64,000 bases of DNA from Sphaerolaimus hirsutus. Taxonomy: Eukaryota > Nematoda > Chromadorea > Monhysterida > Sphaerolaimidae. Both the position numbers and the translations under genes were made by a program. Positions 1 through 64,000 of the stretch are shown piece by piece (the first letter of the stretch is position 1; each line of letters begins with the position of its first letter). Location of the stretch: assembly GCA_964036195.1 (NCBI GenBank), contig OZ038456.1:24529792-24593791 (forward strand), in the 5' to 3' direction. Below the pieces are notes generated by a model. It made no database searches, had not been told where the DNA came from, and saw only the letters and a list, made by a program, of their open reading frames with translations.

Positions 1-1
1 C

Positions 2-538
2 TCCCGCTCGCGTTGCGCCAGAGTCGTGGTGGCCAATGTGGAGACCTTGTTGTGGTCTGACTTCTTCCACATTTTCTTTTCGTATGAATTCGCTTCGGCT
101 GGTCTTTACCAGTACCACGCAGAAAAAATCTGGGGATCCAGGATATGGACCTGGTCGCCCGACTGGAGACCACAGGCCCACTGCCCTGAGCACCAGTACG
201 ACGATGACGACGAAGCCGCCCAGACCGAGCTCGCCCAACCGGACGTCAATATGGACGAGCCCGTGGACGTACAAAACGCGCCCCAGCCGGCGGACGAGCC
301 GCTGCCGTACGACCCCACGGACGAGGTCGAGGACATCGCCAGCACCTCCGATGGCGATGGCGACGACGCCACGTTCTCCGCACCGGAAGAGGAGGCGCCG
401 CTAGCCCCCGACGGCGACATCGAGCCCGATGAGCCCGTGGCGGTCGCCGCGCCGGCGCCGGCTAAAGAGGACGACATGCAGCCCGAGGTTGCTGCCGAAG
501 AAGACGTGCCGATGGAGGGCACCGACGAGGGAGTTTGA
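2..538 (+). pseudogene. Helicase ORF3 3' end carried inside the left LTR
   Basis: The reading frame is the same as codons 1157-1334 of the helicase gene at 12664-16668, with the stop at 536-538. It begins within helicase motif VI (the Arg-rich SRSRCAR segment) and runs into the Asp/Glu/Pro-rich acidic tail. It exists here only because the terminal repeat includes the end of that gene. Whether more helicase sequence lies to the left cannot be seen. Without the ATPase motifs this copy cannot encode a working helicase unless the repeat contains the whole gene. Confidence 0.85.
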
Positions 539-2699
539 GTAAACTCAGGACATTTTTGTTTTGCAAGTTTTTTGAAAGTTTTTGGAAACTAATAACGTAA
601 TGGAAACTATAATCAACAGTGAAACAAACAAAACAATTAACCAAGTATCTCGAAATCACACACCAAATAGTTTCCAAGACGTTCGCTGCGGCACCGAATG
701 GCCGCATTTTGTCCCCCCGAATTGACGAACGTAACCGCCGCCCCCAGTTGACCGTCCAAAATTGGCACTTTTCTGAATAAAAAACAAAGTTTTTTTGCAA
801 ATTTGAAAAGAGCAGAATATTTTTGAAAATGGAAATACCTCCAGAACCCAATTGGCAATTCCATTATAAAGTCACGATTGCAAAAGGCAGGGCAGTTGAT
901 TAACTCCCATACCGTTCTCAGCTTATTATTGCATTTCTGTAGTTGCCAGCCACGTTCGGAATTTGATTTTCGACTGTGAAATACACGCAAGCCATTTTGC
1001 ATGCAAACAACCACTTTTTGAAAATTTCGAAAAGATGAACAACTTTTATATTTAACGAAAAATTTTGTGCATGCAATCGTAAAAATAATCACCGGTCACA
1101 CCTCAATAGTTTAGCCAGGAGGTAAACCGCAATGGCTGGTGGGTTGTAAGAGCGTTTTTACGATGGGAAAAACACCACCCCACAAAATTTTAGACAAACA
1201 AATGCAATAATAATTCACGGAACGTAAACTACTATGTATTTTGTAAACTAAATTTGGGCAAACTTTCTCAGACATTACGGCGGCTTTTCGACGGCAACGG
1301 GGACTGCATGGCATGCACAGCCCTGCAGTGGGCTGCGCAGTACCCCGTCAGAGCACTGCATCGCAAGATCGACGCCGCTACATGGGCTGACCGAGTTCGC
1401 CATGTTTTATAGTGGTTGTAGTGCTCTGCACAATTTCGTTTCCTTACCCCCCAATTTTAATTACTATTTTCGTGCGCCAAATCTATTTAAGTCAATTTAG
1501 CTAGGTTATGTCTAACTTAGGTGTAACTGCATTCCACATGGCATAAGGTGAGAGGGGAATTTCACATTTTTCACTTTGAAATGCCGCGGCGCGGCGTGTG
1601 GCCGCCTTTGGGCTCGCCGGCACACTGTTGTGACTCTCTGGGCGGTCTAAAGCACATTCTACCCTTTACTTACCTGTGGGCAGAGGCGGAGACTGACGGC
1701 TGATAGGTAGGTGGCGACCGGAAGCCAGGAACAATGAATCTCACTCAAAAAATACAAAAGCACTGTTCCGCGTTCCTCCCCATGTTGACTAGATTGTCGT
1801 GCGTCATCTAGTATCGGTGGGTGGTAGGAACAGCTTCTGATAACGCCCCAAGTGACAAGTCGCAGTCCAAAAAATACTTTTCCGCCGCCCTAGCATAAAT
1901 ATCTCCTCGCGCTCGGAAGGGTGTGGCCATCGGGCTGAAACCTTTCTCACGGGCGCTAGCTGACCGGATAGTCACAATAGTGGGTCGCGGGACTGGAGGT
2001 GATAAGCACTCCGCGCCCGCGAGCATTCTCTAGCTACCGTAATTAATGAATACAAAACCCCCAAGCAAAGTTTCCATGTGACATGTAGAAACTATTGTAC
2101 AGATCGTTTCATGCCAATGCCTTTCATTCCCACGAGCTTAATTAATCGTTCTGTATCTTAATTAATTATCATTAGTTGTAAGCTTGTGTTTGCTGTCTAA
2201 TTATTGATTAACTTAAATTGCTGTGTTGGATTATGATGCCGTAATTGCCTTTGTACATACTTTGTTCACTCCGTTTTTGTAAGAATGCGTTGCACTGCAT
2301 TGTTATTTGTTTTGGGTCGCTTTATATTAAGTAGGGATTTATAGGTAATTATGGAAGTGAGTAATTGTTGCACCGAATAAGCTTGTAACTTATAGGCTTA
2401 GCCCCATGTCGCATGAAGCTTTTTAATTACTTTTGTTAGCTGATATTAATTAGTACTCTTTTTATAAGCAGTTGCGTTACGTACGATTTTACTAAGTGCT
2501 TACATCAGAGCTTATGTGATTTGAAAGTGATTTTGTAATTTCGCAATGTTATGTCTTTTTTAGCTTTTCATTCAAGTCGATTATGGTAGTCTTGATCGCC
2601 TTATAAGTAGCTGAAATTGTTTTTTCCTTCAACTTCGTCGATGCGACGTAAGCCAATTTTGCTTCTACTCTGCCGCTACTGTTCTTCCATCGCCCAAAA

Positions 2700-2705
2700 A
2701 ATAAA
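2700..2705 (+). promoter_or_regulatory. Polyadenylation signal in left LTR
   Basis: AATAAA lies in the last 400 bases of the repeat, with the identical copy at 18831-18836. In the right LTR it would serve element transcripts. The signal hexamer is seen; its use is inferred. Confidence 0.5.
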
Positions 2706-3076
2706 CTCTCTTCTCAACCCGACTTGGACCCCTTTTTGTATTGGCACTAAGTACTAACTTTTTCCCTTAGTTAGCTAATTAACAACTGCTCTAATTACTG
2801 CGCTGCTTATGCTGAGTGTAAGTGCTGTGCGTGCTGCGGGAAACGGAACAGCGTGAGCCACCGAGTGGTTCATCGCACGTTCTGAAAAAGCCTACCGTCT
2901 TCGGACACGTTTCCTTAAAATTTACAACACGCATTTATAATCTGGACCTCCGGGCCCAGTGCAGTGCACTGCAGCGGCAAGCGGCCGGTGAAGTGGGAAT
3001 AGAGGGAAAAGTGCGGTAAAAAACCTCGTGAATCGTGTAATCGAAAAACAGCTGAATACACGGATTCATGACAACT

Positions 3077-3086
3077 TGGTAGCAGA
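3077..3086 (+). promoter_or_regulatory. Primer binding site, initiator tRNA-Met type
   Basis: TGGTAGCAGA starts three bases after the LTR end. It is complementary to the 3' ten bases of metazoan initiator tRNA-Met including CCA, after which the match stops. This fixes the element's orientation (+) and the 3' edge of the left LTR. The site would prime minus-strand DNA synthesis. Confidence 0.8.
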
Positions 3087-3182
3087 CGCGAGTGGTTAGC
3101 TTAATTCACTTCAGTGAACGGTGCGGCGCCTGATCAACGCCAAGCCGTTAAGTGATAAGTAACAAACGATCTGTCGCGCCGG

Positions 3183-6100
3183 GTGGAAACGCTGCGGTCA
3201 GGAGGGCCAGCGTCGATCCCAGGGTCAGTTGAGGAAGTGTGGAGAGCTGCAGAACAGCTACAGAAGCGCACGCGCCGAGAAGCGGCGTTGCGCAGGGCAC
3301 AGCAGACTGCGGACGCGCAGGACGCTGAGGTTGAACAGGTAAGAGTTGAAGCAGGTGCGCAGGAAGCGGAAGCGGAAGCCGAGCGCGCACAGGAAGCAGC
3401 GACTTGGACCAGACGCACAGAGGATAGCACTCCCGTCGTCCGGCCAGTGCTGCAATTTGGAATTGCACGTGCAGGAACAGGCGGCAGCCGTTGGGATACG
3501 CCGGCTTGCGCGCCAGGTGCGCTACCGACTGGGGCGGCTCGACGAGCGTCCAGTGGAGGCACAGAAACAGAACGCCCACCAGATAGTCCGCTCCTGCGAC
3601 CCGACAGGCCAGTAAGTGCTGAGCCCGGGCGAGAGCAGCGGAAATCAAGTAAGTGGGGTTTATTTCGACGACCGTGGGGAAAAAGCGGCCGTAGCTCCCC
3701 GGTGTCGACAGGGTCTGGATCACAGGCTGATTCAGCAGGGTACGCTGGTGAAGACGAGCCCGTGAGTTCGTCTGCATACCAGCGTAGAAGTGGTGAGACT
3801 TCCGTAAATCTAATTGACACCCCAGTAGCGATCCCAGATATAAATATTGAATTTCCCTCGTTAGCCGAAGAGCTCGAAGAGGCGGAAAATTCATTGGGGG
3901 AGCTTCAATTAAGTGCCCCGCGAAGCTCATCCACACCACGCGAGCTTGCGTCCGCGCAAGGCTCGATTGAAAGCTGTGTCTCTTCGAATAGAGCACGGCG
4001 CAGAATCGTAGGACCGTCTCCCATAAATCAAAGTAGAATGACCAGCACCCCACCCCCAGGTTCGAGTGTGACGACCGCGCCGGCCACGCTCACAACGGTG
4101 ACGACCACCCCGGCGGCGGCCAACCAAGTGACGCCGGGCCAGATCCTGACGGCGGCGACCGCGGCGGACCCGGGCAGGGAAACCACTGGGTACACTAGAG
4201 AAGGTTGGACCTTCCCGGGCATGATACAGCTATTGCACCAGTGGTCTGGGGAACTTAACCGCGCGGGACCAGCGGCGATTTCAGTCAATGCTTCCACAGC
4301 AGATAAAAATAAGCTACAGGCCATTAGGCTAGGTTTAAGTATGTACACCAGCGTAGGTAACCCCAGCGCGCTGGAGCAGGCCACTACTCAATTTTTGGCA
4401 TTTTGTTCTAACAGGGGATTAATTCCACCCATAGCATCGGCAGCTAATGCTACCTTGGGCGCAGGAACGGCCCCTGGGAACACAACCGCGCAGACTGTGC
4501 CCCCGCCGGCGAGTGTAAGCGGATCAGCGGGCGGCAGTGGAGCGGCACCTGCGCCTGCAAACGCTACGGCTCAACCAGCTACCAGTGTAATCAATTTGGC
4601 GGGACAGCCGGGTCCCTCCTCCCCAGGATCGTCAGGATCGCTCTCACCTGCACCTAATCCTACGGATCCAGACTATCTGGCGCAGCACCAGGTGCCGCAC
4701 GGCACGGCCGCTACGCTGACCGCCCTGGCTACGCAGTGCGATGCATTCACTGGAAGGGCTGACAAGAGTTTCAAGGATTGGAGACGTAAGTGGGATATTT
4801 TGTGTGATGCGCTAGGTGTTTCAATGCGCTCTAGGCAAAAGTTGCTGCCTATCTTTTTACAAAAGAATGCCAATTCTATCTTTGTAGCTAGAAGGCGGGA
4901 ACTGCGCGCGCTCGATTACAAAGCCATGATGGATCGTTTGGAAGAATTGTTTGCAAACCCAAACGCCCAGCATCATGCACAGCGCGAGTTTATTGAGTCA
5001 ACTCAAAGTCCCACTGAGTCTGTGCTGGACTGGGCAACTAGATTGGAACGTGCAGTAAAGCGCGCCTATCCAATGCTGCATTCCGCCCAAAGGGAAGGCA
5101 TGTGCATCACTAAGTTTCACCAGGGGTTGGACAAGGACATTAGGCGCAACCTGGCGGTGCACGCCAATATAAGCTGGAAGGAATTAGTTGATAATGCGCG
5201 CATGCAAGAAAGCTACAAAAACCTTGAAACCGTTCAGAAGGAACATGCGAAGTCGGCCAGCGAGATCGTCGCCGAGACGTCGAACCAGGTCATGGAGCGC
5301 ATTATGGCCATGAACCTGCACCCCTCGGTCCAGTCGATGGAGGCAGAGGGTGCCGAGAATGCGAAGCTCAAGGCCAAGGAACGGGCGCTCGACGAACGAC
5401 AGAAAAAACTCGACGCCCAGGAAGCTAAGATGATGGGCGCACCGCGCCCGAGGCGTGAGTTACCGCCCAAAAGGTTTGAAAATGGATGTTGGGAATGTGG
5501 ATCTCCTGATCACTTTCGCTACCAGTGTCCAAATAAGCCCCCTCCCGAGCCATCTGCCGGCAACGATAGCAATCAGCGTGGCCGCGGAGGCGACTTTCGT
5601 GCGCGCGGTAGAGGTGGCGGCCGAGGGCGAGGCCGTGGACAGGGAGGACAATATCCACAAAACTTTGGGTATCCAGGTGGATGGGTACCGATGCAATTAA
5701 GTCAACCTATGACCATGCCTTCCTCGCAGATGATGCAGCCTGTGTACGTCCAGAGCCAGCAGCCCGCGGCAATCGGATGGCACCCACAGCCACAACCGGC
5801 ACAACGGCCGTTGGAATCGCAGCAAGGTCAGAGCAGCAGCGTGCCGCTGTTGAACCCGACGACAGTGACACAGGTGGGTGAATGCACTTACAAGGCCGTG
5901 ACCGAGTCATCGCCGTCTTATGCTAGAATTCTCTTCCATCATGACCAACTATTGACATTGCAAGGGCTGGAACCGGAAGCCCCTGACGAGGAGGAGATGG
6001 AGGAGCAACCTGTAGCTAGCCTTCAGTGTAAAATGCACGCGCTTATGGTAGATAGGGAACAGTGGATTAGCCACTGGGCGTATCAACGCGAAGCCACGTC

Positions 6101-9100
6101 AATCCTATTTCGTACCAGTTGGTTAGATTATCTGCGGCGCACTGCAATGCATGATCTGAAGGATGAAGATTGCGTGGTGCTCCCAGACTGTTGCCCGCAT
6201 GACGACCACAATGACACGCTTACTAGAATCGAGTGGAGGGTTTTGCGTGACGCCCCATTAGACCCATTCCTAAATGAGCCCCCTGTGATTTTGTCCCCGC
6301 GTACGTTTTCGAGCACATGCGTTGATAAAATGGCCGAATTTAGAGACAAAACGTCCGCAGTGCCTCGCCAGCGAGCGTATTCTGAGCCACCGTATAATAA
6401 TCAAGTCTTTGGCGCTTTGTTTACAGTGTTCACCGTCGCCGTGGTGATGGCGTGCTTGAGCTTGATGCCTCTGGCGGTGGCCACGACGATGCCGGACACG
6501 CCACTGCTGTGCAGCGACCTGACCGATCATTACGACTTGTACACCTACCCCGACCTGCCTAACTGCACCGCGTTAGTCGACTCTGCTGTGTCGTTGACTA
6601 AACCGGTTCCCCTGAAACTTACTATTTACAAACGCAATATGGTAGAGTATCGTGCCACTGCGTATCGATGTGTAGCGGCCACGCGGTCGGCTCATACATA
6701 CCAGAACTTCTGGGGTGACGTCACTTTGGAACATTTTGACTCGCAGCCGCGTGCGGTAGATCCCTCGGAGTGTGAGAGCATGATGAAGTACCATAAGTGC
6801 AACGACGGCGCGCTTCAGCCAGTGGACGAGCTGAGCAACGCATGGGACACCCAATACCCGACAAACGTGAGTTACTCGGGGCACGGGCTGTACTGTTGCA
6901 GCTGGTTAATTACCAAGACCCCGCAGTGTGGGTTGTTTAAGGGAGATGTACGCATGCGCTACGGCGCCAAGGTTATGCAAAGTACGTTAGGAGAAGTGTC
7001 AAAGTGTAATTACGAGGAGGGCACCTGTACCCTACCCGACGGTAGCCAATTAGTCTGGAAACCAAACCCCAAGGCTGAATGCCCCTATGAGAAATGGCAA
7101 GAAATAGCTGGGTTAATTAGACAAGATATTTGGCTCGCGCGTGATCACACTTTGGCATTGTCATTTCGAGCAAAAGAAGAAATCATTTCATGTGGTGAAA
7201 AGCTATGGAAATCAGACCAGGATATTGTTGTGGCACCGTTCGAAATCCCCCCAATTAGGTATGTGCGGGAGAAGCGTCGCGCAGCACGCCCCGGATTTGG
7301 CGTAGTGGACACCGGTCACTTGGCCGCAGCGATGCAAGCGGTGTACGAGACATCTGAGCAAACTATGCGTGCACAGGCCGTGTCTACTTGTAGGCATGTG
7401 CAACATTTTCAGGAACTTCTCCGCCTAGCTATGACCGAGCACCCGACGACCACGGCGCGCTGGTACATGCGCGACAATGAGATATTGGCCAAGGCGGCGC
7501 CAGACGGATTTCTAGTGCATAAGTGCTTTGCGGTAAAGACTTATCAGTTGGGCACCGAAACAGGTAAAGGCGCGTGCCACGCTACGGTCCCAATACGAAT
7601 GAAATTACATGGACAGAATGTGACCCTACATTTGGATACAATTACAAATGCCCTTCTGTTCCAGCCGGTTATGGGAACGTGCACAAATCGCCGCAACCGT
7701 GTGTTGAAACTGCATGGGCAGTGGTATAAGTACTTACCTGAGAAAGGCGCCCTGGAACATATCCCCGTTTACAACACCCACAGTTTCCCACACAGGTGGC
7801 AACTCGAACGACCGACGGACGTGCACCATCAGATCTTTGCCGCAACGACAATGTACAATTTGTCTGAACTGCTGCCGACCACCACGCTGAACGACGTGTG
7901 GCACTCATACGCGATTGTGCGGCGCGTGCATGGAATGCCGACGCATGCGGTTGATGGCAGTTTACAATCGCATCGATTAATGGCCAGGTCAATGGTAAGC
8001 GTGGGATTTTGGGATTTTGACGCCTTAAGGTCATGGCTGCAGATATGGATTTACCTGGTGTGCGCCATAGTGACTTGCCAGTATTTATTAGCAGCTCTGT
8101 TAGCCGCCGCGCCCCCGGCAGCTACGACGCTAATTGAACGGGCGCGCCGACGACTGCGACGGGAGTCGAGGCCGCTAATTACCAGACACAGAGACGCAGG
8201 TAAGCGTAGCTTTATGAAAAGCTATGACGGCCGATTGACCGTGTTGAATCCGACAACAGATGCGTCCGAGCGCGCATCAGATGACACGGTAACGGTACAG
8301 ATGTTTCCATCAATTGAATATAATCACCAATTAGAAATGGCGGAAATTTCCATGAGCCCATCGGTGGATAGAATCAGAATGATTACGCTATCAAAAGATG
8401 AACAGGAAAATATAAAGTCTGTCGTCGCGAGGCGGAACGGGCCTGTGCATGTCTACTACAGTCCTGCAGTGCCCGTGTGCATGGACGGCATCATGTACCA
8501 CCGATGTTTGCTGGACACCGGCGCCATGCGCTCGTTATGCAGCAGAGACGTGTTCCAGGAGCATCGACATGGACATGACGCCGTTGAAGAAACTTCTCCC
8601 ATTTCTCACATGCGATGCGCTGCGGATTCCAAGCTAATGATAATTGGTCAGTTGGAAATGCCCATTGATATAGGGGGACACACGTTTCGTGTTGTTTTTC
8701 AAGCCATCGATGGGCTGGTTGACAATTTAATTTTGGGCGCGGACGTGCTGCGGCACATGATAATTGATATGCCCGCGCGCCTCTTAAAAATCCCCTCAGT
8801 AGGCGTCAGCATCCCTTTTGATAACCACAAGCCGGACGTGCAGATTCGGGCAGTGTTTGCATTAGTCACAGCGGCTACCGAAATCAAGGCAAGGCATGAA
8901 GCAATGGTGCCGGTGCGCCTATCAGCTCCAGTTAGCTACCGCACATTTACGGTCACTGGGCTGGAATCCGTAAACTTGAAGGATGGGGTGGTCGCCGCAT
9001 CTGCAGCATATGAAACAAGTGACGAGGTGTTTCTAATGAGGGTCGCAAACGTGCGTGATCAACCGATTACCTTGCAGATGGAACAAAAAATCGGCTTGGT

Positions 9101-9689
9101 TGAGCCCGTCGATTGTGTCCTGAAAGTCAAAGCCGGCGACCCCCCGGAGGAATGGATACGGCAGTGCCGCGCCAACGAAGCAACAGAGCCGGTATCTTCA
9201 AGCGTTCCAGAGAAGGTAATTGAAGACCAATTAGGTGAGCCATTGCATGTGAAATGTCCAGATGGACACGAAATGGAATTTTCTGTGCCCCAAACATTGT
9301 CGGAAAATGAGCGCAAGGAACTTGCAGCCGTACTTTTGAAGCACAAAGGCGCTTTTGCGAGACATAAGTACGACATAGGGTACAGCGAATTAGTCGATTA
9401 TCGACTGCAATTGACCGATCGAAAACCGATTGCGTGCCGCATGTATCGGTTGAGCCTGGATGACCAACAATACTTGGAAAAGCACCTGCGCTGTCTAATT
9501 GAACACGACATAATTGAGACAAGCACAAGCCCATACTGCGCTCCCACATTAGTTGTTTCTAAACCTGATGGTTCTAAACGCATGGTCATTGATTACAGGC
9601 GATTAAATTTGGTTTTGCATGCGCCGCAATTTCCATTGCCGAGGCTGGATGACACCGTGGATGCACTCAGCAACTGCAAGTTTTTTTAG
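3183..9689 (+). CDS. Gag - Env-like glycoprotein - protease - N-terminal RT polyprotein
   Basis: Numbering is from the GTG at 3183 (frame open from 3159). Residues 1-60 are charged and helix-prone. About 500-760 form a Gag capsid-like region, followed by a CX2CX4HX4C zinc knuckle (C769, C772, H777, C782) and an RG-rich patch near 800-835. A hydrophobic signal or membrane segment lies at about 1075-1101, then a Cys-rich ectodomain with NxS/T sites. A furin-like REKR is at 1362-1365, with a Gly/Ala-rich hydrophobic stretch after it. A second membrane helix is near 1618-1642, with an Arg-rich tail. The aspartic protease DTGA is at D1778, its partner ILGAD near 1855. RT starts near 2070. The frame ends at TAG 9687-9689 inside RT. 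The first in-frame ATG is at 4038 (codon 286). Glycoprotein ancestry is unresolved; the Cys pattern hints at a virus-derived glycoprotein (inference). Confidence 0.85.
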   Translation: METLRSGGPASIPGSVEEVWRAAEQLQKRTRREAALRRAQQTADAQDAEVEQVRVEAGAQEAEAEAERAQEAATWTRRTEDSTPVVRPVLQFGIARAGTGGSRWDTPACAPGALPTGAARRASSGGTETERPPDSPLLRPDRPVSAEPGREQRKSSKWGLFRRPWGKSGRSSPVSTGSGSQADSAGYAGEDEPVSSSAYQRRSGETSVNLIDTPVAIPDINIEFPSLAEELEEAENSLGELQLSAPRSSSTPRELASAQGSIESCVSSNRARRRIVGPSPINQSRMTSTPPPGSSVTTAPATLTTVTTTPAAANQVTPGQILTAATAADPGRETTGYTREGWTFPGMIQLLHQWSGELNRAGPAAISVNASTADKNKLQAIRLGLSMYTSVGNPSALEQATTQFLAFCSNRGLIPPIASAANATLGAGTAPGNTTAQTVPPPASVSGSAGGSGAAPAPANATAQPATSVINLAGQPGPSSPGSSGSLSPAPNPTDPDYLAQHQVPHGTAATLTALATQCDAFTGRADKSFKDWRRKWDILCDALGVSMRSRQKLLPIFLQKNANSIFVARRRELRALDYKAMMDRLEELFANPNAQHHAQREFIESTQSPTESVLDWATRLERAVKRAYPMLHSAQREGMCITKFHQGLDKDIRRNLAVHANISWKELVDNARMQESYKNLETVQKEHAKSASEIVAETSNQVMERIMAMNLHPSVQSMEAEGAENAKLKAKERALDERQKKLDAQEAKMMGAPRPRRELPPKRFENGCWECGSPDHFRYQCPNKPPPEPSAGNDSNQRGRGGDFRARGRGGGRGRGRGQGGQYPQNFGYPGGWVPMQLSQPMTMPSSQMMQPVYVQSQQPAAIGWHPQPQPAQRPLESQQGQSSSVPLLNPTTVTQVGECTYKAVTESSPSYARILFHHDQLLTLQGLEPEAPDEEEMEEQPVASLQCKMHALMVDREQWISHWAYQREATSILFRTSWLDYLRRTAMHDLKDEDCVVLPDCCPHDDHNDTLTRIEWRVLRDAPLDPFLNEPPVILSPRTFSSTCVDKMAEFRDKTSAVPRQRAYSEPPYNNQVFGALFTVFTVAVVMACLSLMPLAVATTMPDTPLLCSDLTDHYDLYTYPDLPNCTALVDSAVSLTKPVPLKLTIYKRNMVEYRATAYRCVAATRSAHTYQNFWGDVTLEHFDSQPRAVDPSECESMMKYHKCNDGALQPVDELSNAWDTQYPTNVSYSGHGLYCCSWLITKTPQCGLFKGDVRMRYGAKVMQSTLGEVSKCNYEEGTCTLPDGSQLVWKPNPKAECPYEKWQEIAGLIRQDIWLARDHTLALSFRAKEEIISCGEKLWKSDQDIVVAPFEIPPIRYVREKRRAARPGFGVVDTGHLAAAMQAVYETSEQTMRAQAVSTCRHVQHFQELLRLAMTEHPTTTARWYMRDNEILAKAAPDGFLVHKCFAVKTYQLGTETGKGACHATVPIRMKLHGQNVTLHLDTITNALLFQPVMGTCTNRRNRVLKLHGQWYKYLPEKGALEHIPVYNTHSFPHRWQLERPTDVHHQIFAATTMYNLSELLPTTTLNDVWHSYAIVRRVHGMPTHAVDGSLQSHRLMARSMVSVGFWDFDALRSWLQIWIYLVCAIVTCQYLLAALLAAAPPAATTLIERARRRLRRESRPLITRHRDAGKRSFMKSYDGRLTVLNPTTDASERASDDTVTVQMFPSIEYNHQLEMAEISMSPSVDRIRMITLSKDEQENIKSVVARRNGPVHVYYSPAVPVCMDGIMYHRCLLDTGAMRSLCSRDVFQEHRHGHDAVEETSPISHMRCAADSKLMIIGQLEMPIDIGGHTFRVVFQAIDGLVDNLILGADVLRHMIIDMPARLLKIPSVGVSIPFDNHKPDVQIRAVFALVTAATEIKARHEAMVPVRLSAPVSYRTFTVTGLESVNLKDGVVAASAAYETSDEVFLMRVANVRDQPITLQMEQKIGLVEPVDCVLKVKAGDPPEEWIRQCRANEATEPVSSSVPEKVIEDQLGEPLHVKCPDGHEMEFSVPQTLSENERKELAAVLLKHKGAFARHKYDIGYSELVDYRLQLTDRKPIACRMYRLSLDDQQYLEKHLRCLIEHDIIETSTSPYCAPTLVVSKPDGSKRMVIDYRRLNLVLHAPQFPLPRLDDTVDALSNCKFF

Positions 9690-12402
9690 CAGTGCCGACA
9701 TTAATCAGGCTTTCTATAACATTGCGCTGCATCCCGACGACAGACACATCACTTCGTTCCGTAATATTTTTGGTCAATTCCAATTAAAGAGATTACCTAT
9801 GGGATTAAAATGCTCACCAAGTTTGGCACAAAGGTGTTTTGAGCTTGCAATGGCGGGATTGATTCATCGCAATGTGCTATTGTACATTGACGACCTGCTA
9901 ATTTACAGTCAGGACTGGAAAACCCATTTGAGTGACATCGGCCAAATTTTGGAACGATTGATCAAAAATAACTTCAAAATTAGTCCCCGTAAGTGTTTTT
10001 TCGCACGCATTACCGCAGTAAAATTTCTGGGCTTCATGATCGGCCGCGAGGGCATTTGCATTCCCATGGACAAACGCAATATTATCTCAGAATGGCCCCT
10101 CCCAAAAACAGTCAAGGAAGTCAAAGGGTTTTTGGGCGCAGTGGGATTTTTCAGACGCATGATACACAGATGCGCCGAGATAGCAGTGCCGCTATCGAAT
10201 TTGACACGCACCGGTCCGCGCGAGAACTACGATGGAAACGCGCCGGTAGATCTCAACGACAATCCTGAGGCTCTGAGAGCCTTCTTCCAATTAAAAGAAA
10301 TACTGTTACACAGCCCCTGTTTGCAATACCCGAACCCAAATAAAACGTTCATTGTAATTACAGACGCGTCACAAATTGCGGTCGCTGGAGTGCTGGTGCA
10401 GCGAGCCGACGAAAAATCTGGACTGCATGCGTGCGCGTTCTACAGCCGGAAGTTGACTGAGGTGCAGAGCAGATGGCCCGCCATCACTCTAGAGGCTTAC
10501 GCAATTTTTGAGAGCGTCCGCAATTGGCATTGCTACTTGGCGGGACGCCCCTTTGAAGTGTGGACTGATGCCAAAAGTATCCCTTGGGTGAAGAACCCCA
10601 ATTTGGAGGCTACACCACACGCCGCATTGCATAAGTTTGCATTGGCCATTGCCCCGTATCAAATTACATTCAAGCATTTGAAAGGAAAGTGCAATGAGCT
10701 CGCAGATGCTCTGTCCCGAAGACGCGATGCGCCAATAACTTTCGACGAGAAATTAGAACTTGACGAAGCATTTGAGCAATTTGCACTCATTAAGATATCA
10801 CACAATAAAACTGTCGCGACACAGACCGCAATCGACCCGTGGGATACGGTAGCTACTGTTTCCAGACGCGCGCCCATCAAGGAACCAATGAGGACACGCG
10901 CGCGTGCGAGGGCGGAGTCTGTGGCGCGTGACCGCAACCCTGGGACAATGGACACGCGACAGTCGGCGAACAATGGGGTGGAGCCAATTACCGGACTCAC
11001 TACCGTAGGTCCACAAACAATGGCTGGTGGCCCCGCGGCTACCGAAGTGCGCGTCAACGGTTTTCACACTGATCACGTTTTGCCCCCGTTTGTCCCCATA
11101 ATTGAATTGAAGCGCTTGCAGATGCAAGAAGCGTATATAGTGAATTTGATGGAAGTTTGTAAGGATGCACCTGGACAATGTGTGCCACCGTTTTTCATTG
11201 ATCAATATGGAATCATGCGAAAAAGGGCTGAGGCTTCAATAGTACCGGGGATCAAGTTGTATGATCCTGTGTGTATTCCAGCCTCACTGTGCCCGCTAGT
11301 ATTCGAACTAGCACACAATCATCCTACAGCGGGACATTTGGGAATAATGAAAACGTTCGAAAGATTACAGGAATTTGCGTGGTTCCCAAATATGCGCCCC
11401 GAAAGCGCGCATTGGGTCGCCACGTGCCCTTTGTGTTGTGCGCGAAAAGGACTCAGGCAGTCGATGCAGACTTTGATGGCGTGCCGGAAAATCGCGCGAT
11501 CTCCCGGCGATGTCATCGCAGTCGACGCCGTTGGCCCGCTGCCACGCACGCGGCGCGGGCATAAACACGTGTTGGTTTTCGTTGACCAGTGCACGCGATT
11601 TGGTATCGCTGTTCCGGTACCCGATATCCGGCAGGATACTGTAGCATTTGCATTCTTGCTACACATTCTTCCCATATTTAGCGTACCCGGCGCCATTTTG
11701 AGCGATAACGCGCCAAGCTTTGTCGAAGGGGCATTCAAAAGATTGTTATTGTATTTCAATACCCTTCAGCATCGCTCATTTGCGTATATGCCAAAAGGCA
11801 ACGGAATGGTGGAGCGCCGAAACGGTGTTCTGATGGAAATCGTGTCCCATTACGTGAACCAAACTCATTCCGATTGGGATTACCACTTAGGCGCCGCGGT
11901 GCATGCGTACAATACGTCGAAACACCCGGCAATGGGCACCACGCCGTACGCACTTTTGTTTGGGCGCCCAGCCGCGTCGCTATGGGAAAGAATGTTGACG
12001 CCCCCCGCGCCTGGCGCAATGCTACCCGAGTCGACAGATAAGCACGGTGAACCCACCGAGCTCGCGCAGCGTCTCTCGGCGGCGCGCAATGCGGCGCATA
12101 CCGCGCTTAGGAATGCTCAATTGAAAGAGCAATACTACGCCAATCGCCGCGCCCGCCATTTGAATTTGAAGCCGGGCCAAGCGGTTCGCATTTTCACTCC
12201 GCGCTTGACCGATCAGACCGGCCCTTGTAAAAAATTTGCTGCTTTCTTTTTAGGCCCCTACGAATGCATTCGCTATGCTCATCCGCTTGTAACTATTTAT
12301 AATGATACTAATGATAAGATTTATGTAGTGCATGCGGATCGCTGTAAACCAACGCTTGAAAACATTATCCCCACCTGTACGCAGAATCTCGGCCCTACTT
12401 AG
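9619..12402 (+). CDS. Pol continuation: RT core, RNase H, integrase
   Basis: This frame is shifted by one base relative to the upstream polyprotein and overlaps it by 71 nt. The ATG at 9619 is probably not used, since RT homology passes from the upstream frame into this one at a run of seven T (9681-9687). RT shows YIDD at residues 89-92. RNase H has D249, E292, D317 and the later ADALSR segment. Integrase has an HHCC-type zinc region (AHNHPTAGHLG ... CPLC), catalytic D636, D696 and E732 with 35 residues between the last two, and a C-terminal GPY-type segment (LGPYECIR). The domain order is that of Ty3/gypsy. All catalytic residues I can check are present, so the enzyme looks recently active apart from the frame break. 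Confidence 0.9.
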   Translation: MRRNFHCRGWMTPWMHSATASFFSSADINQAFYNIALHPDDRHITSFRNIFGQFQLKRLPMGLKCSPSLAQRCFELAMAGLIHRNVLLYIDDLLIYSQDWKTHLSDIGQILERLIKNNFKISPRKCFFARITAVKFLGFMIGREGICIPMDKRNIISEWPLPKTVKEVKGFLGAVGFFRRMIHRCAEIAVPLSNLTRTGPRENYDGNAPVDLNDNPEALRAFFQLKEILLHSPCLQYPNPNKTFIVITDASQIAVAGVLVQRADEKSGLHACAFYSRKLTEVQSRWPAITLEAYAIFESVRNWHCYLAGRPFEVWTDAKSIPWVKNPNLEATPHAALHKFALAIAPYQITFKHLKGKCNELADALSRRRDAPITFDEKLELDEAFEQFALIKISHNKTVATQTAIDPWDTVATVSRRAPIKEPMRTRARARAESVARDRNPGTMDTRQSANNGVEPITGLTTVGPQTMAGGPAATEVRVNGFHTDHVLPPFVPIIELKRLQMQEAYIVNLMEVCKDAPGQCVPPFFIDQYGIMRKRAEASIVPGIKLYDPVCIPASLCPLVFELAHNHPTAGHLGIMKTFERLQEFAWFPNMRPESAHWVATCPLCCARKGLRQSMQTLMACRKIARSPGDVIAVDAVGPLPRTRRGHKHVLVFVDQCTRFGIAVPVPDIRQDTVAFAFLLHILPIFSVPGAILSDNAPSFVEGAFKRLLLYFNTLQHRSFAYMPKGNGMVERRNGVLMEIVSHYVNQTHSDWDYHLGAAVHAYNTSKHPAMGTTPYALLFGRPAASLWERMLTPPAPGAMLPESTDKHGEPTELAQRLSAARNAAHTALRNAQLKEQYYANRRARHLNLKPGQAVRIFTPRLTDQTGPCKKFAAFFLGPYECIRYAHPLVTIYNDTNDKIYVVHADRCKPTLENIIPTCTQNLGPT

Positions 12403-12663
12403 ACTCTCATTGCGGTAAAGCCCTTAAGTGGCTATCGACGTAGCCACTGAACAAATTAATTAACTGTGTTCCCGTAATTCGATTAATTCCCTCATCACAT
12501 AAGTTTGACAAACTCGTGATCCTAAGTGCGTGTGACTGCGTGTTCGTGTGTGTGTGAGTGCGGTTGTAATTCGCTGGTACACTAGTGGGCTCCGAGAGTC
12601 CACTGCAGTGCCGGTGATTGATTGTGATTAATTGCACTCTTCCTTAAAACTTAAAAACGTAAC
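12403..12663 (+). other. Spacer between pol and helicase ORF
   Basis: These 261 bases have no convincing ORF. I see no clear polypurine tract here. A GT-rich stretch lies at 12536-12565. It could hold the leader or a splice acceptor for a helicase subgenomic RNA, but nothing decides this. Confidence 0.5.
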
Positions 12664-15600
12664 ATGGCCGGAAGGAGCATGGGCGCCAAACGGCAGCACA
12701 ATGGCCGGCGTGCCAGCGCCGCGGGCTCGGGCTTCACGAAAGCCACCACCCAACGTGGCGAACCGGGCGCCACCATACCGCCCCCCAAGGTGGATCACCA
12801 GTGGGGTGAGAACCAGCGGCCCCCGCCGCCCGTCTACGCGAAGCGGATGTTCGCCGGCTGGGTGGACCGTGTCTATTGGAGGCACGACACTGCAGACCGG
12901 GAATACTACCAAGCCCACGTGCGACTTCACGACGACGCGCTGGCCGAGCTGGCCGAGAACGACGAATGGAACGACGCCGACAACGTGTACCCGTTCTTCA
13001 CCTACTCGACCAACATTGCGCGCGGCGCCCGCGACCGCCGCACGTCGGTCGTGGTGGCGCAGTACGCCAGCGTCAACGAGATGTACGGCCCGGAGCTGCA
13101 CTTGCCGCTTGTCAGACACGGTATGAAGTTTACGGCCAGGTACGTGCAGCGTTGCACTGCCAAGCCCGACTACTGGGAGTTCTTTGACATTAAACTGGAC
13201 ATGAACAAAAGCGCTAGCCCCCTATTGGTGGCAGTGCCCGTCGTCGTAACCGTACAGGGACGCGCCCCGGCCGACCATGAATACGACGCGCAGCGCGACG
13301 AGGTCGGCTACCAGCGCTACTCAACGAACTGGCGGTCGCTGCGGCTGCGAGTGGCGTTCACGCCCCGTCGCTACAAGGAGCTGCCGGAGTTGGGCGCGGG
13401 CGAGCGCAACGACTGCGGCCCGGAGCGCTTGGCGTTCGCGCACCGCGAATACACCATGCCCGGCAACCCGATCCCGAGTGCAGGTATGTTGGGGATTGCA
13501 CACGTCGAGTTTCACGACCTGAACAACGACGTGTTTGACAACGTCTATTACGCACATGCGTATGGCGTTTTCTTGCTCGAAAAATTGGCGCTGGAAGATT
13601 TTTACTTCCACGACCCCCACGAGGTGGAATTGAACCGGGTGCACCCGCCGCACCTGCGCACCAAGTACGTGATGCTGGCCGCAGCATACATGTACCACGA
13701 GTCCTTGTTGCGTTTCCGAGCGGCACGCGCCACGGCGGTGCGCGCGCTAATTGAGTGGGAAGCGACCGACGCAGGTACCAAGGCGTGCATCACGATCAAC
13801 AGGCCGGACCTGGCCGACGCCGTCAACGACGAGCAGGAGCAGATGGACGAGCAGCAGAGGCGCGCGAACGCGCAAATCAACGCGCTACCCCAGCTGCTGG
13901 TCGGCGCCGGACCGATGTCGGTGCTGACGTTGACCAAGGCGATGCCCGACGACGACAGGCCCGACCCGACGCAGCCAAAGTTGCAACTGCGAGTGGCCAC
14001 CTTAGAGGTAAGTCCGGAGCGGGCTGTAATTGTGGGCAATTTGGACTTGAAGTTGAGCCAGGCGGCGCTCCCGTCCGAGCTCGAGAACGGCGACTACATG
14101 GTGCGCACCACCAATGAGTCGCCCAACTATGTGCGAACCATGCGCTCTTTGCAAGGCGCTATCGAGCGCCTGAACGAAGGTTGGAGACCGTCCAACATAC
14201 GCTCGGGCAATGTCCTAAAACTGGGTGACCAGATCGCCATTGCCATTGTGTATGATGATCGGTTGTCCGACACGTTCACCCAGTGGTCGCACATCCGCGC
14301 CACGGCCGCGCCCCTAGAAGACGAAATCCGTCAGGGCACGTCCGAAGCGCTGCTGGTAAGTAAGCCCGGCGAGTTCAAGCCGTTGGGCGGCCAGGCGAAA
14401 ACCCTGGCGGCCGTTTTAGCCGCCTTGAAGCTGGCGTGGCCGCTGTTGCTCATGTGCGACTCCCCGTTCGGCACTGGCAAGACCACTGTGCAGAACCAGG
14501 TGGCGTACATGTGCTCGTTGTACTTCAACCAGTTTAATGGTCGCCCATTCCCAGACAGTAATTCCACCCTTTCCTCCGACATCACTTCCAACGCCAAGTA
14601 CCACTCCACCATCGTCACGTGCACCGTCAACTCGGCGACGGACGAGAGCGCTAGGCGCGCTGTGCAAAACATGCAGCGCACCGGCTGCGACGGCGTGCAC
14701 GATGCCGTGCGCCGCCTGCTGCTGGGCCGCAAGCAGTGGTCCGAACTGCCCGCCGCACAAGTTAAGGACATGCTGCAAGAGCCCGGGTACGTCGAATATT
14801 TAAAATTGAGAGCGGCGTTCGCTGTAAGGGTGCTGAGCCCCCTGTTGGAAACCCAGGAGGTCTACAGCGACCTCGCTGTAGACGACCTGCCCGCGCTGCA
14901 CAAAATAGCGCAGGACACCCCTTTCTCGGTCGCGCGGATCGACGCCCAGTGGATAGAGCTGGTAGACCAGTACTGGGCGGTGAAAACTGAGTACGAGACC
15001 GTGCACTCTATCGTCGCAGGTCCCAATCAAACCCCCCAGCAGGTGATGAAGGCGCTAATGGAGAAGGTGCCGCACCTGGTCGTCACTGGCGAGGACGACG
15101 ACGAAGAATGGGACGACGACAACGACGAGGTCGTAGCGGGTCGCACGGGCGTCGATGTGAGCGACCCGGACCTCGAGGACACGGACTGGGGCCGCGTGCT
15201 GCGCAGGGCCGCCCGGAGGTACGCCAAGGGCACCGTCAAGCTGCACAAGTACGTTCTGGATTTGCTGCAGCCAGGACAGATCCACGTGACTGTCGATTCG
15301 ACACATGATGTGCGCATCAAGCACATCAGGTACTGTGCCATGATAGTGGACGAGGCGTCGCTCGCCACGAACATTTCCATGGTCACAGCGTTGAACCCCG
15401 TGTCGCTCCCCCACAACGGCTTAGTCTTGCTGTTCGGCGACAGCAAGCAACTCACCCGCAAAGTTCAGACCCAGCGATGGGTTGAACCCTTCCTTAATCC
15501 CTCTCCATCCTTGATTGATGGACTCACAGCGTCCAAAATGTGCCCCCTACTGCGGCTGGAAACGGTTTTCCGCGGGCACCCCCAGCTGATCAACGCCAAT

Positions 15601-16668
15601 TCGCACGCGGCGTACGAGGGCCGGCTCCGCCCCTATCATCAGAAATCGCCGTGCCGGGACGACAACTTGCCGCGCATGCCGGGCGACAACGTCCCGATCC
15701 CGCTGTCTACGGTCATCAACCACACCGGACTGGAGACCAAGGAGGGCACGTCGACCGTCAACGTACCCGAGCAGCTCATCGTAGTGCAGTTGGTTAAACA
15801 TTTTGTCGAATTGGCGAACCAGGGCGGCGTGCCCTGGAGTGATTTGAGTCGGGCGGATGCCATTTTGGTGGTCACTTTTTATGCGGCGCAGCAGCGCGCG
15901 CTGATCGACAAATTGGCAACCGACCCGTCGTTGAAGCACTACGGGCGAGAATTCTGGGCGACTCGAGTGCTCACCGCCGACAAAGCGCAAGCCAGAGAAG
16001 CTGAGGTGACCATCGTGTCGTGCGTGCGCAGCAGCGAGCCGCCCGCGCGCGACAGGTTGACCACCCAGTATTCTCAGCAGACCACTCGAGTCGGCTTCGT
16101 GGCCCAGCTGGAGCGTGGAAACGTGGCCACCTCCCGCTCGCGTTGCGCCAGAGTCGTGGTGGCCAATGTGGAGACCTTGTTGTGGTCTGACTTCTTCCAC
16201 ATTTTCTTTTCGTATGAATTCGCTTCGGCTGGTCTTTACCAGTACCACGCAGAAAAAATCTGGGGATCCAGGATATGGACCTGGTCGCCCGACTGGAGAC
16301 CACAGGCCCACTGCCCTGAGCACCAGTACGACGATGACGACGAAGCCGCCCAGACCGAGCTCGCCCAACCGGACGTCAATATGGACGAGCCCGTGGACGT
16401 ACAAAACGCGCCCCAGCCGGCGGACGAGCCGCTGCCGTACGACCCCACGGACGAGGTCGAGGACATCGCCAGCACCTCCGATGGCGATGGCGACGACGCC
16501 ACGTTCTCCGCACCGGAAGAGGAGGCGCCGCTAGCCCCCGACGGCGACATCGAGCCCGATGAGCCCGTGGCGGTCGCCGCGCCGGCGCCGGCTAAAGAGG
16601 ACGACATGCAGCCCGAGGTTGCTGCCGAAGAAGACGTGCCGATGGAGGGCACCGACGAGGGAGTTTGA
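12664..16668 (+). CDS. UPF1-like superfamily 1 helicase (element ORF3)
   Basis: 1334 codons with a genuine ATG in good context (AAC ATG G). Motif I is GTGKT at 603-607 (K606). Motif II is VDEAS with D896/E897. Motif III is GDSKQL at 925-930. Motif IV is FRGHPQL near 963. A motif V-like segment (TADKAQAREAEVTIVS) lies near 1103-1118 and a motif VI-like Arg segment (SRSRCAR) at 1157-1163. This order is that of UPF1/SF1B helicases (AAA_11/AAA_12 type), not the Pif1 helicase of Helitrons. Residues 1-590 are not recognised. The tail after about 1215 is strongly acidic and probably disordered. The gene runs into the right LTR. A helicase is not a standard Ty3/gypsy component. It could unwind RNA or cDNA, or counter host RNA decay (speculation). 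Confidence 0.85.
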   Translation: MAGRSMGAKRQHNGRRASAAGSGFTKATTQRGEPGATIPPPKVDHQWGENQRPPPPVYAKRMFAGWVDRVYWRHDTADREYYQAHVRLHDDALAELAENDEWNDADNVYPFFTYSTNIARGARDRRTSVVVAQYASVNEMYGPELHLPLVRHGMKFTARYVQRCTAKPDYWEFFDIKLDMNKSASPLLVAVPVVVTVQGRAPADHEYDAQRDEVGYQRYSTNWRSLRLRVAFTPRRYKELPELGAGERNDCGPERLAFAHREYTMPGNPIPSAGMLGIAHVEFHDLNNDVFDNVYYAHAYGVFLLEKLALEDFYFHDPHEVELNRVHPPHLRTKYVMLAAAYMYHESLLRFRAARATAVRALIEWEATDAGTKACITINRPDLADAVNDEQEQMDEQQRRANAQINALPQLLVGAGPMSVLTLTKAMPDDDRPDPTQPKLQLRVATLEVSPERAVIVGNLDLKLSQAALPSELENGDYMVRTTNESPNYVRTMRSLQGAIERLNEGWRPSNIRSGNVLKLGDQIAIAIVYDDRLSDTFTQWSHIRATAAPLEDEIRQGTSEALLVSKPGEFKPLGGQAKTLAAVLAALKLAWPLLLMCDSPFGTGKTTVQNQVAYMCSLYFNQFNGRPFPDSNSTLSSDITSNAKYHSTIVTCTVNSATDESARRAVQNMQRTGCDGVHDAVRRLLLGRKQWSELPAAQVKDMLQEPGYVEYLKLRAAFAVRVLSPLLETQEVYSDLAVDDLPALHKIAQDTPFSVARIDAQWIELVDQYWAVKTEYETVHSIVAGPNQTPQQVMKALMEKVPHLVVTGEDDDEEWDDDNDEVVAGRTGVDVSDPDLEDTDWGRVLRRAARRYAKGTVKLHKYVLDLLQPGQIHVTVDSTHDVRIKHIRYCAMIVDEASLATNISMVTALNPVSLPHNGLVLLFGDSKQLTRKVQTQRWVEPFLNPSPSLIDGLTASKMCPLLRLETVFRGHPQLINANSHAAYEGRLRPYHQKSPCRDDNLPRMPGDNVPIPLSTVINHTGLETKEGTSTVNVPEQLIVVQLVKHFVELANQGGVPWSDLSRADAILVVTFYAAQQRALIDKLATDPSLKHYGREFWATRVLTADKAQAREAEVTIVSCVRSSEPPARDRLTTQYSQQTTRVGFVAQLERGNVATSRSRCARVVVANVETLLWSDFFHIFFSYEFASAGLYQYHAEKIWGSRIWTWSPDWRPQAHCPEHQYDDDDEAAQTELAQPDVNMDEPVDVQNAPQPADEPLPYDPTDEVEDIASTSDGDGDDATFSAPEEEAPLAPDGDIEPDEPVAVAAPAPAKEDDMQPEVAAEEDVPMEGTDEGV

Positions 16669-19204
16669 GTAAACTCAGGACATTTTTGTTTTGCAAGTTT
16701 TTTGAAAGTTTTTGGAAACTAATAACGTAATGGAAACTATAATCAACAGTGAAACAAACAAAACAATTAACCAAGTATCTCGAAATCACACACCAAATAG
16801 TTTCCAAGACGTTCGCTGCGGCACCGAATGGCCGCATTTTGTCCCCCCGAATTGACGAACGTAACCGCCGCCCCCAGTTGACCGTCCAAAATTGGCACTT
16901 TTCTGAATAAAAAACAAAGTTTTTTTGCAAATTTGAAAAGAGCAGAATAATTTTGAAAATGGAAATACCTCCAGAACCCAATTGGCAATTCCATTATAAA
17001 GTCACGACTGCAAAAGGCAGGGCAGTTGATTAACTCCCATACCGTTCTCAGCTTATTATTGCATTTCTGTAGTTGCCAGCCACGTTTCGGAATTTGATTT
17101 TCGACTGTGAAATACACGCAAGCCATTTTGCATGCAAACAACCACTTTTTGAAAATTTCGAAAAGATGAACAACTTTTATATTTAACGAAAAATTTTGTG
17201 CATGCAATCGTAAAAATAATCACCGGTCACACCTCAATAGTTTAGCCAGGAGGTAAACCGCAATGGCTGGTGGGTTGTAAGAGCGTTTTTACGATGGGAA
17301 AAACACCACCCCACAAAATTTTAGACAAACAAATGCAATAATAATTCACGGAACGTAAACTACTATGTATTTTGTAAACTAAATTTGGGCAAACTTTCTC
17401 AGACATTACGGCGGCTTTTCGACGGCAACGGGGACTGCATGGCATGCACAGCCCTGCAGTGGGCTGCGCAGTACCCCGTCAGAGCACTGCATCGCAAGAT
17501 CGACGCCGCTACATGGGCTGACCGAGTTCGCCATGTTTTATAGTGGTTGTAGTGCTCTGCACAATTTCGTTTCCTTACCCCCCAATTTTAATTACTATTT
17601 TCGTGCGCCAAATCTATTTAAGTCAATTTAGCTAGGTTATGTCTAACTTAGGTGTAACTGCATTCCACATGGCATAAGGTGAGAGGGGAATTTCACATTT
17701 TTCACTTTGAAATGCCGCGGCGCGGCGTGTGGCCGCCTTTGGGCTCGCCGGCACACTGTTGTGACTCTCTGGGCGGTCTAAAGCACATTCTACCCTTTAC
17801 TTACCTGTGGGCAGAGGCGGAGACTGACGGCTGATAGGTAGGTGGCGACCGGAAGCCAGGAACAATGAATCTCACTCAAAAAATACAAAAGCACTGTTCC
17901 GCGTTCCTCCCCATGTTGACTAGATTGTCGTGCGTCATCTAGTATCGGTGGGTGGTAGGAACAGCTTCTGATAACGCCCCAAGTGACAAGTCGCAGTCCA
18001 AAAAATACTTTTCCGCCGCCCTAGCATAAATATCTCCTCGCGCTCGGAAGGGTGTGGCCATCGGGCTGAAACCTTTCTCACGGGCGCTAGCTGACCGGAT
18101 AGTCACAATAGTGGGTCGCGGGACTGGAGGTGATAAGCACTCCGCGCCCGCGAGCATTCTCTAGCTACCGTAATTAATGAATACAAAACCCCCAAGCAAA
18201 GTTTCCATGTGACATGTAGAAACTATTGTACAGATCGTTTCATGCCAATGCCTTTCATTCCCACGAGCTTAATTAATCGTTCTGTATCTTAATTAATTAT
18301 CATTAGTTGTAAGCTTGTGTTTGCTGTCTAATTATTGATTAACTTAAATTGCTGTGTTGGATTATGATGCCGTAATTGCCTTTGTACATACTTTGTTCAC
18401 TCCGTTTTTGTAAGAATGCGTTGCACTGCATTGTTATTTGTTTTGGGTCGCTTTATATTAAGTAGGGATTTATAGGTAATTATGGAAGTGAGTAATTGTT
18501 GCACCGAATAAGCTTGTAACTTATAGGCTTAGCCCCATGTCGCATGAAGCTTTTTAATTACTTTTGTTAGCTGATATTAATTAGTACTCTTTTTATAAGC
18601 AGTTGCGTTACGTACGATTTTACTAAGTGCTTACATCAGAGCTTATGTGATTTGAAAGTGATTTTGTAATTTCGCAATGTTATGTCTTTTTTAGCTTTTC
18701 ATTCAAGTCGATTATGGTAGTCTTGATCGCCTTATAAGTAGCTGAAATTGTTTTTTCCTTCAACTTCGTCGATGCGACGTAAGCCAATTTTGCTTCTACT
18801 CTGCCGCTACTGTTCTTCCATCGCCCAAAAAATAAACTCTCTTCTCAACCCGACTTGGACCCCTTTTTGTATTGGCACTAAGTACTAACTTTTTCCCTTA
18901 GTTAGCTAATTAACAACTGCTCTAATTACTGCGCTGCTTATGCTGAGTGTAAGTGCTGTGCGTGCTGCGGGAAACGGAACAGCGTGAGCCACCGAGTGGT
19001 TCATCGCACGTTCTGAAAAAGCCTACCGTCTTCGGACACGTTTCCTTAAAATTTACAACACGCATTTATAATCTGGACCTCCGGGCCCAGTGCAGTGCAC
19101 TGCAGCGGCAAGCGGCCGGTGAAGTGGGAATAGAGGGAAAAGTGCGGTAAAAAACCTCGTGAATCGTGTAATCGAAAAACAGCTGAATACACGGATTCAT
19201 GACA
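16131..19204 (+). repeat. Right LTR (minimum extent)
   Basis: Near-identical to 1-3073, ending in gaca at 19204. The start given is only where the window's left copy begins; the real LTR may start further left inside the helicase gene or before it. It contains helicase codons from motif VI to the stop at 16668, then about 2.5 kb of noncoding sequence with AATAAA at 18831-18836. Its end lies about 680 bases upstream of the first predicted exon of the + strand host gene. Confidence 0.9.
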
Positions 19205-19590
19205 GTATTTTACATGATACATGACATTGTACAGGGTATTTTACATGACACCCGTCATTTTTTAGGGTCTTTTACCTTTTCAGGGTCTTTTAGAGGGTTT
19301 GTGACAGTTATCCGGATGCGCGTGAAGAGGCCTCTATGAAGACGCTTCTGCACGCTTCCGCACGGTTCACGAAATTTTTGGTGAAGTGTCTTCCACACAC
19401 TTCACCTATCATCACGATGCTTTAAATTTTGTGTAGCGGGCTTCCTTTAGCTGACACAGATCCCCACGCATCAAACTGATATCAACGCAGTTTCCTAAAG
19501 TACGTCTGCGATGTGAAGTGTCTTCACGATGAATTTGGTGAAGCACCGGGAAGCGCCAATTAGCTTCATGAACTGCACCATGAATACACT
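19205..19590. repeat. Target-flanking repeat tract
   Basis: Short direct and inverted motifs of the TTTTACATGAC / GTCATTTT type (19205-19300) are followed by a tract with several inverted TTCAC/GTGAA motifs (19370-19590). The latter resembles 37200-37720. No gene is seen. Confidence 0.5.
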
Positions 19591-19599
19591 TCACGACGC

Positions 19600-19850
19600 T
19601 TCATGATGCATCACACTTTTAGACTTTGGGGCCAAGCGCCAAAAGCGCCAAAAAAGCGCATTGGCGCTTGGTGCCACTTTGCACTGGAGCCATTGGCGCT
19701 TGGTGCTGGGGTTCGCCAAATCGCTATGGCGCTTGTGGCGCTTCACGCGTTTTATGGGTGCAGCGCCAAGCGGCAATGGCTCCACAGCATAACAGCGCCA
19801 AGCGCCAAAAGCGCCAGCGCCAGCGCCAGCGCCAGCGCCAGCGCCATAAC
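19600..19850. repeat. GCGCCA-rich MITE with hexamer array
   Basis: Many inverted and direct GCGCCA/TGGCGC words, with a tandem AGCGCC hexamer array near 19810-19846. It belongs to the same family as 46027-46137, 54841-55101 and 57860-58084. Its ends are not clear here. It lies just upstream of predicted exon A. Confidence 0.6.
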
Positions 19851-19886
19851 TTCTTTCCATCGCTAGTAACGGCATCACGCGCGCAG

Positions 19887-20052
19887 AGCGCAGCCGTTCT
19901 GCTAGAGGCGATGTCCGGCTGCACTTGCGAGCGGACAGCTGGCACTGGCGGCGGTCGCAAAGGCGCCTGCATGGAGCACTTCCAGTCGTTTCAACAAGTC
20001 GGCACAAAGTTGTGCGCCATCTGGGACCGCACTGGCAAGCCGGGCAAAACGG
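19887..20052 (+). CDS. Host gene 1 exon A
   Basis: The acceptor is cgcgcag, with an alternative AG at 19893. The donor is ACGG|GTGAGA and the exit phase is 1. The GC-rich open frame contains SGCTCER and GACMEHFQSF, and includes an ATG at 19911. The first exon of the gene is not seen. Confidence 0.5.
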
Positions 20053-23000
20053 GTGAGAAGCACACTTGTGAAGATTACTCTACTTTTCTAAAAGTATTTG
20101 TAAAATACTTATTTACTCACGCTTGAGTACAGAAAATGTAAAATACATTATATTTATCTACCTCAGGTATGAACAAACTTCATGCAACCATGACATGGGA
20201 CCCAACAGAGCTGCACCTGCCTGACAAAGTACTCAGCATATGGGTGAGTTACTGCACTCTACTACTGTCAATAAATTGGGACAAAAAATCCCTCAGGGAC
20301 TTATTTGAGGATATATGGTATATTTTATACCATATTTGCACTCAAAGTTGGTGGCTGTCACAGGGAAGAGTAAATCGCTGACAGCTCGCTGACAGCAAGC
20401 CTGACAACCACTTGTTTATAGTTGTCAGCGAGCTGTCAGCGGTTGGCCGCCTGCTGTCAGCGAGCTGTCAGCGGTTGGCAGCGAGCTGCAGTAGTTTTGA
20501 AAAATGAACAATCTCGCTGTCAGCGAGCTGTCAGCTTACTGAGTATCTTCATGATGTACAATTTGTGAGTGATGTACAATTCATTTTTTGACCCAAAATT
20601 GATCTGAGTAAACAAACAGACAACTCAATGTGATGTTCAAACATGCAGCAAAACATCAAATCACTATTCCTTGATGCAATTCTCTAAATACATTTTTCCC
20701 TTACAATACTTTGTTAGCAACTTGCATTTCTCTTTGTTGGATGCCATCACCTGGCACTTAAGCGGGAATTAGAGCTCGAATCATTTGAATGTGAAATGAT
20801 GTCGTGAAATTAATTACACGAGTGTGGATCATGCTACGGGTCTACAATTTTCTAAGGATAATATATGAATCAATACCTTAATTGTGTCCAATACTGAGTG
20901 TTATCAGCCACAACTAGAGCGAATTGAACAATTCAATTTTTATCATTCCACCTCATCATTTTACGTCAGGGAACAACTTGACATTTCATGGGCAAATCCT
21001 ATATTGTATTCATTTTTCTGTTATATCCTATTTATCGATGCATGTGCTGACATTTTATTGCATTTTCATTTTCTTTTGGGTCAAATGAAGCGTCATGTTA
21101 AACATTTTTGTCAGCGAGCTGTCAGCGAGCTACAAAATAGTTCAGCTGAGTTGTCAGCGAGCTGTCAGCAAGCTGAAAAGTTTTGTCAGCGAGCTGCCCA
21201 TTTTTCTAATGGTTGGCAAGCGAGCTGTCAGCGTTTTACTCTTCCCTGTGTGTTTTTTAATTTATTTTGACAACATTACCTAGTCACTTATTGATTTAAA
21301 AGTCATGTGCAGGGTTGGCAAAATCTCAGAAAAAAATAAAATTAAAATAAAATGGAAATATGACGAATAAAATAAAATTAAATGAAACATGAATCAAATT
21401 AAAATAAAATACAATTTTTATACAATTTTTCTACAATTTTAGTAAAAAGAATTTTACAAAAACCAATCATGGTCACAAACTAAATAAGAAAAGAAAAATA
21501 AATAAAAATAAAATGGAAGATTGAAGAATAAAATTTAAAAAAAAATGGAAAATTGAAGATAAAATGAGAATAAAATACAATTTTGATACAATTACACTAA
21601 AATTTTAGTAAAAAGAATTTTATTAGAAAAGAAGAACCAACCCTAGTCATGTGTAAATTCAATCTGTAAATTAGAGTTGTTTTAATACCAGTATTACTGA
21701 AAGCAAAAATGTATAAAGAATTCCAGATTGAGTAAATGCAGACATATGTGTACGTAATATGTGTTTGTGTTTGTAAATGTGTATTCAGACATTTTGCAAA
21801 TAATTCTAACATTTTTTTCAAATTTTGAATGGATGCTTTCATTCCAATGTGTCTGCAGGTTGGAAGTGCATTCGACGCGCTGGGTAGCAGTTTCCTGACA
21901 ATGGAATCATGGAAAAACAATTCAAACTACATAATCCGATTTGAGTGAGTCTATAGTTTACATATGAAGGGTGTGCTTCTAAAAGTACTGATCTACAAAA
22001 AATCGATTTTGAGATAATCACAATTCAAAGTTTGGAGTTTGCAATTCCCACACATGAGTATTGGGTATGCGTATTTTGAGAATGGGTATCTGGGGTATAT
22101 TGTTGGTTATTGTTATGCATGTTATAGTCTTTGGGTGACACATGTGTAACTAGCTACCATATTACCTCGAATTAACCCTGTCCTTGAATTAACCTCCCCC
22201 TCGAAATACCCCCCTAAAATTTGGCTGAGGAAACAATAAACGGGCCAGACCTATTTCCCACATAAGCCTGTTTCACACAAATGCCTGTTTCGCACACGCA
22301 TGAAGCCTGTGTCACACTAACGCCTGTGTCACACAAAAATGATGCCTGTGCGAAACGGGCCTATGTGCGGAACAGGCGTATGTGCAAAACAGGCGTATGA
22401 TGGGTGTGCGTCGAGCGTGCGACCGGGCACCCCAACTTTACCCCCCCCCAGCACAATTGGTTCCAGGTGGTGCCAGCTGGCTGTATAATGCCCAGACAAT
22501 GCAACATATTGAGTGACGCAATGCGCCAGGGTTTCAGTCTCAAAAGTCATGGAAAATGCCCTGCAAAATGGCAAAATACGTTTTCTGCCGCCCCAGTACA
22601 AATATTCCATCACGCTCGGAAGGGCGAGGCCATCGGGCTGAAACCTTTCTCATGGGCGCGAGCTGACCGGATAGTCACAATAATGTGTCACGGCGTTGAG
22701 GGTGATAAGCACCTGTGCCCGCGAGCATTCTGCTAGCTACCGTAACCCTTTAAATACAAACCCCCACAAAAAGTTTTCACATGACATGTAGAAATCTCTG
22801 TAAATATGATCTCACGCCAATGTCTTTCAATGTTCATGAGCTTAACCTTTGGCAATTAGTAGACTTATTAACTAAATTTTATTGAAAGCTCAACTTAATT
22901 GTTTAATTAATTGTTAAATTAATTATCTCTGATTTTTCATGAGTTCATGTTTATTTGATTATAATTTCATTTGCTCCCCTTATGTGTAAATATGCATTAC

Positions 23001-26000
23001 GCTGCGCTGTTAAGTATTTTAGATTTATATTTTAGTTAAGTGTTTTTATTTAAGTAGGAAGTTGTAGGTAATTATGGAAGTGTTTTGATTGTTTTTCTGT
23101 ACATTTATTGTCACTTAAATTAAGCCCCATGTCGCATGAAGCTAATGTTTGATTTCATTTATTTATATATTCAACTGTTACCGCACATTTTTATTTTTAT
23201 TTTTATTTGTTTACATTGGGATGCAGGGCCCTACCCTTTTGTAGGGGTTCGCCCTTCCCCATATCCTACTCTGGCTGAGGTTGTCAGCCTTACCAACCAT
23301 ATATATTATTCAAGTGTTTTAACAATCTATCTGTCGTGCAAATGGCTCGTCCCAAAAATTAATAACTTGTCTATCTCTTTTCTATGGTTATGACATACAT
23401 TATTTCCCAAAGGGTTTCTGGCCCAGCTGCATGGAAGTGAGCAGGTAGCGTTAGCAATTTTTTTTCTTATAGTCTCTGACCCTCGGCACACATATAGAAT
23501 GTGATGTAGATTGGCCACTACCTTTATATAATTGTTCGAGCATAGGCTACATAGTCTGTGACCACCCCTACCTCGTGTGCGCAAAGCATTCAATCTAGCA
23601 GCAAACCAGTTAAGTTCATTATATTTTACACTTTTAATTTCTAGTGGATTTTCATCATTAGTTCTATATGTTAGAGCAGTTTGGTTGCGTAATATACGAA
23701 GCGTTTCCGCTCTACGCCGTCTATATATATGTGTTTTTATGTCAGTTTTTGTAAGAACAGTTGTATCTATATTTAGATCCAGTGATTTTCTCGCAGTGTC
23801 TCTTAGTTTCCTGGTTGTGTTATCGACACGAAGCTTGCCATTTCCTGACAACAAGCTGTCTGTATCCCAGGCCCTATATAGCCATCGTGTCTTGTCTACT
23901 CGAGACATGTAGTTATCATTTGTTAGCACCAATTGGTAATATTTGTCGGACGGTAGTGTTCCGTCCAGGTCGTGCAGTACTGCTGCACTGCTCGCCTTAC
24001 TTGATAGTCTAGCAATTGTACGGATCGTTTTGATGTATAATTTATCCATTTCTGTTAGCATAGCTTTCGATAAACCAGTGATTTCTAGTCCAAACATACT
24101 GGCTGGCTCGACGTAGGCTTTCCAGGTTATCTTTCCGTTAAAGATCGGTGCTCCCGAGTTTCGAGCAGCAGAAATGGCTAGGCTTGACAGCTGTTTCATT
24201 TTTGTTAATCTGTTCACCTTATGCTCTGAAAATGGATCACGTCCCCTGTTGATTTGAACTCCCAAGTAACGAATGCTCTCAGTTTCATGCAGCAGTGTAG
24301 AGGTTGGATTTTCAGGATCGCCAATATATAAAGGCCAGGTCCTTTTTTTCCGGTTAGATGTTCCCCATCTGAGAACCTCACTTTTGGATGGATTTATAGA
24401 CACACTCCAGGTCCAGGACCATGTGCTGAATGCAGTAAGCAGCGTCTCTAGATCACTGTCTTTACTTGCCAGTAACACTATATCATCTGCAAAGAATAGC
24501 GCCGGTATTTTGTCCTGATTTAATCCACATTTGGCTCCACACCCTGTCTGAATCAGAACGTTTGCCAGATCATGCATGTAGATTGCGTATAGCGTCGGAC
24601 TTAGCGCACAACCTTGGGCAACCCCTTGCGAATATTCCAATACTTCACTCTCACAGCCACCGTAAGTCATTATTGCCTTTGTGCTTGAGTACACTCTGGA
24701 GATTGCATCCACGAGTATCTCCGGTATTCCCATTTTTCTCATTTTTAGCCATAGTTTTTCTCTGTCGACTCTGTCAAAAGCTTTAACTGCATCCACGAAG
24801 CATGTTACAAACTCATTCCCATTTGCCTGAGCATAATTGTAGCATGATTTCAAAATTTGCACATTATCTAGTGTTCTTCTGTTGGGTCTGAAACCACCCT
24901 GCATTTCTGTCAAGGCATTTGTGTCTTCAAGCCATCTAATTAGTCTTTTGTTTATAATTGACATATATACTTTTTTGACATTACAGGACAACCCTAATGT
25001 CCTATAATTTTTCAGGTTGCTTTTATCTCCCTTTTTGTGCAATAGAATCATTCTGCATAGTGTGGCATCAACAGGTATATCTTCACCATGAAGCCAACCA
25101 TTAAATATCTCAAGTATACGTGTCATGTGATCATCATTCAAGAGTTTCAGGTGTTCGTGGAAAACTGATGTAGTCCCACCTGATTTGTTATTTTTTAGTT
25201 CATGAATAGCGATCTCCAGCTCCACCATATTTATATCCATGGTTAACTTCCTTCTTTGTCTATACTCTGTAGGAATAAACTTTATTGTATGTGTATTTAT
25301 TTGTGACATATCTTGTCCCGGGTTTTTGGTCATAACGACTGACCACGCCTTTTCTAGTTCCTGTTTCATACCCAAATCACTTGATACAATTTTGCCCTCA
25401 TCACTGTGAATTGTATGTATGATCTCTCTATCTCCGTGCCTGATGTCATTAACTCGCTTGTAAACTGCATTGATTTCATTTGCCGCACCTTCTTTTGCAA
25501 GTTTGTGTATCTCGTAGTCTTTGCGATTCCTTACATGTTCCTTTTTGAGGGCGACTAGTATCTTTCTTTCCTTATGCAGTTGACTGAATAATGTATCCCT
25601 TTCCAGGATGGAATTTTCGGAATGGGTCATTAGACTCGGACAATTTCTTTTGATCCGTCGTCTCAGTTTAGCTATAATTTTACCTTGTTTGCGTATGCAA
25701 ATAGGTACTTTGGGCTGTGAAGCCTCCCTTGTTTTCACCAATGCAGCTTCTGGAATATCATGTATAACATCATGATATGTATTCATCTTCTTCCTAGATA
25801 TTTTTTTCATGAATTCCATTTCTTCTTTCCGTGATTTTGGGCGCATTACCTTTAAATTACTCTTTTTGGATTCGTAACAATAGTGTAATTTCATCATTAT
25901 AGCATTGTGATCTGATTGGATACTACTGTAATCCCCAACTTCGTCAATAATACCAGTTGACATTAAAGTTGGGTTATTGGATAGGCACAGGTCAATAACC

Positions 26001-29000
26001 GATTGTGCATTTTTTCTTGTAAATGTCCATAACCCCTGCATCTCAGGATTGAGCAGTAGTAGCCCGCTGTTTTGGATAAAATGGCGGATTAGATCACCAT
26101 TTTCATTTATTACAGGATTGTTGTGTGGTATGCCTAACACATCAGATCCGATATGCCCATTGAAGTCCCCCATAATTATGACATCTTCATTGTTCTTAGT
26201 GCATTTATCTGCCGATACTTCTAAGTAGTGTAGTATTGTTTTATTTAGTTCACGTATCTTATTAGATTTTTTGCTCTTTGAGTTGTTTTCCAGATAGACA
26301 ACCATCACATTCAAGTTTTTACGTTTTTCAGGTTTTAAGCTCTTAGCATTCCGCGAGGCACTTATGCTCGGATCATGCATAATTTTTATGCTCAGAACAT
26401 TCTTGTTCACATTGTCATCAATTTTGTTTAATGTGTACCTTATACCTTTGCGGATATATATTGATATACCTCCTGTACCCTCTGTTCCTTTAAATGTGTT
26501 TATTGTTGAGTATCCACCTATTTTGGATACTTCCCCGTTATCAACATGTTGTGTTTCCGTTAGACATAACAGATCAGCCCCTGTTTTAGTAATTGTCTGT
26601 AATAGTGCTGTGCACTGATTGTTCAAACATCGGACATTTTGATATAATAATGTAAGTGTCAGATGTTCAAAAGTAGAATATGCACCTAGTAGTTTACCTC
26701 CAGAGGTTGCCTCTGTGTATGGTGCCAACCAAAGCAACAATAGTATAATCATGCCACCCAACTGTGTTTTGGGCAAATTTCTAATCCTGTATTGAGGTGT
26801 GTATACGTTTTGACTATACATCCACCCCATGTATATCATGAGATATATATTTACATCGAACCGAGACATAGTGTATAAAGTTATGTATACTTTTGCAAAG
26901 TCCACTATGAAAGCAATTGGTAACCGTTCTATGAGAAGTCGTAAATGCTGGATATAGGCCTTTAAAAGATCAATGCCATTGGCAAGGTTACTGGAAATGC
27001 TCCTTGGGTACCTAACCACCAAGTCAAGGGTGTTGGTCATCATCACACCGCCGTACCATCTTCCAGACATTACCCTACATCTTTCCAAATATTGTTGCGA
27101 GTAACCAGTGTAGGTTGATAGTAAATAAGTCATGTGCGCAACGAAGCCGTTATTTTGCCGGAACACGCTGCAATATCTCAGATTGGAAGTGTGCCAACAC
27201 ATCATACGAGTTCTGTACAGGAGATGGTGAAACACGGTTAAGAACGTACGAGCGCGCGGCGCCAATGCGTAGATTTCAGACCATAACTTTTGTTTCAACA
27301 CGTATTCAAGGATAATTTGTTGGCACGCTTCCAGAAAGAACCGTGCACGCATGGTGTAAAGTGACTGAAGCGTATCGATAGCTGTCACTGTTGAGATATC
27401 GTTTTGTATTGATGCGAGAGCTAGTATCTGCACTCGAGATTCATATGAGTACATAAGAATAGAGTAAAATGTTGAAATACATATTAAAGGCATATCATCA
27501 CACTTTCCCAAAAATAAATAGAATAGCAGCCAAAACAGGGCAACATTTTTCACGTCATCGTGTTTGAACATTACGATGCATTCAATTACGCTGCGAAAAT
27601 GCGTTATAAATAGAATCAAAAATGCTGTGATAAATGTGAGTAACTGTAAAACGAGTAGTACCACTGATAAAGAACATGAATTCAAGTAAACCGAACCCAT
27701 ATATCCCATGATGTTTCGAAATACATAATTTTCATTTTCGGTTTCCTTAACAGAACTGGAAGCGTGAAAATTTTCTACTTTTGAGACGTATTTAAATTTT
27801 GATTTCATATCATGATTAATATGGGTTGGGTTCGTTTCACACGTCGAATCGTCAGTATTTGTCAATGCAGCCACCGTTCGAGACATCCACGCATGTCTGT
27901 GTATAGAGAAAGTGGGTTGGCAGTTTGTTATGTATCTATACATTCTTTTCGAGGTTGTAAATATAATTAAAAATAAAAATAAGAATAAAAATATTCCGGC
28001 CCAGAGTATACGCACACTAGTCATTTCGGTGTGTGAGCCGGAGACAATTCTGTCACAGTTCGTTTTTGCATATTTGGTACTTTTTTTAAAAAGACTGTTC
28101 CTTCCCCGAAATGAAGCAAATTTCATTGAATCTTCATACAGTTTCAACATCTTCAACATGTAAACCGTCCCATTCCAGACCCACCTTAGGGTTTTGAGAA
28201 AAATGTCGTGATTGAGTGTTGATCGTTTGATTTCTTCTTTTTCAGCTCCGCGCGGCGCTTCCGTGTTGCCGCAACCTGAGATGTTGTTAATGAATATGAA
28301 GAATGAAATTGATATATCTGTTACATTTTGTTCACACAGATATGTCATTTTATTAATACCCGCTATCTGTTCGTTTGGGATATCTCCGTAAAAACTAATT
28401 TTCAAAATGTTAGGAAGATCATGTATATTTTTGGATTTTTCAAAAAGGTTGAAGGGTTTACTGATGGTATTGAATATGATGACATATACATGTGAACTTT
28501 TCAATATAACACACATGTTTTTTAGGGTTTTTATCAGTAGATACCCTACTACTTTTGTGCCTGTCCGCGAATTGTGGAGACCATCACGTGCGATCATGTT
28601 TGTCATCCCCTCAACTGGGGAATTAAGCCCCATGCTTTCAAATTCTGTCAAACAAAAGCTCATTACCGGCAGAACCATCACTTTTTCATGCCGGGCCTTC
28701 AAGAAGCCGATCAATTGCTGTTCTAAGTCCAGAAAAAAATAGAATAATTCAGCTGCCAGTTCCTCACTCCATATTGAGAAATTGAAATCTGGTAGTGAGG
28801 GGCCTATCACACTGATAATAAGTCTCCCATGCGGTTGCATCTCAAAACTGTTTGAATTTTCGATTTGTGAGATCAAATTGTGCACGGGCATCAGGAAATT
28901 TTCACGTATGCTCACTCCAGACATTAAGGTAGCTGTCGAAAGTTCAACATCGGCACAATCTAGCACTGCTCGAAGTACAATTGCGTCGTAAGAATGCTTC

Positions 29001-32000
29001 ATCCCATTGTATTTAAGTGCAGTACCTTTCAGAGTATATATTGTATGAGCATGGAAACGGAAAATGTAATATTTATGTTGACGAAGATAGATAAACCAGA
29101 CAAAAATTATTTTTACAATTTTGATATTGATATCTTTTTGTTGTAATTTGATCTCATAATCGCATATTTTTCTGTCAGCGGAGGTGAGAACTGAATATGT
29201 GTCCCGAACGCATCTACTATAGTTGTCAGTTAACAGGTGGTATGAACTGCCCAAAAAATGTCTAAATGAGACTGTTTTTACACAAAGTTCACATCTCTGG
29301 AAAGCATTAATAGGAAACGGAGAATCAAGAGATACCCTGATACCGATACAATCCAATCTCTGCCCGCTATATAGCCCACACGTTGAATGCACTTCCAGTT
29401 TCATATTTTCAATTTCAGCGCGGTGCAATAGCTCAGTTTTCAGTGCAACGCTGGTGCTATCACCAGCCAGGTAAAGTGTGAAAAAGTAGTCTATCTGGGG
29501 CATCCTTTCAGGCGGAAAATCATCAATTTCACCAAACATGTCACGCCCATCAGTGGGCCTGTGCCCCATTTGAGGCCCAAAAGGGGGCATGATTTGAAGT
29601 TTCCGCAAAACTGAAATTGGCGCCATGAGCTTGTTTTCAAAAGCTTTATCTCGCATCAGGCGCTGTTCCGGCATTTTTCCCTTTGCGATGGTGCTTTTCA
29701 AAAACTTTGAGACTTTTAATTGAGATTTGCCTGACAAAGCCGTGTAGTCAATGAATTCCGGCGATCGATAGCAAGAAACCTCACGCCGTAAACCCCTGAT
29801 TTCACTCAATCCTTTACGCACCTGTGAAATGATGGGGGCAGTTTGGCAATCTTCCAATCCGACATCGTTAACAGCTGTAACGGCAGTATTACTTGCCTGA
29901 GGCGGTGCGGCACTGTTGAAAGCATCTGTTCGCGCCACCGGTTCCGGTGAATCTGTAATGTCACAATTGTTATAAATGTTATAAGTGTTATAAATGTTTT
30001 TTTTGGATATCTGCCAAGTCATAGAATCAACTAATGTTCCAATCTGTTCCGTGACAGCTATATAAATAACGTTAAAAGTCCCCCCTTTGTCTAACATCAT
30101 CTGTCTGTTGTTTTTAATTATCATTCTAAATACGTAAACATTTTTTAAAAACCGCCCAAAGTAGACATTTTTTAAAAACCGTCCAAAGTTACCAAATTCC
30201 ATTTCTTCGTCAAAAAGAGCCGCATCATCGAATAGATCAGTATTTTCTTCTTCAAAGACTTCCGGCAGCGGCGTCTTCAAGGCCGCTGTTTGAGATTCCG
30301 GTTCCGGTTCGGTTTCGTAGATGTTCTCAGCCACCACGGGAGCCACGTTACTACTGCTGCTCGATGCACCCCCAGTGTTCTTTTGATTCACTGACTGCAT
30401 CAGTTCTGTAATCCGCGCATATAGTGACTGCAGATCGGTTGCACCTGAGTGTGATCGATTAGGTGATGTGTATGTATTATACAACGTTTGATAAAGTTTG
30501 TATGTACATAATGATTTCACAACATTTAGATTTACCAAGTACAATCCATGTTTTTTACAAATAAGTTTATTTAAAATATGTTTTTTTTAAATATTTTTTT
30601 TTTTTTTTAATTTGTTTTTCAAATGGTTTGTAATATTTATAATAATACGTTCTTTCCGTCTAAAGAACCGGGGGATATTGAATAGGAAACCTGATTTAAC
30701 AGCCGACGAAGCTTCAGCCTCCGCGAAAAGGGACTCTGTGACCTCATCAATTGATGCGCTGTCAGCTTGCGCGGGCTCCATGTCACCGTCGAATTTTGTC
30801 GAAGTAAAAGCACTCTGGACGGGCGTTGCCGAGACGCTTCCGCGCCCCCTGAAGCCGCCGAAAGCGTTTCCCCTGCCGAAGCCTCAGCCGCGGGTCGAAT
30901 TGCCTCTCTGATAGAATGTGTTTTGGGGTGGAGCATTCACAGCGGGCATCGCACCTCGAGTGGGACCGCGCCCACGCCCGCGTCCCCTTGTAGCCTGAGT
31001 CATCATGTAATGTGAATCAAATACGATGTTATAGTTGATAGTTGTTCTGGTTGAAACTTTAATAGAAAAAGCGCTGGAAAGATCTTGATTCATCGAAAAT
31101 GATTGTGGTTTTTTTCTATATTTAGACATTCTATACATTTCGTGCTGTACGATTGCACGTGCAAACAGTGTAGATGATTCAGACAAAATTTCCAAAAAAA
31201 GTTTTTTAAAATTTTTGAAAAAATGTTTTTTAAAATTTTTTTTAAAAAACTCGATTTTTAGCACCCCCTGATGTGACGTGAAGTACCATTGTACGTATTC
31301 CGTAGAAAGTGATTTGAGTATAATATTGTCTGTTTTGTTATATCTGAAAGATATAATCGAAAAAAATTTTTTGAAATAGTTTTTTTTAAATTATTTAGTA
31401 ATATAGTTTTAAAGTAGGTTTTTGTAGTTGACAATGACAGTATTTGACTCTCAACTATTACGAGAAGATATTTGTGATTCTGCAAGACATCAAGGAAACG
31501 TACCCTGTTCGGGTTCTGCAGCATCAAAATAACGTTCTTGTTTATCCCATTGGGGTCTGTTATTTTCCAATGGCCAATATTATTGAACTTATCGAAAGTG
31601 CCATATTCCTTAAGCGGCCCCCATTCGCCAGATTTGTCGCGCTTTTGATATGCATATTTGACAGACAGTTTTGAGCGAACTTCCATTAGAGCTTCACCCC
31701 ATAGGTTCATGAATGGGGATTTGTAGTTACGGCCGACCGTCGTGCTCAATGCCGCCTGTGAGTAGTGAGTGTGTAAGAGTAGAACAGTTAGCATCATAAT
31801 CACACAGTTAATTGTACCGACTCTATGAGAATGTTGTTTTATCGATTTCGTATCATTTTCGATACAGTTAGAAATATTTATATTTTTTGAAATATGACAA
31901 ACCCCTGTTTGTGGTGTTTTCGATAAGCATTTTGTCATATTGTAATAGGATCGCATTTTGTGCAAATGTAATTTTGAGAATTTCCTAAACTTTTGCATTT

Positions 32001-35000
32001 TTGATACAGCAGGTAAAAAGTTTGTATCCTTGTAGGTAACCCTCAGTGGTTGTTTATTTAAAATTCTTTTGCCATTTATAAGTTCAAAGTCAGACGGTAT
32101 TCGTGAACGCACCTCCGTTGAAAGTTTATCCGCGCCACAAATCAAAGCGCCGCGCCATCCACTGTTTGGATACGAACCAGTAGCACGGATGAAACGCGGA
32201 TTGTCAATGACGGTGCCATTGTATTTTTCTTTCCCTGTCTGCCAGACCAGCTGTCTGAAAATGTAAATATCGATATGTGCGAGCATCATGCCGAAATTTG
32301 CCCGTAGTAATTCCCAGAAAGATTTGTTATTATTGTGAAATATGTATATCAGAAGTGATTTTACTGGGCATATTGCCACACAGGTTTGAGAGATGTTGTA
32401 CATGACGGCATCTCCCAATGATAGCATAATTGACAGTATAACTGACCGAAGTTGCGGGTTTATCCAAAGTGCACTCGTAATAACTTTCTTGAGCGCTGCA
32501 TATGCTGGGGTTGATTTTGCTTCTTCCAAACTGTCATATAAGGTTTCGTAGGGGTTGCCAGTGCCCACATTGAACCAATTCTGCGCAGCGCTCTCGCCTT
32601 GTGAAACTTCGTATTGCAGGATTCTGTACCAGGCCGGGTTCATTCTGCCAACGAAATCATAATATTTTTGGTCAAAGGTCACGCCATTATGTTTGACAAA
32701 GAACGGCTTGCATGCAAAAACGCCATTTTCCAAATCGGCGTTGCCAGTGGCCTTGGCCTCGGCCTGCGTATTGAGTATTTTTATGTCAATTTGTATATTA
32801 TAAGAGTAGATTTTGTCCATATATGTACACAGCATCTCCACATTTATGTGATATGCATGTTTTTCCACAAGAAATGAGCCCCAGTATAACGTAACTGACT
32901 CACTAACCATCATTAAAGCCAGGGCCATGCACGGATACAACTGGCCATCAAAGTGAACCCCCCATGGGAACATAGGGCTCAACGGGTCTGTAGGATCGTT
33001 AAGCGAAATCACCAGGTCCTGATCAGCCGCCCGCCCTCGGAAATCAACCGGGATTTTCGTATTCGAATTTGACGCGGCGAGACTCGGTGGGGGCTGAGGG
33101 TATTTATGCAAAGAATTTATCATAAATAACGTTTGAAACATGTGTATTAGCTTAGTTAAGCTGATGAAAAACCCCCAATTGAAGAGCGTGTGACGTAGAA
33201 CATCAATGTGTTGAATTTCAAATGAGTTTGCTATTTCGTTCATTCTTTCAATGCAAATTTGTAAATATTCATCGAGGTTGTCGAAATCTTCATTGAATAC
33301 ATAAGCCCAGGTATTTGCAAAACTCACTTTTTCAGTTTTTGGCTTCTTTTTCGTCGGCACAGCATTCAGTTCATCAACGTCCGGCTTACGTTTGGATGAG
33401 CTGGACGCAGTGGTCTTAGCGCTGCCCTTGACTGCAGCGGCGTAGGATCCAATTTTGGTCTCCATTGAATCAATTTTGTCCCGCAACTCAACCAAATTTG
33501 CCACAATTTCGTCTCGTTTGCATTCAGCCTGCGTGACTACGTAGTACAATAACCGTATAGATGTATACAAAAATGTATCAGAGAAGTATCTATCGTCAGA
33601 CATGTGAAGCTTATATCTTTTTAATCTTTTTGACAAGCCGATAATTAAAGCACTGTCCAGATATGCCACATTTTTTCTAATTTTAGTTGTAATTTCCACG
33701 CTATCTGCATGAGCTGTACTCACCGATTTTTCGCGATCAGACAATTTATCGTCGAGGGCTATAGTGTCATCCATCAGCATTGTGATGTCCTTTTCGACAC
33801 TATCGATAGAGCGAAGTAGGCCGTTGATTTCATCTTTCAGAGCGCTTGCCAGGCCTGCCGTAAATATTTCAAACTGCGAAGGGGTATATATATATATAAA
33901 TTTAGATAATTTGCATACCATTCAGTGATGTTCCAGTTATCAACGATTGAGTAAGTTATGGGTTTATCGATTCGGTAAAGTATCGATGCCGTTTCTTTAG
34001 TCTTTTTATTTTTTTGAATTTCCGGTTTTTCTAAATATGGACATATAGCATTTTGTCCATTACGAACAGTCAAATATTGCAGAAAAGATAGCGCGGTAGC
34101 TTCTATTATAAGAGATAAAATATTATTGTTTTCCAACTCTTTGACAACATCTTCTAGATGTAAGATCAACAGAAATTCACTTACCTTTTGACAAAATGCT
34201 GTCGCTTGGTTCAACTCCAATAGGCAATAGTGCAACAAGTTGCCCATAAGAAGCACCGCCCTTGAGCCACAATTATTCGTATCAAAACTTGTGAAACATT
34301 TTTGTATTTCGGACATTACAGTTTCAGGCTCGAATTTGACCTGTCCGACAGTGTAGTGTCTGCCGAGATCCGCCCCCAAGCTATCCCAGTCCGTGTTCAA
34401 TTTCGGCCGATCGCTCGAGGGTGCTGCGAGGTGGGGCATCAATAAAATGAGTAACCCATTTTTGTCGAATTTTAATCTATTCAATTTAATAATTTTTTCG
34501 TAATTTTTGTCATTTTCTTTTTTTGTAATTTTAGAAGTATCATTATCTAGATCTTCACCACATGTCCACCGCACTGTATTGTGAAAGCCCCAAATAGCAG
34601 CTGATATGTAAGTATGCTTACCAATTATATTCGCCATCTCGGACACTTTGAATTCACCATTTTCGTGGGCCACGATTTGCCCCTTTAAATTCATACCACC
34701 TAGTCGCTGGTTTGACGCACATAACGCTGCTAATTTGCGGCGTCTCGCCAGCGCCGATAGCGACTCGGATTCTGTAAAATTGTTTAAGTTTATCGATATG
34801 TTATAGTATATAAAGACTTTAGATAGTATTAGGTATTTTTTGTTTAAAGAAGTACATTTATGCCGTATCACGATAGATGCTGCCGATATGGCCATTGAAA
34901 CAGTGTATACACAATAAGTATTTATCGGAGAAAGGATATCTATGTATCTGTTTATCGATAAACCCGCAGCATCATGCAAACCCAATAATACTAAAATCTC

Positions 35001-38000
35001 CCCGGATTTACCCTTCATCTGTGGTACACCCCCTTTTCCAACAGATTTGTCACCATTTTTCTCGGCAGAAATTACTGGATGGGCAGGTGTTTTACTTTTG
35101 GTCTCACTTTCGATTACCAGTGGCGAATCACCATTTAAAACACGATCCACTAGTTCGGTGTGGATTTTTTGTGGCACGGATTTTATGTTGGATGATATCG
35201 AGTCGGCGGCACCCTCGGAGTTTGAGACATTTCTGATTTTTGAAGTTGGGCCCAATTCGGGGGATATATCGCCATCCGTAACCGTGCGCCTTAAAATAGA
35301 AACATCGAATTGTTTATTTGTTCGGCTAGGTGCACAGTGTGAAGTACTTAAGTACCAAATATATAAATCGCCTATTAAGCAAGCCCCCCATGTAGCAGAC
35401 GATTTAAAGTTCAATTTACACATAACGAATGTGATGATTGAGATACGCCCCCGCCAGTAATTGCTTTTTCGACATGGATTTTTAATTGTGTAGAAAAGGT
35501 TGTTGGCAACCTGACATGTCGTTACGCATGTGGGCAGGCAATGTTTATTGTCCGTCTCTAATGTGATGCAGCCCAAAAATTTTTTCGTAACCCCACAGAC
35601 CATATGTCTAACTAACTTTTTTAGATTTCTGGAGTTGTAAGGCGTCTCACCAGCCGTTTTTGTGCGAGCGTTAGTTGTTTTTGACCAAACAAGCTTCAAG
35701 GCTAGCTGTTCGGCCGACGGTTTGTCGGCAATGGCGGCCTGTGATGGATATAGTTTAAATTGTTTTTTGACATATAGTACTGTATATACTTTAGAGTGTA
35801 AAGGGGGTAGAGGTGACTTTGGCACGTTCCGTATACCACCCCCATCAGGGATATTGCTAGGTGTTAGCTCAGGTTTAAAATTTAACCCATGACCAGCACG
35901 TACATTAAAAGCATCTTCGTCACAGATATTGAGAAGTGTCACGTCGCCAATATCGCCACATGATTAGTATCCATGTTAGTAAAAATAAATAATATCCGGC
36001 CAACCCGGTGCCTGAGATGATTAAAAGCTGTTAGAAAGCAGATATTTACATGCGTAAGGGCGCAAGCAGGGCATGTAGGATTAGTATAAAAGCGTAATGG
36101 CAAGCTCTTTGCATAACTTACCCATTCGACAATGTATATGTAGATGATAGGAATCGATTTTCGATAGTTTTGGCATCGTGCCAAATTTTGAGAAAGCGGC
36201 GACATTACTGTGATAGAGGAGATAGATTCCTCGGTCACCGTCACAACCACTCTCAAAGTGTTGGCAATATGCTGAAACCATCGATGAATCAAAGATGTAG
36301 GGGATTTACCCATAATAGAGCTCTCAGCGAGCCGTGCCGAATAAGTTTGGCACTCTGCCAAATTGGCAGTTTTGACCGTTAGGTCATACCTGGCTGTTAT
36401 AAACAAGCCAGCACGGTTCGAAGAAGGTCGAGGGGGATTGTACCCCTCGCCTGTACACATAAAACACACAAAAACTCTTTCAAACACGTTCACCAGGTTG
36501 AATCTTTCTCTATACGGGATTGACCGTGGCGAGAAAGTTTTTCTTTTTTTTCAACTGATTTAGTTATTTAGTTGATCTAATTATATACGTTTTTACCGCC
36601 CTTTGTACCTTACGATTTTATTAAGTGCTTAAATTGATTTGAAAGTGATTACATGCTTTTTTGATATTATGCCTTTTTGGACTTTTTATTCATTTGGATT
36701 ATGGTACTTAACTTCGCCTTATAAGTAGCTGAATTGTTGTTTTTAGACACTTACTCGACCTCAAAAATTGATTTCGCTTCGACTCTGCTGATTTATTGTT
36801 CTTCCATCGCCCTAAAAAATAAACTCTCTTCTAAACTCTACTCGGACCCCCCTTAGTATTGATACTAACTGTCTTCCCTTAGTTTGCCAATTAACAATCG
36901 CTCTAATTACTGTGCTGCTTGTGCTAAGTGTAAGCGCTGTGCATGCCGCGGGAAACAAGGCAGCGTGATCCCTGAGTGGTTCACTGCATGTTCTGTGAAA
37001 AAAACTGTCTTCAGACACATTCCCTTAAAATTTACAAACGGCATCATTTACTGGACCTCCGGGCCCAGTGCAGTGCACACCAGAAACAAGGCAGTGGTAA
37101 AGTGGAGTTATAGGGAGAGGCAGTGCTGTGAAAACATCTCTGGATTTGTGTAGACAAAAAACAACTGAATACACAGATTCATTACAAGCACACCCTTCAT
37201 ATGTTACATGTCAAATGGGTTTGTGAAGCGCATGGAAGCGGGCTGGATGGATGCCCGTGAAGTGGCACACTTCCACTTAACTGGGTGAACTATCTTCCAC
37301 ACGCTTCACCTAGCTTCACCGTGTTCCTCAAAAATGACGGAAGACAGTGCCACATAATGCTTCCTTGCATAATAATTGCATCCTAATAAATACTAGTGCG
37401 CTGAGTCTAAGTGCTCAGTTCCGGGATGGTGGGAGCGTCAATCAGCGTTCGCGTGGCCATTCAGTTTTTGAACGAGTTGCGAAAATAACCATGAAAACTG
37501 GCTTGTGTGTCAACAATGCTGGCGCTTCCACACGCTTCACCATTCTGTACATTGGTGTGTCAGCGCCATTAAGAAGCGTGAAGCGTGAAGTCGCAAAAAA
37601 TAGGCACATGTCTTCACAAAGATACTCGTTATGTGCGCGGAAGTTTTAGTGTTCTTGTTGCAGCGTCGGAAAGTGTTGGCATGAAGACACTGCTCAATGC
37701 TTCATCGTGCATTGACGCACCCATTTTTTTTGTGTGTCTTTGTATAATAGTTGAGTCAATATCGAACACTGGACTCTTTGGGCATATACCCTATACTGAC
37801 CGTATTACCTCCAAAATAATGCATACCCCAATATAAGGCATACCTCCAAAATAATGCATACCTCAATATAAGGCATACCTCCAAAATAATGCATACCCCA
37901 ATATAAGGCATACCTCCAAAATAATGCATACCCCAATATAGGCATACCTCCAAAATAATGCATACCTCAATATAAGGCATACCTCCAATAAAAATTCATA

Positions 38001-40416
38001 AAAACCATTGCCACTCCTGGTGGCAATCCCAAGCCCTGTAAAGTGTAAAGTAAAGTGTCAAATGTAAAGTCAAATACAAAGTAAACTGTCAAGCAAAACA
38101 AAAAAGAAAAAAATTTATTACTGAACTTTGCATGACAATTGACACTTTACTTTGCATTTGACTTTACATTTGACACTTTACTTTACACTTTACAGGGCTT
38201 GGGACTGCCCCCTGGCAGACAACAATGAAACTGGTGCCGAAGTGCACCAAGACAACTCAACTCAGTGTTATCTTGTATTACACCTTATTCACAATTTTTC
38301 TACATTCCCGTTTGATGGTAATGAATTTCATTGTGTTCACTGTTGGTAAAAATTTTGCAAAATCTTGCAAAATAATTGAAGGTAAACTCTAATATAAAAG
38401 GTATAAGTACGGCCGGTAAAAAGCCGACGAAAACAATATAAGATTAGCATATTAACTGCTTATAATGGAGGTAATACGGTAAGTAAATAGTGTACTACTG
38501 AGATAAAGTTAAATATTCACATCGCAGTGAGCTTGTGTTGGATACGGAAATCGATTGCGACCCTGACGCACCGGCGCATCTGGACTGCACTAAGCTGCCG
38601 TGCAACTACGACACAGGTGAGCTGCGTCGTTGATATGCACAGTTGCTAAAAGTACTCAACTTTCTCAAAGTAAACGTAAATGTACCTAAAGTATTTTACT
38701 CACACTAGAGTACACAAAATGTAAAAATTTTGTTGCTTTTACACTGCATAAAATGCGAGTTAACGTAAACACCAGTATTTTACTCAGGGAAAACATAACG
38801 CAAGTATTTTTTCGATTTTTTAAAGGAAAATCCAAAAATGGGTAAAAGTAAGAATGAGGGTCATACCTTACACTACCCATCGCAACTTCGATCATTTCCG
38901 CTGCCCTTTTTTACAGCCATTTCAATTTGTTTGGGTCATTTTTACTTTTTGCATTTTTGCCCCAAACAATTTAGTTTCGTCGGCGGGATTGGCGGTGCCA
39001 TGCTGCACGAGCGAACGGCACGAGGGGGTGACCGACCTCGGTGGGTCAGGGGGCAGTCCCAGACCCTGTAAAATGTCCTGTAGAATGTAAAATGTCCTGT
39101 AAGGTGTCTAAAGTCATGTAAAATGTCCTGTAAAATGGCTACTCGGTTGCCATTTTGCAGGGCATTTTACATGACTTTAGACACTTTTCAGGACATTTGA
39201 CATTTTACAGGACACTTTACAGGGTCTGGGATTGGCACCAGGGCTGCCGTGCGTCAGAGCCAAGATCGCGGCAGCGATTGAATCATTGGAACTAGCAGAC
39301 ACACTCGCGCCCAGATCACTCAAACTCATCAAGGGACCCACCATTGGACAAACTGTACGTCTCGATTCCACTCGATTTCGTTATAGCCAGTAGTGATGCG
39401 AAAGCACTAGAAAACATGGCACCAGGTGCCAGTTCCAGACAATGTCAAGTTTAAAAAACTGTGTAAAAGTTCATGTGTCATGAACCCTGTAAACTGTCAT
39501 GTGTATACAAATCTTGTTGTATCACATCCAAATTTTATGTTTTTGAAATCTTGTTGTATCACATCCAAATTTTATGTTTTTGTGTACAAATCTTACTTTT
39601 GGGTGTCAGATTTGGATACAAAATATAAGATTTGGATATGACATGCAAATGTGGGTGAAATACCACACATAATACCACGCAAATGTGGTTGAAAACTCTA
39701 GTTTACCATATTTCTTCTAATAGAAGAGCACTGTTCCACTTTTTTGTCAACTTCTTTAGCTGCCGTTCTATTAGAGGTGCCGTTCAATTGGAGGATGCCG
39801 TTCTATTAGGAGAAATACGGTATTGTAACGGAAAACTGTGTGACGAACGCCGCTTAAATAGACGTGTGGACGTGTGAAGTGGACCAGGTGCCAGTTCCGC
39901 AAGTGGAGACTTGAGAAGTGAATGGGAAGTGAGAAGTGAAATGAGAAGTGAAAAGTGAAGTGAAATGAGAAGTGAAATGAGAAGTGAAAAGCGGAGTGAA
40001 ATTTTGACGTGAAGTTTTTTGAATAGAGTTAAACTTTCAATTCCAAAGTTCCGACACAAGAGTAAAATTAGCATGTTTAACACTAAATCATCACAACCAT
40101 TATCAGAAACAATGCTATCTAAGTAAGAATTCATCATTTACATTTTTTTAATATTTTTTTCCACTTCACTTTTCACTTCTAATTTCACTTCGCTTTTCAC
40201 TTCGCATTTCACTTGTCTACTAGCGGAACTGGCCCCAGTCGACGCAGTGACACTATGCAGATAAGGGAGCGGCTCAAGTTCAACGTGGCGTCGGCGCTGG
40301 CGACCCTGTGCGGCTACTTCGACATGTTCATCGGGGTGTGCATCCTGAACCTGCTCGCCGTCTGCGTGATCTACGTCAAGTCCGTCGTTCGCAGGCGATC
40401 AGTTGACAATCAGTGA
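19887..40416 (+). CDS. Predicted host gene 1 (seven exons, single C-terminal membrane segment)
   Basis: Model: exons 19887-20052, 20167-20243, 21859-21944, 38528-38616, 38975-39040, 39242-39354 and a last exon ending with TGA at 40414-40416. All joins up to the sixth exon agree in phase (1, 0, 2, 1, 1), each with a GT donor and AG acceptor, and all pieces are open in that frame. The product is Cys-rich, presumably extracellular, then has one hydrophobic segment near the C-terminus. The Cys-bearing N-terminal exons and the final helix recall DEG/ENaC-type channels, but Gly residues typical of their second helix are not all present, so I do not name it. The 5' end and the last join are uncertain. 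The 16.6-kb third intron contains the solo LTR and the LINE insertion. Confidence 0.5.
20167..20243 (+). CDS. Host gene 1 exon B
   Basis: The acceptor is tacctcag and the donor TATGG|GTGAGT. It enters in phase 1 and leaves in phase 0, encoding 26 residues with exon A's last base (GMNKLHATMTWDPTE...). The preceding intron is only 114 bp. Both splice sites are strong by eye. Confidence 0.6.
20359..21250. mobile_element. MITE with GAGCTGTCAGC subterminal repeats
   Basis: Terminal inverted repeats CACAGGGAAGAGTAAA / TTTTACTCTTCCCTGTG bound several copies of GAGCTGTCAGC on both sides (20380-20530, 21110-21235). It lies in the intron between exons B and C. A 78-bp deleted relative sits at 62486-62563. 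No clean target duplication was found and no transposase is encoded. Confidence 0.7.
21310..21645. mobile_element. hAT-type MITE with 8-bp duplication GTCATGTG
   Basis: CAGGGTTGG at the left end is inverted as CCAACCCTA at the right, with GTCATGTG directly repeated outside (21302-21309 and 21646-21653). The interior is AT-rich repeats of AAAATAAAAT type. Eight-base duplications are the hAT hallmark. No coding capacity. Confidence 0.85.
21859..21944 (+). CDS. Host gene 1 exon C
   Basis: The acceptor is gtctgcag and the donor TTTGA|GTGAGT. It enters in phase 0 and leaves in phase 2, encoding VGSAFDALGSSFLTMES and 11 more residues. The exit phase matches the exon at 38528 across a 16.6-kb intron. 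Confidence 0.6.
21945..22571. other. Intronic repeats, no gene seen
   Basis: Includes a CCTCGAATTAACC-type fragment (22165-22215) and an array of diverged GCCTGTTTCACACA-like units in both orientations (22260-22400). No supported coding sequence. Confidence 0.6.
22572..23143 (+). repeat. Solo LTR, 5' fragment (old copy of the gypsy LTR)
   Basis: Diverged but collinear with LTR bases about 1878-2420. For example, the CTCGGAAGGG ... CCATCGGGCTGAAACC region and AGCCCCATGTCGCATGAAGC are shared. It breaks off after gaagct and resumes at about 36557, so one LTR was split by the intervening insertion. Its own 5' part is missing. Confidence 0.8.
23327..26712 (-). CDS. LINE endonuclease-reverse transcriptase
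   Basis: An apurinic-endonuclease-type domain begins at about 26640 with YQNVRCLNN, then TETQ, MGDFNGH and QSDHNAI, which carry the expected catalytic Asn, Glu, Asp and His. RT follows, with GGFRPNRRTLDN, CALSPTLYAIYMHDL and the active-site FADDIVLLA near 24475-24500. The C-terminus has a Cys/His knuckle (CSLC ... HHILYVC) near 23480-23545, as in many LINE ORF2 proteins. The stop is at 23327-23329. The reading frame is intact over the whole enzyme. The frame stays open upstream to 30544, and a possible splice acceptor sits at 26713. LINE clade not assigned. Confidence 0.9.
26713..30544 (-). CDS. Unrecognised long open region upstream of the LINE endonuclease
   Basis: Stop-free in the same frame as the endonuclease-RT for 3.8 kb, with a TTG and no clear ATG at the upstream end. 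Charged, normal-looking protein stretches alternate with AT-rich hydrophobic stretches (about 29030-29220, 27920-28020, 27560-27700, 26730-26900). The hydrophobic ones begin with GT and end with AG on the - strand. One lies between GAATTTG|GTAACT and ACATTACAG|ATTC (about 29957-30191). They may be introns rather than membrane helices. The first part is acidic and Ser-rich. No domain was recognised. Confidence 0.5.
30587..31144 (-). pseudogene. RGG-box end of ORF1 with an in-frame TGA
   Basis: After a likely acceptor (TCGTACAG) at about 31145 the frame encodes ATRGRGRGRGPTRG, meets TGA at 30886-30884, then continues in the same frame as GFGRGNAFGGFRGRG and an acidic/Ser segment to about 30587. 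The Arg/Gly-rich composition on both sides shows one RNA-binding tail broken by one stop. A CGA-to-TGA change would explain it, typical of decay at methylated CpG. It could instead be a natural ORF end with chance continuation, but the shared composition argues against that. Confidence 0.6.
31258..33873 (-). CDS. Coiled-coil and NADAR-like ORF1 protein of the LINE insertion
   Basis: From the acceptor at 33874 (ccttcgcag) the frame begins FEIFTAGLASALKDE and forms a heptad-rich coiled coil. SYAAAVKGS follows, a motif like those in LINE ORF1 proteins, then a Lys-rich nuclear-signal-like stretch (KKKPKTEK near 33340). The region around 33020-32100 has the order of conserved blocks of the NADAR/YbiA fold (MFPW..FDGQLYPC, KKVITSALWINPQLR, GWRGALICG). 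NADAR proteins act on ADP-ribose or NAD-related compounds. Removing GT/AG segments inside it (for instance about 32770-32913) improves continuity. Catalytic residues cannot be judged. Moderate confidence in the NADAR call. Confidence 0.55.
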   Translation of the reverse strand, partial: FEIFTAGLASALKDEINGLLRSIDSVEKDITMLMDDTIALDDKLSDREKSVSTAHADSVEITTKIRKNVAYLDSALIIGLSKRLKRYKLHMSDDRYFSDTFLYTSIRLLYYVVTQAECKRDEIVANLVELRDKIDSMETKIGSYAAAVKGSAKTTASSSSKRKPDVDELNAVPTKKKPKTEKVSFANTWAYVFNEDFDNLDEYLQICIERMNEIANSFEIQHIDVLRHTLFNWGFFISLTKLIHMFQTLFMINSLHKYPQPPPSLAASNSNTKIPVDFRGRAADQDLVISLNDPTDPLSPMFPWGVHFDGQLYPCMALALMMVSESVTLYWGSFLVEKHAYHINVEMLCTYMDKIYSYNIQIDIKILNTQAEAKATGNADLENGVFACKPFFVKHNGVTFDQKYYDFVGRMNPAWYRILQYEVSQGESAAQNWFNVGTGNPYETLYDSLEEAKSTPAYAALKKVITSALWINPQLRSVILSIMLSLGDAVMYNISQTCVAICPVKSLLIYIFHNNNKSFWELLRANFGMMLAHIDIYIFRQLVWQTGKEKYNGTVIDNPRFIRATGSYPNSGWRGALICGADKLSTEVRSRIPSDFELINGKRILNKQPLRVTYKDTNFLPAVSKMQKFRKFSKLHLHKMRSYYNMTKCLSKTPQTGVCHISKNINISNCIENDTKSIKQHSHRVGTINCVIMMLTVLLLHTHYSQAALSTTVGRNYKSPFMNLWGEALMEVRSKLSVKYAYQKRDKSGEWGPLKEYGTFDKFNNIGHWKITDPNGINKNVILMLQNPNRVRFLDVLQNHKYLLVIVESQILSLSTTKTYFKTILLNNLKKTISKNFFRLYLSDITKQTILYSNHFLRNTYNGTSRHIRGC
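33874..34184 (-). other. Predicted 311-bp spliceosomal intron in the LINE-carrying insertion
   Basis: The donor on the - strand is AAAAG|GTAAGTG and the acceptor TTCGCAG|TTTG, after a TA-rich tract. The length is not a multiple of three, and removal joins two open frames in phase 0 (upstream CQK, downstream FEIF). This is the clearest intron in the unit. Confidence 0.65.
34185..35942 (-). CDS. Unrecognised N-terminal region of the LINE-insertion protein
   Basis: A 586-codon stretch open from 35942. Protein-like segments include DEDAFNVRAGHGLNFKP, ESLSALARRRKLAALCAS, HENGEFKVSEMANIIGKH and TVGQVKFEPETVMSEIQKC. AT-rich segments between them are bounded by GT and AG in matching phase, for example a 51-bp one at about 35746-35796 (GTATAT ... 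ATCACAG), one at about 34770-34965 and one at about 34424-34555. All are stop-free. No family recognised. Confidence 0.45.
35939..36493 (-). CDS. 5'-most open region of the LINE insertion
   Basis: A 184-codon frame ending at 35939. A likely acceptor (ATGTGTACAG) lies near 36447, followed by GEGYNPPRPSSNRAGLF. A central segment (LAECQTYSARLAESS) looks protein-like, while the distal part is hydrophobic and may be intron. Nothing recognised. Confidence 0.3.
   Translation of the reverse strand: MNVFERVFVCFMCTGEGYNPPRPSSNRAGLFITARYDLTVKTANLAECQTYSARLAESSIMGKSPTSLIHRWFQHIANTLRVVVTVTEESISSITVMSPLSQNLARCQNYRKSIPIIYIYIVEWVSYAKSLPLRFYTNPTCPACALTHVNICFLTAFNHLRHRVGRILFIFTNMDTNHVAILAT
36557..37186 (+). 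repeat. Solo LTR, 3' fragment
   Basis: Collinear with gypsy LTR bases about 2425-3073. It shares the AATAAACTCTCTTCT region, GGACCTCCGGGCCCAGTGCAGTG and the end GATTCATTACA (GATTCATGACA in the young copy). It completes the fragment at 22572-23143. Confidence 0.85.
37187..37800. repeat. GTGAAGCG/CTTCAC-rich tract
   Basis: Dispersed direct and inverted words such as CTTCCACACGCTTCACC and GAAGCGTGAAG, related to 19370-19590. No gene supported. Confidence 0.5.
37806..37987. repeat. 35-bp minisatellite, about five copies
   Basis: The unit reads TACCTCCAAAATAATGCATA followed by CCCCAATATAAGGCA (or CTCAA...). One copy lacks an A. It is AT-rich and each unit contains a short ATGCAT palindrome. Confidence 0.85.
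38017..38215. mobile_element. Hairpin MITE, GTGCCAGTCCC family
   Basis: The left arm GGCAATCCCAAGCCCTGTAA is inverted as TTACAGGGCTTGGGACTGCC on the right, with long inner TGTAAAGTG/CACTTTACA repeats, so the whole element folds back. Its outermost bases read CTG|GTGG ... GGCAG, i.e. GT...AG. It lies in host gene 1 intron 3, about 310 bp before exon D. Confidence 0.7.
38528..38616 (+). CDS. Host gene 1 exon D
   Basis: The acceptor is cacatcgcag and the donor ACACAG|GTGAGC. It enters in phase 2 and leaves in phase 1, encoding ELVLDTEIDCDPDAPAHLDC and nine more residues with three Cys. It is strongly coding-like and GC-richer than its surroundings. Confidence 0.65.
38640..38970. repeat. Dispersed repeat related to 40430-40810
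   Basis: Shares GGGTAAAAGTAAGAATGAGG-like, CTACCCATCGC and ATTTCCGCTG segments with the later copy. It lies wholly within the intron between exons D and D2. Confidence 0.5.
38975..39040 (+). CDS. Host gene 1 exon D2
   Basis: The acceptor is CAATTTAG and the donor ACCTCG|GTGGGT. It enters and leaves in phase 1, encoding SSAGLAVPCCTSERHEGVTD plus L. It is followed by a 201-bp intron made almost entirely of a hairpin MITE. Confidence 0.55.
39041..39241 (+). mobile_element. MITE-filled intron between exons D2 and E
   Basis: The predicted intron starts GTGGGTCAGG. Within ten bases the MITE arm GGCAGTCCCAGACCCTGTAA begins, inverted at the other end as TTACAGGGTCTGGGATTGGC. The last bases of the element, GGCACCAG, form the 3' splice site. 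About 190 of 201 bases are transposon. The interior is made of TGTAAAATGTCC-type repeats. Confidence 0.65.
39242..39354 (+). CDS. Host gene 1 exon E
   Basis: The acceptor is GGCACCAG (MITE end) and the donor CAAACT|GTACGT. It enters in phase 1 and leaves in phase 0, encoding LPCVRAKIAAAIESLELADT and 17 more residues. Confidence 0.6.
39887..40238 (+). mobile_element. Hairpin MITE before the last exon of host gene 1
   Basis: It starts GTGCCAGTTCCGCAAG after ACCAG and ends CTAGCGGAACTGGCCCCAG. The arms GGTGCCAGTTCCGC / GCGGAACTGGCCCC are inverted. Subterminal GAAGTGAAATGAGAAGTG repeats recur inverted near 40160-40215. The element is 352 bp, begins with GT and ends with AG, and its end abuts coding sequence. 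Confidence 0.6.
40239..40416 (+). CDS. Host gene 1 terminal exon
   Basis: An open frame RRSDTMQIRERLKFNVAS leads into a hydrophobic segment (DMFIGVCILNLLAVCVIYV) and a short basic tail, with TGA at 40414-40416. The acceptor may be the MITE end at 40238 (phase 2) or ATGCAG at 40260 (phase 0, which fits exon E directly). A 26-base exon at 39861-39886 would reconcile the first choice. Confidence 0.55.
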
Positions 40417-40437
40417 TCGGTCATTTTGTCGGGGATG

Positions 40438-40825
40438 GTCCGGCCGTAAAGCAAACCCGGCCGTAAAGTAGAGGGTGCTACTTTAGTTTTGTACCTAGGA
40501 AAACGTAAAAATGAGTAAAGGTGAAAGCGAGAGTCGTCGCTATCCCTACCCATCGCGAATTCTAAAATTTCCGCTGTTATTTTACACTATTTTTCAGACG
40601 TTTATATTTGTGCGAGTGATTTTTTGCTTTTTATGCACTCAAAAATGCTATCAAAAAGTACGCGAGTAAGTGAGTACCGGTATTTTTTCGGGAGGAAACG
40701 TAAACGTATTTACGCAGCACTCGAGTATACGTATTTATCGAGTAAACGTAAATACGTTTGTACAACTATGCATTATGGCCGGATTTACTTTACGGCCGGG
40801 TTTAAGTACTTTACGGCCGAGATCT
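40438..40825. mobile_element. MITE with CCGGCCGTAAAG inverted ends
   Basis: GGCCGTAAAG words at the left (40440-40475) are inverted at the right (40775-40820: CTTTACGGCC). The core resembles the repeat at 38640-38970. Confidence 0.6.
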
Positions 40826-41567
40826 CGCCCGTTTTGTCGGTGATGAGAAATGATTCTCGCAAATGAAGGTGGAGAATAAATGCGGTCGGCTGCAAATTTT
40901 TGTCCAACTCACTGTGTAAATAGAAACTGTCTTTCCTCGAAATACCTCCCTTTGAAATACCCACCCCTCGAAAAACACCGCAAATTGTCTGGACACAGAA
41001 CATAAACTGCGCTGTGTGACCAGGGAAATGCAGAACACACGTGAAAAAAATGACTGTGTAGTGTTACGTTTGAACAGGGTTTACACCATACCTGTATAAG
41101 TCTACCTATGCATGGTGGTCAATTTTTCATTTTTTTATGTCTGCATACATTACAAGCAACAAATATCGTATTAGCTCTTTTCATCCCGCACCTTGAATTA
41201 ACCCCCCTAAAATGGGCTGGGAAAAAATTCCCCCCTCAAAATACCCCCCTCTGGAATGATGTAAATACATCACGTATGCAATTTACATTAAGTAATAATT
41301 AATGCTAATTTGCATTGCAGCTACACCTAGACTAGTTTGTGTAGCTACCATATATCCTCGAATAAGACCCCAGGGGCCAGATTTAATTCTCCCTACAGAT
41401 TTGTAGGGTAGGGCGTACGCCCGATAGATTTTTTAAGGTTCAGCCGCATCGACGCACATGCACCGCGAGCAAGGCGGTTTGTAAAATATACGAAACCATC
41501 CCTTAAGGTCGCCGATATTGCAATATGACGTATATCACTTCGATTTTGGCCCGGAAATCACGATTTC
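40826..41567. other. Intergenic, CCTCGAAATACC/CCTCGAATAAG fragments
   Basis: Contains pieces of the C-run element at 40935-40980, 41190-41255 and 41350-41380. No gene is seen. Confidence 0.5.
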
Positions 41568-42232
41568 GTCATTTCTTGGCCGTCTGCCAATTCGTTTTTT
41601 ATTTTATTTTGTCGGGCGGGTTACTCGCATAAGTCGCGCTTTTGTACGCTCGTGCATGCATTTCTATCTTGTCGCTGCCCTCATGGTTTCGGTTGCAAAC
41701 AGTGAACACTAAAAAAGTGACTGCCTGACTACACAAAAGCGCGACTTATGCGAGTACTGTATTTCTCCGTTTATAACACCCGGGGGTTATACAAAATCGG
41801 AGCAATTTTCGGCGAACTTTTTAAAAACTTGTATAGCACCCGGGTGTTAAGTCAATGGGGGTGCTATACATGGAATTTACATTCAACCGAACAATACAGC
41901 AAAAAAAGAGCATAAAAATTACCGTGTTCTCTCATTTTCTAGATACAAACAGCCTTACATATTGTTTTGGTTCGCAGCGCAGCTAATTCAATGGAAAAAA
42001 TATGCGTGGTGCACGTGCTGTGCCGCGGAATTACAATGAGTGGCACCAAATACAGTATTCAAACCATTCAATTTGAGCCATTTTTTGAACATTTGTATAG
42101 CACCCCCGGGGTGCTATAAAACTATATAACACCCTGGGTGTTATGCACGGGGGGTGCTATAAACGGAGAAATACAGTAACCCGCCCGACAAAATAAAATA
42201 AAAAGCGAATTGGCAGACGGCCAAGAAATGAC
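41568..42232. mobile_element. Nested inverted-repeat MITEs
   Basis: Outer arms GTCATTTCTTGGCCGTCTGC / GCAGACGGCCAAGAAATGAC (41568 and 42232 ends) enclose a second hairpin around CGCATAAGTCGCGCTTTTGT (about 41625-41755). They also enclose a third element bounded by ACTGTATTTCTCCGTTTATA and its inverse (41755-42178) with CACCCGGG motifs. No coding sequence. Confidence 0.75.
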
Positions 42233-43320
42233 GGAATTGGCACATATCCACAAGTTACCCCCTTGAATTAACCCCCGCTAAATACCCCCGGGTCTGTGGG
42301 AGCTTGGGAAATAGTAACCCCCTGTTGAAATTTCCGGCCCACCAGCCCATTCAAGGTTCAAATTCACCCATAGTGAGGGCAAAGCAATGTAATGAGAAAA
42401 GTTGAAAAACTACCGTATATCCTCGAATGACTCCCCCCCTCTTGAATAACTCCCCCGTTCGAATAATTCCCCCTCTTATGAGTGTGAGAAAAAAATACCC
42501 CCCCCTAGAATAATTCCTCCCACTTTGATGGGTAGAAAACATTTCACAACATATCACATTTACAAAAAACGTTTTATGTATTTAATATGTAATATCTTGC
42601 AGCTAGAGTTCACTAACATTGTTTTCATTGCTTGAATTGCGGATATTGTATTCTTACATATCATTTATGTTACCAAATTTACCCCAGTTGTGCAGTAAAT
42701 TTATCAAACATTTTACTGGAAATACTGATAAAAAAATAAATCCCCCCCCCTCGAATAACTCCCCCCTCTCGAATAACTCCCCCCTCAAAAACTTCTGACA
42801 AAAAATAACTCCCCGGGGGACTTATTCGAGGATATATGGTATATACATACAGTTATACATTGATGTCCAGTAACATTTACCTATACGATTCTGACATTGG
42901 TGCATTTTTCTACGTCAGAGTACCTACGTGTTATTTCATAAAATTTCTGGCGAAATAATAGACCCCTTCCTCGAATAAACCCCTTTCATAGTTTTCTGAC
43001 GAAATAATGCACCCCCTGGTGTATTTAATATTTAAATATAGGTATATATTTTTATCTTGCCTCTAGAGTTCATGAATATTGATTTCACTACTTGAATTGT
43101 GAATTTTAGTTTCCTACAAATGATTTATGTTACCAAATCTACCCCATCTGTGCAGTAAATTAGGTAATCATACATTTTACTGAAAAATCTGACGAGAAAG
43201 CTCCCCCCTCGAATAACTCCCCCCTCGAATAACTCCCCCCTCGAATAACTGCCCCCTCAAAAACTTCCGACAAATAAATAATTCCCGGGGACTTATTCGA
43301 GGATATAGGGTAGTCAGATG
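42233..43320. repeat. CCTCGAATAACTCCCCC elements
   Basis: Two related units (about 42410-42845 and 42950-43315) begin near TACCGTATATCCTCGAATG or a variant and end CTTATTCGAGGATATATGGTA, with internal TCGAATAACTCCCCCC runs. The ends are inverted. A dispersed non-coding family. Confidence 0.65.
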
Positions 43321-43795
43321 TGAAATGGTGGTACATTTCGTAGAGTTTTCAGTCAGTAAACAATATTTGGACTGTGAAAGCTGATTTTTATAATAGAAAA
43401 TCTCAAAGAATGCTGTCCACAAAACAAAAACAAAGAATAATTCACTTTTATACAGAGGCACTTGAAAATTTCTGGAGTCATTTATTAGTCAAAATTAGAT
43501 ATAACGACGGTAATAATTCGATTTTATTCTGAGAGCCATATTAAAATGTCATCGAAACTTCAAAAAATGATAAATTCCTTTGAATTATTTTCTGTAGAGA
43601 GTAAACACAAAATATTCAAAAATACAAAAATAAAAATGAAATACGTTCAAGCATCCATGTTCAGAAGAACTTGAATAAAAAAGTATGTTTGAATATTTCA
43701 CCACAACAGCGGACATGTACAAAACCAAAAAAAAACTTTACAGGGTGTGAGGTTTAAACGGCTTTACCTAGGTAATTCGAGGTTAAATCCACTGA

Positions 43796-44588
43796 TAGGG
43801 TGGCAGACGGTACGGCCTTGCGGTAAACCGTACGGTACGGTAAATTTTCCATTTTGCGGTAAACAGTACGGTACGGTAAATCTTCAATTTTGCGGTAAAC
43901 GGTACGGTACGGTAAATCTGAAAAGTGCGGTACGCGGTACGGTGCGGTACGGTACGGTAAATTTCCGATTGTCAGAAATGTATCAATACCGGAATACAGA
44001 CAACTTTTACTTCATAAATTGACACCAAATTCAGTCACACAATTTGATAATGGACTTTAGAACAAAATAACGGTGTGATGACATAAAATTACATTATCCA
44101 CATGCAGGAGCTCAATATATAGACTTTTTCAAGGTGTAGAAGGAAGAAAAAAGAGAAAATAGGTAAAAGTGGGTGAAAAATTGCTAAGTAGTTGAAAAAT
44201 AGGTATATAATGGAATATAGTATAAAAAAGCTGAAAAAAGCAATAAGGCATGAATGCAATTAGGGAACAATATAGCATGTGGAAGGGCTGAAAATCAGTG
44301 AAAAGAATGTTGTGAAAATTGCGCACTTGTGAGCAAAAAAATTTGCAGACCAGCACATAAATAGTTATCAATATATTGAAAAATTTAAGGTAAATCTGAG
44401 TAAAATTTACCGCGTAAAATGCGGTAAATGAGTGCGGTACGCGGTACGGTACGGTAAATTTCGGAAAATGCGGTACGCGGTACGGTACGGTAAATGTCTA
44501 AAACTGCGGTAAACGGTACGGTACGGTACGGTAAATTTCCCAAAAATGCGGTACGGTACGGTACGGTACGGTAAATTCTGCCACCCTA
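43796..44588. mobile_element. hAT-type MITE with CGGTACGGTA arrays, duplication TCCACTGA
   Basis: The ends are TAGGGTGGCAGA and TCTGCCACCCTA. TCCACTGA is repeated at 43788-43795 and 44589-44596. Both arms hold arrays of GGTACGGTAC / GCGGTAAA. The middle (44110-44390) resembles the repeats at 49560-49740, 50290-50500 and 55860-56030. No ORF for transposase. Confidence 0.9.
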
Positions 44589-44969
44589 TCCACTGATCGC
44601 AGCCTTTATAAATAATTAAATCTGCCATATCAAGTCAGAACTATAATTTTTAAATAACATTAGTACATTACTGTCTCATTACGGGTGAATTTCACACATT
44701 ATTCTTCACATGACTTTATTCGTCAAAATACAGTCGCTTTCATTGTAATTTACAGTCTAAACTGTGATAAACAGATATGCAAAAATGATGGAAATTCGAG
44801 GTATACTCGGCGGACCGCGAAGTATGCGCAGAATCCTACCATAATTTAATTAACAAAATCTCGTAATAAATTTCGTAATTAATTATACCATAGCAAAAAC
44901 GAAATATTTTGATGAAGAAGTGTATAATTATTGGATCATTATTCAGATGTGTTATGGTCCATAATGTGG

Positions 44970-45180
44970 CTGCACACACTAGTTTACTAACAGAAGTAAA
45001 CTCAATTTGGGAGCCCATAAATCAGCTTTCAAACTATTTGAGTTTACCAGAATACGTTTTTTTAGATCCTCGTCAACTGCAGTTTACAGATACCTCGTTT
45101 TGGTAAACTCAAATGCATTCAAAGCTGATTTATGAGCACCCAAAACGAGTTTACTTCTGTTAGTAAACTAGTGTGTGCAG
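44970..45180. mobile_element. 211-bp near-perfect hairpin element
   Basis: CTGCACACACTAGTTTACTA at the left and its exact inverse at the right, continuing inward through CAGAAGTAAACTC, with a second inverted pair (AATCAGCTTT / AAAGCTGATT). No gene. Confidence 0.8.
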
Positions 45181-45467
45181 CGCCAATAAGTGTTATACAT
45201 TCAAGTGGTACATTCAAACAGCTCAATAAAAAAGTAGCTCAAAAGCAATGAAAATGAACTCAAAAGAACTTAAACCAACAATTTTGCACTCCCAACTGGT
45301 TAAGAACAAAAAAAGTTCAAGACCAAACTTCGGATAAAAAAGTGCACGGAAAACGAAAATGTACGCTCGAACGAAAAATGAAAAGCGCCATGAAAAATTC
45401 ACGCGTGACTTCAAGAATGGGCGGGGAGACAATGGCCGGCAAATTATCGCCTTCAGCTTTTCGCTGC

Positions 45468-45951
45468 CAGGTGCCAGTCCCAGATCCTGTAAAATGTCAA
45501 ATGTCATGCAAAGTGTCAAACGTCATGTAAAATGCCCTGCAAAATGGCAACTCGGTTGGCAACTTCGCATGAAATTTGACACTTTACAGGACATTTTACA
45601 TGACTTTTGACACTTTGCATGACATTTGACACTTTAGAGGGCATTTTACATGACTGTTGACACTTTGCATGACATTTGACACTTTACAGGGCATTTTACA
45701 TGACTGTTGACACTTTGCATGACCTTTGACACTTTACAGGGCATTTTACATGACTGTTGACACTTTGCATGACATTTGACACTTTAGAGGGCATTTTACA
45801 TGACATTTGACACTTTACAGGGCATTTTACATGACTGTTGACACTTTGCATGACATTTGACACTTTAGAGGGCATTTTACATGTCTTTTGACACTTTGCA
45901 TGATATTTGACACTTAACAGGGCGTTTTACAGGGTCTTGGACTGCCCCAAG
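45468..45951. mobile_element. GTGCCAGTCCC-family MITE with 50-bp internal tandem repeats
   Basis: It starts CCAG|GTGCCAGTCCCAGATC and ends GGTCTTGGACTGCCCCAAG. Between them are about seven copies of a ~50-bp unit containing GACACTTTGCATGAC, CATTTGACACTTTACAGGGC and ATTTTACATGAC. It begins with GT and ends with AG like its relatives. Confidence 0.75.
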
Positions 45952-46026
45952 GGACTAATCCTATTGCCGAGAGCGTACAAGTAACGAGAAAAGTTGCTAC
46001 CGTATTTTCTCGAATTAACCCAGGGG

Positions 46027-46137
46027 TAGTGATGTAAAAGCGCCATGGCGATGGTGCCTCGCGCTAGCGCCAAAGCAAAAAGCGCCATGGCGCTTTTGGC
46101 GCTTGGTGCCAAAGTTCTAGCGCTTTTCGCATCACTA
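46027..46137. mobile_element. hAT-type GCGCCA MITE, duplication CCCAGGGG
   Basis: TAGTGATGTAAAAGCGCC at the left and GGCGC...TTTTCGCATCACTA at the right. CCCAGGGG is repeated at 46019-46026 and 46138-46145. It is inserted inside a CCTCGAATTAACCC element, showing it is the younger of the two. Confidence 0.9.
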
Positions 46138-46145
46138 CCCAGGGG

Positions 46146-47122
46146 GTTTATTTTTTGCCAGCAAATTTTGAGGGGGTTAATTCGAAGGGGAAAAGTTATT
46201 TGAAGGGGTTTTATTATTTCGTCAGAGAATGTTGTTTAAGGATCGTAGTAATGAATAGGCTCTTACATACCCAAAATTGGCAATAAATGATACAAATAGG
46301 ATAAATTTGGACAAACAGACAAATGGGTCACATGTGAATTTGGCCCACGTCCAAGTCGCTCTGCGTTTCAGACAAATGAGAGCGAAAAACGCAGGTTTCA
46401 TTTTCGCGTCACTGATTATCGCTGCGGAATGCAATAAATCGACTGGAAATGATCACAAGTACACTAGTTGACACATTTGCGATCATTTCCAGTTGCTATA
46501 CTCGGCGTACATGATACTCTGCCGTCGCACTGATTTATGTCTCATGTTGGAAGCGTGCCAATGATTGTTAAGTCATGTGATTTCCGTAAAAAGATGAAAA
46601 AAATTCATCGATGTGAATATGTTAATGAATAACATTATAACAACAATCAATTTTGTCATCTTTGTATGAAACTCGCACGCGCTAACCATCGTTGGCACAC
46701 TTCCAGCGGGAACCACGCGTGCAGGGTGTAAAGTAACCGGAGTATACATAGTATTCCACAGACGTAATGAGTAACGCAAACGTAAATCCTGCATCTTTCA
46801 CCCCATCCGTAAAATACCTAAGCCGACGCGTGCCAAGTTAACATACCGGATAGCTATCACATTCGTCCTTTTTAGGAATTCGTTAGCACTGTTTGAGCGA
46901 GATATCTAGCTTTCCGACTCTGTATTTTTATATCCGTGCTTTATCCATTTATTTTTCACATTTGAAAGTTCAATCGGTTTAAATAAACTGTGAATCGAAC
47001 GGAATCCGTCCGTTGGAATTCGAATTTGAGACATACCTTACTGGTACATAAAAGAAGGAAAGCTGACTCGTTTCATGTGTGCCGAGTTTACTCTGAAACG
47101 GTATAATGTCTAATCGAAACAG
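46146..47122. other. Intergenic; short match to the LINE insertion
   Basis: 46688-46745 (TTGGCACACTTCCAGCGGGA onward) resembles 27313-27370 of the LINE insertion. Otherwise AT-rich with no supported gene. Confidence 0.4.
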
Positions 47123-47255
47123 GCAGCTGATGTTGTTGATGGAGGGCGCAGGCGGGGCAGTTTGCCAGGAGGAGTGGGGCAGTCGCCCCTGCTGCCCTGC
47201 ATCTGCTTCTCTGCCAACTGCAGCAGACACTCCTCCACTCGCCCACAACCACCTG
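47123..47255 (+). CDS. Host gene 2 candidate exon p1
   Basis: The acceptor is CGAAACAG and the donor CCACCTG|GTGAAA. Read in phase 0 it encodes AADVVDGGRRRGSLPGGVGQ then a Cys-rich end (LPCICFSANCSRHS), leaving in phase 1. It is GC-rich against an AT-rich background. A second frame is also open, so the call is modest. Confidence 0.4.
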
Positions 47256-47660
47256 GTGAAAATGCCACCTACCGTATCCCCTCGAAATACCCCCTGGGGG
47301 TGATTCTTTCAGGTGAGAATTTTGAGGGGGGTGTTTCGAGAGGGGCTTATTTTTTCGCCAGAAATTTTTTGAAATTCCAGTACTAAATTGTCGTCTGTAA
47401 CGTATGCAGACGCAGAAAAATGCAACAATAACCGCTATATATAAGAGTTTATGGACTTATATAAGTATGTAGATGGCATAAACACTGTTCTAACGCAACA
47501 ATTAATTGTTTTTACCGTGTGTTTTTTACACTGCCCGAATCGCAAACCTCACTTTTGTAATGTACATTCCTGTACACTCATTTGGGGCCGGGGTATTTCG
47601 AGGGGGGCTAATAAATTCATAGTGGTCATTTTGACGGGCGGGGGGTATTTCGAGGAAATA
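47256..47660. repeat. CCTCGAAATACCCCC element
   Basis: Begins TACCGTATCCCCTCGAAATA and ends TATTTCGAGGAAATACGGTA, with GGGG(G)TATTTCGAGG runs. Same class as 47985-48045 and 59030-59490. Confidence 0.65.
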
Positions 47661-49480
47661 CGGTATTCTAAAAATTTAGCAAATATTGAATGTGATCTTT
47701 CCATTGGAATTCCTTCCTTTATTGCGTGGAAAAAGCTTGTTATATGGCATAGTATACCTAATTTGAACTGTGCCAAGTTGGGCTTGTGCCAAGTTCACAT
47801 ACGCGGCACTCGTACGAACATTGTGTAGAACGTTGTAAAGCATAATTTTTGCTGACTTTATGACAAGTTGTTTCCAGAGTTGGTCAAAGTACTGAACTTT
47901 TACAAAAGTAAAGGTAAACATAAAGTCGCATTTTTCTATGTCTGCATACATTATTAGTACCGGGAGTTCAAAAAATTTCTGGCGAAATAATAACCCCCCT
48001 CGAATTACCCCCCACCCCTGGCGGTATTTCGAGGAAATACGGCAGGCAAAAACACGTTGGCTAGTGAATTTGACAGTGAAAATGTATTTATGAAAATAAA
48101 TGATTTTGAGTGGAAATTCGGCCAAAATTTCACCAAAAAAACCCGACTCTTTCAAGAATCAAGATCAAAAGATTCTTTCAAACTTTCCGTTTAAATACTC
48201 CATTCCAGACTCTGTACCAAAAGATTTCGCAACAAATTTTCTTTTTTTTGAAAAATTGGCTACCGTCCAAACTACACGAAATGAAATGCTGGCACAATTC
48301 CAAGTAATAAACAAAAGAAAAAGCCACGAAAGATAAAGGTTGGTGACTCACTATTCCAGTTTCACCAACTGAAAACTATCCGAATGTGGCTGCAAATTCA
48401 GGCGAATGTAATTTTGTCGCGAAAAATGCAAAAATGCCTGAATGTTGGAGCAATTTTCATCCGTGGGATTTGGATGCAGCGTTTTTGGGTCTCAAAGGCA
48501 TTTATTTGCGCGGATGAATCACGCAAATTGGCATAGTGCCAACAGGTAATACGTTTTTCTAAGGTTATTAACTTGGTTTTCAAAGCTGTTCGGTTCATTT
48601 TAGTGTAATCTTGTAAAGTGGGTCAAGTTAGCTAAAATGTTGGAAACAAGTATTTTAAGCAATGGCGTAAAGATGTGAGATTATTTCAACCATGCAAATC
48701 GAAAAATTACGATGTTAACGTTTGCGACACCAGAATACATTGTCAAATACTAAAAATTTTATTTCACCCCCGAGATTCTATTCGTTTCACAGTTGATTTT
48801 ATCAAGTCATATCTTTTTGTGGGAAAAATCTGTATTTTTTGGCTCAGTGCCAACGTTTGGTAACGCGTTTGAAACGGAACTCTTTTGTTTGTACTGTGAC
48901 TGCATTTTTCAATTTGCACAGGAGCGGCACTGAGGCGTCGCCAGCACGTTTCAAAAACAAATAATTCAGGAACATGTGAGTTTTTGTGTGTGAAACAACT
49001 TTGAATGATTTTTTAAAACGTTGAAAATTTCTCAGTTGATACTAGGGATGGCTGGCATCTTTTTCAACCATCTTTTTAAAGACAACCATCGTCAACACCG
49101 TCTTCGCTCAAAAAAGACACCGAACAAAAATATCAGAACTTATTCACTAGGTAAAAAGACTGTCTTTTTTAAAAAAAAACAACATTTTTTTTAAACATGT
49201 CATTTTTTTAGACAGAGTCATAAAAATAGGTATTCTAAATTCAAATCCTAGTCAGTACTCCTGAATTGTTTTGCGTTTTTTCAAATTTCAAGAATTTCAT
49301 TCAAGTTGTTAGCTTGTTGTCTGTTCTAGTACGAGATTGTTAGCTTTGTTTCCAATAATTGCCATCCATTCAAATTTCAGCTAAATTTGTTTTTGGATGC
49401 AATTATTATCAGACGAACTGAAATCCTAGTTGAAAACAATATTTAGATTCAAATACTGAATTCAAATTTCCAAAATTCCA
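47661..49480. other. AT-rich intergenic stretch
   Basis: One C-run element remnant (47985-48045) and one hAT-like left end (TAGGGATGGCTGGCATC at about 49044) without a visible partner. No gene supported. Confidence 0.5.
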
Positions 49481-49489
49481 TTGAATCAG

Positions 49490-50600
49490 TGAAAACAATC
49501 ACCAATGTCAATTTGTCTCTCCCGAGGGATAGGTAGCTGGAAAATTTTCTGGGGGGCGGGTTCGCGGGGGTTCAATATATAGGCATAGAAAAAAGAAAAG
49601 GGAGAAAAATCGCTAAAAGTAGGTGACAAATGGGTAAATATATAAACACATATACTATGAAAAATAGCTGAAAATAGGCAGTTATAGGCATGAACTAGTG
49701 ATTTTGGACGTGAAAATCTATACAAATGTATGAAAAAAATCTACTTTGAGTGTAAATTGGCGTCGTGTTTCTCAAAAATCGCTCCAGATAGGTATATAGC
49801 TGGCGGACTGGGAGGGGGGGTGGGTGGTTAGGACATAGTAGCCCAAAATTTTGCCTCCGGGATAGATAGATAGCTGAGCGGTGTGGGGGGACGGGGTAAC
49901 CCCCCCCCCCCCAACCCCCGCTTTCCTACCCCTGATATAAAGAAGTGCGTTTTGCTCCGAAACAATCGCGTGTCCGCTGTGCAGGGCGGCGTGCAGCGGT
50001 GACTTGCGCAGGGCTGCAGCTGACTGGTGCGGCACTCCCCACAAACTCCGCCCACTGCGCAACAACCGGCACGCGCTTCGGCCCCGCCCAGCTGTGCGCC
50101 AGCGGCAACGCAAATATGACTTTTCAGGTTCTGTTTTTTCCTGGATCAGTGCCAATTTCCTGGATTTCAACTGTGAAGGGTTGTGACAACACTTCAGGCG
50201 TTTTGTAAATTTGGACCCCAGCTTTGGTTTGTATAGATAGTAAATCGCTCCACCGGAGACATAGATAGCTGAAATTTTTTTGGGCGGGTGTTCAATATAA
50301 ATACAGGCTTTTTCAAGGTATAGAAGGAAGAAAAGGGGAAAAATCGCTAAAAGTAAGCGAAAAATAGGTATATAAGCATATAACGTACACAAATAGCTGG
50401 AAATAGCAATGAAACACATGGAATAGCGGTTTTGAAGGTGAAAAACTTAAAAAATGGTATCAAAATTTTGAGCGATTTTGAGTGAAAATTGGGACAAATT
50501 TTCTCAAAAATCGCTCCAGATAGGTAGATAAATAGCTGGCCGATATATTGGGGATAGTTAGCCAACGTTTTTGCCTTCGGGATAGATACAGTGTGCGCAG
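49490..50600. repeat. Two copies of a dispersed TAGATAGCTG/CGCTCCAGATAGG repeat
   Basis: Copies at about 49490-49900 and 50225-50600 share TAGGTAGATAGCTGG-like ends, CGCTAAAAGTAGGTGA and TCTCAAAAATCGCTCCAGAT. An inverted copy is at 55640-56110. Predicted exon p2 lies between the two. Confidence 0.65.
50012..50127 (+). CDS. Host gene 2 candidate exon p2
   Basis: The acceptor is CTTGCGCAG and the donor TTTTCAG|GTTCTG. It enters in phase 1, matching exon p1, and leaves in phase 0. It encodes LQLTGAALPTNSAHCATTGT, then two further Cys-containing segments and an NMT glycosylation-type site, suggesting an extracellular portion. The reverse strand is also partly open. Confidence 0.4.
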
Positions 50601-50863
50601 AAATTCCTGTGCATATTGGCACCGACTCAAGTGCCACTGTTACTCCGCGCACTCGCGCCAGCCTACATCTTAAAACTGCATGCGCATTTTGGCCCAGGCG
50701 CGCGCTCCGTTTTCCCTATACAAACTTGGGATTTTTACAAACATTTCGAGGCCACCCACGCGCTTGAAAATGGGAATTGTGGGTCGAGCGTACGCACAGA
50801 GGGCTAAAATTATGTGCGTTCTCTGTCAAATGTAAAAAATCGTAGAAATTTAACTGTCGTTAT

Positions 50864-51344
50864 TAGGGTTGGCCGATGTTTTTTTTTTAAAAAAAACATG
50901 ACGTCCGAAATGTTTTTTTTTTAAAACATCAGCCAAAATTTTTAGTACTAAGCACTAGGTATTTTGCAAAATTTTTATGTGCGTAATGTGCTTCCATGTA
51001 CCTCCAGTGTGTAACTTCACTCCCAAAGTAACAACCTCCTTTTATAACCTTGTTTGATCACCATTCCGTGCCAAACTTTACCTGAAGTCACGAACATTCG
51101 ACTATAAGGCCATATACGAATGATATGTTGACGAAAAATGGATATTTTTGACACAAATCACCACTTATAATGCTATCCCATGGCTCCACAGCCATTATAT
51201 GGTCATATTTAACATCACAGAGTATTGCCAGTGTCTGATATACCTATATATGTTGACACTAGGTCATATCTGGGAGCTTTTAAAAAAAAACGTTTTTTTT
51301 AAAAAAAAACATCGAGTTAAAAAAAACGTTTTTTTCCAACCCTA
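50864..51344. mobile_element. hAT-type MITE, duplication GTCGTTAT
   Basis: TAGGGTTGG left and CCAACCCTA right, with GTCGTTAT at 50856-50863 and 51345-51352. T- and A-runs form AAACATGACG-type stems inside. No coding. Confidence 0.9.
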
Positions 51345-51927
51345 GTCGTTATTGAGCTCACACACAAAAAAAGGCGAGCCTGACCGAAAGTTCGTGATTT
51401 TCGGAGTTAGCGCTAGTGGGCATTTACACGAAAGTGGGCGGAGCTTACGCTGACCGCCGCATGTAAAGCAAAAATTCTGCGTGCCCTGTAAATAGCTGGC
51501 GGATTTGGGGTGTGACTCCCCCGCCTACTTACCTAACCCCTGCAACACTTGATTTTTCCCCTGTTTATGGTGGTATAACTTTTTATATTCCAGTTTTCTG
51601 ATGGCTTCTTTTTGTTGAATGTTCGTTTTTCGTTGAGTGTTGATACATCGTTTGTGGCTGCATGGCTTGCATTTCAACCGTTCAGATACACTTTTCTAAA
51701 ACTCTACCGGACCGTTAAAAAAGGTTTTTTTTCTTCAAAAAAACCCCCAAATATTGATTTCACCGATCCAGTTTGTAGCCTCAGACAGTTTTCACAATCA
51801 TTGTAGCCTCAGACAGTTGGTGAGCCGGTAAATGTTACGGTGAACGTGAAATTTTGCGTTTCGGTTCGGCAAAGTTTGCACTGTAGCGGCGTAGAACACC
51901 GAATGATATTTACGTGCAAAAATGCAG

Positions 51928-52163
51928 GAAATGCAGCTGCACGTGGGACGAATTGGCACTGGACGAAATCACTCTGGCCGATGTGACACAGGAGGATGGG
52001 AAACATTGCGAGTTGCATGTCTGCCTGGTTGCGGAAAAATGCGTGCGCGCTAAGGAGAAAACGTTGTTTTTTTTCAAAATGAGCGGATTTTTCTTTCGAA
52101 ATAATGTCGTGTTGATGCGGGTAGATTTGGAAGATATTACTCAAGTATTGTATTGTAAATACA
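51928..52163 (+). CDS. Host gene 2 possible exon p3
   Basis: After ATGCAG an open frame encodes KCSCTWDELALDEITLADVT and a Cys-spaced segment (HCELHVCLVAEKC), then a hydrophobic stretch and NNVVLMRVDLEDITQ. The phase does not fit exon p2 directly, and a second frame is open too. Placed with low confidence. Confidence 0.25.
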
Positions 52164-52874
52164 AAAAAGTAAACGTCAATATTTGACGTGAAGACGGTCG
52201 ATATTCGATGGGATACCTTAACGCACATTTTTATTTTCACTCTGAATTGTCCCACGTTTTTCTGTGTAACTGCAAACTCTCACAAATTGCGCGGTGAATG
52301 GTCGCAAAATTTTTACTAGCAAAAGCATTTGATGTCCTGAATCTATTTGATCTTTTAAAATTGCTTTTTTTGAAGAAAAAAAGCTTTGCGTTTAAAAAAA
52401 GCTATATTCCACTATTTGAATTGCAGATTTTTCAGGTTAATTTGCAAAATCTTTTGCCGTGATGCTGGATGCATAAATATGATGAATCAGGAATTCGGAC
52501 GTTGATGAAAATAAGAGCAAAATAACTTTCCCTCTTGACTGATCTGTCAAAAAATTTTCCATGTCAATGGATTGATTTGCATTGTTACTCGGAATCTGTT
52601 CTTATCTATACAATGTACTGTAATTCTGATTTTGTGACCATATTCTGTGATTCCATTTTTGTATTTTTTCATCTTTGTATTTATATTTTATATAATTCTG
52701 TAATAAAATTACGTAATGATAAAAATATAGAATCAAACAATTATGCGTTTTGTAAAGTTACCTTAAATGTTTGCTTGGGCCTCTCTCGATGGCGTTATTT
52801 CGTTCTATTTATCGTGTATTTTATAGTTTGCGTATTTTGTTCGCGTGTGCCCTCAGCCAAGTGTGTGTGTCGAC

Positions 52875-54832
52875 TAGGGTGTCAAATTTCCGTTTCCGTT
52901 TTCCGTTTCCGCCTTTCCGCAGGAAAATTTTTTACCTTTCCGTTTTCCGTTTTCCGGCAGCCGAAAAATTTTTACCTTTCCATTTTCCGTTTTCCGGCAG
53001 CCAAATATTTTTTACCTTTCCGTTTTCCGTTTTCCGGCAGCTGAAAATTTTTTACCTTTCCGTTTCCGTTTTTCCGGCCCATTTTTCCGTTTTCCGGCTG
53101 AAAAATTTTTACCTTTCCGTTTCCGTTTTACCAGGCCATTTTTCCATTTTCTGGCTCGATTTTCAGTTTTCTGGCTCTTTTCCATTGTTTTTCCAATCTG
53201 TATTTATCTTCAATTGGCTCATCCCATTGTGTTGTTTTTGTCTCTTGGAGCAGCATTGACAACTGGGATTTCAGGGTCAGTGAAACAGGTGCTGTGAACC
53301 CAATTGAGTCATATGCTGACACCAATAATTTATTCAAGTTTTGTCTGGTTGGTGTTGTGATGCTGTCAATTTGCAATTTTGGTGTTGATATTGCCAGCAT
53401 GTCCATTTGGTGATTTTATTTCATGCCCATTACTGCGACAATTTTATTCACCTTTGGACTCCTGTTGTTTTCTGCTATTTCATTCATGACTGATCTGGAG
53501 TTTGACAGCCATTCCCTCATGTTCATAGAACATTGGTTAAATAAAGCTTTGACTTTGTAATATAGTTCTAAAGCTTCAACTTCATTCGTGACACTCATGA
53601 TGAAGTTATCGACGTAAATGTTGTTTATTATCATCGCCAACTGGTTTCGTTCCCCTTCATTTTCTTCATCTTCATTCATGTTGTTTATTGTCACATTTAA
53701 ATGGTATTTTATGACTGCTCCCAAAATTGCTGGGCTGCAGACAAGTCCAAACAGTACTCGTTTAAAACAAAGTACTATTAAGTTATTTTCAGTTACTGGT
53801 TTTGAGGCATCTTTCAGCCAGAAAAATCGTGTGTAGTCTCTAGCTTGGTCATGCAATCCTATTTGCAAAAATGCCTTTTCAATATCGGTAATTAATGCTA
53901 GATTGCCTGCCCTGAACCTCAGGAGTAGGCCCAGTGCTAATGGTGTTGTAATTGGTCCTCTAAAAAGGCACTCGTTGAAACTGGGCTTACCTGCCGACCC
54001 ATCGTACACGATTCTGCATGATGTCGATTTGCCCGGCGTGATTACTGGCGGGTGTGGCAGGTCATGAATCCCCTTGTTGTCTGTTTTGTTGTCACAGATC
54101 TCAATTATTCCCTTTTCTAGTTGGTTGTCCAAAACTTTCCGGTATTGTTCAAATAAGTTTGGATCTTTGTTGAATCTTCTTATCAGTGATTTAAACTGCA
54201 CCAAGGCTTCTGCTTTTCCCGTGGCAGGTCACTGATACTCTCTTTATACGGCCAGTCAATATAGTATCGTTTGTTGTTGTTGTTGAATTTTATGCTATTT
54301 ATTATCATCTCCTCTGCAATGTTGTCATCAATTGCATTGGGGTCATCAGTGATTTCCACTGCTCCTAGACTGTGAAATTGTTGTAGTGTTTCCTTTCCTA
54401 TGGCCACTATGGCTACTTTTTGATGATTTTTTGTTGGTTCAGTTAAGCTTGAACAACAAGTGAAGTTACAGGCATGATCCATAGTTGCAGAATGTACAGC
54501 TACCACAATCAAAGCCAAACAGGCAAACCTGCATGCAGATTTTCCTTCTGCAAATTTGTCTATTACCGTGCTAATTTCACTTTATTTTTTTCCGTTTCCG
54601 TGAAAATTTTGCTTTCCGTTTTCCGGCATTTCATTTTTCCGCTTTCCGTTTTCCGGCCGACAATTTTTTTTTACCTTTCCGTTTTCCGCTGAATGAAATT
54701 TTTTTACTTTTCCGTTTTCTGTTTTCCGGCCGACAATTTTTTTTTACCTTTCCGTTTTCCGTTTTCCGTAAAGTGAAAAAATTTTACCTTTCCGTTTTCC
54801 GTTTTCCGTAGAAATTTTTTTTTGACACCCTA
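52875..54832. mobile_element. hAT-type element carrying a BEL/Pao pol fragment, duplication GTGTCGAC
   Basis: TAGGGTGTCAAA left and TTTGACACCCTA right. GTGTCGAC is repeated at 52867-52874 and 54833-54840. Both arms are arrays of CCTTTCCGTTTTCCG words (52890-53190; 54585-54820). The 1.3-kb centre is retrotransposon pol sequence on the - strand. No hAT transposase is present. Confidence 0.9.
53128..54518 (-). pseudogene. BEL/Pao retrotransposon RT fragment
   Basis: Three open pieces (54518-54183, 54204-53416, 53406-53128) in shifting frames. They carry BEL/Pao RT landmarks: HDLPHPPVITP, RIVYDGSAG, DIEKAFLQIGLHDQARDYTR and FGLVCSPA. The active site reads YVDN instead of the usual YVDD. There is no LTR, protease or integrase. 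It lies between the arms of a hAT-type element, so it was probably captured or inserted there. Confidence 0.85.
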
Positions 54833-54840
54833 GTGTCGAC

Positions 54841-55101
54841 TAGTGATGGAATGGCGCCATTGGCGCTTGACACCATTTTTCAGTGGCGACCTTGGCGCCT
54901 GGCTGCCAGTTCTAACAGATGGCCACAAATGTGCTTTCAGGGTGAACTCGTACAAGAGCGATAAAATTTGAAGGGGGGGGGGGGGCAAGATTCGATTTTG
55001 ACTGAACATTGCAGGAAACAACAGATTTTTGTCCTACCGCCCTTTCGCCCTTTTCTCAAATGGCGCTTGTCGACGTGCTCGCTGGCGCTTTTCCACCACT
55101 A
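54841..55101. mobile_element. GCGCCA-family hAT-type MITE
   Basis: TAGTGATGGAATGGCGCC left and GGCGCTTTTCCACCACTA right. The flanks GTGTCGAC and GTGCCGCC match at six of eight bases. It is directly adjacent to the preceding hAT element. Confidence 0.65.
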
Positions 55102-55190
55102 GTGCCGCCCACGTGCCAGTACACATGTAACCCAGTGCTCATGTAACCCGCTGCACATGCAGACCGCCACTCACCCAAGCAGCTGCTGCG

Positions 55191-55236
55191 ATGGACCCGG
55201 CCGTGCCCGACGCAGGGCAAAGTCGCCTGCTCAGGG
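55191..55236 (+). CDS. Possible first coding exon (weak)
   Basis: ATG in the context GCGATGG, encoding MDPAVPDAGQSRLLR, with a possible donor CTCAGG|GTCAGT. GC-rich island. No downstream exon was recognised, so this may be chance. Confidence 0.2.
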
Positions 55237-55639
55237 TCAGTTACCCTGCACATTTCTGTCACTGGTCTATGCGTTTTATGTTGCTTGTATCCAGTTGTTT
55301 GTGGGTGAATTCTGTGGTGCTAAGTTTTGTACGGCTCTGCTGCTCTGTATACAATAAGTTTTGTGTGGCATTTTTTGGTTACTATTATCGTTGGTTTTTG
55401 TGAAGTGAGCGAGTGGCCTGTAGAGTTTTTATATCAATTGCTGTCTAGCAAATATACAGAGCGCAGTGTTTATACGAGAAACAAGCCTGGAGTCCAAATC
55501 GCATATGCCATGCAAACTCAACTGCTCAAATGGTTTAATATTTACATAAACATAGATGTTAAAATTACTGAACTTTTTTAAATTGTATATGTACATGTTC
55601 AAAGTATGTTCAAAGTGTATTTCCTCGAAATACCCCTTC

Positions 55640-56125
55640 CAGGGGTCTTGAATGGGGGGGGGTTACCCCACTCCCCCCAAACCGCCCAGCTATCTATCTA
55701 TCCCGGAGGCCGCTCAGCTATCTATCTATCCCGGAGGCAAAATTTTGGGCTACTACCCCCTAACCCCCCCCCCCCCAAATCGCCCAGCTATCTACCTATC
55801 TGGAGCGATTTTTGAGAAACTATACCCCAATTTTTGCTCAAAATCTCTATTTTTCATACCTTTTTATACATTTTCACCTCCAAAATCACTAGTTCATGTG
55901 TCTAACTGCCTATTTTCAGCTATATTAAGTACTATATGCTCTTGTATACCCATTTTGAGCTATTTTACACGTACTTTTAGCGATTTTTCTCCCTTTTCTT
56001 CCTTCTATGCCCCGATAAAGCCTATATATCGAACCACCACAACCCCAACCCCCCCCCCCCAGAAAATTTTTCAGCTATCTATCCCTCCGGAGGAGCGATT
56101 TGCTATCTATCCAACCACTCGGAGG
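55640..56125. repeat. Inverted copy of the TAGATAGCTG repeat
   Basis: CAGCTATCTATCTATCCCGG units and TATCTGGAGCGATTTTTGAG match the reverse complement of 49490-50600. The copy runs into the assembly gap. Confidence 0.65.
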
Positions 56126-56325
56126 NNNNNNNNNNNNNNNNNNNNNNNNNNNNNNNNNNNNNNNNNNNNNNNNNNNNNNNNNNNNNNNNNNNNNNNNNNN
56201 NNNNNNNNNNNNNNNNNNNNNNNNNNNNNNNNNNNNNNNNNNNNNNNNNNNNNNNNNNNNNNNNNNNNNNNNNNNNNNNNNNNNNNNNNNNNNNNNNNNN
56301 NNNNNNNNNNNNNNNNNNNNNNNNN
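56126..56325. other. Assembly gap (200 N)
   Basis: Exactly 200 undetermined bases at the edge of a repeat. The size is probably a placeholder. Confidence 1.
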
Positions 56326-57700
56326 CAACAAAAAATTGGTTTAAAGCAAAATCGTCGGTGGGTGCCCTACTGAAATTTTGTTTTTGGCTGAACTAGGGTT
56401 AAGACCCGATTCAGTTATATATTAGGTATGTTGTTGCAACATTTTTTCAATGCAGTTGTGTGATGAACTTGTTTTGGAACACTTGGGCTGTTTTTAGAAA
56501 ATTGCCAACTTTATATGCAGTGACCCATGCTTTAGTGGGTTGTCAGCAGCCGCCCCACTGGTGTATTGTGAGGGGGGTTGTTGGCAAAACATCCCCCAAA
56601 TTTCAGCTTTATGCCGCCATCACAGCTGGAGATACGGCTCTCATAGTGTAGCCAATCAAGTGGGTGGTGAACTTGTTTGGGACACCAAAAATGCCAAAAA
56701 AAATTGTTGCATATAGGGCGACCTACCCTGTAGTGAGTCGCCACACCTCCCCGATTGTTAGAGAGTAGAGGGGTCTTACAGATTTATATATATATACAAA
56801 GTTTCAGCTTTATAACACCCTCATGGACGGAGATATTGCATTTGAAGTGAAATATAAAAATGGGTGGTGAACTTGTCCGGGAAGGTGTTCATGTTGTAAA
56901 ATACATTCTGCTTATAACAAAAATGTTACATTATAATGCATATAAAAAATTTGCGCTCATATTTAAAACTTTTAGTACAATTAAAATAAACATGTGCATA
57001 TGTCCTTCCATTGACTGAAAATACAAAGCAGTACCTTTATCCATTCCCCTGTGAGTATTATTTACACACATATTTTACATCATAATTTGATAAAATAAAG
57101 TTTGAGCTGTAATCACACAATAATCGCCAGAAAAAATGGAAACTAACAAAAATATTCCATGCAGCACCATGTTTAACGAGCTTGGTACGGTTCATCAAAG
57201 CTACACTCCCCGGGGAATTTTCACTTCGCACAAGTGACACAACTGTTGGAATGCCATAGCCTGTGTAGTTCTTAATTTATGATCATTTTCTTTCATGTTT
57301 ACCATAAATTCTCAATTATTGCGACCCCCTCCAATATACCGACCCCTCCAATAGTGCAGCCCCTTTGGGCACATTGTGTGAGTATTTTTTTATTTTTTTG
57401 ACACCCTAGTTGCCACTGAACACTTGCACAAAAACTTTTTTTACTGTTTTACAACAATCAGATATGAAATTGAAGTTAAAAAATTGTGGTCTCGAATTTT
57501 ACATGCAAGCAAAAATTGCAGCATTTTACATTCACAACCAAAGATACCAAAAAATTAAAAAATACTCCATAATTTTTTCAAAAAAATCGCGTTTTAAGTG
57601 TTTTTCTCATGGTGGGATAAAAATTTGTATATGCTTTAGAATTTTGGATTGGTTTGAATTGTTAGTTTGGACTAGTCTCAGAGGGCAGTCTGCACGCTGT
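56326..57700. other. Intergenic with a diverged direct duplication
   Basis: TTTCAGCTTTAT...GGAGATA...GTGGGTGGTGAACTTGT occurs twice (about 56598-56690 and 56803-56885). A hAT-like right end (TTTTGACACCCTA at about 57397-57409) stands without a left partner. No gene. Confidence 0.5.
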
Positions 57701-57859
57701 TAGGTCAAGTGTCAAATGCCATGTAAAATGTCAATAACAATAAGTAATAAAACATTTTATCGTTGAAATTTCGACACTTTGCATAACATTTGACAAAGTC
57801 ACAGGACTTTTTACTGTTTCACAATGACTTTTTGCTTCAAATAACGATGTATATTTTTG

Positions 57860-58084
57860 AGTCCTTGGCGCTTTTTTGGCACTTTGTAAAACACAAGCGC
57901 CAAGCGCCAATGGCGCCACAGCATCATAGCGCCAAGCGCCAAAAGCGCCATGGCGCTTTTCCATAGCACAGCGCCAAGCACCAATGGTGCCACAGCAAAA
58001 TCGCGCCAAGCGCCAAAAGCGCCATGGCGCTTTTTGCTTTGGCGCTAGCGCCAGGCGCCAGCACCATGACGCTGTTACATCACT
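57860..58084. repeat. GCGCCA-rich MITE remnant
   Basis: Dense GCGCCA/TGGCGC inverted words end in TTACATCACTA at 58084. The left end is not seen. Confidence 0.55.
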
Positions 58085-59029
58085 AGCCCTGAGTTTTCAC
58101 AGTTTTGCCAACTTCGAGAAAGTAGCTTTACAAGACACTGGATGGTCAGAGAAAATTCATATTTTCAGGTTATATACAGAATTTCATGCTCTATTTAATG
58201 GTGGATCACATTACATGTGAAAAAGGCAGAAAAAATGTTACTCAATAATAAAAAATTCATAGTTTTCAAAATTTACGTTTTCATAGCCCATTTTTTTGCT
58301 GAAAGTGTTGCACCTGATGCACAAAATTGCAGTGACTGCATAGCAATTTTTTTTGCAAGAAGATATGACCCACAGTAATTTTTATTGTAAAAATTTTGAA
58401 AACCTGAAATCAGCGCTGGCGGACAGGATTTACTTGATGCCTGAAGCATGAGAGAACAAGTTCTGGAGTGGATAAAGACTCCTGAGGGCTGTTTGCTTGT
58501 TTTTAGTTTGCTGTTTGTTGAGTTTTCACATGTGTCAGCTTAAATAGAAAATTGAATGCTTAGTTTTCATGGTTTGCGTGCATGAAGTGAAATGTCACCA
58601 TTTTTCATATTTTTTTAAAAAACACTTGAGACCATGACCTCAATACAGTTAATTTCTTGTGATTCTTCAAATTTTTGTCTTTCAGTTGAACCCAGATGTG
58701 CCCATATGCCAGCAATAACTGGTTTTTTATTCAGTATTTAATATCAAAAAAAGTATTTACTCAGTTTTGCTTATGTTAATTATTCCCATTTTTTCCATTG
58801 CATTGTAAAAAATATATGTTGTAATGTGTGCAAAAAATGCAGCTACATGTTGAGTAAATCTCATTTAAAAAATATTTCATGTCAAATACCTTTTTATTTT
58901 ATTTTTATTTTTTGCTTAATCATTGCTCATTTTCACAGCAACCAAATGAAAGAGAAATAAAAAATGACACCTGTATGTCATCGGAAACATCACAAAAACA
59001 AAACAGTGAATTTAAAAAAAAATTTCATG
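58085..59029. other. AT-rich stretch, nothing recognised
   Basis: No coding frame, repeat boundary or RNA gene that I can support. Confidence 0.5.
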
Positions 59030-59490
59030 TACCGTATTTCCTCGAAATACCCCCCCCTCGAAATACCCCCCCCCCCCCCCCCTCGAAATACCCCCCCTCA
59101 AAATGGACACTATGAACTTATAAACCCCCCCCTCGAAATACCCCCCCCCCCAAATTCAGTGTATAGAGAACGTAAATGACAAAGGCTGCGGTTTGTCATC
59201 CGTGCAATGCAGAACACACGTTAAAAACGATGACTCTGTTATGTGAGAACAGTGTTTGTACGTCTACACACTTATAAATGTCTTTAGAGTCTTATAAATG
59301 GCGATTTTTGTTGCATTTTTCGACGTCTGCGTACGTTTCAGACGACATTTTAGTACTGGGATTTCAAAAAATTTCTGGCGAAATAATAAACCCCCCCCTC
59401 GAAATACCCCCCCCCTCGTTTAACCCCCCCTCAAAATTCTCACTCTGAAACAATAAACCCCCCGGGGGTATTTCGAGGAAATACGGTATT
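59030..59490. repeat. CCTCGAAATACCCCCC palindromic element
   Basis: Starts TACCGTATTTCCTCGAAATA and ends TATTTCGAGGAAATACGGTA, an inverted pair. Long C runs lie between, which may form quadruplex or i-motif structures. Confidence 0.7.
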
Positions 59491-59888
59491 AATCAAACAA
59501 ACTTAGTAAAATAGAACAATAATACTAGAAAACATAAATGTACAAAAATAACCATTTTCACCTGCTCTATCACATGCAACAAACAGTTACTGCTATCAAT
59601 GTCATTTTTTTACAGTGAAAACTTTTTTGTTTGCATCATAGTTTTCATCAGTGTCTTACATGAAAGGAAAACACAAAAATTCAATGTGACAACCTCTTTG
59701 ATCTCATTGCTGTCACAATGTGAAAACCAAACTGAGTTTTCACATAGAAGTCATGGTGAAAACTAGTGTGTGTAGGCCCATTGGCACACTTGGCGCTGGT
59801 GTTCGGAAAAGCGTCATCCATGGCGGTTTTGGCACTGAGCACCAAAATCCTGGTACTTTTTCCATCACTCATCACGAGTGATCACTAC

Positions 59889-60049
59889 CAGGGTTGGTTT
59901 TAGTAAAATTATTTACAGTAAAATTGTAGTAAAATTGTATGAAACTTGTATTTTATTTTTATTTTATTCTTCAATAATCCATTTCATTTTATTTTATTCT
60001 TCAATTTTCCATTTTATTTTTATTTTTTACTGACATTTTGCCAACCCTG
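59889..60049. mobile_element. hAT-type MITE, imperfect duplication ATCACTAC/ATCACCAC
   Basis: CAGGGTTGG left, CCAACCCTG right, same family as 21310-21645. The flanking 8-mers differ at one base. It lies about 50 bp beyond the donor of the - strand exon m3. Confidence 0.8.
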
Positions 60050-60097
60050 ATCACCACCAATAAATACACTCAAATGTCTTATGAGTACCCCACTCAC

Positions 60098-60357
60098 CAT
60101 ATTTTGTAGTCTTGATATTTGCCAAATTCTCATATCTCAGAGTATTCACATATTCACCTTGCAACATTGACCAAATGTCCATTGACATGACTGTGAAAGA
60201 CGCGATAATCATGGCGCTGACGATCACGGCGAACACGAGCTTGTGCACCCTGTTGGAGACGCGGTATTTCTTTTTGATCATTTGCAGCAGCAGTTCGGAC
60301 AGGTGCAACAGCGACAGACTGCGAGAGTGTGCAATTTCGATAGGGGATGTGGACTGG
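60098..60357 (-). CDS. Host gene 3 exon m3 with a transmembrane segment
   Basis: The acceptor on the - strand is AATGGCACCAG, the end of a MITE, and the donor is AATATG|GTGAGTGG. It enters in phase 2 and leaves in phase 1, with 86 codons. QSTSPIEIAHSRSLSLLHLS leads to a basic stretch (MIKKKYRVSNRVHK) and a helix (LVFAVIVSAMIIASFTVM), then a polar segment. A cytoplasm-membrane-outside layout is plausible. Protein family not recognised; an ion-channel-like first helix is possible. Confidence 0.6.
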
Positions 60358-60358
60358 C

Positions 60359-60473
60359 TGGTGCCATTCTCAGACCCTGTAAAATGTCAAACACGTTTTC
60401 CTTTTTTCCGGGCATTTCACATGTTTGACACTTTGCATGACATTTCACATTTTACAGTGTCTTGGACTGCCCA
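60359..60473. mobile_element. GTGCCAGTCCC-family MITE at the 3' end of intron m2-m3
   Basis: On + it starts CTG|GTGCCATTCTCAGACCC and ends TGTCTTGGACTGCCCAC, with inner TGTAAAATGTC / GACATTTCACATTTTACA arms. On - its last bases GGCACCAG make the acceptor of exon m3. Confidence 0.65.
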
Positions 60474-60991
60474 CTGTCTGCAGATGTGAACGCGTTGGGC
60501 GGTAACGCGTAGCAAGCTAATTTCATGTTAGATAGAGCATCACTTCCACCTCAACACGCATATTTTTGTGCCAAACTGTTGCTGTTGCTCAAAAAATCAA
60601 AATCCATGTACTGTAAAATTTTATGTACCTAGAAGACACTGTAAAATTTTTTTCAAGTTAATCTAAATTTGGATGAAGAACAAGATTTCGATACTTTAGA
60701 ATAAGATTAGAATACTTTACCTGATCTTTTACATGACATTTTACATTTGACATGGTTTGTCTGGGACTGGCACTTGGACTGATTCAACTGACTGACTTAG
60801 TTATATATAGTATTTTTTTACTAATAATTGAAAACATTTCTAAAATACTTTCATGACTCTTTTCTGAAAGAAAGAAAAAATGGAAAAAAGTGAATTGAAT
60901 GTCAATGCAGAAATGGACAAAATAAACAAAAAATGACTCCAATCTGCTCACAGAGACACTCATGTGAGACTCATGTCATAGTGAAACTCAC

Positions 60992-61099
60992 CCAGTGACT
61001 GTGCCAATTGTGCCCCCACACATCTGCACCAACTGTGCAGTGGTGAATGTTGCCTTGCTCTCAGATCCAAGTGAACTCTTTGGGTACAACCAGGGTGCG
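60992..61099 (-). CDS. Host gene 3 exon m2
   Basis: The acceptor is ACACATGCAG and the donor CACTGG|GTGAGT. It enters and leaves in phase 2, encoding APWLYPKSSLGSESKATFTT and 15 more residues. The phases fit both neighbours. Confidence 0.6.
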
Positions 61100-61575
61100 C
61101 TGCATGTGTTCACAAAATGACTAGAATCATGGTTTTTTTGTGACTACATAGTCGTTTATGAATTTGATCTCAAATTAATGTTGTTGTTTTTTTGTAATTT
61201 TGTATATTTTTTTATTTAAAACCATACATTTTTACATTTTTCTGGTAAATTTGAGATAAATTAAATGTTTTCCAAGATTCCAAGCTCCTACTTTTTTGGA
61301 CCTGATATCACATTCCCAAACCCAAACATTTTTAAATGTCAAACAGTAAAATGTACAAGGTAACATAAAAAATAAAAAAAATTTTTCTATGCCTGCATTC
61401 TAAGACAGAAATACATGTGAATCATGAATTACAATTATACTGATACAATTATTGCAAGTATTGTGCCCATAGCATGAGTTTTTACTCAGTACACTGCTTT
61501 ACACTTTTTTAAAGAGAAATACGTAAATACACTATCCACTCTGGATCAATGATTGGCATGAACAAAAGTACCCAC
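61100..61575. other. Intron of host gene 3, nothing recognised
   Basis: AT-rich, with no repeat boundary or RNA I can support. Confidence 0.5.
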
Positions 61576-61667
61576 CTGCCACTGTAACTCTTAGCCTGAT
61601 AATCATACAGCCAATACTGATTGTGGAACTTTGTCTTCGAGCACTGTTCCTCAAATCTTGTTGATAC
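61576..61667 (-). CDS. Host gene 3 exon m1
   Basis: The acceptor is AACACACAG and the donor TGGCAG|GTGGGT. It leaves in phase 2, encoding VSTRFEEQCSKTKFHNQYWL and ten more residues. Upstream exons are not seen; the next + coordinates hold the gypsy remnant. Confidence 0.6.
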
Positions 61668-61876
61668 CTGTGTGTTGAAAAAAAAATGAAAAATGTCAGG
61701 GTGGTTATGTCAGATATTTTACGTTTTTTACTAATTTACTAATTTTCCACTTTCCTTCTCAATTATGCCACACGTCGGATTACCGCAGTGTGTTGGTTAA
61801 TCAATGAGTTGTTTTTATGGTACAGGGAGTTTGACACGCAATTCAGGAACAGCACCAGTACCCCTTGAGGTCCTGG

Positions 61877-62083
61877 CTAGTTCCTGGGGACGGACACTAA
61901 TCTACTGATTATGGCGCGTGCCTGCGCCATGTAAAAGCACATAATTAGTAAACTAGCTGGATCAGCCAGGTCCGTCCAGGGCAGAGTGGGATCCGCCTGG
62001 ATGGCAGCCACAAAGTAGTCGTTCAGGTGCATGATGATGTCCTGCTCGGTCACGTTGATGATGGACATGCCCTCTTTGATGGA
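61877..62083 (-). pseudogene. Helicase fragment of a decayed gypsy relative
   Basis: About 65 codons align with helicase ORF3 residues just after motif IV. Shared landmarks are KEG.S.(I/V)NV.EQ, PW.DL and a TFYAAQ-like CFYMAQARAIISRL. The fragment starts abruptly after the glycoprotein remnant at about 62084, which implies a deletion of everything between. Confidence 0.75.
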
Positions 62084-64000
62084 AATCCCACCATCCTAAA
62101 GCCAATACTGATTTTGCCAAGGTTCGGTGCTGTTGCACATGTGATTCAATTTTCGGCTCCGCCCCCAGAGTAATTTGCCTCACTATTGAATACGCGTGCC
62201 ATGCGTCATTCAAAGTGGTAGTCGGTAATAATTCAGACCAATTATACATGGTTGTGGCGGCAAAAATTTGATTAAGCACATCTCTAGCCTTTTCCTGTTG
62301 CCATTTTTGTGGAAAACTGTGTGTGTTATACATAGGTAGGTGTTCCAGCCCGCCCACTTCCGGTAGATATTTATACCACTGGCCCCTTAGCATCACTACT
62401 CAGTTATGTGCATTTGTGCATGGGCCCGGGATGGCTTGAAAATGCAAAATGTTTGTCAACCTGTTCATGTGTAGTGTCACATTCACAGGGAAAAGTGATT
62501 TTCTGACAGCTCGCTGACAGCGAACTGGCAGCAAGTTGTCAGCGAGGTACTTTTCCTTGTGCTGGTGCCAGTTTGGCAATGATTTCATTATCATTCATAT
62601 ACCAGCGTGCTGTTGTAGTTGCATGTTCATTCATTGCCAGGTGCACAAACTCTTGAAAATGCTGCACGTTTTTGCACGTAGCCACTGCCTGTGCGCACAT
62701 GGTTTGCTCAGCGGTTTCATACACAGCTTGCATACTTGCTGCCAGTTGACCAGCGCTCACTATCCCCAATGTAGTCCACGTGTGTGATCTCTTCTGCCTG
62801 ATCTGCTGTATCACTGGTTTCTCAAATGGAGCCACCACAAAATCTTGGTCTGATTTCCATAATTTCATGCCACATGAGTCGACCTCTTCATGACCCCTGA
62901 ATGATAAGGAAAACGTGTGATCATTCACTAACCAAATATCCTGTCTAATGCATCCTTGCATCTTGCACCATTATTCATATGGGCATTCCACCGACGGGTT
63001 CGGTTTCCATGTTAATTGGCTGCCGTCTTCTAAAGTGCATGCGTCGATTTCATAGTTGCACTTGCTCACTTCACCCAAAGTGCTTTGCATGGTGCTAGCT
63101 CCATCATGCATACTTCTCCTCGAAAAAGTCCAAATTGCGGAGTTGTTTAAGCCACCCATTTGCAACAGTACATTCCATGACCTGAATAACTCACATTGGT
63201 GGGATATTGCGTATCCCATGCATTATCTAAATCAGTTTCAGGTGTCAGTGGTCCATTATTGCATTTGTGGTATTTAATCATTCCTTCACATTCGGCAGCT
63301 CCAACATATCGGGGCTTAGAATCAAATTTTTCTAACGTGACATCGCCCCAGAAATTCTGATATGTCCTTGCAGTCCTGGTGGAGGCCGCACATCGATAGG
63401 CAGCCGCTCGATACTCTACCATATTCCTTTTGTAAATAGTCAGCGTCAGCTTCTGTGGCCTCTCTAGTGACGCCATCATGTCCACTATGGCCATGCAGTT
63501 TGGTAACGGGGGGTAAGTGTATAAATCATAATGGTTGGTCAAGTCGCTGCAGAGTAACGGGAAAGAAGGCATCGTCGTTGCGCTGGTGCCTGGCAGCAAA
63601 GCTAATCCTATGATAATTAAGCCTACAGTCAGCACAAAAAACAATGACTGTGCAACCTGAGGCATGTAGGGGGGTTCCGAATACACACGCAGCGGGGGCC
63701 ACACTACATCGTCGGACAGAAATCCCATATATATGTCAATTTGATTGCTGGATCCTGTGTGCAGCGGCAGCGCGGCTGGTGTGGCATACAGAAATGGGTC
63801 CAAACTGATGTTCATGAGCACGTCCAATGGCACCTCGGTCAGCATGTCAGTTAGACCACAGCGTGCAGTCCTTGTCCTGCAAGTCTTGCATTCCTAACCT
63901 GCGCAAGAAAGCCAGCCAGGTAGTTCAAAATAAATATCCTTTTTTGGTCCTCATATAAGCCCATGGTTTGATCCAGAATTCCCGCTCATGCATCATTCAT
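62084..64000 (-). pseudogene. Env-like glycoprotein remnant of a related gypsy element
   Basis: Broken into several frames, it aligns with residues about 980-1613 of the intact polyprotein and runs off the window. Conserved blocks include LLCSDLTNHYDLYTYPPLPN, YKRNMVEYRA, TYQNFWGDVTLE, QYPTNVSYSGHG and STLGEVSKCNYE. Also kept are a furin-like RQKR, TTTARWYM and QWYKYLPE. Frameshifts or stops occur near 63150, 62965 and 62400, and a small MITE sits at 62486-62563. It is a diverged relative, not a copy of the young element. Confidence 0.85.
62486..62563. mobile_element. 78-bp MITE inside the glycoprotein remnant
   Basis: CACAGGGAAAAGTGATTTTC left and GTACTTTTCCTTGTG right, with CTGACAGCTCGCTGACAG inside. 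It is a deleted member of the family at 20359-21250. Confidence 0.7.

What the first reader, a model, noticed from the sequence alone, without database searches (positions are those of the whole stretch)
12664..16668. A UPF1-like SF1 helicase encoded by a Ty3/gypsy element
Seen: a complete 1334-codon ORF with motifs I, II, III and IV and motif V/VI-like blocks, between integrase and the 3' LTR. Known: Metaviridae carry gag, pol and sometimes env; a helicase is not a standard component. Inference: a distinct lineage in which the helicase helps genome RNA handling, cDNA synthesis or escape from RNA decay.
Basis: partly seen in the sequence, partly recalled or inferred. Interest (0 to 1): 0.93.

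Follow-up and report, generated by a model that had tools for sequence, protein, structure and literature searches.

The report
Retrovirus-like element carrying a UPF1-like helicase
A giant retrovirus-like mobile element in an unnamed eukaryotic genome carries its own UPF1-type helicase gene, whose end lies inside the element's terminal repeat, and a decayed relative nearby carries part of the same gene, so the helicase seems to be a long-standing part of the element.

Summary
Window 12664-16668 is an intact 1334-codon ORF with a UPF1-type SF1 helicase core (AAA_12 E 2.8e-23; nearest solved protein UPF1), in a giant Ty3/gypsy element. Two corrections: the terminal repeat is at least 3074 bp (1-3073 = 16131-19204, 99.9%), so the ORF's last 178 codons or more lie inside the LTR; and ORF1 holds an envelope-like fusion glycoprotein in frame between Gag and protease, the order published for planarian Burro elements. 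A broken relative on the minus strand (63996-61886) has the same envelope (57-68% identity in its three main pieces) followed by 67 residues of the same helicase (40%), so the helicase was most likely in their common ancestor. In both copies it has higher third-position G+C than the envelope. It lacks UPF1's Cys/His domain and SQ tail. No database relative was found; ten paper-search listings showed no UPF1-like helicase in a Ty3/gypsy element. Function is inferred: handling or protecting a long RNA. Copy number and host are untested; the genome search did not complete.

The parts
1..3073 (+). 5' LTR, cut by the window start (3073 bases visible of an LTR of at least that length); bases 1-538 repeat the helicase C-terminal coding part
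   Evidence: 99.9% identical to 16131-19204, 2 mismatches and 1 indel
3077..3086 (+). primer-binding-site-like TGGTAGCAGA, 3 bases after the LTR end
   Evidence: read directly; match to the 3' end of animal initiator tRNA-Met is recalled, not tested
3183..9689 (+). ORF1, 2168 codons (first in-frame ATG at residue 286, base 4038): Gag, envelope-like, protease and first part of RT
4755..5534 (+). Gag capsid region and CCHC knuckle (residues 525-628 and 768-784)
   Evidence: Pfam PNMA 6e-4 (3e-5 for the piece), Retrotrans_gag 7e-4, zf-CCHC 0.009; all below curated cut-offs
6393..8117 (+). envelope-like glycoprotein, in frame between Gag and protease, with hydrophobic segments near residues 1074-1100 and 1618-1645
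   Evidence: Pfam Monjiviricetes_fusion E 1.2e-7, 30.6 bits against cut-off 27 for the piece, 26.4 bits within the whole ORF; hydropathy
8469..8756 (+). retropepsin-like protease (LLDTGA)
   Evidence: Pfam gag-asp_proteas E 0.004, Asp_protease_2 0.023, both below cut-off; motif read directly
9441..9686 (+). N-terminal part of RT in the ORF1 frame; the frame changes within the ORF1/ORF2 overlap
   Evidence: 43% identity over 82 residues to P0006 up to its residue 306; ORF2 continues from residue 303; Pfam gave no RT match for this short piece
9619..12402 (+). ORF2: rest of RT, RNase H, integrase (H2C2, rve)
   Evidence: Pfam RT_RNaseH_2 4.6e-28, RVT_1 4.3e-22, Integrase_H2C2 5e-15, rve 1.6e-7 (32.0 bits, cut-off 32.6); Ty3 in PDB E 1.8e-53
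12403..12663 (+). leader between pol and helicase, without any ATG; helicase start codon context AACATGG
   Evidence: 0 ATG in 261 bases, mean 4.6 in 2000 single-base shuffles, P 0.0095; noticed first, tested after
12664..16668 (+). ORF3: UPF1-like SF1 helicase, 1334 aa; motif blocks 603-1160, acidic tail 1195-1334
16131..19204 (+). 3' LTR, visible minimum; ends ...ATGACA; its first 538 bases code for the helicase C-terminus
61886..63996 (-). second, diverged and broken copy: ORF1 residues 954-1612 (envelope region) followed directly by helicase residues 1022-1088
   Evidence: tblastn 60, 68 and 57% identity for three envelope pieces, 47-50% for a fourth, 40% for the helicase piece, E 1.8e-10
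22573..37186 (+). diverged LTR fragment of the same family (22573-23143 and 36611-37186), ending at the same place as the LTR, split by an insertion
   Evidence: 70% and 75% nucleotide identity

Best explanation
A giant (at least 19.2 kb) Ty3/gypsy provirus with Gag, an in-frame envelope-like protein, PR, RT, RNase H and integrase also encodes, as a third ORF, its own UPF1-like SF1 RNA/DNA helicase. Shown: the ORF, its helicase core, its position, the LTR overlap, and a piece of the same gene in a second, diverged family member. Inferred: it is made from a separate message that begins in or near the ATG-free leader after pol and ends in the U3 part of the 3' LTR (AATAAA follows the stop codon), much as some retroviral accessory genes overlap the 3' LTR. 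Inferred: the protein is an active translocase that strips proteins or structure from the element's own long RNA. My preferred use is to keep that RNA, which has some 6.4 kb after the pol stop codon and so fits the known triggers of UPF1-dependent decay, intact and available for packaging and cDNA synthesis. Likelihoods: part of the element 0.93; active ATPase/helicase 0.8; acts on element RNA 0.6; decay escape as the main purpose 0.3.
For: Helicase core. Element pol. LTR and its right edge followed by a PBS-like stretch. Helicase C-terminus inside both LTR copies. Second copy with envelope then helicase on one strand. High GC3 of the helicase in both copies (0.80, or 0.73 in the matching stretch, against 0.54-0.59 in copy 1; 0.71 over 68 codons against 0.45-0.50 in copy 2). 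Strong three-base periodicity along the helicase ORF (53-89 in seven windows; 1-11 in six flank windows). Leader without ATG. AATAAA at 776 in the 5' LTR copy (16906 in the 3' copy), after the helicase stop. Helicase core without UPF1 regulatory parts.
Against: No direct evidence on function or expression. The helicase piece shared by the two copies is only 67 codons, with pN/pS 0.65 (bootstrap 0.46-0.95), so purifying selection is weakly supported. The first Walker-A glycine is replaced (SPFGTGKT), motif V reads QARE, and motif I is not covered by the displayed profile or structure alignments, so activity is not certain. No relative of the helicase or of the envelope was found in the protein database. 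RT is split over two frames, so this copy may be unable to move. The 5' edge of the LTR, a polypurine tract and the target-site duplication were not seen.
Confidence: 0.72

Rival explanations
1. Silencing suppressor: the helicase unwinds double-stranded RNA or displaces small-RNA complexes, protecting the element from RNAi/piRNA.
For: This role was proposed for virus-derived SF1 helicases in insect LINEs (PMC5563155, passages).
Against: Those helicases are of the viral replicase type; this one is UPF1-like. No test here.
Confidence: 0.22
2. Replication helper: the helicase travels with the particle and helps RT copy a genome of 19 kb or more, or displaces strands during cDNA synthesis.
For: Giant genome; gene next to integrase; viral SF1 enzymes can unwind RNA-DNA duplexes (stated in PMC5563155, passages).
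Against: It is a separate ORF with a different codon composition, not part of Gag-Pol; giant elements such as Ogre and Burro are described without a helicase (PMC6431247).
Confidence: 0.25
3. Passenger: a captured gene with no present role, carried along and slowly decaying.
For: The shared helicase piece diverges more than the main envelope pieces between the two copies (40% against 57-68% identity); pN/pS up to 0.95 within error.
Against: 1334 codons without a stop, all motif blocks present, strong periodicity, and retention since before the two copies split (envelope synonymous sites saturated).
Confidence: 0.12
4. Host helicase gene beside a retroelement, duplicated with it in tandem or by an assembly error, so that the 'LTR' overlap is only apparent.
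For: The 5' edge of the repeat lies outside the window, and no polypurine tract or LTR start was found, so a longer tandem duplication is not formally excluded.
Against: The right edge of the repeat ends in CA and is followed within 3 bases by a PBS-like sequence; two mismatches and an indel argue against a plain assembly copy; a diverged LTR fragment elsewhere ends at the same place, and a diverged second copy has envelope next to the helicase.
Confidence: 0.05

Closest known systems
Burro giant Gypsy LTR retrotransposons of planarians (PMC6431247, section on planarians read in full, other passages)
   Same: Gypsy-type pol, giant size, typical Gag with zinc knuckle, envelope-like region in frame between gag and pol with similarity to mononegavirus fusion glycoproteins, accessory coding capacity.
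   Different: The Burro accessory parts named in that section are AIR1, Smc, MATH, BIR, BCL2, ankyrin, SUMO-like, dUTPase and midasin-like, no helicase; its ORF1 has 4873-5140 aa against 2168 + 927 here. No Burro sequence was at hand, so relatedness is untested.
Insect LINEs with virus-derived SF1 helicase domains (TRAS, Jockey-like), and two Ty1/Copia fusions (PMC5563155, 12 passages)
   Same: A retrotransposon with an added SF1 helicase, intact motifs in the LINEs.
   Different: LINE or Copia, not Ty3/gypsy; helicase of the plus-strand RNA virus replicase type, not UPF1-like; no envelope or LTR overlap mentioned in the passages seen.
Orchid Ty3/gypsy elements with a captured AlkB-type RNA demethylase ORF (PMC9289625, abstract and passages)
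   Same: Giant (25 kbp) Gypsy element with an extra ORF for an RNA-acting enzyme; the authors suggest action on the element's own or on cellular RNA.
   Different: Plant; demethylase, not helicase.
UPF1 / NAM7 (RNA surveillance helicase)
   Same: SF1 core: best solved match, E 4e-6 to 5e-5 for UPF1.
   Different: No Cys/His-rich N-terminal domain (3 Cys in residues 1-545), no SQ/TQ after residue 1177, an N-terminus of 545 residues without Pfam match, long acidic tail. UPF1's own domains are recalled.
8ftm/8ftk/8fth '5'-3' RNA helicase-like protein' (I take it to be fungal Sen1, recalled)
   Same: Second-best solved match to the core, E 4e-4 to 2e-3.
   Different: Weaker match than UPF1; match confined to query residues 853-1177.

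Membership tests
Ty3/gypsy (Metaviridae) | PR-RT-RH-IN order with Ty3-type pol | tested here: met
   Pfam order in ORF1/ORF2; Ty3 nearest solved protein, E 1.8e-53; PR and rve slightly or clearly below Pfam cut-offs, PR with DTGA
Ty3/gypsy (Metaviridae) | LTRs with TG..CA ends, PBS, PPT, 4-6 bp target duplication | tested here: inconclusive
   3' end CA and PBS-like sequence seen; 5' end outside the window; no clear PPT between 12300 and 16135
Burro-type giant Gypsy elements | envelope-like region in frame between gag and protease | tested here: met
   ORF1, 2168 codons, with Gag, Monjiviricetes_fusion and protease matches in one frame
Burro-type giant Gypsy elements | single polyprotein of about 4900-5100 aa with BIR, BCL2, MATH or similar domains | tested here: not met
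   ORF1 2168 aa; none of these among its 7 Pfam families up to E 1
Burro-type giant Gypsy elements | RT sequence groups with Burro | not tested
   no Burro sequence was fetched or found
UPF1-like SF1 helicases | SF1 motifs I-VI and AAA_11/AAA_12 core | tested here: met
   AAA_12 2.8e-23; motif blocks at 603-1160; AAA_11 26.2 bits against cut-off 27; motif I by motif only
UPF1 orthologue | Cys/His-rich zinc domain before the core and SQ-rich tail | tested here: not met
   3 Cys in residues 1-545; no SQ/TQ after residue 1177; no Pfam match in 1-545
Viral-type SF1 helicase of TRAS/Jockey LINEs | closest to plus-strand RNA virus replicase helicases | tested here: not met
   no viral replicase helicase among the Pfam or solved-structure matches; helicase matches are UPF1-type or general AAA families; no direct comparison with those LINE proteins was made

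The most novel reading that the evidence does not exclude
A lineage of giant, envelope-bearing retroelements took an RNA-surveillance type helicase long ago, placed it so that its coding end forms part of the LTR, and uses it as a free-running, unregulated UPF1-like decoy or remodeller that blunts host RNA decay of the element's own long RNA.
Probability: 0.3. Interest if true: 0.87.

Novelty: new variant of a known kind. Interest (0 to 1): 0.7.

Why it matters
Retroelements and retroviruses are thought to borrow host helicases for RNA export, packaging and reverse transcription, and to be targets of RNA surveillance (general knowledge). An element that carries its own UPF1-type helicase would make the question whether such enzymes help or hinder retroelement RNA directly testable with one protein. 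It would also be another giant Gypsy form with the unusual gag-env-pol order, suggesting that the order is not a planarian oddity (or extending Burro, if the host is a flatworm).

Tried and rejected
Own-genome search for further copies: 13 requests with the same content, none answered. So copy number, helicase-free copies and host identity are untested.

Protein database: helicase residues 560-1200, no hit at E <= 1e-3 among the 7995 scored candidates; envelope piece, none among 7658 candidates; ORF2, 39 proteins at E <= 1e-3 among 7999 scored, best by E-value P0006 with 27% identity over 93% of the query (up to 34% over shorter stretches), not informative on the host. The search needs shared five-residue words, so by my estimate it misses relatives below about 35-40% identity. 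Viral contigs: helicase, ORF2 and envelope, no relatives confirmed. Rfam at gathering scores and tRNA scan of the window: nothing. PHROGs: one weak match of unknown function, E 3e-5.

Structure: AlphaFold on the helicase core alone gave mean pLDDT 35.5, not used; no fold search was made. Envelope piece against solved-structure sequences: no match up to E 10.

LTR left edge: looked for TGT starts and purine tracts between about 12300 and 16135; no convincing site. Left of the diverged LTR fragment: local score 49 against a maximum of 53 in 30 shuffles, so no similarity shown.

Trees: none was made. No reference helicase sequences could be fetched; for RT I judged the fetched relatives too few and too distant.

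One number I discard: the GC3 of 0.423 printed for 'hel core' was taken out of frame; the correct values are. The first repeat listing showed only 300-base copies; the script gave the full length.

Mended since: motif I caveat, ORF1 first ATG (residue 286), the fourth envelope piece, dropped rows, and identity ranges.
Full report
What was checked. The ORF at 12664-16668 exists as stated: 1334 codons from an ATG in the context AACATGG. The helicase assignment rests on Pfam AAA_12 (E 2.8e-23, 83 bits against a cut-off of 27), AAA_11 (E 5e-5 for the whole protein; 8e-6 and 26.2 bits for the core piece, just under the cut-off of 27), NCBIfam's IGHMBP2-family model (41 bits, far under its cut-off of 349) and the solved structures UPF1 (E 4e-6 to 5e-5), then three entries named 5'-3' RNA helicase-like protein, then yeast NAM7. 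Motif blocks I to VI lie at residues 603 to 1160. The displayed alignments begin near residues 853-892, so motif I, almost 300 residues before motif II, is assigned from the motif alone. It reads SPFGTGKT, with the first glycine replaced, and motif V reads QARE where human UPF1 has QGRE in the alignment. So an active ATPase is likely, not certain. Residues 1-545 match no Pfam family and hold 3 cysteines, so UPF1's Cys/His domain (recalled) is absent. Residues 1195-1334 have 42 acidic and 4 basic residues in 140; no SQ or TQ follows residue 1177.

The element. Bases 1-3073 repeat 16131-19204 with 2 mismatches and 1 indel. The repeat runs off the left end of the window, so the LTR is longer by an unknown amount. 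It ends in ATGACA, followed after three bases by TGGTAGCAGA, which I recall as the complement of the 3' end of animal initiator tRNA-Met. With the 16.1-kb period this gives a provirus of at least 19.2 kb. ORF1 (3183-9689) carries Gag features, all below Pfam cut-offs, then a region that matches the Pfam family of Monjiviricetes fusion glycoproteins (30.6 bits against a cut-off of 27 when searched as a piece; 26.4 within the whole ORF), with hydrophobic segments at both ends, then a retropepsin-like stretch (below cut-off) and the first part of RT (Pfam alone did not see this short piece). ORF2 (9619-12402) has the rest of RT, RNase H and integrase; its nearest solved relative is Ty3. RT passes from the frame of ORF1 to that of ORF2 inside their overlap. 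Whether that is a programmed shift or damage I cannot tell. ORF1 has no ATG in frame before residue 286 and no ATG lies between the LTR end and its opening, so its start is unclear.

Is the helicase part of the element? Three lines say yes. First, at least the last 178 codons of the ORF, from within motif VI on, lie inside the LTR and are repeated identically at the 5' end. Second, a second family member lies on the minus strand at the right end of the window: 63996-62082 encodes ORF1 residues 954-1612 (47-50%, 60%, 68% and 57% identity in four pieces), and helicase residues 1022-1088 follow at once at 62089-61886 (40%, E 1.8e-10). Protease, RT, integrase and the first part of the helicase were not found there, so it looks like a deletion copy; the four envelope pieces have one stop codon each and the helicase piece none. 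Synonymous sites of the envelope are saturated between the copies (pS 0.84, pN 0.25 over 569 of 572 aligned codons, 3 with stops dropped, fourth piece not used), so a common ancestor with both genes would be old. Third, in both copies the helicase has a higher third-position G+C than its neighbours: 0.80 overall (0.73 in the matching stretch) against 0.54-0.59, and 0.71 (68 codons) against 0.45-0.50. A shared, long-kept composition fits one old acquisition better than two recent ones. The 67 helicase codons shared by the copies give pN/pS 0.65 (bootstrap 0.46-0.95), against 0.92 and 1.42 in the two shifted frames, which is weak support for selection; the envelope gives 0.30 against 1.15 and 1.71.

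How it may be expressed. The 261 bases between pol and the helicase hold no ATG (mean 4.6 in single-base shuffles, P 0.0095), an observation made before the test. AATAAA stands about 240 bases after the stop codon and again at 2700 of the visible LTR (16906 and 18831 in the 3' copy). This fits a separate message that ends in U3 and a genomic RNA that ends further on; both are inferences. If the genomic RNA ends near the second signal, some 6.4 kb follow the pol stop codon.

How it may work. The most economical view is a translocase for the element's own long RNA. By established knowledge, long stretches after a stop codon attract UPF1-dependent decay; a UPF1-like core without the regulatory parts could compete with the host enzyme or clear it. 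Replication help and silencing suppression are the main rivals. Nothing here decides among them.

Comparison. The gag-env-pol order in one frame was described as the first case for planarian Burro elements (PMC6431247, section read). The element here shares that order and the giant size but not Burro's polyprotein length or named accessory domains, and no Burro sequence could be compared. A 2024 planarian genome paper mentions Burro once and helicase never (PMC11410931, passages). Helicases in retrotransposons are known from insect LINEs and two Copia fusions (PMC5563155, passages), of viral replicase type. An RNA enzyme as an extra ORF in Gypsy is known from orchids (PMC9289625, abstract and passages). 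The Troyka paper (PMC12440569, abstract and passages) does not use the word helicase. Ten searches of the paper library were made; most listings were cut to the best 6-20 papers, one was empty, and the papers listed showed no report of a UPF1-like helicase in a Ty3/gypsy element. That library lacks most subscription papers. I therefore rate it a new variant of a known kind.

Limits. Host unknown; the genome search was unanswered 13 times. No helicase relative was found by a word-based search that would miss distant ones. The LTR's left edge, the target duplication and the polypurine tract are not established.

Noticed in passing
window 6393-8117: Envelope-like fusion glycoprotein in frame between Gag and protease of ORF1, an order so far seen by me only for planarian Burro elements.
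   Followed up: yes
window 23327-36493, minus strand: LINE-like insertion (endonuclease and RT, 2405 codons open) with three further long ORFs (887, 701, 184 aa) without convincing Pfam matches, sitting inside a diverged LTR fragment. Stretches of these ORFs look intron-like to the eye although they hold no stop codons; three-base periodicity is weaker than in the helicase.
   Followed up: partly
window 9607-9689: RT is split between two reading frames in the ORF1/ORF2 overlap: a programmed shift in an unusual place, or damage.
   Followed up: partly
window 2809-2825 and 3183-4040: ORF1 has no in-frame ATG for 285 codons; an ATG followed by a GTAAGT stretch in the LTR could supply a start by splicing (speculation from reading the sequence).
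   Followed up: no
window 45485-45981 and 37771-38009: Dense short repeats in the flank (TTTGACACTTTACAGGGCATTTTACATGAC and CATACCTCCAAAATAATG types).
   Followed up: no
window 61576-61668, minus strand: Possible host exon bounded by AG and GT just after the broken second copy.
   Followed up: no
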